A program made the translations under genes and the position numbers. Under the pieces are notes generated by a model. The model was given only the letters and a program-made list of their open reading frames with translations, had not been told where the DNA came from and did no database searches. Positions 1 to 64,000 of a stretch of DNA of 64,000 nt are shown one piece after another; position 1 is the first letter of the stretch, and each line of letters starts with the position of its first letter. Source of the DNA: Sipunculus nudus (taxonomy: Eukaryota > Annelida > Sipuncula > Golfingiida > Sipunculidae); the NCBI GenBank assembly GCA_026874595.1, contig CM049314.1:74414300-74478299 (forward strand), in the 5' to 3' direction.

Positions 1-443
1 CAATTAATCATGACTAGGTTTAGAGTCTATGCTCATATACTAATGAGATGATTTGCTCGAGAGGTAACTGGCGAGTGAATATTACCTGGCTTACTATAAC
101 AGCTCATTTTTGCAGTACTTATTGCACAAGTATAATAAGCACTTCAACATGGTCTTTAACAAAGTTATGATAAAATACTTAATATGATAAAATTAAATTT
201 AAAATGCTGATTTTATTTATTTCTCTATTATTTCATCTCAAAATGCTCACATAAACAAGCCACCTAGCTTCGTATTAGAAACATCTATGATTTGACTTGA
301 TACAGATGATTTGATGGCTGTCAGGAGTCACAACAGCTGCATACGTCACCCTTAATGATACTTTTTATCAGTGTTAAAAATGAAATATAAGTATTATAGG
401 TAACGTTACCTTAACCTGTTATAAATTGGAAAAATACAAAAGT

Positions 444-606
444 AATCAATGTAATCATATCTAATTATTATGATTACGATTACATTTGGAGAGTAATTGA
501 TAACGATTACAATTACTCTAGTTTTAAAATGTAATTGATTATGATAACTATAACTTAAAAAAATGTAATCAATTGTAAATGATTAGGATTAATGATTACA
601 ATTATC
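444..606. repeat. TGTAATC/GATTACA-rich dispersed repeat
   Basis: A ~160-bp stretch made almost entirely of variants of TGTAATC, GATTACA and GTAATTGAT in both orientations. This looks like the inside of a short non-autonomous DNA transposon, but I could not define its ends or a target duplication. The rest of 1-1745 holds no recognisable gene; it has a poly-G run near 791-801 and is otherwise AT-rich. A minus-strand reading frame at 991-1269 matches nothing I know. Confidence 0.5.
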
Positions 607-1745
607 CCATGTATGCTGTTTCCCACGGTTAACTAATAGACTTGCAGGATATGTTTTGGATAGACCATTTAGTGGTTTTTGAACTTTATTAAATTCCTGT
701 GTAGTTTTCTCTTATCTATGGAACAAATCCTACAAAGGCACACCTAGGCCTATCTGATAAAACAGCAGAATCACAGTTGGCCATGTTATAAGGGGGGGGG
801 GGAGGGAATTTTTTTTTTTTTGTAATTTTGAAAAAGTTTGCATAAATGCGCATAATCAATGAATTTATAAAGTCTGTGTAGCAGATTTAAAGCCCATAGA
901 CAGCGCTATTATAAATAAGAAAATAGTAATCTGCCTTCTAAAGAAAACAAGCCATGTAAACATTCAATTATTTGGCCCATATTTCTAAGTTCATTCGCGC
1001 AAAAGGTGCATTTGTGAATATTCCTTGATGACGTTCCTTACTCCAGGGTTATTGCCGGGTCCACAACAAAATCTTATTGGTTCTTCCTTGACCCATTCAC
1101 GAATATCCTGCACATTTCTTGAGATTCCGTTCATGTTTGCGCGAGTTATTCTGTGATCAAGCACACATACATGTATATGAAAGCATACTCTCCTGGTGGC
1201 GGCAATAAACAAGATGTAAAAGTAAAGAAGCATTTTGAAAATTGTGGACAAACTCTCGATGGCCACCAAAACACTACATCACCGTGGCATGAGCAAACTA
1301 CTAGCAATGGACGAAGCTTAACATACGCTCCTCAAACAGACGTTGTATACTGCAGTCGCCTCGGAACTCTGGTGTAACCCATGCTTTGTATAGCAAAAAT
1401 TTCTGGGTTTGAAGTCCAGGGTGCCCACAGAGCAAAGAATTATTATCAGACTAATGAGAAAGTGATATCAATGTATCATAAATTGTGACATAATGTGCAT
1501 CCAGTTTGAAATTTTAAACATGTGACACCCGCTCTCGTTGGAACACACTGGGACCAGCAGCAACTGGTATTTCAATTATTTGGCCACAGAAAACTTCCAT
1601 AATGGAGGATGGGTGGCACCATCGTGAATCATAATAAAGATATGTGTTCTTAGAATCGTGGAGGTCTTTTATATATGTTTATTTGCAATGATGTTATGGA
1701 CACATATGTTTGTTGTGAGACAAGAAAGAAAAACTGGTAACAAAC

Positions 1746-1918
1746 CTGAATCCATGGTCTTTTATCAGACACATAGCTGCACCAGCCACCAGTGCCATTT
1801 AATCGGACTTTAGAAGCTTCATATCCTGGCAACGCAGAGGATGCGGAGAGGAAAAATTCTTTCATTTCAGGGTTCTCGAAACCTAGTCTTTCATAAGCCT
1901 TACACTCGATGACATCAT
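1746..1918 (-). CDS. F5/8 type C (discoidin) domain, N-terminal-half exon
   Basis: A minus-strand exon of 173 bp. It encodes the start of a discoidin domain: a first cysteine (IECKAYERLGFENPEM), then SASSALPGYEASKVRLNG, GGWCS and KRPWIQ. This is the usual F5/8C order of Cys, LG.E.., SASS, RLNG, W and WIQV. An acceptor (CCCCCCAG) precedes it at about 1919-1921 and a donor (CAG|GTTTGT) follows at 1745-1741, so the exon ends inside the domain. F5/8C domains bind phospholipid or glycans on secreted or cell-surface proteins. The second half of the domain is not visible in 1-1745; it may lie beyond the window or be lost. Transcription runs right to left, so the EGF exon at 3595-3744 lies upstream and probably belongs to the same gene. 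Confidence 0.75.
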
Positions 1919-2390
1919 CTGGGGGGAAAGAATACATACTGTTCCAATAAGACAACTTGAAAATCAATTTTGGGTAATATTTGTACCTACAGAACCTGTA
2001 TTGTACCTTTAATTTACAATCTCCTTCAGTGTTTATACGGCTGAAAATCAGCCAGTGTTCGTTCCTGAGGAATTATGAATTTGATAATGTTCTTTCCTAC
2101 AGTATTGTATCCCTGGCTGGCTAACCCTTACTACATATGATTAACAAACAATGGTTCTTCTAAGAGAGCACCTCTGTATGTAGACAGACTTTATTTATGG
2201 TGAAAACACACGAATCTGGAACATGACGAAGCCTTCATGTAATGTCATTCTAGTGTATAAATAAAGCCAATATGCCTGGAAACCCTACATTGGAAAAGAG
2301 TCGGATCTTTATTTTTTCTTGTTTTCCTGCTATGGATATATGCTACGTACAGGTTAATAATTATAAATATTAAATAATCAAGGGGATAAA

Positions 2391-2680
2391 TTAAATAATC
2401 AATGTGATGATGGATATACTATGTGTATGTTACTACATATTAAAAATCAATGTGATAATTGATATACTATGTGTATGTTACTACATATTAATTAATCCAC
2501 GTGATAATGGATATACTATGTGTATGTAACTACCTATAAAAAAAATCAATGTGAAAATGGATATACTATGTGTATGTTACTACATATTAAATAATCAATG
2601 TGATAATGGATATACAATGTGTATGTTACTGCTGATTTAATAATCAATATGATAATGGATATACTATGTATGTGTTACCG
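2391..2680. repeat. 49-bp tandem repeat, about six copies
   Basis: Six consecutive imperfect units carry GATATACTATGTGTATG followed by a TTACTACATATTAA-type spacer and AATCAATGTGATAATG. The shared word starts near 2412, 2461, 2510, 2560, 2609 and 2658, which gives a period of 49 bp. The array lies in the probable intron between the discoidin and EGF exons. No other coding signal is visible in 1919-3594. Confidence 0.85.
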
Positions 2681-3594
2681 CATGGTAGGATAGTAGTGTT
2701 GGGCATTGGTTGTAATACCATGATCGTTCATTCGTAAAAAATAATTTGTTGTTTAGAAGTATAATTTTTTTTGACAAAAAATAGACAAGTACATAATCTA
2801 TATTGATATGCAGGCTCTCATCCAGGGTAATAATTTTATAATTGTACAGCTTAAATATCTCAAAGTAACTTAGGAATTGAGAGTTTTTAGTATTTGCATG
2901 TTTCTCTAGTCCGCTTGCAAAATGTATATAAAAGCACACATTTCCGCTTCACAAATGGAAGTTACGTGCAAAAATTGCAATCAATTATGACTCTGCATCG
3001 ATCATCGAACCTGACGGATCATCGATTATAACTGGAACCAGGCCTGTCAAAGGTTAATGACTGAAAAGAGTAAATGTTCTAGTAAAAAAAAGAGTCGTCT
3101 TCTTTAAAATAAGGAATGAAAAAAAAAATCAAATTACCTGCAATGCCCCATTAATTTTTAAAATAGACTTAATAAAGAAGTACTTGGCATTATTCGTGAG
3201 TGTATATATATTGCCCCGAAATTAAGAAACATACATGGTGCACATCCCCCTGCATGAAGATACGGACATTTTCCACGTGTTGAGATAAATGTTAGATGTC
3301 GCACACACAAAAATTACAAAGTGTCTTGTTCCAACTGGACTGTAATACCAGTAGAGAAATAATATATATCGGATTTTTTTCCCTGTAAAAAAGGGGAAAG
3401 AAAACTTGCTGCTTAAACTAAGAAAAGACGAAAAAAAAAATAATTAGAATTATTTTCAGTAATCCTCATAAACAGAATGACTCTTTTAAAAAAGAGTGAT
3501 TTGTCAGGCCTAGAAAACCTTATGAAACAATAAAAAAAGTAAAATTGTGAAATATTAGCCAAGTGAATATGAAGGCAACCACTGTGTATACTAC

Positions 3595-3744
3595 CAGACA
3601 AACAGGAGTGCCTGTTGCTTCCGAGATGGAATCCAGCGGCACAGCTACACTCGTAACCAACGCGAGCCGTGGCATCAGTGCAGCGCATGTCACACGTACC
3701 AGGATATTTACATGGCGACATAAGATCCACTCCCTTTCCACCTT
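3595..3744 (-). CDS. EGF-like domain exon of a secreted/adhesion protein
   Basis: A minus-strand exon of exactly 150 bp (50 codons), flanked by an acceptor (TTTTAG at 3750-3745) and a donor (TCTG|GTAGTA at 3594). It encodes one EGF-like module with cysteine order C-KYPGT-C-DMR-C-T, then GYECSCAAGFHL and a final C. Six cysteines and the G-Y/F-x-C spacing typical of EGF are present. The exon is symmetric, as expected for a shuffled module. Together with the downstream discoidin exon at 1746-1918 it suggests an EGF plus F5/8C protein, an architecture used in extracellular adhesion proteins of the EDIL3/MFGE8 type. Linking the two exons to one gene is inference, and no symbol is assigned. Confidence 0.75.
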
Positions 3745-3772
3745 CTAAAACTGAGCAAAGAAAAAAAACCTT

Positions 3773-4400
3773 GGGACCAATGGGTCATGACGCTCTACTG
3801 AATTTGTCAAAAGGATATGTTTGTGGGCTTTTTTTAAAAACATGGGTCCTGTGATCAGTTTGAAGCCAACATGTCAACCCAAACTGGATTCCACAAACTT
3901 TTTAAAGAAGTGGGTCCTGCGACCATGACCTTTATCTCATGATCCAAAATCAAAATCGTTCTAACATTATTGGTGGGTCATAAATAAGTCAAGATTGAAA
4001 TCAATATGTAAATCCAAACTGGAGTTATCACCAAGAAACAAATTTGTGCACAGATAACCCCTGTAACTTTAATTTTTTAACCATGTGACCCCAAAATACA
4101 TCAACTTCTTCCTCTACTGGCTGGTCAGGTATAATTTGTGATACATGGAAGGTTTCAGATGAAAAGGTTGGCTTAAAATCTATGCACATTTCTCAAAATA
4201 AGTGGGCCATGTGACCTTGACCCCATGACCACGACCTTGCGTTAGAGTTGGGCCATTTACAATTAAAGTTTAAAATCCATATGTCAAACCAAACTGAATT
4301 TTTTAACCATGAAATAAATTTGTCGGCAATAAAGTAAGACAAGAGACGGACGGACAGAGTGATTAATATGGGGCATCCGCTTATTCAAGAGGGGCCCTAA
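3773..4400 (+). repeat. Dispersed repeat ending in a GGACGG run
   Basis: Non-coding. Near 3775-3795 it has ACCAATGGGTCATGACGCTC, a variant of the opening motif of the A modules found at 16-51 kb. It then has repeated phrases about 'tgtcaa-ccaaactg' and ends in AGACGGACGGACAGAG near 4333-4350. I read it as a diverged relative of the GGAC-tailed repeat families that dominate 16-38 kb. Confidence 0.45.
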
Positions 4401-4454
4401 TAAACACACAAGGTTTCAGGACACAAATGAAACCGCAGTTCATAATCTGATAGA

Positions 4455-4605
4455 ATGAATATACTGTATTCGACGTAATAAACCCCGCTTCCGTAATAAG
4501 CGCCCTCTCACACGGACTTTGGAGGAGATCGCATAAAGAAACTTAGGGATGAGCCACCCTTACCTCACTTTTGTCCCTAGCCAATATATAGTGGCGCGTT
4601 GCAAT
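4455..4605 (+). repeat. Interspersed repeat (GTAATAAGCGCC family), plus copy
   Basis: This ~150-bp segment carries CGTAATAA, TCCGTAATAAGCGCC and GGAGGAGATCGCAT, then TGAGCCACCC, CCTCAC and GCCAATATA. The same ordered motifs occur on the opposite strand at about 15655-15800, and a partial third copy (AATAATAAGCGCCCC) is at about 12850-12870. It is a short non-coding family, probably MITE-like. Its ends are not resolved. Confidence 0.6.
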
Positions 4606-5037
4606 TTGTTGATATTAACTTCCTGAATTCACGAGCTATCGCTTGGATTAATGCCGGTAAAAATAGAAACTTAAATTCTGGAACTAGTGCTTTTCTAACA
4701 AGAGTGTGCGGTTTTAGATGGACTGTTTCCTGTATATCTTCCATGCAAACATCGTCGTTGGGCAGGTACTTGAGTGATTATACGGCGCCTTTGAAGGACG
4801 GACACCTAATACATTTGGAAAAATTTAGTATTCTTTTGTTGCATTGATAAATGTGTATTTATACTTAAATCCACATAGTATACAAAATTTTTTGGAACAT
4901 CACTGTAGTTTGAGTTGGCCAAGCAAATATTCAAATCCCGCAACACGAGACATTTGCCTACATGTCCTGTCATTTGGGTATTCAAAGTAGACAACAAGTG
5001 AAAGAAGCATGATTATTATTAATTTTTCTTTATAGCT

Positions 5038-6711
5038 TTAATAGACCATTTCAGCATTACAGGCGCGCATGTGCGATGACCGACCTTGAGCCCAAGGTGA
5101 AAGGTCACCATTACCAAAACAAACTACATGCGGTCCTGACAACTTCTGCCGCTTCGTTTGTCAGACGCAGCAGATACACTGTGTTATCGGTCACTCGCAA
5201 CATTAAAAGTATCTCACCTAAAAACATTAAATATTACAAAACAGATGTACAGTTGATGAAAAGCCAGAAACAGGAGGCCACAGTGCCTCTCTGATTATGC
5301 AAGATATTTGATGAAAAATTGACCCTAAGAAAATTAAAAATAATCAGCTTTAGCTTTAAATACCATTAGCTTTAACCAGTTTGTCTCATAGGCCTTCAAA
5401 GGCAAATGGGAATACTACGGGGGGGGGGGGGGGGTCAGGCAAGTCTTATTTAGTTATGCCTGATGCCAAGTTTCTAGTAAGGGGTGAGCCATTTGATACC
5501 AAGGGGGAAAGGGGGGGGGGGGGGGGAGGTGAGAAAAAAAGCTTCATTGCAAGATCCTCTAAATAACAATTATGTGCCATGCATCAAAATTACAATATAT
5601 AGAAAGCTATATTTTTTTCTGGCCTATGCCATTGATTCGAATTAATTAGATTTAAAAGACATACTCTTGACGTTTTTACTAATCTGTCAAATTTCTGTAG
5701 GAAGTGGATCAGTAGAAGTACAAATGATTAAGTAACACTTGAGAGAAATATATTACACCTTTTACACCCATATCTATTATGATATAATATTTCAGCTCTT
5801 TAATAATGTAGAACCAGTGCTTGACACATACCTCTGTAAAGAGAAGTGGCAGCAAGTGCCCCCCCCCCCTCCACTTTTGTTCATGATTTTAATGAATGTT
5901 AAATCTGAAAGATATGATAAACTTCAATGTTTATGTCTATATTAACATATTAAAATAAATGGCTATATATAAATGGCTATATATAAAAATATATATATAT
6001 ATGAATGGTATTTTTGTGATTTATGCAGTCAATGTTTTATATATTCCTAGGAAACTGCCCTTATATGCTTCATACAGACCTAATATATTACATTTTTCCA
6101 AAAAAAAAAAAAAATGTAGGGGAGGCAACACACTCCCGAATTCTCCATGCATAAAACACCAATTAAGCATGACTTGTTTATTGATTGATGAAAGGTATTT
6201 TGTACATGAAAGGTACACACATGCATATATGGTCTGCCCCTTTGATATTCAGTGTATCGGTGTGTATTGTGCCCTTGTCTAACAGAAGCTGGTCCAAAGC
6301 ACTTGTATGAAGTAAAATTTAATAATTTTATAGTAAAAGTATATTATTTTTAGCATACGTATTATACACTTTGTATTCTGAGGATTCTCAAGAATTTATA
6401 AGTGTTAAAACTCCATAAAAACTATAAAAAAGGAAAATGTAAGCTGAAAAAAGTGTATGCTATAAAAGGGCTTCCATATGGTATATATATTTGCTTTTCT
6501 TCCCACTGCGTTTTAGTCATGTTTAAATCGTTCAACTGACATGTCATGTTTAAGTAAAATGTTTATTTACTGAAGATGGTCTGCTTTATTTGTGATGTCC
6601 AGTTCAAAATAAACATATTACTATAAACTATATTATGATAATTTTTTATATAATTAATATCGAGCTATATTATTAATATTATAAAAAGTTCAGTAGATTA
6701 GAGTTTTATAG

Positions 6712-6764
<53 letters not shown>

Positions 6765-7868
6765 AGTAGCATAATCTAATTTTAAATATTATATTTCTGC
6801 ACATGTTAAGAGATGACATTGGCAAATCCATGAAAAGCTACCATATAAAAACTCTCTAAAAATCATATTTTCTCAAGTTCTTTGACACTTAAATATTTAT
6901 CCTAGATTATGAAAGCTTTCAACAGAAGGCTTATAATATATTACGCATTAACAGTGACAAATAATAGGGTAAACAGTTATGTTTACAAGTTTTGCATTAT
7001 AATATATTTTTTAATGTCTTGATATGCTCCCCAAAAGCTATATTATTAATCATATTTACCATCCCATTACCCAAGTGTTAAAGACATTTTTGTAACTTTT
7101 GAAATAACAATAATCTTGTCCCGAAGTTTTGCATGCTGAACTGTAAACATTTACGTGAAACTTTTCGGACGATTCCGTTTTGTCCATGACAGGGTCAGAG
7201 AGTTATCAGTATTCATTATTTCCTCAGTGATTAATGTGGATTATTATTAGGAAATATAAAAATATTAAAGCATTATCTGGACTAAAGGGAATTATGTCTT
7301 GAAACACTGGCCTTCAACATAACAGTATTATAATAAACTGTTATTAAGTTATCAACACACTCCCTAACACAGGAATCGGGACAATGAAATTTGAGATGGT
7401 TTAAAGATGCATTTCGAGAAAAAAAAAAGTTTATCTAATCTAAATACTCATGATTAATAAATGGTTACTAACCTTCGTATAAAAGTGTTGACAAAGATAT
7501 TTCTACATATTAATAAGTTAAATGTAAAGCACCGTCACTTGTCCACTTGAATATTTCACCAGTGTGATTCTGTGAGCCACATGGAGTGAGCGACTGCACA
7601 AGTGCCCGTTTTTGTTACATTTTGTTTAAAAAGGCCAGCAGAAGAGCTCTTACCTGCTTAGGAGCAATGTGTAACACTTATAAAGGGTGCCATTTTCTAT
7701 AGGAGGCGTCCACTGAAAATATTAATAGATATATAGAAAGGTTGGAACGTGACGTTCCGCCATTTCTGCATTGCTCATGTCTGGTCAAGGGACGTGTTTT
7801 GGTAATGGTGACCTTTGACCCTGACTAGCATGCATTGCGAGTCGCGAGATGCTGAAATGGTCTATTAA
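5038..7868. mobile_element. 2.8-kb non-coding element with inverted ends and flanking TA
   Basis: The left end (from about 5040) reads ATAGACCATTTCAGCAT, and the reverse complement of the right end (7866 leftward) reads the same 17 bases. A second inverted block, AAAGGTCACCATTACC, sits about 60 bp (left) and 48 bp (right) from the outer end. Both outer ends abut TA, so a TA target duplication is likely, as in Tc1/mariner-type or other TA-inserting elements. The interior is AT-rich with poly-G runs (5420, 5511), a poly-C run (5860), an (AT)n array at 6713-6761 and no convincing gene. It is probably non-autonomous or decayed. Confidence 0.65.
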
Positions 7869-7869
7869 T

Positions 7870-9260
7870 ATTACCAAACTGAATAATATTTAGAAATGTT
7901 AATTGTTTAACACGGACGACCGATCTTCCATAGCGGGTCTCGACACTATGCTGATTTGCATTGGGATAACATCTTGTGATTGGCTGGGAGACCATGGCCA
8001 CGTTTGGGAGAGGTAGTGAGAAGTTCATTCATACCCATTGTTGGCGGGAATCCAGGACATAGCTGGCCGTACTTGTCAAGCAAATAGTGTCGGCCTAGAT
8101 TATGGGGCCCCCACGTTACAGATACGCGCCTGGAGCAACCATAAGTTTATCCAATATCCACTGCACGATCATGAAAAAAAACCATAAATGTTCAATATAC
8201 GGTAAGAATTGTGCGATTAGTTAGGGGTATAGTAGCGGTCATGACTGAGGTCTAGAAGCGGACTAGCTTTATCGGGAATCACTCGTGCCAGGCACCGCAA
8301 ATCAAGTTTGTTTTTCAATGAACCTGTATATCCGTTTTCCTTATATAGGGGTTTCATTTAAAAAATAGTCGTTCTAATGCATTCATGTATTTTGTTTACG
8401 TCTGACCTTTCAAATAAAGCCACGAGATAAATATTTACGGACGATCTATCAACCAGGAAGATTGGTCACACACATTAGCCACACCTCTATCGTTGTAACA
8501 GCGTTTCGTTAGGCCTTCGTGTTGAGGAAGAACGATATCATATATTGTTTTCCGACATCGGAAATAATGCCGTTCATTACGTTTCAATGGTTCCGATAGT
8601 TAACACAAGAAGCTATTAAAGATCGTTTTTACGTACAATGTACTTTCAGGTCAATTACAAAAGGAACACATGAGAAGTAATCGTGTCTCGCGAGGCGAGA
8701 ACAGTTCCATGGCTGATAACAGATTGAATAAAGCAAGAAGAAACGATAGATGGATAGAATGATATAGGATGTAAGGGTACAGGAGTCCTGCTATTGATGT
8801 ATATTTTTAAAAATGAAATGCCTTGAGGTTGTGAGTTCTGGGTAAAGTTTAAAAGGGGGTTCTTGGTATTGACTATCTAACGGGATTTCAAGTGGGATTT
8901 TAAAGGTGTGGTTTTAAATAGACGTGCATTTTAAAATAAAAGAAAATTGGTAGCTAACGATTGTTGGTTTTTCTGAATTGCCATGAGTGTGCCGTGAAGT
9001 CAAACACGTGTACACAAGCGGCCCTGTCAGAGAATTGTAACGCCCTTTGTAAGTTTGCAGATGTGGGTTGGGTTGGGGGGGGGGGGTTGTGTATGAATCA
9101 TACTCGATATTTAAAAGTCATATGGTCAAACTTACACGATCACATTATACACCGAGTCACGTGATATGTAAGGCACAAGTTTGCCACCATCTTGAGTGAT
9201 CAGTAAACGCTGTTAAGTTACTCAGTCATGTTGTCAATCATTTACACAGACGAACACAAC
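7870..9260. other. No gene recognised
   Basis: I see no supported gene in this 1.4-kb stretch. It is ordinary AT-rich sequence with a poly-G run at 9075-9087. I looked here for a 5' LTR of the downstream Ty3/gypsy element and could not define one. Confidence 0.5.
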
Positions 9261-9264
9261 AAAT

Positions 9265-10190
9265 ATGGCGACGAAAATGGCCGAGTCTCACCTCCCACCT
9301 CCTCAGCCATTCCTCGAGAAATTCCTTGGTCACGTTAGTTCAACTCCTTCAATACGTGCATGGTTGCTACGGGCCTTGATCAAAGAGACATTGCCGACGT
9401 TTGTTAACGTGCAGTCCTCCTCCACTGCCTTGGCACAGAAGGACAAAGGATATTAAATTCACTTGGGATTTCAGAGACGTACCAGGAAGCAGTAAGTACG
9501 CTCGAATTTCATTTCGGCCCTAAAAAATCAGTAATCATGTAACCTAACCGCTTCTGGCAATTAGCCAAGTTACCAGGTGAAAACACATATCATCTTGCTA
9601 CGCTTAAAGAACTGTCTTCTACGTGTTAATTTGGAACTATGACAGATGAACTAATCAGGGATCAGTTGATTGAGCAAACGAACATTCCACGTGTACGTGA
9701 AAGACCCCTGATGGAGCCTGATTCCTTGACCCTAAAGCGTGCATTAATTCTAGCTACACAGATAGATAGCGCTATATCCGAGGATCGGAAACTTGAAACT
9801 GAAACTGTTAACGCTACCACAAGCATTCACAGATATAAACTTGATGACAGATCTGCTGTATCAGGTGTTTTTAAACAACCAGCTAGCTACCATCAGAGTC
9901 AGAGACTGCAGACCTAAAAGCAGCCAAGTGGATGTAAGTACAAGCCTGTACAAAAGAAAATGTCGTGCAGAAATAGTGGTTCAAACGCTCATAATACATA
10001 ATGCCAAAAGTGCCCAGCTAAAGGCAAAAAATGCCGAAAATGTCATAAACTTAACAACTTTGAGAAAATGTGTAGTAGTAGTGGTCATGTACGTCGGATT
10101 GAAATTCCAGCATCACAATCAGAGAATCCTACTGTGCCAGATCCAGTCATCATACGACGTTTTGATGAGGTAAGAGGCCGATTGTTTTAA
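9265..10190 (+). pseudogene. gag: Ty3/gypsy gag remnant with zinc knuckle
   Basis: The reading frame starts with ATG at 9265 (MATKMAESHLPPPQPF). It continues in pieces to a frame at 9639-9917 with MTDELIRDQLIEQTN, LTLKRALILATQID, the wording of capsid regions in metazoan Ty3/gypsy elements. A CCHC-type knuckle follows at about 10048-10090 (CRKCHKLNNFEKMC), with Asn where His is expected. Several frameshifts and stops separate the pieces, so the gene cannot be translated. Gag would form the intracellular particle for reverse transcription. The pol region follows directly in the same orientation. Confidence 0.75.
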
Positions 10191-10194
10191 ATCC

Positions 10195-11165
10195 TGCACA
10201 TTGACACTCCATGAGGTACAGCTGAACCTAATGATGGACAATGGTTCAAAGGTTTCAATTATAATCGATTCTACATACTATAAACATTTCAAAGCCAGTC
10301 CTTTTATGCCAGCTACTCAAAAGCTGACCACAATTGAACCGACATAACTGTTTGTGGTGTAGTTTCCCTAGATGTTCATAATGGAGATCAGTATCTGTCA
10401 GACTACAAGTTCTATGTCACAAAGCAAGGTGCAAACCTTTTGGCATTGACTTATTTAACAGTCTAGGGTTTGAAATTACCAGACAGGAAACAGGGGTTAA
10501 CACTGTCGATGTAGCTTGCAAATTTCCTGAACTGTTCACCGGATTGGCATGTCACCCAGTATGCTCACTCTCCGCGCGTCGACACTAACTTTGCACCCGT
10601 GTCACAGAAATTACGTCGGTTGCCACTGTCACTTCGCGATGAGGTGTCAAAAGAGCTCAACCGGCTTGAAGAGCAAGATATCATTGAAAGGATTGACTCC
10701 TCTCCCTGGATTTCAAATCTCGTCGTGGCAGGCAGAAAGTCTGGAAACATTCGTTTGTGTGTTGATTTACGCCCTGTCAACAAAGCCATCATACCGTACA
10801 ATTATCCGTTGCCAACACTTTCCGAACTAACTGTAGAATTCTATGGTGCTACATTGTTTACGAAACTAGACCTTAGACGCAGTTACCTACAGATTGCGCT
10901 GGTTGAAGAAATCAGAAACCTCACAGCTTTCATTACACATGATGGCTTCTTCCAGTACAAATGTATGCCTTACGGTCTGTCATCCGCACCAAGTGCATTT
11001 CAGAATATCCTGTCATCAATACTTTCTTCCTGTCAAGGGACTTTTCGTTTGATTGATGATGTAGTTCATCACAAGGGCAAGGCCGAGCAAGACAGCCGCA
11101 GATGGTCCTCAGTAGACTGAGAGCTGCTAACATAACTCTCAACAAAGACAAATATCACATTTTTA
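10195..11165 (+). pseudogene. pol: Ty3/gypsy pol: protease and reverse transcriptase remnant
   Basis: A protease-like stretch near 10220-10290 reads LNLMMDNGSKVSIIID; its active-site triad is DNG rather than DTG/DSG. RT follows: RLPLSLRDEVSKELNRL, then IIERIDSSPWIS, CVDLRPVNKAI, FTKLDLRRSYLQI, FQYKCMPYGLSSAPSAFQ. The catalytic box reads FRLIDDV, with Leu replacing the Tyr of YxDD. A frameshift follows the box. The order is standard for a Ty3/gypsy Pol, and the damage indicates an old, inactive copy. Confidence 0.9.
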
Positions 11166-11169
11166 ACTG

Positions 11170-11935
11170 GTGAAATTGAGTTTGTTTGATTCAAGGTCTC
11201 AGCATCAGGTGTCGTGCCACTAGAGTGGAACACGGGGCCATTATGAACATTTCAGAACCAGCAAATGTTAAAGAGCTACAGTCCTTCCTAGGAGCAGCAA
11301 ACTTTTACCTTAAGTTTGTTCCATTCTACGCTCCAACCGCAGACCCACTGCGCAAGTAACTTCGCCAAAATTAACCATGGGAATGAAAAGAACCACAGTG
11401 GAATGCTGTAGAATCACTGAAGTCACAAATCTGTTCGCCTCCAGGGCTTGCACATTTTGACCCAAACGCTGACACGTTCGTTACAACGGATGCATCAGGA
11501 TACGTACTGGGAGCAGTGCTATCTCAGGTACAAAGTGGTGAGGAAAAACCAATCGCATTAGCATCGAGAAAGCTTTCCGAAGATGAACGCAAATATTCCA
11601 CCAGCGAACGTGAAGCTCTCGCTTGCTTGTATGCATCAGAACACTGGGATATGTTTCTTTATGGGTGAAAATACACGCTACGAACTGACCACGAAGCGCT
11701 CAAATGCTCTTTGCTACATCCGGATCAGCCCACAAACAACTTCGTATCCACAGATGGGTGGATAGATTGTTCCTGTACAATTTTGACATTTTGCATATGC
11801 CTGGAACCAAGAATGTTGTTGTAGATATGTTGAGCCTGACATACCAGGCAAATAATGCTTGCAAACTTGGCACTGAGACTGATGTTTCGCTGGTGAACTT
11901 AGATGGGTTGCTTACAGCCAAAGATCTATAGAACG
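11170..11935 (+). pseudogene. pol: Ty3/gypsy pol: RNase H remnant
   Basis: In broken frames I read the connection region (QSFLGAANFYLKFVPFYA-like wording near 11275-11335) and then RNase H. RNase H shows FVTTDASGYVLGAVLSQ near 11475-11530, IALASRKLSEDERKYSTSEREAL near 11550-11620 and a TDHEAL-type motif near 11685. The segment ends with FDILHMPGTKNVVVDMLS, the usual RNase H end (HxxGxxNxxAD). Stops occur every 50-100 codons. Confidence 0.85.
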
Positions 11936-11939
11936 AATC

Positions 11940-12752
11940 AAGAGATGACCCGAAACTTCAAACTGTCGTATCTTATCTACAAAACGGATGGCCAAAGCAA
12001 GTATCTCCTGAGATCAAAGTATATGTTTTTTTTAACATGAACTGTCAGTGTTGAATGAATTCTGTGTATGTCGTAGATCACAGGCAGTAATTCCTCAAGC
12101 GCTACAAGAAAGAGTCCTTCGTGTGGCCCACCATGGACATCTTGGAATCGTCAGAATGAAACAACGCTGTAGAGAAACTGTATGGTGGTCAGGAATGTCC
12201 AAGGATATAGACAAATATGTGCGCAACTGTGAAGCATGTGCTGTAAGTAGAAAATCCGTCAGGCCGCAACAACCACCCCTACAGCCAATACCATGGCCGA
12301 CAAAACCATGGCAGACTGTCTAGATTGATATTTTCGGAGAAGTCAAAGCGCCTCCTCATCATCAGCGGTTTACGGTCGTTGTTCATGACTTGCATTCCAA
12401 ATAGCCTAAAGTTGCTACATCAGGAGAGGTTAGCTCAACGGTAATTATTAACAACCTTAAAGACTTGTTCACACGGTGGGGATTACCGGAAAACGTCATG
12501 TCCGAAAATGGACCCCAATTCACTTCTAGTGAATTCGAATCCTACTTGAAGTCTCTGGGAATTGAACATAATTTGACTTTATTGTACAACCCGCAAAGCA
12601 ATGGTGGAACTGAAAGATTCAACCAAGTACTAAAGAATGGTCTTAAGACAAACCTGCAAGAAAACAAAACTTCCGCTGAAGCCATACGCTCAATTCTAAG
12701 GAATTACAGAGTGACACCACGTGCACTAACTCAGGTACCTCCAGCTCAGTGA
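11940..12752 (+). pseudogene. pol: Ty3/gypsy integrase remnant
   Basis: The N-terminal HHCC zinc domain is at 12120-12245 (VAHHGHLGIVRMKQ, then YVRNCEACAVSRK). The catalytic core follows, with a first Asp in IDIFGEV near 12325-12340. The second motif reads SENGPQF, where Asp is expected, and the Glu motif is GGTERFNQ. Stops at 12321-12323 and 12402-12404 break the frame. The frame ends at 12752 and I see no chromodomain or 3' LTR beyond it. Integrase would insert the cDNA; this copy could not. Confidence 0.85.
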
Positions 12753-12837
12753 ATGCTGAACAGAAATATCAGATTGCCATTAGACTGTCTGAAGCCTTCC
12801 AAACAAGCTGATACTGAGCAAGGGAATAAAATATTTG

Positions 12838-12960
12838 CATTACCGTATTCAAAATAATAAGCGCCCCGGGTGCTTTCAAAATTGGATTTTTCCAAATATG
12901 TTTTATATTCTAATAAGCTCTCCCCCCCCCCCCCCCCCAAAAAAAAAAAACCGTCCCACA
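12838..12960. repeat. Partial GTAATAAGCGCC-family copy with poly-C/poly-A
   Basis: It starts TACCGTATTCAAAATAATAAGCGCCCC, matching the motifs of the repeats at 4455 and 15655, and runs into a C17 tract and an A10 tract near 12921-12950. The following 12960-13380 shows nothing I can name. Confidence 0.45.
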
Positions 12961-13384
12961 TCTGCCAAATACCAAAGTGCATTCCGATCATCTAACACTG
13001 CAGTTTGTGTACACTTGTTTGACTTTCAGGGCAATTAAAAAAAGATCTTTAATGATGGTTGTGTGAAGTTTTGAAAAATAATTGCTTATCCAAGTGATAC
13101 CGAATTGCAGACGATTATATTTTGTGTTGTATGCGAGTGCAAATATTGTATGAATGACTGAACTTCGAGATATCCTTTGCAGGTGAACAATTAACATTAC
13201 TGCCAACATGCACAAGCCGTTGTCTGACGCGATTGTGTGACGAGTACACGCAAGTAACTAGAATATGGGTAGTCGACAAGCGACTATGTGTATCCGCCAA
13301 AATCAGAGTAGGACGTGTTAAGTGAGGCATAGACTGAGTGGCAAGGGGAAATAGAGTTACATGTGTTACATATTAGAATGGATG

Positions 13385-14215
13385 TCTGCCACGTAAACAT
13401 GATTGTAGGTGGCGCCACCTGTTATTTGAACGAGAAACTTTCCAAGATGTATACACATGCAAAATTTCAGGTTTAAAAGTCAAACCACTGCAAAGATATG
13501 AGTGATTTTATCCCACAGCAGGCAAACAGACGGACGCTGTGCAAAAATGGCTGCAGGTGGAGCCACCATTTTTGTGTTCGTTATAAAGCTATCCAAGGGC
13601 TACATTTGTGTAAAATTGTTTTACTTATTGGTCAAACGAGTCAGGAGATATAAGCATTAATGTCTGCAGCGTGAACGTGAATGAAGCTGGCACCACATGT
13701 CATAAAATCAAGAAAGCTATCCAGGATGTATACGCATGCCGAATTACAGGTAATTTGGTCAAACCACTGCAGAGATATGAGTGATTTTAACCCAAGGCAG
13801 ACAAACAGATGGACACTGTGCAAAAATGGCTGCAGGTGGCGCCACCATTTTGTGTAGGTTATTAAGCTATCAAAGGGCTAAATTTGTGTAAAAAAATTTT
13901 TCCTGATTGGTCGAACGGTCCCAGAGATATGAGCTTGGATGTCTGCAGCGTGAACGTGAATGTAGGTGGCGCGACCTGTCATCAAATTAAGAAAGCTATC
14001 TAGGATGTATACGCATGCCGAATTTCAGGTGAATTAGTCAAACCACTGCAGACTGCAGAGATATGAGTGATTTTAACCCAAGGCAGATGAACAGATGGAC
14101 ACTGTGCAAAAATGGCTGCAGGTGGCGCCACCATATTTTGTGTATGTTATAAAGCTACCCAAGTGCTATATTTGTACAAAAATTATTTCCTGATCGGTCA
14201 AATGGTTCCCGAGAT
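13385..14215. repeat. ~285-bp tandem repeat with GGTGGCGCCACC core
   Basis: Nearly three units. The phrase GTGCAAAAATGGCTGCAGG recurs near 13538, 13818 and 14107 (spacings about 280 and 289 bp). Each unit also has a second GGTGGCGCCACC-type palindrome, AAGCTATCC, a TGTATACGCATGCC-type phrase, AATTTCAGG and CAAACCACTGCAGAGATATGAG. No coding frame survives across the units. They share the 12-bp palindrome with the 125-bp and 335-bp repeats further right. Confidence 0.85.
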
Positions 14216-15640
14216 ATGTGGGTTTATGTGTTGAAGCAGACGCACAAACGGATGCTGGGCAGAGAGGAAAGGTAAGAGGTCAAGACCAATTGGCACCAAT
14301 TCATATGTGACCCGATGATTGGTGTAAGTTTCGAAAAAATCTGCCAGTAGTCTCAGAGGAGTTCTCCGGAAACGAACGCGGCGGTAGCGGCGGCGGCGGA
14401 ACCCGGTCAAAAACATAGTATCCGCAAAACTTCGTTTTGGCGGATACAATTAGTCGAGAAACTATCGCCACCCATTTGATATAACGTACCCTGCAGGACT
14501 TGTGTATCCTTGTAGAAAAATATATCGTGTCTTGATCCTTTACTCAACGTTGGTTTTTCATTTCAAATTCAGGTTCCAGTTAAAATTGAATACAAAGGAG
14601 TTTAATCGAAATCCAATGCCGTGCATGTTGCTTTGAGTGGCCCGATTAACCTCTGACTCATGACCTCTGCGTGTTTTGGAATTAACTTCCCCAAATCTGC
14701 GTAGCTGTGGAAACCGAAGCCGCAGGTCATATCCGTGGTCGATTCGACAGGTTTCATGCCTGTTGTTATTATAAGATCGCATTGACGTTTACCGCTCCCG
14801 ATACAAGGAACGTATTTTTTTTCCAGTCGTTTTAAATGAAGGTGAACAACACGTCAGGCGATATAAAAATTATCTGTGAATGAATCATTCGCATAAAGCG
14901 CGGACGTACGATACACACACGTATCAGAATTCTCGGTTAGTGGTTTTAGTAGCGAAAGTAGTCTGTGGAGGCGGGATAACTTGCATTTTATGTCATATAT
15001 ACCAGGGTATTATACAATTGTCCCCTAAAACTGCAACGATAAAGTAAAAGTTCATCTGACAGTGCAACCTGTTGATTACTGATGATTTGCAAAAAGTCAA
15101 TTGGAGCATTATTTCAACTGTAATTAGTTACATACCGCTTACATTGACAAACGCAGCATGGAGTTTGAAAGATGTCTTTATTGTTTTATTTCTATTATTT
15201 CATAGAAAACTTATTAATTATGACAAATAACAAACATCAAATAAACATGGTTTATTGAATGATACATCCATATACGTACCTGAATTCCACGGGAATTACC
15301 ATCGTTAGGGGACGGACCACAAACTTATACACAACAGAGTGGTGGCGGTTTCAAACCGGCATATGGACAAAATACGCCTTTATTCTTTTATTGATATTAT
15401 TTTAAAGAAAACATAATTTGTTAGAAATTACAAACACTAAGTGAATATATTTCATTGTATTATACATCAACATACGTACCTGAATTCGCGTCATCCGATC
15501 AGCATGGCCACCTGCATGGTCGGCCTTCACGGACACAGTCAGTCAATGTAATCCATACACTTGACCAATGATTCTGTTGTGTGCAACTAATATTGTTATT
15601 ATATTAGTTGATAAAGTTGCCGGTATCTTTAAGCTTGGCA
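14216..15640. other. No gene recognised
   Basis: I find no gene or named element. A GCGGCGG-rich patch lies at 14378-14400. Two similar sentences (GTACCTGAATTC preceded by TTTCATTG/TTTATTGAAT) near 15275 and 15475 indicate a diverged ~200-bp internal duplication. Confidence 0.4.
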
Positions 15641-15654
15641 GGGAGAAATGAAAG

Positions 15655-15800
15655 CATTACGTTGCCCCACGTTATATTGGCTATGAAAAAAAGTGAGGTT
15701 AGGAGGGCTCACCCCTAGTTTTCTTAATGTAATCTCCTCCCAAATCCGTTGGAGGCGCTTATTACGGGAAGGACGCTTTTTACGTCGTTAGCGTATTCCC
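15655..15800 (-). repeat. Interspersed repeat (GTAATAAGCGCC family), minus copy
   Basis: The reverse complement carries the same motif order as 4455-4605: CGTAA, CCCGTAATAAGCGCC, GGGAGGAGATTACAT, TGAGCCCTCC, CCTCAC and AGCCAATATA. The two copies are inverted and about 11 kb apart. They may be independent insertions rather than the ends of one element. Confidence 0.6.
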
Positions 15801-15984
15801 TTTTTATCATTACATCAATTTTTTCTAGGTTTAAACATGTTACTATATACATTTACTGTATAACATAATTATGCAAATATTTCAGTTGATTCACATTTTT
15901 AAATTTCATCAAGATTTATAGCTAATAAACCTGGTTTTAAGTACCTGTCAGCAGGAAAGGGTGGTGGCAGGAAAGAAGGCATAG

Positions 15985-15988
<4 letters not shown>

Positions 15989-16022
<34 letters not shown>

Positions 16023-16027
16023 GAGAG

Positions 16028-16058
<31 letters not shown>

Positions 16059-16110
16059 GAGCAAGAAAGAGAGAGCTAGACTGTCATGGAGAGAAAGAGA
16101 GCTAGACTGC

Positions 16111-16140
<30 letters not shown>
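15989..16140. repeat. (GA)n microsatellite
   Basis: About 150 bp of interrupted GA dinucleotides. A twice-repeated insert, GAGCTAGACTG, splits the array into blocks. Confidence 0.95.
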
Positions 16141-16141
<1 letters not shown>

Positions 16142-16504
16142 TCTCTGACTGCTAGACCAAGCATAACTAAGACACTCACAGAAGCAGTAAGCCAGGAGTG
16201 AAGGGGTTAGGAAACAGCCTGGCAAACTGTATACCACTGACTTGATGTAAACATTCAAGACATGGTGCTTGAAAACTTGAATGAAATCTACAGTTTTTGA
16301 TTAATTTGTATCAAATTACAGATTCTGACAGAAGAAATGCTTATGTGTACATGCTGTGAAAAATAAATCCACAGCATTAACAGGAAAAATTACAGTTAAC
16401 AATAACAATAAGTATTGCAACATATTTGGTGGGTTGTGGGTGTCGGGAGGGGGGGGGCTCTCGGGGAATCTAACATTTCTGCTGATATTTGTTGATCTAA
16501 ACAA

Positions 16505-18340
16505 GGAATTAACCCATAGGTCATTGCGCTCAGCTGTTATCTATGATCACAAAATATGATGAGGAAGAGGGGGTAGACAAATGCTAGTTTTCTGTGGTAA
16601 TATAAGCTGTATCATGAGATGATGGTGTTTAACCCAAGTTATATATGATTTAGATAAAATCCTTGGATATAGGGATGACGATTGATGTAATTTATAAAAA
16701 TTAAATTTGTGCTACTGTCACTGTTTTGACTTGGCCTGATGCCTGAAGTTTACACCATTGTATCAGTTTATCATGTAAATTTTTATCTCATGAGTGTTCA
16801 TTCAGTTTCAGTCAAACATAACTGTTGAGAAACATGGATATAACAATTTCAAAAATTTAAATAATGATCCTAAGTAACCGGTTTTATGGCTTTAATTTAT
16901 AACACCTATTAACATTATAGACATCATAAAGAGAACTGATTTTTTTCACATTTTTAATTTTTAAAAAAAAAATTTTATTATTTAAAAAATGAAAAGCAAT
17001 CTAAGCTGTGAAACTAATACATTTGTAAAAAATAACACTTGGATCAGAACACCCAATACATTATTCAAGGAGCAAACTGAATATGGGCATGTTTAAGTCT
17101 ATAAACTGGAATGAAGGAATTAGTAATATAAATTTTGATTATTTACACAGAATCATGTGACAGGCGATACAGCAATGAGTCTTAATGTCATTAGTCAAAC
17201 ATATTGACATCTTTAATTAGTACTTGTCTGGGTAATAATTTAAATTTTTTACATATTTTTATTTTTTTTTAATTTTGCAATAAATAAAATTAGTTTTTAT
17301 TCTAAACCAATAGTTTGCCAAACAACTCCTGGGGGGGGGGGGGGGTTGACAACTTAGACCAGCTGCAGCGACACGATCTTGGCTGGCCTGCCCAGTATGC
17401 CCAATTCAGTGGTGTATAATTAGCCTGAAAGGTCAACAAGGGTGACATACAGGTGACTGAAGAGGAGGTTCATTACAGCCATGGTCTCATAAAAACTTTA
17501 ATGAAAGCTATAGTTCTTGTCAAATTCCTTTCAATTTTCAGAGTTAAGAAGCTAAAAATCCTTACGGGAAAAAATTGTCATTTCCAGAGTTTCTATATTT
17601 TATATTTATGCTAATATCTTTAAAAATTGCAAAATTCAGATCTAATTTTTGGTATACAATTAAATCTTAGATAAATAAAGTTATATCCCTGAAAAAGTCT
17701 CTAGCTTCAACATTTCTCTTTTAAATGATTTAATATCTTTCCTGATTTTTTTACAAAGTGCATTATTTTTGGGCCCATAACCTCAAGAAATTACAGCTGT
17801 GGTGGTGAGGTCGTATTTCAAATTTTGATCACTGTTCTGTTGATACTGTTCAATTAGATTATGGTAATCCCGTTTATATATATAACCTAAGATAAAGCAC
17901 TTATTTTACCACCGCGTTTCGATTGTCCTGATTGGCTTAATTTTACCTAGCCCGAGGACATGACCTAGAATAGGCTAGATACGTGTTCCTACGCGTCAGT
18001 GTCCGCGCCTTCTGACGCATACCATACTAACTAAAACTAATGAAACTTCCTACCACAAATATTTTACCGACCTATGTTCGGTTAACAATTTATTCGGGGG
18101 GGGGGGGGGGGGTACTATCGAGCCCTATAGCTCAAAGGATAGAGGTCTAAGTGAACTTATTTCAATTTTTCAAGGCGATTTTTCATAAACCTACCCGGAT
18201 ATTGATTAACACGTTTCTAGGATTAACGGTTACGATTTGAGCCCTGCTAACGCCTGACCGGAAGGCCAGCCGCCAAGGACGAACGACGGATAAAGCGCCA
18301 TCACTATTCTTGTACCTCAGCTGACTTACAGTCAGCTGAG
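16505..18340 (+). mobile_element. A module, copy 1 (hairpin-ended non-coding repeat)
   Basis: The start is a diverged form of the module opening (ACCCATAGGTCATTGCGCTC, then AGCTG). The end is a GGACGGAYAAAG-like phrase and a perfect hairpin at 18316-18340 with 10-bp arms CTCAGCTGAC / GTCAGCTGAG and a 5-nt loop. The interior is AT-rich and non-coding, with a poly-G tract at 17332-17346 and another at 18097-18111. Copies 2 (25955-27794) and 3 (30812-32622) share the same internal phrases in order, such as AATTTTTGGTATACAATT-like text and TTTGGGCCCATAA. Probably a non-autonomous mobile unit; its class is unknown. Confidence 0.6.
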
Positions 18341-18399
18341 CTAATAAAACAAACGTGACCAGGTATTATTATATTTTATTTGGTATTTTGATGAGCTTT

Positions 18400-18870
18400 G
18401 GGGCAGTTTGAGGGGGGATTTGAAATTGAATTAAACAGTGCATGGATCTGTGGGTCACGACGGCCAGCGAAAATTTATTCTGAGAATATTTGTATAAAAT
18501 CCTAGTGGTTGTGTCGACTGTGTTGACTTTTAAAAGCTTATAGGAACTGGCCCTTGCTGGTGTCAATGAAATATTAAATATATATTCTTTTAACTTATAA
18601 AACTTTGTACTTTTATGGACTATGTCACAGATGCAGGAGTCTCATGATCAACTATTTCTAGAAGTATCATTATTTCAGAAATGTGACAGTAATATGTACA
18701 AATAATATCCATGGGAATGTATAAACGACTGTTAATTATAGAAAAAGGAAGAAAGTGGAGACTTGCTGAGGTATAAAAATACACATTTAATTTAATAAAG
18801 GGAAAATAAAATGCTGTGAAACATTTTAAAAATTTCATTTTCTAATAAGCATTAAACTAAATATCATTAA

Positions 18871-18918
<48 letters not shown>

Positions 18919-19280
18919 CATTTGTAATGCATGAAAATTGTGGCCTGAAACCATCTAATAATTAATAATGCATTAAGGGGAAAAACATGATGGGTCTAAG
19001 AGTTATATGAAAGGATAAATTTGACCAACAAAGATTTGTAATGTATTTAATAATTCTAAAACAGGTGAAATATATGTCCAAATGCAAATTCAGATCATTT
19101 TAATCACTCCTCTAATAAATTATTTATGATAATGAACATAATCCATTTTATAGCTGTATACTTAAAATATCAATAGCAGAACAATTGCATCAATTCTACA
19201 CATAATTCACATAATTTGATTCACAATTCTAAACTGCATCATGCCAACAAATGTATTTACTTCTTAACCACAAAAATATA
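18400..19280. repeat. D block (linker between A and B modules)
   Basis: A non-coding block that recurs, diverged, at about 37560-38165. Both copies share TATAAAATCCT, TTGTGTCGACTGTGTTGAC-like text, TTTATGGACTA, AAGTATCATTATTT and GAAGAAAGT in the same order. This copy has an (AT)n array at about 18873-18915. Confidence 0.6.
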
Positions 19281-19282
19281 TC

Positions 19283-22200
19283 TTATAACAAGGCCTACAG
19301 GCCTAATGTGAACCTGTAAAATGGGATATACAACAGGTATAATGCTCACATGGTAACATGCTGGACCATTATTTGAAAAGTACTTGATTACTTCTCAGGT
19401 ATATGTGTGGTATGTACATGTACAGTGCAAGTACTAAATATTTGGACCCGAGTACAAGCACCAATTACATAAACGTCACTCCTGTACTACTGACATGGAC
19501 GGACAGAAAAATGACTGTTAGTGGCACCACCAGTCTTATGTATTTCAGACTGCCCTCGAAGATATAGGGGCATGCGAAATGTCAGGCAAATACTTCAAAC
19601 CATTGTGCACAGATGCATGAAACCAAAACAATTGTTGGTTGCCCCACATGTCTCGTATACAGCAAGACCATTAAAGATGTATGGACATGCATAATTTCAG
19701 GCTTACATGTCAAATCACTCCTGAATAACAAACAGGGACATACACTGTGCAAAAATTATTGTAGGTGGCACTACCAGTCTAGTGTAGACGAAGCTATCCG
19801 AGATGTATAGTTATATGCACGATATCAGGGTGATATATCAAATCCCTCCTGAGAAATAAGCAGGAACAGAGACTATGCAAAAATTATTGTAGCAGGTGCC
19901 ACCAGTCTTGTTTATGACAAGGCTAACGAAGATGTATCTAGACTTGCACAATTTGAGCCTGGTACATAAAATCCCTCCCATGAAATGAGCAGGAACATAC
20001 ACTGTGCAAAAACTATTTTAGGTGGCAACACCCATCTTTTGAAAGAGAAAACCATCAAAGCTATATGGGCAGGCCAAAATATCAGACCAATACCTAACAC
20101 TTCTCAGTCAGGTTTCACTCAGATGACCAAGCTCAACTGAACAAGCTTCACCCAAGCGAACAAAAACTAATTTTTAGGTGCAGCTAATATACAGATTGTA
20201 CTCTTGACCTCTACCTCAGGTTGCACTGAGTGAACGTTTCATCTGTTGCCCAAATCTGACGGTTTGCAAGAGTTGACAGTTTGCAAAGCTTCACATGGAT
20301 ACAGACTGAAACTAGGCCTGTTGTCAAATCTGAAACAGTTGGCAATCTACCAAGTTAATTAAATACAGATAAAATTTTGTCTTGTTGCCAAATCTGTTTT
20401 CACATACTGAAAGAATTTTTTTGCAATGCTTTTTTTCATGGTGACATATTCACAAGATATTTTTTCTACTAATAACTGATACCCATTAAAAGCAAAAATC
20501 AGAATACAGATATATTTTATTCATGGATTTAACTAACCCATAAGTTGGAAACGGAGATTAATTATTTATGTCCCTATTCAGCCCTGTTTATTTACACACA
20601 AAGCTCTGCTTGCTTCCTCAATAAATCTACTAGCTTTGTTTACCAAAGTGTCCCACCGTCCTTTGTCTGTCAAATAATTAATCCAAAATCATTTAAGTAA
20701 ATTTGAATAAAGGCCATCTAAGAACAATTTTTGTGTTATAGAATTTGAAACAAAAAAAATGAAGAAGAAGACTTTTGCAGCCCTAAATTTGATATAATCT
20801 TACTTGGCCACCAGACCGACTTCTGCTCTCCATGACTATACCAAAAATAAAAGAACTCGATCAATTCTGAGAACTGTGCCCTAGGCTAACTTTTGTGAAA
20901 AAAAATTAAACTTTTTAGCTTGACAGTTTCATTATGAAACACCAATGCAGAAGCTAAAATGGGCTAAAATAAGAAGGTTTGTGCCCTACAAAAACAAGTT
21001 AATGTAGGTGGCGCCAAAAAAACTGCAATTTCAAATATGAGTCATGTGAGCAACATTTGCACAAAACATGTTCCTTGCTCATGTTGTCTCTGAGATTTTT
21101 ATGTTATTATGCTTACTTGGCCAAATGACTAAGTTCAAAATCCTGTATGCAAATCCATCGAACCTAAACCATTTTTAAAAAAATAGGAGTGAGCTCATCT
21201 CTGGGATCATTTCTCTGAAATATTGAACAATTTGAACGAATGATTTCAGAGATGATTTTCAAAGGTTTTTCAGCTTTACCCCATAAAATGCAAGTCTACG
21301 CAGGTGGCGCCGTAAAAAGCTAAATCCGACAACATTTAATATGTGACTGATTTTTTAAAATAAAATAAAGAAATGCTAATCCTGTCTCTTAAATATTTAT
21401 TTTGTGGAGTTACTCGCCTCCATTTTTTAATACTAACTTAACTACGTATATGTACATCTGCAGAATTCCATTTCGGTTTCGACTATGTGACTGGGCAGTT
21501 TCAAATGCTTCCTCTCATTTAATACCTGGCATTAACCAGGCCTGGTGAACACTGCACCTGGGGCCCATGGCATGTAATCATCCCCATTGCTGGGTCATAC
21601 CACCAAGGAATACCCAGGTATTGGTATATTTGTGAGTGAAATATGGCCATAGTCCATTTAAGCCAGCAGGGCACTCATCCTGGGCTTGGGCTGACCGTAA
21701 AAATCTCACCGCCTCGGCTGAGATTCGAACGCACGGTCTCCTAGTATGAGTCCTGTGCGCTACCCCAGAGCCACGAAATTGATAATCCGCGGAAGCTGGA
21801 TGCTAGCTCCTGCTGTTCCTGAGAAATTATAGGTTAATTAACGAATGACCGGTGACCGTTGATAAAGGTGGAGCCACCAATACCTTAATTTCAAATATGA
21901 CTCATGTTACCAACATTTGCATATAATTTGGTGATGATAGCTGCAGCCGTTTCTGAGATTGCTAATTTAGTATGCCTTTTTTTTGCCAAATGACTAAGTT
22001 TAGCTTCGAGTAACTCGGCAAAAATCACCGAACTAAAATCATACGAAAAACTTGAGAAAGATTGTTTCTGGGACCATTTCCATGAAATATTTGACAATTT
22101 GGTTGGACAGTAGCGAAGGAGAAGATTTTTTAAAGGTTTTTTATGGCGTTTCCCCCATTGATCCTAAGTCAATGCAGATAGCCAAAAATAAACTCAATCT

Positions 22201-22346
22201 GATAGTGTTTGATATTACTCTTCCATAAAATTGGGGCTGCCAGCTCTGAAGGTTCTTGAGATAACATGGGTTAAAGTACGGACGTCGGATAACGCTGGAC
22301 AGCAAACAGATGAAGTTGCGCAATCGCATGAGCTCACAAGTTTGCA
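19283..22346 (+). repeat. B module, copy 1
   Basis: It begins AACAAGGCCTACAGGCCTAA and ends near GAGCTCACAAGTTTGC after a degraded GGAC-type tail (ACGGACGTCGGATAACG). Inside, a ~125-bp tandem array (about 19500-20075) repeats TGCAAAAATTATTGTAGG followed by a GGTGGC-ACCA core and TCAAATCCCTCCTGA. Later paragraphs repeat the phrase 'caaatatgagtcatgtg-accaacatttgcac'. Module B' (28200-30172) has the same order. A SINE interrupts this copy at 21460-21785. Confidence 0.7.
21460..21785 (-). mobile_element. tRNA-derived SINE
   Basis: Read on the minus strand, the head resembles a tRNA promoter: an A-box-like TGGCTCTGGGGTAGCGCAC (about 21772-21754) and a B box GTTCGAATC (near 21733-21725), about 30 bp apart. 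A ~250-bp body without tRNA structure follows. The flanking B module text resumes on both sides by comparison with B' near 29585, which has no insert, so this is an insertion. Transcription would be by RNA polymerase III from the internal promoter. It is not a functional tRNA gene: the acceptor and anticodon arms do not pair properly. Confidence 0.7.
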
Positions 22347-22369
22347 AAAAGATGAAATCAGTTAATTAG

Positions 22370-25300
22370 TTTTTCAGATACTGGACCTTTTGTATCAGAT
22401 TTTTAATTATTTTAGAGGGTACTTTTGAGCCCAATAGTTCAGAAGATAAATGTCACAGGCACTCAAATTCAGGATTTCAATTATATTTTTATGGACCTCC
22501 GTGGGTGTAACGTTAGAAGATTTTAGGCCTAGGGGATACTATTAAAACTAACCGTGTTCTCAACATCTTCTTTTTAGCAAGTGGTTCACATAATATAGGT
22601 CATTATGACCTAAATTTAGGTTTCCATGGAGATGTGCCTTGAGCATCCCTGGATGTACAGTTATTTTTTTCCAGGTCTAACGGTTACCATTTGTGCCCTA
22701 TTATCGGACAGACTCCTTCATCTGAAGATCTCAAAAATAGGGGAAAAATGCGTAACAAGTGACCCATGGGTCATGACGCTAAGCCGACTGAAATGTTGAT
22801 AATATGTCCCTGAACAGACAATTAAGATAGGTGGCATCAGTGATCATGCATATTAGCTTAAGTTCATCAAGACCAATAAGCACAACATATTTGATGACAA
22901 TCAAACCAGCCTTTCATGAGGAATCTGGCAATTTGTGTGTATTTTGCATTATTTCTGGGGTACTCAAACATACCCTAAAACTCTGAGAATATAAGTCACT
23001 GTGACCCAATTTCAGGTTTCTTGAGAGAACTTTTAAGGAACTCTCAGGATGTCAAGTTAGAAGATTCTGGGCCCTATGGTTATGATTTGTGTCCTACTTT
23101 GGTATCAAATTTTCAGTTATTCTGGGGGGTACTTCTGAGCCCCACAGCTCGGACAATATGGGTGTCAGAGACCTAATTTCAGGTTTCTAAGGAGACTTTT
23201 CATGGGCCTCCCAGCATGTCTAGAAAAAAAATTCTAGGTCTAGTCGTTACGATATGTGCCTTATTAACAGATGATGGCATCTTTTAAGGTCTCAAAAAAG
23301 GAGAAAAAATCGAAAAATAAAGGTGGTGCCACCAGTCTGCAAAAACTGATGTAACACCCCATGATTAATATCCATGCAAAGAATCATGGTGACCATTGCA
23401 TTAGTTGTTCAGATATTTGAGCTTTTGTATCAAATTTTTCATTATTCTAGGGGTAATTCGGAGCCCCATAGCATAAATAATATGGGTTACAGAGACCTTA
23501 TTCAAGGTTTCCAAGAAGACTTTTCACGGACCTCTCCGGATGTAAAGTGAGAAGATTCAAGGTCCAGCTGTTACGATTTGTGCCCTCTTAACAGATGAAG
23601 GCATCTTTTGAGGTGTCAAAAAAATGAAAAAAAATCGTTAAAAAAATGAAAAAATACAGGTGGCACCACCAATCTGCAGTAACTGATGAAACACTCCATG
23701 ATCAATATACAAGCAAAGATTCATGGTGATCATTGCATTAGTTGGTCAGATATTTGAGCTTTTGTAAATATAGGTCACATGGCCTAATTTCCATTTTCAT
23801 GGAGATTGGTCTAAGAACTCCTCCTGGGATATATAATAAGAAGTTCCCAACCATACTAACGGTAACGATTATCGCCCTGTTAACGGACGAACTGCTTCAT
23901 CTGAAGGTCTCAAAAATAGATCGCAAAATATTAAAAAAAAGTGGCGCCACCAGTCTTCAGGAAATGTTGAAATAATCCATGAGCAATGTGCATGGAATAA
24001 ATCATGGCAATCAATTGTGATGCAGGCTGTTTATTATGTTTTTGTAATTATACCTTATTATATGTAAGACAAGCTGGTTCAGAGTTGTATATAGTTTGCT
24101 CAAGTATTTCATGGGCTGGTTTACGGTACAAAACTTCAAGAAATCGCCCAGAAAGCGCCCAGACGGAGTGTCTGGAACAAACGGACAGGTGGGCGTGGCC
24201 TGATAACAGGCACGGCCTGTGATTGGCGAGTCGCGCTGGCGAAACAGACTCTTTGTAGTGTGGGCTTGTGTCGTTTGTTCCCAGTGTGGCAAGTTAAAAC
24301 AAGTGACCCATAGGCCATGACGCTCAGCTGAATTCAAGGAATGTTGAACAATGAGCAAAATGACTGCCAGAGTGCAAAAAAATTCATGAATTTTGTGAAG
24401 AGTCCTTAGAAATGGGTTTCAGTGGGCTTTTGGGCAGATGAAGAACTTCATTTGAAGGTCTCATAAATAGAAAAAAAATTGCGTAATAATTTGAAAAAAA
24501 TAAAGGGAGTGGCACCAGTCTGCAGGAACTGATGAAACACTCCATGATCAATATATATCCAAAGAATCATGGCTATCAAGGCATTACTTATTCAGATACT
24601 GGAGCTTATGTTTGTATCAAATTTTAAATTATTCTTGGGGATATTTATGAGCCCTATAGCTCAGAGAATATGGGAAACAGAAACCTAATTTCAGGTTTAG
24701 AAGGAGATTTTTCATTAGTCTCCCTGGATGTGAAGTAAGAAGATTCTAGGTTCAGCAGTTACAGTTTGTGCAATGTTAACAGATGACCACTTCATTTGAA
24801 GGTCTCATAAATAGAGAAAATGCCTAAAAAATTGAAAAAATACAGGTGGCGCCACCAGTTTGCAGGAACTGATGGAACACTACATGATCAATATGCCTGC
24901 AAAGAATCATGGTGATCAATGCTGTAGTTATTCAGATACTTGAGCTTTTGTATCAAATTTTGCATTATTCTGGGGGGTACTTTGGAGCCCCATAGCTCCA
25001 AGGATATGGGTAACAGAGACCTAATTTCAGGTTTTCAATATTTTCATGGACCTCCCTGGATGTGAAGGTTGAAGATTCCAGGTCCAGTGGTTACAATTTG
25101 TGCCCTGTTAACAGATGACAGGTTCATTGCATGCCAAAAAAAAGAGAAAAAAATTTGTAAAAATTGGAAAAAAATATAGGTGGCACCACCAGTCTACAGA
25201 AAGTGATTGAACATCCCATGATCAATATTCATGCAAAGAATCATGGTGATCAATGCAGTAGTTATTCAGATACTTGAGCTTTTGTATCAAATTTTAATTA

Positions 25301-25954
25301 TTCTGAGGGGTACTTACTACAAAGGATATGGGTAACAGAGACCTAATTACATGTTTTCACAGAGCCTTTCATGGACCTCACTTGATGTCAAATTAGAAGA
25401 ATCTAGGTCAAGCGGTTACGATTTGTGCCCTGTAAACAGATTACAGCTTCTTTGAAGGTCTCAAAAATAAAGAAAAAAAAAATTCGTAAAAATTGGAAAA
25501 AATACAGGTGGCGCCACCAGTTTGCAGGAACTGATGGAACACTCCATTATCAATATGTCTGCAAAGAATCATGGAGATCAATGCATTGTTATTCAGATAC
25601 TGGAGCTTTTGTATCAAATTTTTAATTATTCTGAGGGGTACTTACAACGAGGGATATGGGTAACAGAGACCTAATTACATGTTTTCACAGAGACTTTTCA
25701 TGGACCTCACTTGATGTCAAGTTAGAAGAATCTAGGTCAAGCGGTAACGATTTGTGCCCTGTTAACAGATGACAGCTTCTTTGAAGGTCTCAAAAATAAA
25801 GAAAAAAAAATTCCCCTAAAGCTCTGTGACCTTGATAAGTAGGTCAAGACCACCCATCTTTGAACTTGACCAAGATTTGACTAAGGTTCCAGGTCCAGTG
25901 GTTACGATTTGTGCCCTGTTAACAGATGACAGGTTCATTGCAGGTCTAAAACAA
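22370..25954 (+). repeat. C array: ~335-bp satellite, main block
   Basis: Imperfect head-to-tail units. The core GGTGGCGCCACCAGTCTGC or a near variant lies at about 23326, 23660, 23940, 24505, 24843, 25179 and 25505; intact neighbours are 326-338 bp apart. Each unit then has CTGATGAAACACTCCATGAT, AAGAATCATGGTGATCAA, GATACTTGAGCTTTTGTATC, a GGGGTACTT phrase, GGATATGGGTAACAGAGACC, TTTTCATGGACCTCCCTGG, and ends with ACGATTTGTGCCCTGTTAAC and an A-rich GAAAAAAATTCG tract. No conserved reading frame. Two opening motifs of A type (22757, 24300) lie inside, so the array is a mosaic. Confidence 0.85.
24140..24290. mobile_element. Short foldback insert in the C array
   Basis: A locally GC-rich ~150-bp insert. 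GGAACAAACG near 24174-24183 is complemented by CGTTTGTTCC near 24271-24280, with flanking similarity (GTCTG / CCCAG). The C-unit text is interrupted here. Probably a small MITE-like foldback; no duplication was identified. Confidence 0.4.
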
Positions 25955-27794
25955 GGGACCCATGGGTCACAGTGCTCAGCTGATGTTTGAAATTTTTGCA
26001 AATGCAAAATATGCAAAATATTCTATTGTAATGTTTTTCATATATATAAGCATATAAGAAGCTAAGATGAAAGCGGCCCTTCTACTTGGTTATAGTAAAG
26101 TTCTAAATATGTGATTGCAAAACTAATACTCTGACAAGGTTGTCATGACGAGAAACAGTAAAAGTTTTGAGATACTGTGATGCATATGAAAAATTTACAC
26201 ATGGACAGGCAAGTGGACAGAAGGGACTAAAACATTCATTTCACTTTCAAGGGAATTATGCATTTAAGTTTATATAAAAGCCTATTTTTAAGCATATCCT
26301 CTTTTTCCATTAATAGTTTTATCATATTCAATTTTTTTACAAGTCTTATAAATTTGTAATAAAAAAATCTGAAAATATAAGTTAAAATATCAGAATTCTA
26401 TTCATTATATCATTATTTATTCTGAGTGTAGCTCATTTAGGGTCATATTATGCATACATGTATATTTTATTATCTTCAAATCACAAATGTTTAAACTGAT
26501 TTTAAAAGAAAATAATGCAACAACATTCCTTGAATCACTATTATAAGTTTTGCACATTGGATTTTTCAGTTCATGCTTAATTTTATTCACCGAAATAAAA
26601 GATTCCGTAAATTTGATAAAATAAAAACATTTTTCAAATAAAGTATACACTTTTGGTTGAATGAGGGACAAACAATATCACTGTGCTAATTATTATCTCA
26701 GCTATAATTTATTACTGGAATTAATAGTCAATTTCACACCTGGTGAAGTTTTTACTCTTGTGAAGTAAGGAATCACTTATCTGATGAACATCCACACTTT
26801 CATAGCAATACAGCACTTTGTGGACACAATTAAATGTGCACACTAATCATTGTAACCCTGGTGGTACAATACAAAATCTAAAATGTAGCATAGCCTAGAA
26901 TAAGAATATTCAAATACAGAAAAATATCTAGTTTATGCACCATCTGGGGGGGGGGGGGGAGTGTAGAGCAGGGGAGAAGCCTGCTAATAGTAGCCAACCG
27001 GAGCCAAGGCAAGCTGCCTAGAGTGGGTTACATAACACAAGTGAAGGCTGTACTTCTAGGTGGGCTAGATGTAAACAACATTTGACATGGTGTATGAAAA
27101 CTTGAATAACAGCTACTCTTTTCAATCAATTCCTTTGAAATTTCATATTTTAAAAGATTAAATCCTTATGTATATATGCTGTGAAAATTTAATCAACAGT
27201 GCTTACAGGGAAAAAACGTGCCGTTACCAAAGTTGGACAAAATTTAAGGTTTTGATTTTTTATTTATCCTTATAACTAGAAAAATTTGCAAAATTGAGAT
27301 TTAATTTTGGATAAACAATTGAATCTTGATTGAATAAAGTTATTTCCCTGAAAAAAAACAAATTCCAGCTTCAGCAATTCTCATGTTAAGTGAGTAAATA
27401 TATTTTCTGATATTTTAAAAACTGCATTATATTTGGGCCTCTTAGTTCAAAACAATACGTAATACTGACCTAATTTTTGGTATGTTGATAGAAAATGTAT
27501 GGAAAATATGTATACTAAATATGATAAAGAACAGACCAGTGGTTTTGATATAACTCAGCCTTGAAGTGTAACAATGGCTTTTTTATTGAAAATTGAGGTT
27601 TTTCCTTAATATCTCAAAGGAACGAAGTCCTAGTGACCCAATTTTCAGTATGGAAGGAAATTTTGGGAACATCTAAATGTAAGCAATATTTTGGATTCAT
27701 AGGTCCAAGGGTTTCCAAAAGTGCCCTGTTAACGGCCGGACGACGGACAAAGGACCACGACTATAGCTCAGATGACTTATAGTCAGCTGAGCTA
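25955..27794 (+). mobile_element. A module, copy 2
   Basis: It opens with ACAAGGGACCCATGGGTCAC and AGTGCTCAGCTGA. It closes with a GGCCGGACGACGGAC run and a hairpin at 27764-27794 (arms TAGCTCAGATGACT / AGTCAGCTGAGCTA, one mismatch). It has the same internal order as copy 3, including CTTGGTTATAGTAAAG, CACACCTGGTGAAG, a poly-G tract (26947-26960) and TGAAGTGTAACAATGG. Non-coding. The two copies are about 4.86 kb apart and clearly close relatives by eye. Confidence 0.75.
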
Positions 27795-28199
27795 AAAATG
27801 AAGTCTTAACATTGTTTTAGGCTATTGAAAAATGAAAAAAAAAAAAAAAACATATTCGTGTTATAAACATATTTGGTTAACCTACTTTCTGTTTAATATC
27901 AGTGTACCCAGTGTAACCTTGTGAAAATTAGTGTTCAAGTTTATCATGCATACAGCACTGTCTTTTATCTTCCTTCAAGCATGGTGCAGGTCCATCGATT
28001 TTGTTCACATTTCTTTGAACTAATTTTCAGGACATTTAACAACTGTTGGAGTCTGCTGGAGTCTCTGTTGGCAAGTGTGATCAAGGTGTGATAAAAACGA
28101 TATAAAATCAAACACAATTATCAACTCCTGGACACAATTACCAGTAAAACATTAGTTCACCGATTTGCAACAGCTTGAAACACAAAAATAGAAAATCAC

Positions 28200-30172
28200 A
28201 AACAAGGCCTACAGGCTTAATGCGAACCTGTGCAATGGGACAACACCAGGTATAATGCTTCAATGCTGGACAATTAATATTCAAGTACACGTTTAACATG
28301 AATATGAACAATGCAAGTACTAAACATTTTGAATAAGAAACAATTACACAAATATCACTGCTGAAATTCTGGCACTGTTGCACCCAACACAAAATTGTTT
28401 GTAGCTTGCACCACCAGTCTTGTATACAATGAAGCAATCAGAGATATATACATATGCCCAATTTCAGACTGATATATCAAACCCCTCCTGAGAAATAAAC
28501 AGGGACATACACTGTGCAAAAATTATTGTAGGTGGCACCACAAGTCTTGTATAAGACAAAGCTATCTGATATATATAAATATGCCAAATTTCAGGCTGAT
28601 ATATCAAATTTCTCTGTAGAAATAAGCAGGCACATACACTGAGCTAAAGTCATTGTAGGTAGCCACAGCTGTCTTGTGAACAAGCCATCAAAGACGCATA
28701 GACAGGTCAAAATATCAGGACACACATGAAACTTACTTTGAGTCTGATGCACTGGGCTGACCAGGCTTAGGTGAGAAAGGCAGTTGCCCCGAGCGAACTT
28801 AGACAAATTACTGGCTCAAGCTACTGCACTGAGTGAACTCTTCACCAGCACCTGGCTAGACTGAGTGAACTTTTGACCTGTACCTGGCTGCATTGAGTGA
28901 ACTCTTGACCTGTTGCATAATCTGACACAGTTGGCAGTCTGCCAAAGCTATAAATAGATCAAGGCTGAACTTTGGTTCCAAATTTGATGTGGTGGGCAGT
29001 CTGTCAAGGCTATAAATATAATGCAGCTACTGCGCTGAGTGAACTCTTGACCTATACCTGGATGTACCGAGTGAACTCTTGACCTGTTGCCTAATCTGAT
29101 ACAGTTGGCAGTCTGACAAAGAACCATGTCCTAGGATAATTCTTGTCAAAAACTGAACGATTCAACTTGAAAGAGGCTCAAATTATGAGGTTTTTGCCCA
29201 TAAAAACAGGTCAATGTAGGTTGCGCTACAAAATCTGCAATTTCAAATATGAGTCATGTGACCAACATTTGCACATGCTTGGTGATGCCAGCTCCAGTCA
29301 TTTCTGAGATTGCTATGTCAGTATGCTTACTTGGCCAAATGACTAAGTTCAAATTTGCATAACTCCACCAAAATTCATTAAACACAAACGATTTGAACAA
29401 ACTTGAGAAGGCTTGCCTCTGGGATCGTTTCTGTAAAATATTAAACAATCTGGCTGGACCGTTCACAAGAAGAAGATTTTTAAAGTTTTTTCAGCTTTTT
29501 CCCTATAAAGTCTAAGTAAATGCAGATAGCAAAAAAAAAAAAAAAAAAATAAGCTGAATCTCATAACATTTGATATGTTACAGATTATTGCATTATATCT
29601 GGGGATGTTAGCTCCTGCTATTCCTGAGAAATTATGGGTTCATGTACAGATGACCGATGACCCCTGTACAAAAAAAAAGTCAATGCATGTGGCACCACCA
29701 ATACCTGAATTTCATATATGACTCATGTGACCAACACTGGAATAATATTTGTTGATGATAGTGCCAGCTGTTTGTGAGATTGTCATTTAAGTATGCTTTT
29801 TCATACAGATAGATGACTAAGTTCAACTTCCTTTAACTCGGCAAAAATTCACCGAACTTGAACCATTCGAACAAATTTGACAGAAAGTATAAGAGATTAT
29901 TTCTGTGAAATATTGAACAATTTGGCTGGAACATTTCAGAGGAGAAGATTTTTTACGTTTTTTAGCTTTTTCTCTATAAAATCTAAGAAAATGCATTTAG
30001 CCAAAAAATAAATCAAAATCTGATAGAGCTTTTCAGACGGCTAATTTTTTGCATAAAATTTCATGATGCTAGCTCCTGTCCTTTTTGAGATAGTATGGGT
30101 TAATTCACAGACGACGGACAAAGGACGACAGATGGCGGACGACACCACACCATCGCATTAGCTCACAGGTTC
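28200..30172 (+). repeat. B module, copy 2 (B')
   Basis: It starts AACAAGGCCTACAGGCTTAA like copy 1. It has three ~123-bp tandem units (cores near 28395, 28518 and 28640) and a patch at 28800-29115 that repeats GAGTGAACTCTTGACCTG. Then come the 'gagtcatgtgaccaacatttgcac' paragraphs and a tail CAGACGACGGACAAAGGACG ending in TAGCTCACAGG. It lacks the SINE present in copy 1. Confidence 0.7.
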
Positions 30173-30811
30173 GCTAAAAAATACAAAACCCTTACTAAAG
30201 TGCTCTATGAAGCAATGTTTGATACAAATCTGATATAAACTGCATAAACTGAATGTTAAGAAATTATGACCTGTGGGTACCCTGGAGAACCTGGGTCACT
30301 AAGACTCTATATATTGAGTCTGTATCTGAATCACCGTTTTGTCTGTATGGGCACATTCTGTGGTTCATCCATTTTGCAAAATCTCTTTTATCAAACAACA
30401 CAAAACAAGTGTCGGGAAAATATTGATTTCCCTCATCTGAGGAGACCTCGAAAAACTTATTTTCCTACATATCACTTTAGTGTATATATATCACTATTAC
30501 TAGCATAACAAGAAAGTATTGGACACTATATAGAGCTCTGATATTTGGTCCCTCTGACATCACTCTGGAATTTTAGTAATAAGACCAAAACATATGGAGA
30601 CCTATCTTAAAGAAATCATATCCATGTGAAATCATGAAAACATGACCTAAACTACTGGAAACAAAAAATCTTAATTATTAGATAAAACAGTGTGAAAGTT
30701 TCCCTCCCTTTCAATGACATCTAAAAACAGAAGTGAGTGCGGTTGATGACATCTTTAGTTTAAACAGGCTTTTTTCATAAAGAAGTTACACATCCATTCC
30801 AGAAGATCAAC
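30173..30811. other. Spacer without recognisable feature
   Basis: An AT-rich spacer between B' and the next A module. An 80-codon open frame at 30266-30508 resembles nothing I know and has no supporting signal. Confidence 0.4.
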
Positions 30812-32622
30812 ACAAGGGACCCATGGGTCTCGGCGCTCAGCTGAAGTTTGAAATTTTTGCAAATGCAAAATATGCAAAATATTCAATTGTAATGATTTTC
30901 ATTTATATAAGCATATGTGAAGCTAAGAGGAAAGGGGCCCTCCTACTTGGTTATAGTAAAGTTCTAAATATATGATTACAAACTAATGCTCTGACAAGAC
31001 TGTCATGAAGAAAAACAGTAACAGTTTTGAGATACTGTGATGCATATGAAAAATTTACAGATGTACAGGCAAGTGGACAGAATGGACTAATACCTTTATT
31101 TCACTTTCAAGAGAGAATAATGCATTTAAGTTTATATATAAGCCTATTTTTTTAGCATATCCAATTTTTCTTTTAATAGTTTTTATCTGATTCATTTTTT
31201 TTTTATTAAAAAGTTTTATAAATTTGTAATAAAAAAACTGAAAATATAAGTTATAATATTAGAATTCCAAGTTGCAATCATTATATATCTAGAGTGTAGC
31301 TCATATTGGGTCATATTATGCATACACATATATTTTATTATTTTTAAATCACAAATGTTTAAACTGAATTTAAAAGAAAATAATGCCACAATATGGCATC
31401 TACAAGATTATTCCTTGAATCACTATTAAAAAAGTTTTGCACATTGGAGTTTTCAGTACATGCTTAATTTTATTCACTGAAATGAAATAAAAGATTCAGT
31501 AAATTTGATAAAATAAAAACATCTATTCAAATAAAGTATACACACTGTTGGTTGAATGAGGGACAAACAATATCATCGTGCTTATTACTATCTCAGCTAT
31601 AATTTATAACTGGAATTAATAGTCAATTTCACACCTGGTGAAGTTTTTACTCTTCTGAAGTAAGGAATTACTTATCTGATGAACTTCCACATTTTCATAG
31701 CAATACACCACTTAGTGGACACAATTCAATATGCACTTTAATCATTGTAACCCTGGTTGTACAATACAAAATCTAAAATGTAGCATAGCCAAGAATAAAA
31801 TAAAATACAGAAAATTATAACATTCATCTAGTTAATGCACCATCTGGGGGGGGGGGGAGTGCAGGGCAGAGGGGAAGCCTGCTAGTAGTGGCCAAGCTGA
31901 GCAAAGGCAACCTGCCTGGGGTCAGTCACATAATGCACGTGAAGGCTGTACTAGATGTAAACAACACTTGACATGGTGTATGGAAACATGAATTAAAGCT
32001 ACTCCTTTCAATCAATTCCTTTGAAATTTCAGATTTTAAAAGATTATATCCTTATGTATATATGTTGTGAAAATTAAATCAAGAGTGCTTACAGGGAAAA
32101 AAAGTGCCATTGCCAAAGTTGGACAAAATTTAAGGTATTGATTTTTTATTTAAGCTAATAACTTGACAAATTTGCAAAATTGAGATTTAATTTTGGATAA
32201 ACAATTGAATCTTAATTAAATAAAGTTATATTCCTGAAAAAAAGTCTCCAGCTTCAGCTATTCTAATGTTAGGTGAGTAAATATATTTCCTGTTTTTTTT
32301 TAAATGCATTATATTTGGGCCCATAACTTCAAAATAATACCCAATACTGACCTAATTTTTGGTTTGTTCATAGAGAATGTATGGAAGAATATGAATACTA
32401 AATATGATCAAAACAGATCAGGCAGCCTTGAAGTGTAACAATGTTTTTTTTTTATGGAAAACGGAGGTTTTTCCTTAATATCTCGAAGGAACAAAGTCCT
32501 AATGACCCAATTTTAGGTATGGTAGGAGATTTTGGGGACATCTTATGGTATTCAAAGTTTTGGATTCGTAGGTCCAACGGTTTTAAAACGTGCCCTGTTG
32601 ACGGACGGACGGCCGGACGACG
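30812..32622 (+). mobile_element. A module, copy 3, truncated at its GGAC tail
   Basis: It opens ACAAGGGACCCATGGGTCTC, GGCGCTCAGCTGA and follows copy 2 throughout (poly-G at 31847-31857). The end differs: after the run GACGGACGGACGGCCGGACG near 32596-32615 the hairpin is missing. The text switches directly to the middle of a C unit (ACTTTTCATGGACCTCCC), so the tail has recombined with a C repeat. Confidence 0.7.
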
Positions 32623-33431
32623 GACTTTTCATGGACCTCCCTGGATGTTCCAGGTCCAGTGGTTACGATTTGTGCCCTGTTAACAGAGGACAGTTTCATT
32701 GCAGGTCTAAAAAAAAGAGAAAAAAAAATTCGTAAAATTGGAAAAAATATAGGTGGCGCCACCAGTCTGCAGGAAGTGATGGAACATCCCATGATCAATA
32801 TTCATGCAAAGAATCATGGTGATCAATGCAGTAGTTATTCAGATACTAGAGCTTTCGTATCAAATTTTGCATTATTCTTGGGGGCACTTTGGAGCGCCAT
32901 GGCTCCAAGGATATGGGTAACAGAGACCTAATTTCAAGATTTCAAGGAGATTTTTCATGGACCTCCCTGGATGTTAAGTTTGAAGATTCCAAGTCCAGTG
33001 GTTACGATATGTGCCCTGTTAACAGATGACAGTTTCATTGCAGATCTGAAAAAAAGAGAAAAAAATTCGAAAAAATTGGAAAAAATACAGGTGGCGCCAC
33101 CAGTCTGCAGGAAGTGATGGAACATCCAATGATCAATATTCATGCAAAGAATCATGGTGATCAATGCAGTGGTTATTCAGATACTTGAGCTTTTGTATCA
33201 AATTTTGCATTATTCTGGGGGGTACTTTGGAGCGCCATAGCTCAAAGGATATGGGTAACAGAGACCTAATTTCAGGTTTTCAAGGAGATTTTTCATGGAC
33301 CTCCCTGGATGTCAAGTGAGAAGATTCCAGGTCCAGCGGTTATGATTTGGGCCCTGTTAACGGACGGCCGGCCGGACGGACGGACGACGGGTGATCGCTA
33401 TCGCTCAGATGACTTTCAGTTTGTGAGCTAA
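32623..33431 (+). repeat. C array, second block, with hairpin-type tail
   Basis: Two full C units (cores at about 32750 and 33090, 340 bp apart) and one partial unit. The last unit ends in a GGCCGGCCGGACGGACGG run and a degraded hairpin (GCTCAGATGACTTTCAG, then GTGAGCTA), the same tail as the A modules. Confidence 0.8.
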
Positions 33432-34177
33432 AAAAACACATGTTGACCGACTCTGAGGGTACTACACAAAAATGTACTGGAGAGCGGGAGGATAGCGATA
33501 TGTGCGATGTGTGGAGGCTATAGAGCAGAAGTTTTGAGACTTTTATGCTAGTGTGATGGAGCCAGCTATGGTGGTGTCCGGTGTATATAGGACACACTAT
33601 CTTTCTGTGCTCCGGGAATAGTTACTCAAATGTACACCGTTTGAACTGAAGCGGGATCCTGCATGGATTATCTTAATGACGTCTGATAAACTGTTGAGTG
33701 GAGAGCCAGTTTTGTTTTTATGAAATTTTTTGCTGAGAGCCAGTTTTGGATTCACCTAGTGGACGTGAGCACAGATTGAATTGTTAGATAAATGGACTGT
33801 GGATTAAGGCACCGAGTGACTACAGTGAAACACCGAGATGTGGACATCGAACTGTGTATGTAAGCTAAAAACCAGCCCATTTTATTATACCCGTTTGGCT
33901 TTGGTGCAGTTCACCTAAAAGGACTCAGGGTTTGTAACACAGTGTTATATGAGCCAGCTGTCGACATTACATCTTGGTATGTTATTATATGTTCATAGAC
34001 CATTTAATGTATATATGTTTTTGTTATAGCGGTTTAGAATCTGTTCATATATTTCTTTCTTTTGTCGTAGGCAGGGCAAAATTCATTAGAGAGATACCAT
34101 TTTTTTTATTATGGCCGCACTTTTCGTATTTTAACTTATTATTTTCTCTCAAGCGGGTTCTCGCCCGAAACTGTGAC
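33432..34177. mobile_element. ~745-bp unclassified insertion, possible solo LTR
   Basis: This block interrupts the C repeat text, which resumes at about 34178 (CAATACATTAGTTTCAGATA). It begins TGTTGACC and ends GTGACA, consistent with LTR ends (TG/CA), and has a TATATA-like site near 33576. I found no clear target duplication and no second copy, so solo LTR is only a suggestion. Confidence 0.3.
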
Positions 34178-36156
34178 ACAATACATTAGTTTCAGATACA
34201 GGAGCCTTTGTATCAGATTTTTTATTATTCTGGAGGGTAAATTCGAGCCCCATAACTCAGAGGATATAGGTGACAGTGACCTAATTTCAGGTTTCCAATG
34301 ATTTTTTTTTTATAAATCTCCATGGGTGAAACGTCAAAAGATTCTAGGCCTACGGAAACAATTTGTGCCTCATCTGACTGACTGGGTGCTCAATATCATG
34401 TTTTCAGCCTGTATTTCGCAAGATGTAGGTCACTATGACCTAAATTCAGGTTTCCAAAGAGATTGCTGAAAGCATCGTGTTGGTAAAACGTTACTATTGG
34501 CTCCTATGTCCACCTTCACACATAATGTTACAGGTCGTTTTTTTTATTATTATTTCTTATTCCTGGGGGTTCTATGTCCAAGAAAGTGATAACCTCTCTT
34601 CTACCTACTGTGTCAATAACCATTGAGTCACAATCTAGAGGAGTGTCAGAGTCGCTATCACTGTCAACAGCATTCACCTGCTGGTGCTTGGCATGCTCCA
34701 GGTGGTTACGTTGGCCACTGAGTGTGTTTGCCTGTCGTGACTTTTGCTCGTTTTTTACAAACATGGCAGAAGTGATTTAGTTTTCCCACAAGAGCCACAC
34801 TTATTTTTCCCAAAAGCTGGGCATTTCCTAGGAGGGTGTCTTCGCCCACGGTCACATGTCACTCTTGATTGCTGATGCTGCACTGTACGAAGTAAGATCG
34901 CTAAAGCAGCCTGAAAATGTCGTTCTGATTGAATGGCTTGCTCGACCGTCAAGTCATTGTCTATAAGTTTCTTACTCGCTTCGGGCCATATGACCCAAGT
35001 AAACAGTTGTTGCATTATATCTGATGTCTGATTTTACTTCTTCGGTTGGTTATGAGCATAGCATGGCTTTAGCTTTTAGCCTAACAACAAAATCTTCCAC
35101 ACAGGACACCATAACCTAATTTCATGTTCAAAGGCAATTTGCGTAGGCTCTCCCAAATTGTCCTTTGAGAGGATTCTTGGTCCAGTGGTTAAGGTTTGTG
35201 CCCTGTTAACGGCTGGACTACTACATTTGCAGGTCTCAAAAAAAGAAAGAATGCTTATAAATTCAAGAACAAGTTACCCATGGTTTATGACGCTCAGCCG
35301 ACTGACATGTTGACAAAATGCCCTAATACAACTAATATATATAAAATAGCGGCATCATCGTCATGCATATTAGCTTACGCTCATCAAGACCTATAAACAC
35401 ATCAAATTTGAAGACAATCCAACCAGCCTCTCCTTAGGAATCTTGCAATTTGTATTTTGCATTATTTCTGGGGTGCTCAAACATACCCAGAAACTCTAAG
35501 AACATGGGTCACATTGACCCGATTTCATGTTTCTGGGGAGAAATTTTAAGGAACTCTCAGAATGTCAAGTTAGAAGATTCTATGTCCAATGGTCATGATT
35601 TGTGCCTTGCTTTGGTTTCAAATTTTCAATATTCGGGGGGGGGGGGGGTTGCTTATTAGCCCCATAGCTCGGATAATATGGGTAACAGAGACCTCATTTC
35701 AGGATTCTAATGAGATTTTTTTTTACGTCTCTGGATGTCAAGTTAGAAAATTCTAGGACCAAAAGTAACGATTTGTGCCCTGATAAAGGACGACCGCATC
35801 TTTAAAGGTCTCCAAAAATAGAGAATTTTTTTTTTAAAGATTGAAAACAAGTCGCGCCACCAGTCTGCAGAAACTGATGAAACACTCCATGATCAATATC
35901 CATGCATAGAATCATGGCGATCAAGGCATTAGTTGTTCAGATACTTGAGCTGTTGCAACAAATTTTCCATTCTGGGGGGTACTTCGGAAACGACTAGTTC
36001 GAAGAATATGGGAATCAGAGAACTAATTTTAGGTTTTTAAAAGAGACTTTCATGGGCCTCCCAGCATGTCAAGATAGAAGAATTTAGGCCCAGTCCTAAC
36101 GATTTGTGCCCTATTAACAGATGACCACATCTTCTCAATTATAGAAAAAAAATGTA
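34178..36156 (+). repeat. C array, third block (diverged, interrupted)
   Basis: Diverged C-type units, with a core GTCGCGCCACCAGTCTGC near 35850 and the usual GTGCCCTGTTAAC ends. An A-type opening (ACAAGTTACCCATGG, GCTCAGCCGACTG) is near 35265. A poly-G tract lies at 35634-35648. A retrotransposon gag fragment interrupts it at about 34500-35100. Confidence 0.65.
34528..35105 (-). pseudogene. gag: LTR-retrotransposon gag C-terminal fragment
   Basis: On the minus strand, broken frames give VEDFVVRLKAKAMLC and EEVKSDIRYNATT, then LTVEQAIQSERH and a nucleocapsid-like RHPPRKCPAFGKNKCGSCGK. Next come KNEQKSRQ and a Ser/Asp tract DSDSDSDTPLD leading to REVITFLDIEPPG. This is the order capsid end, zinc knuckle, linker before protease in Ty3/gypsy-type elements. 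The first knuckle cysteine pair is damaged and a frameshift falls inside the second knuckle. It is separate from, and opposite in strand to, the element at 9.3-12.7 kb. No RT or LTR accompanies it. Confidence 0.7.
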
Positions 36157-36904
36157 AACAAGGGACCCATGGGACACGGCGCTCAGCTATTATATATAAT
36201 AATAAATATGATTTGGAAATGAGGCACATGCTGGTTTTGTCTGGTAATAAATAAAAGCTGTATTATGAGTTTTTGGTGTTTAGCGTATGTATGATTTTGA
36301 TAGTATCTTTGGCGAAAGGGAAGAGGACTGATTTCATTTATTCTATATTATAAGCAGCACATATAATATAAGAGTTTAACTATTTATTAAAATTTAATAA
36401 CAAATATTGTGCCAAATATAATTTTTATTAAAAATAATAAGAGAATCATATGATTTTTAAAAAATAAAATATAACTGATATGATTATTAAAATAATATTA
36501 TAGAATATATTCATGAATGCAATACTTTCATTTTTACCTGAATTCCCATTCTTATGCAAGAAATTTTATAATGATTCATATTCGTATTCAAAATCATTTG
36601 CAAAGTATTTGCACCATGTCTGGTATTTATTCAGTTAAAGCCAAACAAAGATGCTGAGAATCCAGAATATACAAAATTCACAAATTAAAATAAGATCATA
36701 AGTACCTGGTTTCATGGCTTTTATTTATATTAAAAAAATAAATGTATTATATATTCACTTTGGACTACTTTCACATCAATGCCGAATTTTGGATTCCTAG
36801 GTCTTACGGTTTCAAAACGTGCCAGTTTAACGGACGGACGGACGGGCAGCCGACGGACAAAGGACCACAACTATAGCTTAGATGACTTATAGTCAGCTGA
36901 GCTA
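36157..36904 (+). mobile_element. A module, copy 4 (internally deleted)
   Basis: It has the opening ACAAGGGACCCATGGGACAC, GGCGCTCAGCT and the end GACGGACAAAGGACC with a hairpin at 36874-36904, but it is only about 750 bp long. The part with the poly-G tract and much of the right half is missing. It shows that both termini can be kept while the interior is lost, as in non-autonomous transposons. Confidence 0.7.
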
Positions 36905-37345
36905 AAAATCGAAACAATATAGGTATTGTGACTAGTCTGCAGAAACTGATGAAACACTTCTTGATCAATATCCATGCAAAGAATCATGGTAATCAATACA
37001 TTAGTTGGTTAGATGCTTGAGCTATTGTATCAACTTTTCAATTATTCTGGGTGGTATTTAGAAGCTCCATAGCTCAGAGGTTTTGGGTAACAGAGATCTC
37101 ATTAGTTTTCCAAGGAGACTTTTCATGGGCCTCCCTGCATGTCAAGATAGAAGATTCTAGGTCCAGTCGTTACGATTTGTGCCCTGTTAACGGTCGCACG
37201 GAAAGAAGGACAGACAGACAGAATGACGGACGGACGCCGGACAAAGATTGATCGCTATAGCTCAGATGACTTTCAGTCCAGCGGTTACGATTTGTGCCCT
37301 GTAAACAGATTAAAGGATGAAGGACAGATTGACCATTATAAATCA
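36905..37345 (+). repeat. C array, fourth block
   Basis: One full C unit plus a fragment, ending in a run of GACGGACGGACGCCGGAC and a TATAGCTCAGATGACTTTCAGT tail (the second arm is replaced by C-unit text). Confidence 0.65.
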
Positions 37346-37559
37346 AATGACTGTCAGTCAGCTATATGGGAGGTAGTTACCTCCTTCATAAAATGGAGGG
37401 TATACCTTCTTCAATATTTTATTGAAAATATATATATCACAAGAGATACTTTGTGTTCATCAGTAACATAAAAATGTATATTACATAATATGTACTAATC
37501 GTTGATTTAGTCGGTGAATCAGCATTACCATAATGCTTACCATTTTCAGCAAATATCTC

Positions 37560-38195
37560 AAAAGAAAGCATAATGGGGTATAAACCCCAGTTGCATATCT
37601 CGAGGCCCCAAGCCACAGAAAGGTCACGTTGTAACCAGAACGTTTGATTTGAACCCCGGTCTATTAGCTGAAACGTATAAGCACCAATCCAGTACACGTA
37701 AAACTGAAAAGAAACAAAAGGCCTGTAAGTCACAGCACTCAGATTAACTTTATTTTGAGATAATTTTTTTAATATAAAATCCTGGCTGTCATGTTGACTG
37801 TGCACTATTATGGACTACAGGAAATATGCAGTAGTATCTCATCATCAAATTTTTGTAAAAGTATCATTATTTACACTATGTTAAAATACCTACTGGGAGA
37901 GTATGAAACCCTGTATATCTTGGAAAAAAGGAGAAAGTACAGATGAGCTTAAGTATAATGATAAGATCAATTTATAACCTGAAATGAAACACTTAGAAAA
38001 TATGTTTTTTTTTTCATTTGCAAATCAAGATTGAACAAAATTTGATAAGCATGTTCAAAGTTAAACCAAGCCAATTATTTAAATATTGTACTGTAAAAGA
38101 AATGGACATTTCTGGTCTAAAGTCATATCATACTGCACTAAGGAAACAAGGTCAGACCTTATGCAAATCTTTGTAATGGGATAAATGTCAGGTAT
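37560..38195. repeat. D block copy 2 and the start of a third B module
   Basis: Matches the order of D at 18.4-19.28 kb and then the B opening (GGAAACAAGGTCAGACCTTA, GTCAGGTATAATC). B stops abruptly at about 38195, where a foldback element begins. Confidence 0.55.
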
Positions 38196-38392
38196 AATCT
38201 TTCCCTGATTACCGTTGATACGCGTTTTGCAGCCGCAGCCATTAAGTGAGTCTTGTAATCATCAATCCTAACTATTTTTTCTTGGGAAGGGATGCGGCTA
38301 TAAAACGCAGGCTTGGCTGAAATCACCCATGTTCGTCGGGAGTCAACCAGTACCTGACGCACGTGGGCGATAATCAGGATAAATTACAGGCA
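38196..38392. mobile_element. ~195-bp foldback/MITE-like element
   Basis: The ends are inverted: CCTGATTACCG near 38201 and CGATAATCAGG near 38369-38379. Inner inverted blocks are CGCGTTTTGCAGCCGCA near 38220 and, on the other strand, GCGTTTTATAGCCGCA near 38310. The element is less AT-rich than its surroundings and interrupts the B module text. Confidence 0.5.
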
Positions 38393-40805
38393 CGGAGTGA
38401 ATGCATCTATTACAATGCACTTGAGCAGAAATTGTATAATTGTTCTGTAATTTTATTTAGTGCTATCTTTTTATTTAATAAAATTACTATTTTACAAAAG
38501 TCTAGTTTTCCCTTTACAGTAGATATATATCTGTTACTTATAAGAGCCATTCATAAGACATGAGTGACTGGTAATGGTGGAAATATATGCGCGTCAGATC
38601 TGTGGTCGAATGTAAATTTATTGAAAAATGAATAATGCATGAAAAAAAAAAACCTCATGTGTATGTTTTACTTTCCTTTTTTTTTTAGTTTTATATAAGT
38701 TAGCGTTTCAGGGATCATCAAGGTAAGTGAAGTGCGTGTTTGAATGAAGAGGACGATCGAGACGAAAGATGGCTGACGAAAAAAGAAGATGCGGTATCAA
38801 CGTATTTTCTTTGTAAAGCCTTCAGATGTAATTAAAATATAGGAGACATAAATTTATGTTACTAATTTTAAGCAAGTGCTAGAGAAAGGATGAACTGGTG
38901 CCAAAATTACGTGGGATGTATATAGTGCATTGATAATGACTGTGTATTTTTCTTTTAATAACTTTATTATAACCTAAAATATGGGACATGTAAATGCATA
39001 CTTTAATAGTTCTTTTCACATGACTGATGTAAACAAACAAAAACGAAAAATAAATCCAGTTTTATTAATAACACATTGTTATCTATTCCAAAAATTAATA
39101 TAATCAACATTTTTACAATATAAAGCCAATCACTCTATCTTTCCATTTAACCTACGAATAAACTTCTCTACATATATACATTACCTCATGAAAAGCAAAT
39201 GTGTGGTATTAAATATAATTACAATTCACCTAGGTATATACATGACAACTGATATATTTTCAGTTTGTAAACATATATGCATGAGTCTACATTAAGACAT
39301 TTTCATTGATTATGTTACCTGTTATGAAGGACGAGCGACGTCCTCAATTTTCAAGATGGCGTCCGTCGGACTTACCGCTCGATAGACATCGTGCTTTGAC
39401 AACTTTCAGAATATGTTTTGAACCTACGATTTCGTTCATGCTTATATAACTGATGTTGTTCACAACTTTCATTTAAAGGTTTCTTTTCTTTCCCTGTTGT
39501 TTCTATGTACGTCATCACAAAGAGTACCGTTGGCCGATCATTTACTTTGATGTTGACTGATGTTTAATGAGCCAGGGCACCAGCTTCCCTATGCCCAGTA
39601 CACCCTCCTATGTTAAGTGATGCATCCTAAGTTGACATCGTAGCCCAGATCGACTTCGTCATGGATGAGCCGTCAGAAACCAAACAAAGTGTCAGCAATT
39701 GTAATTGAGTAGATCATGTTGGTCAACGAATTAGACAAACAAAGCCAAAAAAACACCCGCAGAGTTACACGCAGGTACTTTTCTCCAAACGGTCATGCCT
39801 GGCTGGACATTTGCATGCAAGAGCGTTTAAGTTTTCGCAAACTGCCCGGGGACAAAATGTGACGATAATTTGGTGCGGCCTTTAAGCAAGGTTTTAAGTA
39901 TTTTAACTCTGGGGAATTTTCCTGGACGGTATTTAACGAACATGGGGTGCGGCCGCAAAACGCGTATCTATAACTGACCATTATGTAGTAGGATTTGACA
40001 GGTATCACCGGACTCCCTAGGTAGCTCCCAGACAGGTAATACCGGATTCCATAGGTCACCCCCTCCCCATCCCCATCCCCCGAATTTGGCCACTTAACCA
40101 GGTTCCAGACATGTGCAGAAGATCGTTGATATGGTAAACCAGAAGATGAGCTGATTCATATAAAGGCAATTATTATCGTCTGAAATCTGAGGTCTTACCT
40201 GCCATCGGACTCTTTCAGGTGCATGGGCAACATATAGTTTACACATATGAGCGTCTAAACGCTCATACCTGGCGTGAGGATAAAAATTTTGTCACATAGC
40301 TGACAATTTAATTGGAGCAGCCTTGCTCCCTCTTGCCCGGGATGTATATTTTTAGGCAGTTTTCGGAATAAATATTGTTGCTTTTACCAATTTCTGGCTG
40401 AGATCAGGTTAATTTTGACAGTATTATGTCCTTTGCCCTTTCATAAGTAATCCCTTTAAGTTTTGCTAAATATTTTTGATAAAAGCCCTCTGACCGTGAC
40501 ACTTAACATTTATCCGCATTCAATCTGTTATGTTTCGTTTTCTCGACATTCACTGTGTTCGTAAACAATATTCCCCACTTTCGGCATGCATTCCTAATAC
40601 ATGAGTCACAGACCCTTTTTCCTGCCGCTTCACATATGCAGCCCTTCATATAAACCTATACTGATATTTCCCAAATCATGTTCACTTATTTATCTTACTT
40701 AGTTATACCAGAAAAAGCTGCTACCAGCTTTCCTTCAAAGTACTAAAATTAATCAACGAAATAACTATTTTTTGTGAAGCACTTTAACCCTGCTTATGAC
40801 TTCAG
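38393..40805. other. No gene recognised
   Basis: No supported gene. A possible plus-strand first exon, AAAGATGGCTGACG running to a GCG|GTATCA donor (about 38765-38793), encodes only MADEKRRCG. A second AAGATGGCGTCCG start is near 39353. Both are too short to support. Confidence 0.3.
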
Positions 40806-40807
40806 TT

Positions 40808-40927
40808 CACTGAGGGTCACATGGAATGACAGTGATTAATTTAGTGAGAGTTTGTCTTACTGAGAGTCACTTGGACTTTCAGTGATAAATTTTATGGGAT
40901 TTTGTCTCACTGAGAGCCAGTTAGACC
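40808..40927. repeat. ~50-bp tandem repeat, about 2.3 copies
   Basis: Units begin CACTGAGGGTCAC, TACTGAGAGTCAC and CACTGAGAGCCAG. Each continues with a CAGTGAT-AATTT phrase and TTTTGTCT. Confidence 0.7.
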
Positions 40928-40946
40928 CGACCGTGGTGGACCACCT

Positions 40947-40993
40947 GTTCTTTGTTCCTAAAACTAGCTAAAGGAATTATAGGAACAAAGAAC
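40947..40993. repeat. 14-bp perfect hairpin
   Basis: GTTCTTTGTTCCTA at 40947-40960 is followed after 19 nt by its exact reverse complement at 40980-40993. The neighbouring GGTGGACCACC is also near-palindromic. The role is unknown; it may be the end of a short foldback element. Confidence 0.8.
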
Positions 40994-41383
40994 ACCCAGA
41001 GACTCTTTATTTTACTTTCTTTAATCTGTTGCCACTTTTAGCTTTGGTCAATTTCAAACGGAAATAATAGACTGAAAGCAAAGCTGCAAAGCCTTTAGCA
41101 CCGATTTAACCCTTAATTATAATGAAATCAGTAACTTCTGGCAATAGAAAAATCCAAGTGCAAAGTGTTAATGAAATTAAGCACCTGTCATGTTACTACT
41201 GTAGTTAAGACCATAACTGGATAACTTGAATTCAAACATAAGCCTGCTCACCGGCCTTCCTTGTGAATTGTAAAGCTTTAAAAAGAGAAAATCAATATTC
41301 AGATGGTTGCATAAGCAAAAAGCTGATAATATATTTTCACAGAAAACTTTTGGGTCACTGAAATATGAAAATCAATAGAAACA

Positions 41384-42310
41384 TGAATGGGGAGGAAATG
41401 TTTATTGGTGTCATGGTTCAAACCAAAGCAGGGGAGTGGCCATACTAATTAAAAATACTTTAAATATTAAATGTACTCAGGATATATATATCCAAGGCAG
41501 AGTTATCATATTAAAAGCAGAAATTGAAGGAGCAGATTATATTTTATTGAATGATTATGCTCCAAATGTTGCCGGAAAAAAAATTTTATTCTACACTCAG
41601 AGATAAATTGAGAGCCATACAGTGTGAAGCAGATGCAAATAATATTATCGGGGGAAATATGAATTGTATTTTAAATGATGTACTTGTCAGAAAGGGAGTT
41701 ATAGGAGGAATCAGGAAAAATGTAGTCGATGTTTTATATCAAATAATGAATGAATATGATTTATGTGATGTGTGGAGAATAAAAAATCCAGGTACGAAAC
41801 AGTTAACATGGAATCGTAAAAATCCATATATATATATAGACGACTGGACTATTGGTTTGTCTCCAGAACTCTTCTGGATGTTATAACTACAGTAACCATT
41901 GGATTCTCTAATCATAGTGACCACAACCCAGTTAATCTTACAATAAGTAGTCAGAATAAAACTAAGAAAGGAAATGGATTTTGGAAATTAAATACATCTT
42001 TCCTTAAAGAGGAGGCATACATTAACTTGATTATGAATAAAAAATCACACTGGCTTGAAGATGTTGCTGCAACATCAGATCCCAGAGTAACCTGGGAATA
42101 TTTGAAATATAAAATAAGACAGGTATCAATAAAATACGGTAAAGAGAGAGCTAAGAAAAATAAAGACCGAGAAAATGCATAAGAAGAAAGTATTAAAGGT
42201 TTACAGTCTCAAATTGGATCAACATTTATGACAAAAAATTAGAAAATCTTGAAAAAATATTGATAAAATTAAGCAGGAATTATAGACGGGGCAGAATTTC
42301 AGAAAATGTC
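41384..42310 (+). pseudogene. LINE ORF2 remnant: endonuclease (EEP) domain and start of the linker
   Basis: In two alternating frames I read EWGGNVYWCHGSNQSRGVA, then ILLNDYAPNV. The frame at 41551-41886 follows, with ANNIIGGNMNCILN and YDLCDVWRIKNPGTKQLTW. Then come YWFVSRTLLDVI, SNHSDHNPV and FWKLNTSFLKEE, DPRVTWEYLKYKIRQ. This is the apurinic-type endonuclease of L1/Tx1-like LINEs; the catalytic SDH is kept and the GGDFN motif reads GGNMN. A frameshift lies in the A-rich stretch near 41577-41586 and stops occur after 42180. RT is not found downstream, so the copy is 3'-truncated. Confidence 0.8.
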
Positions 42311-42424
42311 CATATTTAAAGTCCTGGAGGCAAATCGTGTTAAAGCATGGCATACAGTCTTCTCAGGGGTAATGAATGGTGCTGAATCATAATCTGCTGT
42401 ATGCCCAGCGCGAAAATGAAGGCA

Positions 42425-43442
42425 AATGCCTCAATTGATGGTTTCCATGGCAACCTTGAATAATTTTTGCGGAATGATGATGTTTAAGAAAATGGTTATA
42501 ACATGGTTAATTTCATACATAAATCAGTGGAATAAACTGCAAAATATTGCAAACTGAAATGTTATTCGTTTAGGTGCAGTGATATGACATTGCAGAATTT
42601 GCATATTATGCTGTATGCAAATGCATGCAATTTTTTGGGGTCAAAAGTTCTACTTTTTTTTCTTGAACCATATCTTTAAATCCATTTATCTTTTAAAATA
42701 CAACTTCCCCTTTGCGTTTTATTTATTCAAGTGAAAATGCACATTAATAGAGAAAGAAAAGTAAGGGTATTTCTGATTGCCATATCATATTTGGATAATA
42801 ATGAATATTCATGTCACCCTATCGCAATATCATTTTCTAGGTTATTTCACAGGCCCTGTTTAGACATGGATATATTCTTAGGCCATCAATTCCTTCGAGA
42901 GCTTTCCTCAGAATGCAGATCTTTTACCTCTTACACAAAAGATGAGAGTCACATTCATGATTTTTTTTCACTTTTGTCAGAATAATTTGCATATTTTGCA
43001 TAAATTTGCTTAATTAAGTAGATGATCGGGTGTCCTATATAATCATTTTAAAATGTATTATGATCACTTAAAAATTATAATTTATGCAAGTGTTTTTAGT
43101 TTCTATTTCATTAAGGTAAGTTTAATTTGCATATTGAATGTTAAATGGTATAGATCCATAGAGTAAAGGAGAATTTTTGGACATGCTGACCTATAATGTC
43201 CGTCTTCTTTCCGTCCGCCCATCCTTGCCATTAGCACCAATTCGTAACCATCCTATTTCATTGTGAGGTATTGTTATAAATCAAAACCTGTAGTATACCC
43301 AACTGGAAAATGGTTGAAGAAGACTAAAAAGTGATGGTTTTCATGGCACCCTATTGGAAATTTACAATAATGCTAATTTTAAAGAGACTGTTATAATTCT
43401 GTTGGTTTTATACATGAAACTTTGAAATAAACACCAAAATGT
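42425..43442. repeat. Region with a degenerate ~120-bp direct repeat
   Basis: About 42425-42550 and 43318-43442 share GATGGTTTCCATGGCA / GATGGTTTTCATGGCA, GGTTATAAC / TGTTATAATTC, CATACAT-AA and GAATAAAC-type text in the same order. The intervening 0.8 kb is AT-rich with no supported gene. The large CACTCT element is inserted immediately after the second copy. Confidence 0.5.
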
Positions 43443-43448
43443 AGCTTA

Positions 43449-43590
43449 CACTCTAAAAACGGATTGGTTGAAACAGCTACCAATTTAATTGGTTGAAGCA
43501 GATATTGGTTAAAATCAACCAAATATTGTTTGAGTAGAGCCCTGAATATTGGTTGACGCCGACCGCGGCCAATTGGTTGCCCGCAAACTG
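43449..43590. repeat. Left terminal and subterminal repeats
   Basis: After the terminal CACTCT there are about five TTGGTTGA/TTGGTTA or reverse TCAACCAA words in the first 140 bp. Probable transposase-binding region. Confidence 0.65.
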
Positions 43591-43721
43591 ATAATCTGAT
43601 ACAAAGTAACATTTAGATTTGTTTCTGACACGGGGGCACGTGCGCGATCGCCTTTCCTCATTGGACGCTGCATAGGAGCTGCGTGTTTGTCCACGTGTTT
43701 TGTAGCGTCTTTTAGTTCAAC

Positions 43722-43803
43722 ATGGACAAATTTGTGAAGAAGATACTTGAAAAGTTGAAGCAGGAGCAAGGGACCTGGGTGTTTTTCACAGGTCATAAAA
43801 AGG
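43722..43803 (+). CDS. Probable first coding exon of the CACTA-like element
   Basis: ATG at 43722 with upstream TTCAAC opens a basic, lysine-rich helix-like N-terminus (MDKFVKKILEKLKQEQ, then TWVFFTGHKK) and ends at a strong donor AGG|GTAAGG. It lies about 270 bp inside the left end, the expected place for the first exon of an element gene. I do not recognise the protein. Its continuation may include the exon-like pieces further right, but phases could not be reconciled with confidence. Confidence 0.45.
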
Positions 43804-44261
43804 GTAAGGCTTATTTTTCTGGTAAGATTTCACTGGCTTTGTTATTTCATTTGGCTGTAAAGTATTTTTAGAACTGACTTTAACCAGTGTATTTAGTTTA
43901 AAACCGACACGCTAAATTCATTGCCGTCATGATCGATTGATGATGTAAAAAAAATTAGATCACTTCATTAGAATCCAATAACATCTTGCATATTCTAAGT
44001 CATTTGATTCTAAAAATGTTCATATTCCAAAGAGAAAATGTTCTTTTATTTTTTTGTACCCTTCTTAATTTTTCTTATGAATATGAAGCAGTGTTTTGGT
44101 GTAAATAAAAATTAATGGCTGACTGTTCTGCCACAGGGAGCACGATACGAAGGGAAACCATGCATGCTGTCAAATAGTGCGCATGCGCAGACTAAATTTA
44201 TTTGTTTGACAGATGTTAGAAGAAACAGAGGCGTGGCCCGTGGGAACATCATTTCTTTGAA

Positions 44262-44274
<13 letters not shown>

Positions 44275-44298
<24 letters not shown>

Positions 44299-44436
44299 CA
44301 TATATAATATATATTGGTGACAAAAATCCTATAGGAAATCTTTACAGAAGGACACTAACCTTGGGCTAAGTTGGCCCATACAAAATGTTTAAGAAAAAAT
44401 ATAGAGATTTCACGTAATTTTACACAATTAAAATAT

Positions 44437-44502
<66 letters not shown>

Positions 44503-44863
44503 GCATATGGGCAAAACTATTCCATTAAATTGCCCCCACCCCAACTTTCAATTTTTGTGTGGGGTTTGTCTGTGTGTGGGGGGGTGGGGGTGGGGGGGGG
44601 GGGGAGGTGGCGGCTTCGGTTCCAATAACTTTAATATGCCATATGCCCCTTCCAATAAATATTTAAATGTTTAATATGAATAAAAATTAAGTACAAATAA
44701 AATGAAATATTAAAAACATGTTTGTGTGACGTCACAGGACTATAAAACAAATATATTCCTTTATAAAATAACATTAAAACAGTAACATCTTCAAAAGATA
44801 TTTTAAATGAATATATATTTATATATATATATATATATGCTTTATAAGTATATACTAAATAAG

Positions 44864-44895
<32 letters not shown>
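44275..44895. repeat. (AT)n microsatellite cluster
   Basis: Arrays of TA at about 44263-44315, 44443-44499 and 44820-44895. A G-rich tract (GGGGTGGGGG-type) lies at 44578-44608. Confidence 0.95.
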
Positions 44896-44896
<1 letters not shown>

Positions 44897-45879
44897 TATA
44901 GTGTATATATAATATTGATATGTGTGTTTATATATGTTTATATTGTCTTATATATATTGTCTTTTCACAGGCTTTCTTATTAATTGTTGGTGTGGTCCAA
45001 TTTAAGTTTCATCATTTTACACAGCATGTTCATTTCTTTCGGGTCACCCTGTGTTCTGTGTGCAGGAAGACCCTGGCCGCTTGGAATAAAAGGGTCAAGG
45101 CCAAGAAGTCATGGGTCAGATAAAACCCAAATCATGTCTTTTTCAGTGCAAATGTAAACCTGACTCAAACGACTTGCAAGAATAATGATTTATTTACCTA
45201 GAACATGATCAAGGTAAGAGGAGGCAGGTTTTGCCTATATTTTATTGGAGACCCAACAGGATTTAATCCAATTCCAGTGAGAATACCAACTTGTCAGCTT
45301 CTCAGTGCCATACCATTTATTCCTTTCATTCTTTAACAGTGGAACTTGAACATCATTGCAGTGGCATAAGACCAGTTAAATAGTTACATGGGCCAACACA
45401 CCTTTGGTGCAGAGAATACCAAGTGCGAGCGTACATGTTTGGTCTGAGAGAGCATGTCACGCATAACTGAGCAGGGGCTGAAGTGCTGGACATGCATGCA
45501 CCGTCATGTTTTTTTTTCATGAATTATCAAACATAGGTAGGGCAATGCATGAATATTTTATTCAGAAAATACAAGGCCTCAGGCCCATTTTTCCATAAGT
45601 GCATGCATAATACAGTATCAATGAGTGATAAATATAAAAAAACACAGTTTAACAAATAAACTTTAAGTACATGCATTCAATAGTATTAACATATTTTTCA
45701 CAAAGAGGTCATTTCTATAATATACAAATCATATACAGATGTATTTGTATGCAGTTAACATTTAAGTGCTCAGATTTTTATAAATGATAAATCCTTTTTC
45801 AAAATAGGTTTCAGTAAATTAACTTCAATGTTAAATAAGAACAATCATAAATACCTTAATATTAACTTATACTTGATCA

Positions 45880-46540
45880 TTTCTTCTTTTAAAAGCATAA
45901 TAAACAAAAGCTGCTAAATTATTAATGACAGAAGGATTTTTTTTTACATAAGTAAAACAAAAGAAAATTCTCCTAATTTTAAAAGAAAATGGTCTCTCTA
46001 ATCATTATATAATGGACACTTCATTATGAAATGATATTCAGTTTCAACTAAATTTTCACCATGTTTTAAACAATAGGTACAGTTTCTCTCAGTCCAGTGT
46101 ATCTTATCATGTCTTCCTTTTTCAATTTGCAAATTATGTTATGAACATCATAATCTAGCTAAACTGGTTTTATAATTATTATTTTTCACAACATTTAAAT
46201 ACATTTCCCTGGTTAAGAGTGATTTAAACATGGAGCATGATTCTAAACGTTTATTAATTGAAATGTTATTCGACCATTCTTGCAAATAAATGTCTTTTAA
46301 TCTTTGATGTAGCTCTGACAGAAACAATTGTGTATCCCCTAAATCCTGCAATATCCAAGTGTAACCAAAACCTAATGAAAATAATAAATTTTTAACTTTC
46401 GTAGCCCAAGTTTTCCTTCCCAGTTCATCAAGACGGCATAATTTACCGTACAACTGTTTAGGATACCTATTTGGTGTCATTCTTAATATTTTGGTCCAAT
46501 ACTTAAAAAATAGGTAGGGCAATTCAAATAAGGAAACTTA
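45880..46540 (-). pseudogene. LINE ORF2 C-terminal remnant nested in the CACTA-like element
   Basis: The minus-strand frame 46522-46148 reads KYWTKILRMTPNRYPKQLYGK in part, then GRKTWATKVKNLLFSLGFGY and RLKDIYLQEWSN. This wording is typical of the region after RT in L1/Tx1-like ORF2. After frameshifts it goes on with HNLQIEKGRHDKIHW and the zinc-binding end CTYCLKHG, ETEYHF, KCPLYND. Only the 3' end is present, as expected from 5' truncation during target-primed reverse transcription. The orientation is opposite to the 41.4-kb LINE fragment. Confidence 0.8.
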
Positions 46541-47026
46541 CAACGGTATTAAAAAAATATACCGGTATGTGTATTTAATATATATATATGTGTGTGCATG
46601 TGTATTTTATATATATATATATATATATAATTATATATATATAATCACTTAAATTACAAGTTGGTGCAATATGACATGAAGCCAAGTTGTTTTCCATGTG
46701 TGCACAATGTGTTCAAAAATAAAAGGTTCCCCTTCTTCTATTAAACAGTACAAAATTGTTTTCCCCTTTAAAGAAAAAATGTTCCATTTCTTGAAAAATA
46801 GAATAACTCTTGGTAGTAAGTATTAAAACAGAACAGTTCACTGGTAAAGTGGAAACTATTATTTTAGTAGAAGTAGTTTTAATAAGTAGTTATTCTATTA
46901 TGACTTGTTTTCCTGCAAAAAAAATGCAAATTGAATCCCAATGAATCAGCTCTGCCTGGGGCCTGCTTAATACAGATTCATACGGTATATATAGTATTTC
47001 TGAGTACCGGTAATTTTATGTTACAG

Positions 47027-47176
47027 ATCCAGACACTGCCTCCATCAAGCTCAAGACCAAGTGGCTCCAGCATTAATATCAGGAACTGAGAGAGAGGATG
47101 CACGAGTACATGGCAGAGACAGGGTGTCGAGGTTACCCTGGATTTGTGGAGAAGAAGGCCCATGTTTGGATATAAA
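47027..47176 (+). pseudogene. Exon-like segment, unrecognised product
   Basis: Follows an acceptor (TTTATGTTACAG at 47015-47026) and ends at AAA|GTAAAT. The frame reads DPDTASIKLKTKWLQH, a stop, then YQELRERMHEYMAETG, CRGYPGFVEKK. The wording looks like a helical host or element protein. One in-frame TAA suggests decay. Probably part of the plus-strand gene inside the CACTA-like element. Confidence 0.35.
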
Positions 47177-47695
47177 GTAAATGAGATATCTAAGGTTTGC
47201 TAATCCTGACAGCCAGTGGCGTCAATTTATCTTTAAGTTCCAGGACTCGGGGGGGGGGGGATGGAGTCACAGACACACACATAAGGGTCTGTATGACACA
47301 TTTTCTAAATCCTGGATCCGCCCCTGTATATGGGTAATTACTTCCTGATTTTCTTTTAAAAAAATCTATATTACAATCACTAGTCCTACCAGTGAAAATA
47401 CTCTTTCAGATGATACTATAATCCCAATGGATCTTTAAGCTAAAGGTAAACAAGTTACTAGTGACGTGTTGCATGCATGATCCTGTTTACAATGTACAGA
47501 TTCTTCAACCTGAGAATAACAAGTCTCCTACAATAATAATATGAGAAGCCAGAGGCACCCAATCTTTTTCATCATGTAAATGATTTCATTATTTTACTTT
47601 GTGTAGGTGAATTCAAGATTTTATATAATACCTGATCTATCAGTAAACTGTTCCAAGCAAACTGATTCTTGATTTGGCTAACTTGACATTCATAG

Positions 47696-47863
47696 GTAGA
47701 GGGAGACTTCTTTGGAATATATCTGGATGAGGAGGCATGATGGAGTTGATGGCTAAATGAGATGACATGGCAGCCATCCTGAAGGATAAGAACCATGTGG
47801 CAGTGAAATACCCGGACAGCATGAAGATGTTAGCTGGTTTGAATTCATCTGAGCCATCAGCAG
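47696..47863 (+). pseudogene. Exon-like segment, unrecognised product
   Basis: An acceptor (TTCATAG at 47689-47695) and a donor (CAGCAG|GTAATC) bound it. Two frames join: VEGDFFGIYLDEEA, then after a shift DDMAAILKDKNHVAVKYPD and SMKMLAGLNSSEPSA. One stop lies between. The composition is protein-like, which is unusual in this AT-rich region, and it lies on the same strand as the other exon-like pieces. Confidence 0.35.
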
Positions 47864-48119
47864 GTAATCTTGGACCACCTTATAAGTAGCTGTATAGTTC
47901 TTTTTGAAATATTCTACATGATTTTAATCAGTCTGCTAATCAGTTGAGTACGGTGGTACAAGTTTCAGTATCTTGTCCATCTTCTGTAACAATCATGGCT
48001 TTCATGGCCCGTCCAAGATAAGCACACTACTTCTAGGCTATGATTTTAACTTTCCACCTCCCAGGTATAAATCATGTGTTCTACCTGTTAGACTACAGAA
48101 GCTGCCTAAATTTTTTTTT

Positions 48120-50560
48120 AGCTCAGCTGACTATACGTTATCTGAGCTATAGTCATTGTCCATTGTCCGTCGTCTGTCCGTCCGTTAGATTGGCACGTTT
48201 TGAAATCATTAGACCTATGAATCAAAAATTTGGCATACTGTTAGATGTCCCCAAAATCTCCTACCAAACCGGAAACTGAGTCACTGCGACTTCATTCCTT
48301 CGAGAAATTAAGGAAAAACCTCAGGTTTCCATTAAAAACCTATTATCACACTTCAGGACTGCCTTATATCAAAACCACTGATCTGTCTGTTTTTCTTTCT
48401 TAATTTTTACCAGAAGTACTGGTATTCTCCTATATATTTTCCATATACATGCTGGAAATTAAGTCTGTTAAGTGTAATTTCTTCAAGTTGTGGTCCCGAA
48501 TATAATGGACTTTGTAAATTACAAATTCAGGAAATTTACTCGCCTAACATGAAAATTTTGGAAGCTAGAGACCTTTCGTTCAAGTATATAACTTTGTTTA
48601 AATTAAGATTCAATTGTATACCCAAGATTAGATCTGAATTATTAAATTTTTTAAAATTATTAGCATAAAAATAAAAGCAGTACCTTCAATTTTGACCATG
48701 GCATTTTTTTTCTTTTCCCTGTGAGTACTGTTGATTAAATTTTCACAGCATGTAAACTTTAGTATTTAATTTGTTTAAACCTGAAATTAGAAAATAAAAG
48801 CTCAAAAATTAGGCTAATAATTGAATTTTTTTTTGTTCAGGCTCTTATTATAGTCACGTGCTTTGTCCAGATGCAGGCAGCCCACTCCTGGTCACTGGAA
48901 GTTAGCTATGCCAGGGTTCCTGATTTGTTACAGGTCACTGGGGGAGATCCCCTGCTGTGACAGGTGTACAGTTATTCTCATATCAACTCCTACCTCCTTC
49001 CACCCCCCCCCCCCCCCCCACCCACCGACCCTATCCACCAAGTGTTATGCAGTAATTGTTATTGTTTGCCATGTATTTCCTCAACTGTAATGCTGTTTCC
49101 ACTCCAATATACATAACTTTCCTTGAATGAGTAATTCATTGAGTAATCCAGAAGAAGCCATTTGGGATAATGTAGCCTTTTTAAAGAAATCAATTTCCTT
49201 TTAAATGATTTTAAAATATTAAAATTAAAATACATAAAGGCACAATTAAAAATTGTGACATCTGATTCAAGTATTATTTTTAGATATTTATTGTTTTGCA
49301 AATTTAAAAGATATATTTGTGTGGTAAAAAAATAAATATGCATTTGTATGCATGATGTGGGGTCATCTGACAAGATTGAGAAATATGATGATGCAATTTA
49401 GAATTATGAATTAACTTTTATATTCAGATATATATGTTATATTGGGAATGTATAGAAATATATACTTAAAATAAAAAAAAAAATTGATGTGATAAAAAAA
49501 AATGAGGATCTTATACAAACATTTGTTCATTATTTTCCTGCCTCAGCAGAATTGGAGATCAGGCTTTGTTTGCCCTGTATGTATATGCAGAAGTGTTGTT
49601 AATCCCCCCCTACTATGGATTCCTTTGCACCTGTGCAAGTGTGTAAAATTTATTTAATTTAAAAAACAATTGGATTAGAAAAAATTAAGATCTAATTGAA
49701 ACACATTCTTGCTTCAGGAGAATGGAACATAAAGTGATCAGCTCTGTATGTCCATCATCTCTCTGTTATCATTAAATATATATTTATTATGATATTTTTC
49801 CTATAAGCACTGTGATAACTTTCATATGCTGTATGTGTATGGATTTAAGCTATTAAAGTCTGAAATTTGAAAACAACTTATATACTCAATTGTGTAATAT
49901 TTCAGATGTTAAACTTTAAAAAATTGATATAATAAAAAAATTAAGAAATAATTGAAACATATATTATCAGCTTTGTTTGTCTACCAGTCTGTCTGTCCTT
50001 TTTTAAAATATAAGTAATTGTGAATGAACTTTTTTATTCTGTAAGCTTTGTTGAATTAAGTGAAAATCCTATGTATATACACTTTGATAATACACAGATG
50101 TTGTAACTCCGGTCATACCATCCCCACACCACCACCAAGTCACCTTACACCTGTGGACTGGGAACATAAGTTATAGTTCAACTGTATACATTTTATAAAA
50201 TAAAAAATACATATATTTAATAATATAAAAAATATTAATAAAAAAATAGACCCAATCGAACAAATGTGTAAACTACTGTACTGTCATCAATTTGTCAAAA
50301 AGCCAACCAATGATTATGGTAATAATATACATCTTATGTTCACAAACTGCTCACATGCTTTAATTTTAACATTAGAAAACACATGGTCAGGTCACAAAAT
50401 ATTATTTGCAACAATTTCTTACTCATCAATACAAACCAATCATATCATCCAGCCATGGTCTATATTACCTCTTCTTATCAGACATTACCTCCATTTTCAG
50501 ATTTTTACCTCAAGGTCAACTTCAGCTGAGCACTGTGACTGATGGATCCCTTGTTGTTTA
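48120..50560 (-). mobile_element. A module, inverted copy nested in the CACTA-like element
   Basis: On the minus strand it opens near 50560 (ACAACAAGGGATCCATCAGT, GTGCTCAGCTGA). It closes near 48120 with a GGACGGACGGACAGACGACGG run followed by a hairpin (arms around 48120-48151). A poly-C tract at 49004-49020 corresponds to the poly-G tract of the other copies. At 2.4 kb it is longer than copies 2 and 3, with extra AT-rich text. Non-coding. Confidence 0.6.
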
Positions 50561-51002
50561 TACAGAGGTTCCAGATGGATTTTGAGAGTGACATGTATGT
50601 GACTTTTTATAAATCTGCCCTCTTACATCTTTATATGTATAATAAAGCTGATGTAATGGTCTCTTTTAAACCTGTTTCTGACTCATCATTAACATTTTAA
50701 ACAGTTTTAAATGCATTTCATGGAGAAAAATGACTAATGGACACATTTAACTTTTAAATAGTCCCTTTATCAATCACTCCATATGACCACTCATGTGTTA
50801 TGGTATATATATCTACAAGGAAGGTTATCAAACCAGTTTGCTTCAAAATCTTGACCACTGCATGATCAGCAGGATCATGATTTTCATAATGCCTGTGGAT
50901 ATTCCATGAAATTTGTTTATTGGTCGAGAAACTAAATTTTTCGTAGTAAATCTGTTATTGTCTTACAAGTTGACATTCTGTTATATTCCTGGTTTCTCTC
51001 AG

Positions 51003-51116
51003 GTGCCATTAGTGCTATGATGCTTCGTTTACTGCCAAAACTGATTCCAGCACAGAGGAAGAAATGCTTAGCCCACCATAGCAGAAGCAAAGGCAGCATT
51101 CATTGATGTTCAGAAG
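51003..51116 (+). pseudogene. Exon-like segment, unrecognised product
   Basis: Bounded by TTTCTCTCAG and AGAAG|GTATAT. It reads AISAMMLRLLPKLIPAQRKK, CLAHH and, after a shift, EAKAAFIDVQK. I do not recognise the family. It is the third plus-strand exon-like piece in the CACTA-like element. Confidence 0.35.
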
Positions 51117-51235
51117 GTATATACTGATTTAGGCTTTTAGATTTCTTACAATTCTAGAAATAAGAGCTATCATTCAATTGAGAATAATCGATCGATATTG
51201 TGTTAAAGGGAATATTTATGTAGCACCATTTTTAG

Positions 51236-51560
51236 CTCAGATGACTACCTGTATATACGTGATGTCAGATATAGCTATGGCCATTTGTCCATTATCGGTC
51301 TGGTTGTCCAGCTCGATCTCCGTTTACATGCCACATTTCAAAACCACTGGACCAGTGGATCCAAAATTTGACATCCAGGTAGATGTCCTTATTTTCTAAC
51401 AAACCAGAATATTGGTCACTGTGACTACATTTTTTTTGGAGAAATTAAGGAGAAACCTCCATTTTTCAGTAAAAGCCAATTGTTGCACTTTAGTGTCAAA
51501 AATTGGGTCAAAATTGCACAATTTGTAGCAGTTATTTACCCAAATAAAATGTATCTTGTG
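51236..51560 (-). repeat. A module, inverted 3'-end fragment
   Basis: It begins TTTTTAGCTCAGATGACT, a degraded hairpin arm. It continues with the reverse complement of the A-module 3' text (GGAGAAATTAAGGAGAAACC, CCATTTTTCAGTAAAAGCC). The opening end is not found. Confidence 0.5.
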
Positions 51561-51616
51561 AAAACATCAGGAAAGATATCGACTTACTTGACATGATAGA
51601 TGTTGAAGATAAGAGT

Positions 51617-51782
51617 TGTTTTCAAGCGTATAACAGATTTTTTTATTGAAAAAATTTCAAACATATAACAGATTTTTTATAAAAAAAATTGTTCAAGCAT
51701 ATAACAGATTTTTTTAAATTTTGTTCAAGCATATAACAGATTTATATATTTTTTTCTAGCATATAACAGATTTTTATAATCT
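51617..51782. repeat. ~40-bp tandem repeat, about five copies
   Basis: The word CATATAACAGATTTTT recurs five times between T/A-rich spacers with TTCAAGC. Confidence 0.85.
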
Positions 51783-52550
51783 TTTTTAGTTATTGTCATA
51801 AAGGTAAAATCAGACCTTTAAATTTTGTCCAACCTTGACCATTGCACATTTGCTTTCCTGTCAGCACTGTTGACATTTTGTATGTACAAAATGCAAAGAT
51901 TAAAACTATTATAATATGAAAATTTGATAGCAATTTGCCAAAAACTGTAGGACATAGTGAACTTTATTCTGTGAAATACGGGCCGAAAACATAATTTTGA
52001 GCAGCCTGAAAGACTGACAGGGCATATATTTAACCATTAGGCCATTCATACACAATATCTAGGGAGGTCTCCTTTGAATCCTGAAGTTTGGACACTATGA
52101 CTAATGTTCTGTGAACTCTAAGAAAGTACATGGTTTTAGCATTGAAATTCAGATAAGCAAAACAAATATGTTTGGAACTTTCTAACTTTGAAATTTTGGA
52201 AATTGGGCAAATCTCCATCACCTGAAATCATGTTATGATGACCAATATTCTGTTGTATTTCTGTATTTCTTCTTGTATTATTGTACAATTGCAAGATATG
52301 CACAAAGTCTGAATTCTGTTACAGTACATATTTAATCAATAATGAGTACATTTATACTTGTAGGCCTACCTCGTTCAGACTAATTTAATATCCATTGATG
52401 ATAGGTAGTCTATCGTCATCATGACAAACAGTAAACATGTAATTGCATGTTTTGTCACTGTTTAGGTCTCGCCCTCTTGTACTTCCTTGTGCATGAAGTA
52501 TGCCTATATCACAAGCAGTTATAAGGGGTTGGATTAAAATTGCGTGTGTG

Positions 52551-52652
<102 letters not shown>

Positions 52653-53554
52653 GAACAGTATTAACACCAACACATATTTTCATCTTTTATTATTATTGTG
52701 AAATTTGATGTATTTTCAGATCTAGAAATTCAGTTTCTAAATGTTTGATGAAGATCAACAGTGACTGAGTTCAGTGTTGCTGTGTTTCTCTGACACCATG
52801 ATGCATGCAGGCATATGGAATGAAGACAGTCATCAGGGAACAGTATTGACTGTAGACTCTTGTTTCATCATTTTATGAGTCAGGTATCCATGACACTGCA
52901 CTTCCAGAGTACTTCAAACATATGTTAATCATTTTCCAGCTTCAGCAGAAAGGGAGATAAAGTGATTAACTCTGTTTGTCTACCTGTCTATCTGTCCATT
53001 TTTAAATTATCAGTAATAGTGAATTCAATTTTATGAAATTCAATTTTTAGCATTGGACTCTAGAATATCTTACTTGTATATATATGTTTTTAAATGGAGG
53101 CTTGTGTCGCCAGTTGTGCAGTTACAAGTTGTGTACTGCATGCATGATTTAATTATATGTTACATTGTTATTTTACTGGACTTATTAAACAATTATTTTT
53201 ATAAATATAATGCTCTTGTTTTGTGTCTACCATTTCAGACAAAAGGTTGATGTATGAATGCAAGCTGGTTATCAGAGCACTTGTACTGCCACACAAAGTG
53301 ATATTTCCAATTTCATTACATTTCTACAATCAGAGGAACAGCAGTATCATGCAAAGTGCAAATTGTGTTTTATTTTGTTCATTTGACTGGCTGAGGAATA
53401 TTCCTTGACATTACTTGGTACAAAGGTATATTTAATTCTTTTTCACCATGATATTTGAGCACACTTCATCACAATTTTATGCAATTTTTTTTTTATGTTA
53501 GTTGTTTTCAGGCAATTGTGGCTGAATTCAACTGCATTTTGTAACCATTTCATA

Positions 53555-53869
53555 TTTTGCTAGGGTATTCAGTTGGTTCCTTCTTAACCAATTTTCTTGG
53601 TTGATTTTAACCAATATGGTCATCTGAATCAAATTGGTTGATTCAGTATTGGTTGTTTTCAACCATTATTGTTGGTTGATTTCAACCAATCACATGGTTG
53701 ATTTCAACCAGTCACATGGTTGATTTCAACCAAAAAAATTGGTTGCAAAATCAACCAATAGGGATCGGTTGAAATCAACCGGTTAATTGGTTGGACACAT
53801 ATCAACCGAGAAGACCGGTTGATTTCAACCAATTTTTTGGTTGAATTTAACCGATCCATTTTAAGAGTG
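53555..53869. repeat. Right subterminal GGTTGA/TCAACC array and terminal inverted repeat
   Basis: More than fifteen copies of GGTTGA or TCAACC in ~300 bp. They form many small palindromes such as GGTTGATTTCAACC, and the block ends with AGAGTG at 53864-53869. The array is denser here than at the left end. Confidence 0.75.
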
Positions 53870-54004
53870 TACTGAACTGCTGTCCTGCAGGTGTATTTCT
53901 GCGACAAGGCATGATTTACACACTATGACATATGCAAATATATGCAGATTTTTTTTTGTGAAATAGCGTATGATTTAAGTTTAAATGCATTTTAAAAAGG
54001 TCAG

Positions 54005-54140
54005 TCATTCATAATATAACTTCATTTAGCATGCAATTTACTTTTGGAAAAGGATCCATAAAGAGAACAACAAAGTTATGTTTGTTCCCATGTTGCATAT
54101 CGGATATATGCATACCTATGAATATTCATTCCACACTGCT
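54005..54140 (+). repeat. Left arm of a ~130-bp inverted repeat
   Basis: 54018-54054 (37 bp) is identical to the reverse complement of 63917-63953. Similarity continues for about 90 bp inward (CCATAAAGAGAA, GTTTGTT, CATGTTG, ATGAATATTCATT) and, more weakly, about 40 bp outward. It may be the left terminal repeat of a ~10-kb element. Confidence 0.8.
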
Positions 54141-55047
54141 GTAATATAATGTTAATACATCAGCATTTAATAGTTTGTTATATAATTTTAAGACGAGGGT
54201 ATCTGTTATATTCACAATTTTATTGGCAGTAGATTCCAAACAGTAAAATGGGGTTGTTGAATGGTCCATGTTGCCTTGTAGCCAACCTTTATTAATTTAT
54301 CATGAGAAAATGATTTAGGTAGAACTCGCTCTATGGCCAAACTCATTATAGGGACAACGATTTTGTGCAGTAAAACTTTACATACAAAGGAATAAAGAAA
54401 TGATAACCTAGAACAAATTTATTGCAAGTATATCATGATATTAATATTGATTCTGCAATGTGTGCTGATATGTTAATTATATAATCAGATGTCGTTTATT
54501 CCTTACATTATTAACATATTATCAGTTTTCAAGTCATCGATTTTGGGGCTCGTCATCCCATCACATTAAAAATGACATACATGAACACATTTATTCCATC
54601 ACAGAAAATATATTATAGAAAAGGTCAATGAAGATCTGGTAATGAACAGTTCATTTTCCATAAATGAGCATTTCTTGTGAAAATTTTCATTAGACTTTCT
54701 CAGACTTTTTTTTGGTCTAAAATCCCAGTTCCTTTTTTTTCCTTTTTGCAGTAAAGGTTAAATACAAATGTATTTATGTACATTAAACAACTGAATATGT
54801 TTTTGTAGGAATGCAAATGAATCATTTTGCAATATTTTTTAATAAAGAATGAAGATATTTGTTGAATTTAATGTCCATACTGCGCAATGATCATATTTAA
54901 TTGTGAACATTAGACCATATAATATGTCATAAACATCTGTCCGAGAATGTACATGCTATATACATAATCAAATCTGATGCCACATTAAGTTTTGAAATAA
55001 AAAAATCAGGAAAGTCTAGGAACTCCTGATTATTTGAAAAATTAAAT

Positions 55048-56995
55048 TCATTCACTGTCATCATATGTATTACGACAGATATTTGTAACCTTTCTGCAGT
55101 TGCACGCTTCGATGCATTCCATGCGGAATGTCCTGCAGCTGCAGCGTTGGCTGGGGCACCCCTTCGTACATCCACATGAAATGATCTCCCTGCAGGCTTT
55201 TGGCATGGTCGGGAGGGAAAGTAACTGTGGCACTAAATGCCCATCCAGATACATCCATCCCATCTCCGTTACAGGAGGAAGGATGGGATTTTGCAGATGT
55301 GCCTGGTTCCAAACACTTGATTGGTAGTGTGCACGCATGATATGGAACCTGGCTGCATCTGAGATTGGTGGCAGACTTTCCTGTGCACGACCTGCTCAAA
55401 GCATTTTGACACGTGCCTCGTTGCATGTGGAAACCTCGGGCACACGATACAACTTGCAGATGAATTTTTCCGCTGAGTGTAAAGTGTCATCTGTGAGAGC
55501 ACCCTTCCCCAGGCCACTTAGATCTGTATGATGTCCTAGGAAAAAATCCCATGCTTTTTTCTTTCCGTGGCCACTGAATTGAGACACACTATCACAACCA
55601 GTGATGGCATGGAATCCAAGTAGTGTGTTTACTTGATTCTTACAGAGCAACCTGCGAATGTCGTGTACTGGGATATATTTTGGAGCGGTCGAAGTACCGG
55701 CTTTCAGGTAGAGTCGTGTACATCGTATCTTATCGAAGTGTGCCACAAGCAGGAGAAGCACGTCTGTATCAGGTCCGGACACAACTAAAGTGTCCACATT
55801 AGCATGAGTACAATGTAAAATCAGCCTGGTATCAGCCTCTTCAATGTCAGCCCTAAGAGATGAGACATCTAGGTCTGGATCAGATGACTTGACTGTTGTT
55901 GCTTCATGAAACCCCCCTGATACTACAAGTACTTGTTTATCCGTAGGGGTTAGTTCAGTGAGATGTTGTGAAAGGAGCAGTGCCAGATCTGCTTTATTTT
56001 CCTCAAGTGAAAGAAAGCTGTACCAATCCGATGGGAGAGGAACAGACTCAGCTTCAATTTTACGACGGATTGGACGGTAGCGTTGCCTCCGTTTGATCCT
56101 TGTTCCTGTCTTCATTGAATCGCTTTGGTATCTGTCGAAGACGACATCAATTCTGTTGTATTTTGATCCCATCTTCGTCACAGTGTTAGCGAACATCTTG
56201 GCATATTCACCAAAAGTCCTAATGTCAGATGGCTTTCCTAGTGCCATCACAAGTGTTTGGCCATCTATGATCAGGCAGCTAGGTGCATTGATTTCAATAT
56301 TTGAAGGTGTTTGAACGTCATTTGTCAGTATGGAAACTAACACTGATTTGTTGGTGGAATGTAAACTGCCGTTAGTTGTGGCCAAAGATAAAGGCACTGT
56401 TATTAGTTCATGTTGAAGTATATCTTCCAGGTACACCTTGCGTCCTGCTTTGTATGCTGTTATAAGCCTCTGAAGTATGCTCCTGTCCACTTTAATGGTA
56501 GTGTGTTTGTCCTTGGACAGCTGCTCAACTGCGTACAATGAGGAAAAGGTCTTTGCTTTGTTCTTCTGAATTGGTGTTTTTAGATCTAGGTGTTGGTCAC
56601 TGCCTGGTTGCTCACAGAGTGTTCTGCTTGCAAATACTTTCATTTTTTCTAGTCCAAGACTTTCTTGGTTTAGCAATGATTCTTGAATCTAAGGGGTGAC
56701 CACATCCTTGTTGATCATGTTCTTCAATGAACCACTGCCATCTGTAAATACATCACACTGTTCCAAAGCTTTAACTATCCTGCTTTCGTCACAGTCATCT
56801 TTCTCCATCCTGCTTTTCGTGCATTCGTTGTGTGTGCATTCATCATCTCCATTGTCTGTAGTCAGTTTTAGCATTGCTTTTGTCTGATATGTTATGACTG
56901 TTCTCAGATTGAATGACAGTGTCCATCTTCTGAGAGCAGAGGCTACTCTTGTTATCCCTACTCACAGCAGTTACAAATGGTCCAGTCTGCTATCT
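55048..56995 (-). pseudogene. C-terminal part: FEN1/XPG-like nuclease domain and Tesmin/TSO1-like CXC domain
   Basis: The core frame 56676-55396 is 426 codons. In it I see CLIIDGQT (Asp138), VVFDRYQ (Asp181), EEADTR (Glu279/280, Asp282), SGPDTDVLLLL (Asp303/305) and AITGCDSVSQFSGHGKKKA (Asp362). These match in order and spacing the metal-binding acids and helix-3-turn-helix of FEN1/XPG nucleases. In-frame TGA at 55396-55398 separates a continuing frame to 55048 with a CXC domain: SCGCTKGC, RCSCRTF, CIEACNCR. Upstream, in-frame TAG at 56689-56691 separates a third piece (SALRRWTLSFNLRTV, DECTHNEC). The frame is otherwise intact for about 650 codons, so the stops are recent, read through, or consensus errors. 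Confidence 0.8.
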
Positions 56996-57637
56996 TTAAT
57001 GACCTGTCTAGCCTGGTCCCCGGCTCACTGGGGTATCTGTTTCACCAAAGTGCTGGTCAGGGCAGTTGCCTAGCAACAGGGGTGCATCAAAATGGCTGAT
57101 ATGAGGTGATAGAGGGATCCCACACTGATTTAAGTCCATTTGTACAGGTTGTTGACAGGAACATCTCACTGGAATGTGTCCCATGGGGAAGGTCATTAAT
57201 CTAGCTGTCAAATGAGTGTAAACAGTGCTGGGATGGGAGGGCACTGGTCACAAAAGTGCTGGCTCTTTGTGTTGCTAGGTGTTCAGACAGGGGTAACGCA
57301 TAACACTGAATGTTATTTCAAAATTTTCAATGATTGTTTTTTTAAAAGATTAGTTGTTTAATTTTTTGATAGCAGATATTTTATATCAGGGAGCACACCA
57401 AATTTTGTTGTAATTTTTTGTTCCTGTATACTTGCAGTTTACTTTGTGTGTGTATCAGTATTTGCTGATGAAGATATTGTAATATGGCTCGGCTATGGCA
57501 GACATGCCTTCTATATATATATGTTGTATTTGTCCTAAAATGACCTTAATGAGTTCGCAAATGTATAAATTAATTCAAGTATGACATATTGGAATACTGA
57601 ATGAATATATAATACATCTTATGACGTTGCTGTCAAG

Positions 57638-58376
57638 ATGGATGGATCTTTAGATTTTCATTTGAAATCTTTGTCACAACTATGCAGAATTTGTGGGAAG
57701 AAATCCCTAACATATAATCAAAAACCTAAATACAAGCTTTTCCCTTGCTCTGAAAATAACAGAGAATATTAGATGTCTTTGGCATAGATGTTACAAAAGA
57801 TCAAATTGACACCCACCCACCTAACATATGTAGACTATGTTACTTCAAAATATTTAATCAGAAAAAAAAATGTTGTTAATGCAACCTCAAAACAGGTTGA
57901 AAACTATCAGCTTGCCAAAGAGATCAATGACAAATGGTTGCCACATAAGAGAGGGTCTGCAGAATGTTTCACATGCACCCAGTTTATGCAACAATTGAAA
58001 AAAGGCAGGCCAGTTAAACCAAAGAGAGGAGCCCCTAAACATAATCCGGGAGATCTTTTGTTTGATCACAGGAAAGACAATATACTTGATTTTAGTACAC
58101 ATGCAAATAATGTCAAATTTAGCAATGCTGAAATAACTGACATGAGTGAACAGCAGCAGAAGTTATATATCTGCCCTATTTGTTGTCAAACTTTTCCTAC
58201 ACATTGTGTGTGGGCCATGTGGGCATTATTTCTGTTCAGAATGTCTGAGTGACAAATATTGTCAGGCTCTTTCAAACAGCACCGACTGTCCAGTATGCAG
58301 TGTTAGTTTGAATTATTCTTCAATTAAATCAGTTGATATAACACGGAAGAGGAAAAATGATAATATACTGATCTAA
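57638..58376 (+). pseudogene. RAG1 N-terminal-region-like protein with RING finger
   Basis: ATG at 57638 opens MDGSLDFHLKSLSQLCRICG, then FPCSENN. After a -1 shift near 57765 the text is ILDVFGIDVTKDQ, IDTHPPNICRLCYF. After a shift in the A9 run near 57861-57869 it is KEINDKWLPHKRG, AECFTCTQ, KRGAPKH. Then comes a C3HC4 RING: YICPICCQTF and, after a shift in a GTGTGT run near 58210, GPCGHYFCSECL, DCPVC. Stop at 58374-58376. RAG1 has the same series (LCRICG; FRIDV, IHP, FCxxC; WxPH, CxxC; RING C3HC4) in its non-core N-terminal part. The nonamer-binding and DDE core regions are absent. The gene lies antisense inside the gap of the FEN/CXC gene. Molluscan N-RAG-TP transposons encode such proteins. 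Confidence 0.8.
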
Positions 58377-58384
58377 TGAACTGT

Positions 58385-59375
58385 CAGCTTATCAGTTCAA
58401 TAGTTTAGTGCTTAGTGTTTACTATGTGTTTAGAACTAACGCTAGCAGTGGGCTGACCAGATTAGGGCGTAAAGGTTGTTGTTTGTGCTCAACAAATGCT
58501 CTGCAGATTCGAGAAACAGTAAATTAGATCTGCTTTTTACTAGGTTGCAATATCTTTGTTCTTTAAATATGCTATTGATTGAGGAGAGTTATTACTTCTC
58601 ATTCTGTGATTCTGTGTTTGTGTTGGTTTTCAGATATTTAGGAATCAATTATTAGTTTTCAGTTTGTTTCCTATTAAAAGAAGGTATTGTTCAGCCGGAA
58701 TCATGTACATTATCATTTTATTATCATATTTCATATTATGCAAGTAAATTACATCATAATAATTGTGAACTAAGTCTCCTGTAAACATCTAGTACGTGTT
58801 TTTACTCAGTGTGTTATTTTCATAACATTTAAGCTTGTATCAAGGAAAAATAATTCATGTAATTCGTGAAAAAAATAGGCAAGAAGGTCTACTTCATGCT
58901 TAAATAACATGTTTAAAAAAAAATACAACAATAGTCTGTCAGAATATTTAAGTTATATATTATGTGAATATTTTATAGTATGAGTTTGGACTTAATGAAA
59001 AAACAAGATTATTAGCAATAGACCATTTTGCATGAACAAGTGTAACCAGATCCGGCACTTGCATTGGATGTAATATACACAATTACTCTCAGTACTGTGA
59101 TACAAGATAACTCTTAGCTCCCCATTCTGATCAAAGTGTAACTTACACACAGATGTAGCTGACAAATTCAGCATTTAGCACATATATTAATTGTTAAGAT
59201 TACTTAATAAATATAAAATATAACAAAGGAAACACATGTGGAATTATGTTGTGAATGAGGTGAAAACCCGGCTTATCTAGCCACTGGTGTGAAACATGAT
59301 ACGCATGCTGGTAGCCTGGGGCTCACTGACCCGGCCTGCTTGCACTGATGAGGCAGCTGTAGCATTAAAGCTCCC
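58385..59375. other. AT-rich spacer within the gap of the FEN/CXC gene
   Basis: No coding wording on either strand. The phrase AATAGACCATTTTGCAT at 59020 resembles the ends of the 5.04-7.87-kb element. I searched for the missing middle of the FEN/CXC protein here and did not find it. Confidence 0.4.
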
Positions 59376-59380
59376 TGTGG

Positions 59381-60530
59381 CTAACTGCTGTGTACTATGC
59401 CTCCACTCTTTTTACCTATAGCATTCAGCCATTCTGTACTGGACAGGATGAATGCCATGTCAGTAGCATGTGCATTCTGTGCTGAGTGACCTTCATCAGC
59501 TGAAGGTAAGAAGCAGTTGGTTTTAACTGCACCATTGAATGGCTGATTTGCAACTCCTCTTTTTGTCTCAGAGATGATGTCAGTCATCACCTCAGGGACA
59601 TGCAATGTCCCTGTCTTAGAACAAATATCAATGCCGCTGAAAAGTCCCCCTTCAGGTGGACCACGCTGCCAAGCAGCCACTTGAGTGGCATTGAAAGTCC
59701 CATTTCCGTCTAGTGTATACTCATTAATGTCTACATTGTCCGCCGAGAAATGTACAAAACGATTCTTTACTAGATTTTGGGGGACAACAGCTCCGATATC
59801 ATCCATGGTTTCTAACATTTTCTTTGCTAGTGAAGTGTCAAGATTTATTCTTCGCGGTAACTCATTATATGACCTGCTTGGTGAAACATGTTAACTAACT
59901 CCTTGGATCTTGTTGCCTGGTGAAGGGCGCTGGCCAATTCGATATGCTTGGGAGTCAGGAACTTGTCTCCATGCACTGTATACATAAGATCTTGGGCGAC
60001 ACTGATGACTCTTTGTTGACGTCTGCCGGCGACCTTATCATCTTCTAATTCGTCATAATCTAGTACATGCTGACCGCCTAGCAATAAGTTGAGGAATATA
60101 TACAGATTATTGGGTATGCAGTTTATGGCACTGTCTTCACTAAGGTTTTTTACATTTGATTTTGGATGTGAAAGCATTTCTCTGCGATCTGCAATGCCGC
60201 ATGAACCATAGACAGGAACATGTTCTGCTCACACTTATCTTGACACTTGTCTGAAGGAAGACATGTATCGATAAGTTCATTCTCTTCTCTTACAGCTGAA
60301 GATACAGGGATATGCTGGAATTTGGATGGTACCAATACGGTGCGAGGTTCATTCCATGCATGATCACTCAATACTATGATTTCATACATTCCCTCTAGAA
60401 GAACAGCTAGTTTTTCCTTGAATGTGCTCCTCCGACTCATAAACGATGGTGGTATAACTATATGAGCCTCACTAGCTATTGAGCAGTATCTGTCCCACAC
60501 ATCAGTAAGATCTAATATATCAGATCGCTC
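59381..60530 (-). pseudogene. Central part of the FEN/CXC protein
   Basis: Three overlapping frames join. 60500-60150 (WDRYCSIASEAHIVIPPSF, FKEKLAVLLEGMYEI, CQDKCEQN) is followed after a shift near 60155-60170 by 60177-59845 (NLSEDSAINCIPNNLYIF, RRQQRVISVAQDLMY). After another shift near 59870 comes RSYNELPRRINLD, then 59818-59381 (RFVHFSADNVDINEYTLDG, GTFNATQVAAWQRG). Before 60500 the protein text moves to another frame (MALVLLCQELE), because a run of G at 60583-60593 (poly-C in the gene) changes frame. The phrase ADNVD..TLDG is the most conserved signature of this family. Function unknown. Confidence 0.75.
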
Positions 60531-60540
60531 TGCTGATCAT

Positions 60541-60837
60541 TCAAGCTCTTGGCAAAGCAGAACTAATGCCATCTCCGTGGCCTGGGGGGGGGGACATATC
60601 TCGTTTCGCCCTACGTTCATACTTGATAAAGCAGCTGTGGTGATACTTTCCATGAGCAAATGAAAGATCGTCTACACAAGCTAGTCGAACTCTAAGGAAA
60701 TGATCGATCTGTGACGCTTCTAATATTCTGCTTCTAACGTTTTTTTCCTGAATGGTGTGAAGTGTTTCCTTTGTATTCTGTTGGCAGAATATACACCTGC
60801 CAATCAATTGGATGTATTTTGCTTCGTAAAATGACAT
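60541..60837 (-). pseudogene. Second N-terminal zinc-binding module of the FEN/CXC protein
   Basis: Reads RCIFCQQNTKETLHTI, then FLRVRLACVDDLSFAH and GKYHHSCFIKYERRAKRD. The pattern CxxC ... YHxxC ... Y is a recurrent N-terminal module of this family. The preceding text in another frame (AELKVQSSSASTSKDHQQN) links it to the first module. Confidence 0.7.
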
Positions 60838-60892
60838 TCTGCTGATGGTCTTTTGATGTGGAGGCAGATGAACTTTGAACTTTTAATTCAGC

Positions 60893-61129
60893 TTACTTTA
60901 ACCTTTCAATTTTATTTTTATTCATGTAATTGGATCGACAGTCTTTATGCCATGAGAATGTTCCAGGTTCAGCCAGCCTATCGGCTGCATCCCGAAAATT
61001 ATCTCACTGTAATTTCATCCGTAATTGTCTAACAGTGTCCACTGACTGGAGACTATCACTGCTAACAGTATTGAGTTTTTGTTTGTTGTCATTCTGGCAT
61101 ATAAAGCATAACTGCCGGTCGTTTGACAT
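60893..61129 (-). pseudogene. First N-terminal zinc-binding module of the FEN/CXC protein
   Basis: ATG at 61129-61127 opens MSNDRQLCFICQNDNKQKL. The frame continues through an in-frame TGA at 61006-61004 to DNFRDAADRLAEPG, FSWHKDCRSNYMNKNKI, ERLK and a TAA at 60895-60893. The CxxC ... WHKxC ... Y pattern parallels the second module. This is the most upstream recognisable coding text, so the ATG is the likely original start. Confidence 0.65.
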
Positions 61130-61369
61130 TGGCCGTTTCTCGTCTGTTCTGTACCTCCATCAATGTTTTCATTCACCACCACATAATCTGCAAACGAAAG
61201 AGACTTAACTAGAAATCTCTGGCATTGATGATTGTTTTCCCTACACCTAAATTCCCTAAATTTAAGCCGTTAAGTCATTAAATATCTTTCCTGCTTTAAA
61301 TTATATTTAAGCCCGTAACATATACAAATACACAGTATGACCAAAATTCCTGACATAAAAAAAAACTAA

Positions 61370-61646
61370 TTGAAAACTGAAGAACACAAAACCAATGTTA
61401 ATTCATCTTGAAGTGTGACATTGGCTTTTTACTGAAAAACGGAGGTGTTTGCTTAATTTTTCATAAAAAATGAAATAACATTGATCTACTTTTAGGTCTG
61501 GTCAAAGTTTTTTAAACTTAAAAACGGTATGCAAACTTTAAATTCTGATACTATAACATGGGCTTTGTGGCCTATTTGATGGATGGAAGGACAGACGACG
61601 GTAAAAGGGTCAATATAGCACATATGACTTATAGTCAGCAGAGCTA
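61370..61646 (+). repeat. A module, 3'-end fragment
   Basis: Contains TTGAAGTGTGACATTGGC, AAAACGGAGGTGTTTGC, a GGACAGACGACGG run and a degraded hairpin at 61617-61646 (ACTTATAGTCAGCAGAGCTA). At about 61726 TTAGGTGGCACCACCAGT, the core of the C family, follows. Beyond it, 61750-62530 has no supported feature. Confidence 0.6.
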
Positions 61647-62537
61647 ACAAATGTTTTACCTAATTGCCCATTGTCTTTCAGTGATATATATAGAAATTGT
61701 AAGCTCAAATTACAGGAAGAGATTTAGGTGGCACCACCAGTATAAATTTTTTGATAACCCATCCCAACATTTTGTCATTGAAAATTTTAGGTGATTAAAA
61801 TAAATCATAGTAAAGTTAATTTTGAATAAACTTCATTGTGTCCTATATCTTTGCATATGGCATATAAACAATGTTAAACAAAAACGGTATATTATCAAAG
61901 TACCTCAAGGTAAACATTGGGTTTATATTTCCGTATTCATAAATTATAGCACAGCTGGGTGACAACTTAACGTGTCCAAACAGTCACGGTGACCTTTAAG
62001 TATAAGAAGGCCAAGCATAGTCGAAGGAGGGTTTTTAAATCCTTTAAATCCATATTATATGACCCTCCGTGAAAACCACTTAACATTCAGTTTGTGTTGT
62101 ATTGGCTCATCCGCCACAGCTTACTCTGCAATATTTATATGGTGCAGGGATGAAAATGTGGCAGTTCTTGGTACAATTTGATTACATTTAGGCAAGGATT
62201 GAATGCATGGTTCTGGATCGATTCTTAAACAGACATATTAGTTACCATTTGTGTATGACTGTCCACTCACAGGTATATATATTGTAGAGGCTCTGCAATA
62301 TCCAGCATTGTTATTTCTTCCTTTCCTGTATAAAAAAACATAGTGCGGAAAAGAACTAGGGAAAGAGCTGTTAAAATTTAATAATTTTACAAAAAGCAAA
62401 TCTTTTAACAATCATGTTACTGGCGTATTGTAGTTCATTCATATTTATCATAAATGTATGTAACAAGTGATTTATATTGAGGAGCGGTATGAGCAATAAA
62501 TATATTTACTGGGCAACATTTGACTCCCCTCCCCATA

Positions 62538-62553
62538 TGTGTATGTATGTATG

Positions 62554-62630
<77 letters not shown>

Positions 62631-62637
62631 CGAGAGC
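62538..62637. repeat. (TATG)n-(TA)n-(GA)n compound microsatellite
   Basis: A short TATG tract, about 34 bp of TA, then about 45 bp of GA. Open frames here are low-complexity artefacts. Confidence 0.95.
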
Positions 62638-62639
62638 AA

Positions 62640-63830
62640 ATGTAAAAAAACATTAAATATAGTGTTCCAACAAACCAACAAATGAGTCAATAAATGTTAG
62701 TTTACACATATTGAACTTGCCAATAGTTGATGAGCAAAAGTATGGTCCACAAGACCGCCCCCAACCACCTATCCCTAGATATACTCATGATTGATGGTGT
62801 TTTACTTTACAATTATATATCAAGAAATATTTAAAATCAACTATTATATGAATTTAAAAATAATTTATTTTTGTTGATTTTCCAGTGTTTACCGTGCAGT
62901 GCATATTATCCGAATACCACTTATCCAAAAAAGGCTTGTATCACAAATGTAGTGCGCCTATAAGACTGGGTATCAAAGACAATTCACAAATAGTTAATCA
63001 GGACTTCCATGCCGTGGGGTTTTAATAACTATGACAAATAAACAAGATTTTGTTTGTCTAAAGTGTCAATTATTTTTTAATCTGTTTGATCCAGTAAACT
63101 TTCCATCACATATATTTATCCAAATGGATAAACAGAAATTGGACAGAACGTAATATTACTATTTATGGATATTCCTTAGTTTATCCACAAAGTAAGCGTT
63201 GTTTGGGGCAATGAATATTTCAACAAAATATATAATTAAAAAGCTTACCTTAATCTCATGCTTTAAACTTCTTATTCTCTATATCTTCACTTGACAACCT
63301 GTTTTTCTTGTCCCGATGATGTGGCATGATGGTGTGAAGATGTCATGTCATGATGATGTGTAAGGGGGCTGTTACAGTAATACTTAGATATCACAATAGT
63401 GATGACATCATAAGGGATTATGACATCACAAAATGTTGACAAACACGTTGTTGATTTCATGTGTATATGTTTATTATAAAAATGGTGATGTCACAGTACT
63501 TTACAAGCATTATAAGACACTCTGGCATTACACAAATAAATTGTTTCATAATAGTGTCATTAGTTGCACTGTAGCTGCCTTTATGAAAATTAATTATGTG
63601 AATAATTTCCTTTACTACTTATATATATTCTATATATTTGAACTGACACATTAAGGTAATAGAATAGTATAATTTTTTGTAATATAAAAGCATATTCTCT
63701 TCTAAAGCTTTTACAATGCACTACTACGGGACTTTATTGAGAAAGGTTATTGTTATTTGAAAATGTTAAGAATAGCTTATACAGAAATTAGCCAGTTACA
63801 GAAATAATCACTTTTCTTGAAAGGAGGAAT
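62640..63830. other. No gene recognised
   Basis: AT-rich. A patch at 63310-63440 repeats ATGATGTG / GATGACATCA phrases. No gene or named element is seen. Confidence 0.4.
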
Positions 63831-63836
63831 AAATAT

Positions 63837-63995
63837 GTGTTAATGAATATTCATGGTACGTTAATATTAGATACACAACATGATAACAAACTTAACTTTA
63901 TTATTCTCTTTATGGGTCCTTTTCCAAAAGTAAATTGCATGCTAAATGAAGTTTTATTATGAGTGATGAAACTGTTTAATATTTGTTTAAACATA
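63837..63995 (-). repeat. Right arm of the ~130-bp inverted repeat
   Basis: Inverted partner of 54005-54140. The identical 37-bp core is 63917-63953. Weak similarity runs to the window edge, so the true outer end may lie beyond 64000. Confidence 0.8.
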
Positions 63996-64000
63996 AACGT

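Follow-up and report, generated by a model that had tools for sequence, protein, structure and literature searches.

The N-RAG-TP element of Aplysia encodes a protein resembling the N-terminal part of RAG1 but lacking the core, according to the second-hand descriptions in the excerpted text of PMC8355894 and PMC2996935, and the RAG1 N-terminal-like protein of this element is likewise mentioned at second hand in the excerpt of PMC13337447. Kapitonov and Koonin equate the Chapa domain with a truncated N-terminal part of RAG1, and the excerpted sections of their paper (PMC4411706) furthermore state that Chapa is followed by a RING in two subgroups of Chapaev and that TransibSU transposases carry Chapa without a RING. 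Martin et al. report, in the portion of PMC7204232 used here, that most of the protostome RAG1L proteins newly found by them have the three zinc motifs, and the mollusc RAG1L proteins are said there to keep the RING dimerisation domain as well. The combination of Chapa, or the RAG1 N-terminal region, with a RING is thus in print, and what is seen at the locus described below was in this respect already known.

The coding sequence and its frame breaks

The locus lies in the window, i.e. the whole stretch of 64,000 nucleotides of Sipunculus nudus DNA that was analysed, and consists of a coding sequence on the + strand (57638..58376) in which a RAG1 N-terminal-like zinc region (CND, or 'Chapa') is joined to a C3HC4 RING and which is interrupted by three frame breaks. 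An ATG at 57638, the first in-frame ATG downstream of a stop in a stop-to-stop frame analysis, and a stop codon at 58374-58376 enclose the zinc region and the RING only. When read through with X at the breaks, the four open pieces, which occupy three frames, give a protein of about 250 residues, and LCRICG, FGIDV, THPPNICRLC, WLPH, CFTC and the C3HC4 RING follow each other in that order before a short K/R-rich tail. This motif series had been proposed in an earlier note on the same DNA, and its place, its order, its exact coordinates and the three frameshifts are all confirmed.

The first piece (57638..57772, +) ends in an in-frame stop and carries motif C1, LCRICG, which aligns with C110/C113 of mouse RAG1, and the second (57766..57861, +), recognised by alignment and tblastn, carries ILDVFGIDV...THPPNICRLC (C2), aligned with mouse FRIDV...IHPTEFCHDC (C175/C178). 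The third (57866..58252, +), recognised by its open frame and by alignment, comprises WLPH...CFTC, the basic stretch KKGRPVKPKRG, a linker and the first RING pair CPIC, and the fourth (58146..58376, +), whose RING family matches are below cut-off, comprises the remainder of the RING (CGPCGHYFCSEC and CPVC), the lysine/arginine-rich tail and the stop. Four stop-bounded open stretches, namely 57605-57769 with C1 (LCRICG), 57760-57876 with FGIDV and THPPNICRLC, 57788-58249 with WLPH, CFTC and CPIC, and 58146-58373 with CGPCGHYFCSEC and CPVC, overlap one another and hence imply three frame breaks, which the stop positions confine to 57760-57769, 57788-57876 and 58146-58249. By homology, the second break falls at a run of A near 57862 and the third close to a run rich in GT, at about 58200. 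Runs of this type are prone to slippage mutation as well as to assembly error, so that from the assembled sequence decay and sequencing error are indistinguishable for these last two breaks. As it reads here, this copy of the coding sequence cannot give rise to the full protein.

Homology to the RAG1 N-terminal region upstream of the RING

The part upstream of the RING is homologous to the non-core N-terminal region of RAG1 and has its motifs in the RAG1 order. The read-through with X at the breaks matches PF12560 (RAG1 importin binding) with 29.0 bits and an E-value of 9.9e-7, the curated cut-off being 23.3 bits, and the match extends over residues 5-132 of the read-through and positions 91-219 of the profile. 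The first piece alone (57635-57772) matches the same family under the cut-off (E 0.0012, 18.9 bits), and the third piece alone matched no Pfam family. In a PDB search at E <= 10 with the part upstream of the RING, the sole match was RAG1, chain 21wb, with an E-value of 0.0023 (0.013 for the single aligned stretch), a chain that we take to be from mouse. The numbering of its cysteines is consistent with that given for mouse in the excerpt of PMC3124419. When every Cys and His was held in place and the rest was shuffled, PF12560 was found at E <= 1 in none of nine shuffles. In pairwise comparison by BLOSUM62 local alignment with gap costs 11/1, the CND part scores 87 against mouse RAG1, a value reached by 0 of 1000 Cys/His-keeping shuffles (median 31, highest 81), and when this was repeated with gap costs 8/1 the score was 106 against 74 for the highest shuffle. 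The likeness to the zinc motifs of the RAG1 N-terminal region claimed in the earlier note is therefore borne out by a profile match above cut-off, by the PDB match and by the shuffles, and these same three lines of support exclude the case, raised there as a possible refutation, of a generic RING with nothing RAG1-like upstream. That the locus might be a piece of vertebrate RAG1 itself was likewise considered and is rejected on account of the identity with mouse RAG1 of just 25% in the alignment.

Column by column, the read-through has in common with the CND of RAG1 (mouse 87-217) the succession of CRICG, FxIDV, HPxxxCxxC, WxPH and a third CxxC, followed, as in RAG1, by a basic stretch. All three CxxC pairs are present, as are C110/113, C175/178 and C210/213 in mouse, and five of the six cysteines fall in aligned columns; the C1 and C2 pairs and the histidines of HP and WxPH are all aligned, whereas the third CxxC lies three residues farther from the WxPH histidine than does C210/C213 in mouse RAG1, so that just one cysteine of this pair is aligned. 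The locus furthermore differs from RAG1 in that the spacing between C1 and C2 is about 12 residues shorter, a figure to be read with the arbitrary X at the break in mind, in that the spacing between C2 and C3 is about 11 residues longer, and in that the RAG1 leader of about 100 residues is absent before the CND-like part. The mouse CND (87-217) binds two zinc ions and prefers double-stranded DNA, it contributes together with the neighbouring region to nuclear localisation, and mouse RAG1 mutants of the C110/113, C175/178 and C210/213 pairs are heavily proteolysed, as stated in the excerpted text of PMC3124419. By analogy, the corresponding residues of the Sipunculus nudus coding sequence may bind zinc.

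The RING

All eight zinc ligands of the C3HC4 pattern are present, the pattern being completed across the third frame break, and as in the zinc dimerisation domain of RAG1 the RING is placed after the CND. The RING of RAG1 is an E3 ligase according to the excerpt of PMC3124419. No RING family exceeds its curated cut-off in Pfam when the read-through is used (best 22.9 bits as against 27.9), and the best three RING families for the fourth piece, with E-values of 1.5e-4 to 3.8e-4, are all under their cut-offs. In another PDB search the RINGs of RNF4, TRIM proteins and BRCA1 come first among the best 60 of 86 sequences at E <= 1, and these best 60 of 86 include a single RAG1 entry, 21wb, whose match lies upstream of the RING. 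Against the RING region of mouse RAG1 the RING scores 41, which was reached by 509 of 1000 Cys/His-keeping and by 85 of 1000 full shuffles (474 and 72 of 1000, respectively, with gap costs 8/1 and the score obtained with them). Since the score is no better than that of shuffles, the RING cannot be called that of RAG1 from these comparisons; a RING is however short, and the shuffle result is no proof of an origin separate from the RAG1 RING either. Beyond this shuffle-level likeness, the locus departs from the RAG1 zinc dimerisation domain in lacking zinc finger A, since Pfam finds no zf-RAG1 (PF10426) after the RING although PF10426 is found in the mouse RAG1 control.

Surroundings of the coding sequence

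The coding sequence is held in an AT-rich segment (57300..59249) with a GC content of 0.318 as compared to 0.438 in the rest of 56000-60800, and this segment, which is the best placement in the segmentation (log-likelihood gain of 35), may be the extent of an inserted unit. Broken open frames on the - strand are listed on either side of it, to the left at 55070..56961 with ...PDTDVLLLL...FHAITGCD... and a cysteine-rich tail, and to the right at 59381..60882. We presume these two sets of frames to be a single gene that was split by the segment, and if so, the unit would be about 2 kb long and leave little room for a transposase. Proteins of the ...FHAITGCD... type occur in animal genomes, and the order of motifs is presumably FEN1/PIN-like. 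The minus-strand frames at 55070-56961 and 59381-60882 look like mobile-element proteins, but none of the libraries gave a match to them. For 55396-56688 (-), no reliable relative was found in Pfam, in PDB or in a literature search for the HAITGCD motif, and the four pattern matches among viral contigs yielded no confirmed one.

Neither the RAG core, the nonamer-binding domain (NBD), Transib nor RAG2 is listed by Pfam in the + frames of 50000-64000 or the - frames of 54500-63501, and none of them is listed by PDB comparison of the + frames of 50000-63999, all of these being insensitive scans of long frames. Indeed, one of the Pfam scans gives PF12560 at an E-value of only 0.031, another, whose frames include the coding sequence, lists no family at all, and the PDB scans of long frames list RNF4 and not RAG1, so that broken or distant remains of a core could be missed. 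The statement in the earlier note that RAG core and nonamer-binding domain are absent thus holds to the extent that none is recognised nearby, but it is weakened by the insensitivity of the long-frame scans.

Signs of mobility and search for relatives

Panchin and Moroz reportedly found in 2008 that the N-RAG-TP of Aplysia has RSS-like terminal inverted repeats. Such ends were not found around the present coding sequence, which is in this respect unlike N-RAG-TP, and 229 of 500 and 244 of 500 shuffles did at least as well as the best RSS-like candidates. Inverted repeats and target duplications did not rise above shuffles either (the best combined TIR-plus-TSD score was reached by two of six), and no second copy of the coding sequence exists within the window. 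As a possible target duplication, an ACGCAT hexamer at 57296 and 59301 was rejected by eye, since there are no matching inverted ends. The earlier note had called the product a mobile protein, a description that finds no backing in TIRs, TSDs or RSS-like ends above shuffles, and we infer mobility from the known behaviour of comparable genes.

Searches for relatives gave 13 and 39 pattern matches in viral contigs and 102 in prokaryote contigs, none of which was confirmed, and no match in phage records. In the protein database none of 51 candidates reached E <= 0.01 and none of 544 reached E <= 0.1. Such an outcome in the viral, prokaryote, phage and protein collections is unsurprising if animal DNA is scarce in them.

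What the locus may be

The explanation that we tentatively favour, at slightly under an even chance, is a decayed stand-alone gene for a CND and a RING, probably from an N-RAG-TP-like mobile element that forms a unit of some 2 kb within another mobile gene. The element would thus carry a small gene for the non-core N-terminal zinc domain of RAG1 (CND, Chapa in transposons), a C3HC4 RING and then a stop, and the unit would have been inserted within the other mobile gene. As in N-RAG-TP, by its second-hand description, there is a RAG1 N-terminal-like protein, here with a stop after the RING, and no core is listed in the admittedly insensitive scans; membership in this group is plausible. The intact protein would be expected to enter the nucleus and to bind DNA through the CND and the basic stretch, the RING might dimerise it and ubiquitylate either the protein itself or a partner, and it could act together with a transposase encoded elsewhere, of the Transib, RAG-like or Chapaev kind.

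The chief rival, which the earlier note does not name, is that the locus represents the 5' part of a Chapaev transposon, with Chapa and RING at the N terminus of a transposase whose catalytic part was lost or lies in deleted exons. The same two domains do occur in the same order in the Chapa and RING subgroups of Chapaev, going by the description in the excerpt of PMC4411706 alone, but here the frame ends with a stop directly after the RING, no transposase part is recognised and no transposase family is listed nearby, which is a weak negative given the insensitive scans, and the segment sits between other broken coding pieces with little room to spare; we therefore regard this origin as rather unlikely. 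A 5' remnant of an invertebrate RAG-like (RAG1L/RAG2L) transposon, cut before the nonamer-binding domain, has in its favour the zinc motifs of most newly found protostome RAG1L and the RING of mollusc RAG1L in the excerpt of PMC7204232, yet it appears distinctly improbable, since zinc finger A (PF10426) does not follow the RING, the RING is generic and succeeded by a stop, and neither core nor RAG2 was matched, albeit in insensitive scans.

Slightly less probable still is that the locus derives, by processing or duplication, from a host gene that combined a RAG1-N-like domain with a RING, rather than being a mobile element's own gene. The intron-free frame, the lack of TIRs and the single copy in the window all agree with such an origin, as does an A-rich stretch (about 59195-59235) close to the right edge of the AT-rich segment, but this stretch does not form a clean A tail, and the search for a target duplication gave nothing convincing. 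Finally, the notion that all this reflects chance spacing of Cys and His together with a generic RING draws on the RING being no better than Cys/His-keeping shuffles. It is nonetheless hardly credible, since the upstream match lies above the curated cut-off of PF12560 and scores higher than all 1000 shuffles; a chance origin of the motifs that precede the RING, which the earlier note had allowed for as a second way of being refuted, is accordingly rejected.

Bearing on the origin of RAG1

The origin of the front third of RAG1 is disputed. On one account it arose when elements like N-RAG-TP were joined to Transib (excerpt of PMC8355894), and on the other it was inherited from an ancient Chapaev/Transib ancestor in which Chapa and a RING were already present (excerpt of PMC4411706). 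The present locus, in which a clear CND and a RING are enclosed by their own start and stop and no core is recognised, is a further data point for this question. The idea of assembly from separate elements, put forward in the earlier note, is one of these two standing accounts, but the copy by itself chooses neither. With intact relatives, separate trees of the CND and of the RING could be compared with RAG1, RAG1L and Chapaev, and this could decide between the accounts. It is furthermore conceivable, if clearly unlikely, that stand-alone CND-RING genes form a family in this genome, one that has no transposase and whose RING is of another origin than that of RAG1. If that were true, the CND would be a module that elements exchanged and repeatedly joined to RINGs, and the front end of RAG1 would be one such outcome and not an inherited part of a transposase.

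Other features of the window

Rfam and tRNA scans of the 64,000 nucleotides gave no matches. A reverse transcriptase fragment (RVT_1, E 5.9e-14) is found at 10515-11120 on the + strand, and tandem arrays, their units about 280-340 bases long, occur at 13370-14217, 23097-23766, 24446-25811 and 32648-33361, the units of the arrays at 24446 and 32648 having AAAATACAGGTGGCGCCACCAGTCT in common. An EGF-like fragment at 3413-3784 on the - strand (cEGF, E 1.1e-4, under the cut-off) might be an exon from the gene of an extracellular animal protein.
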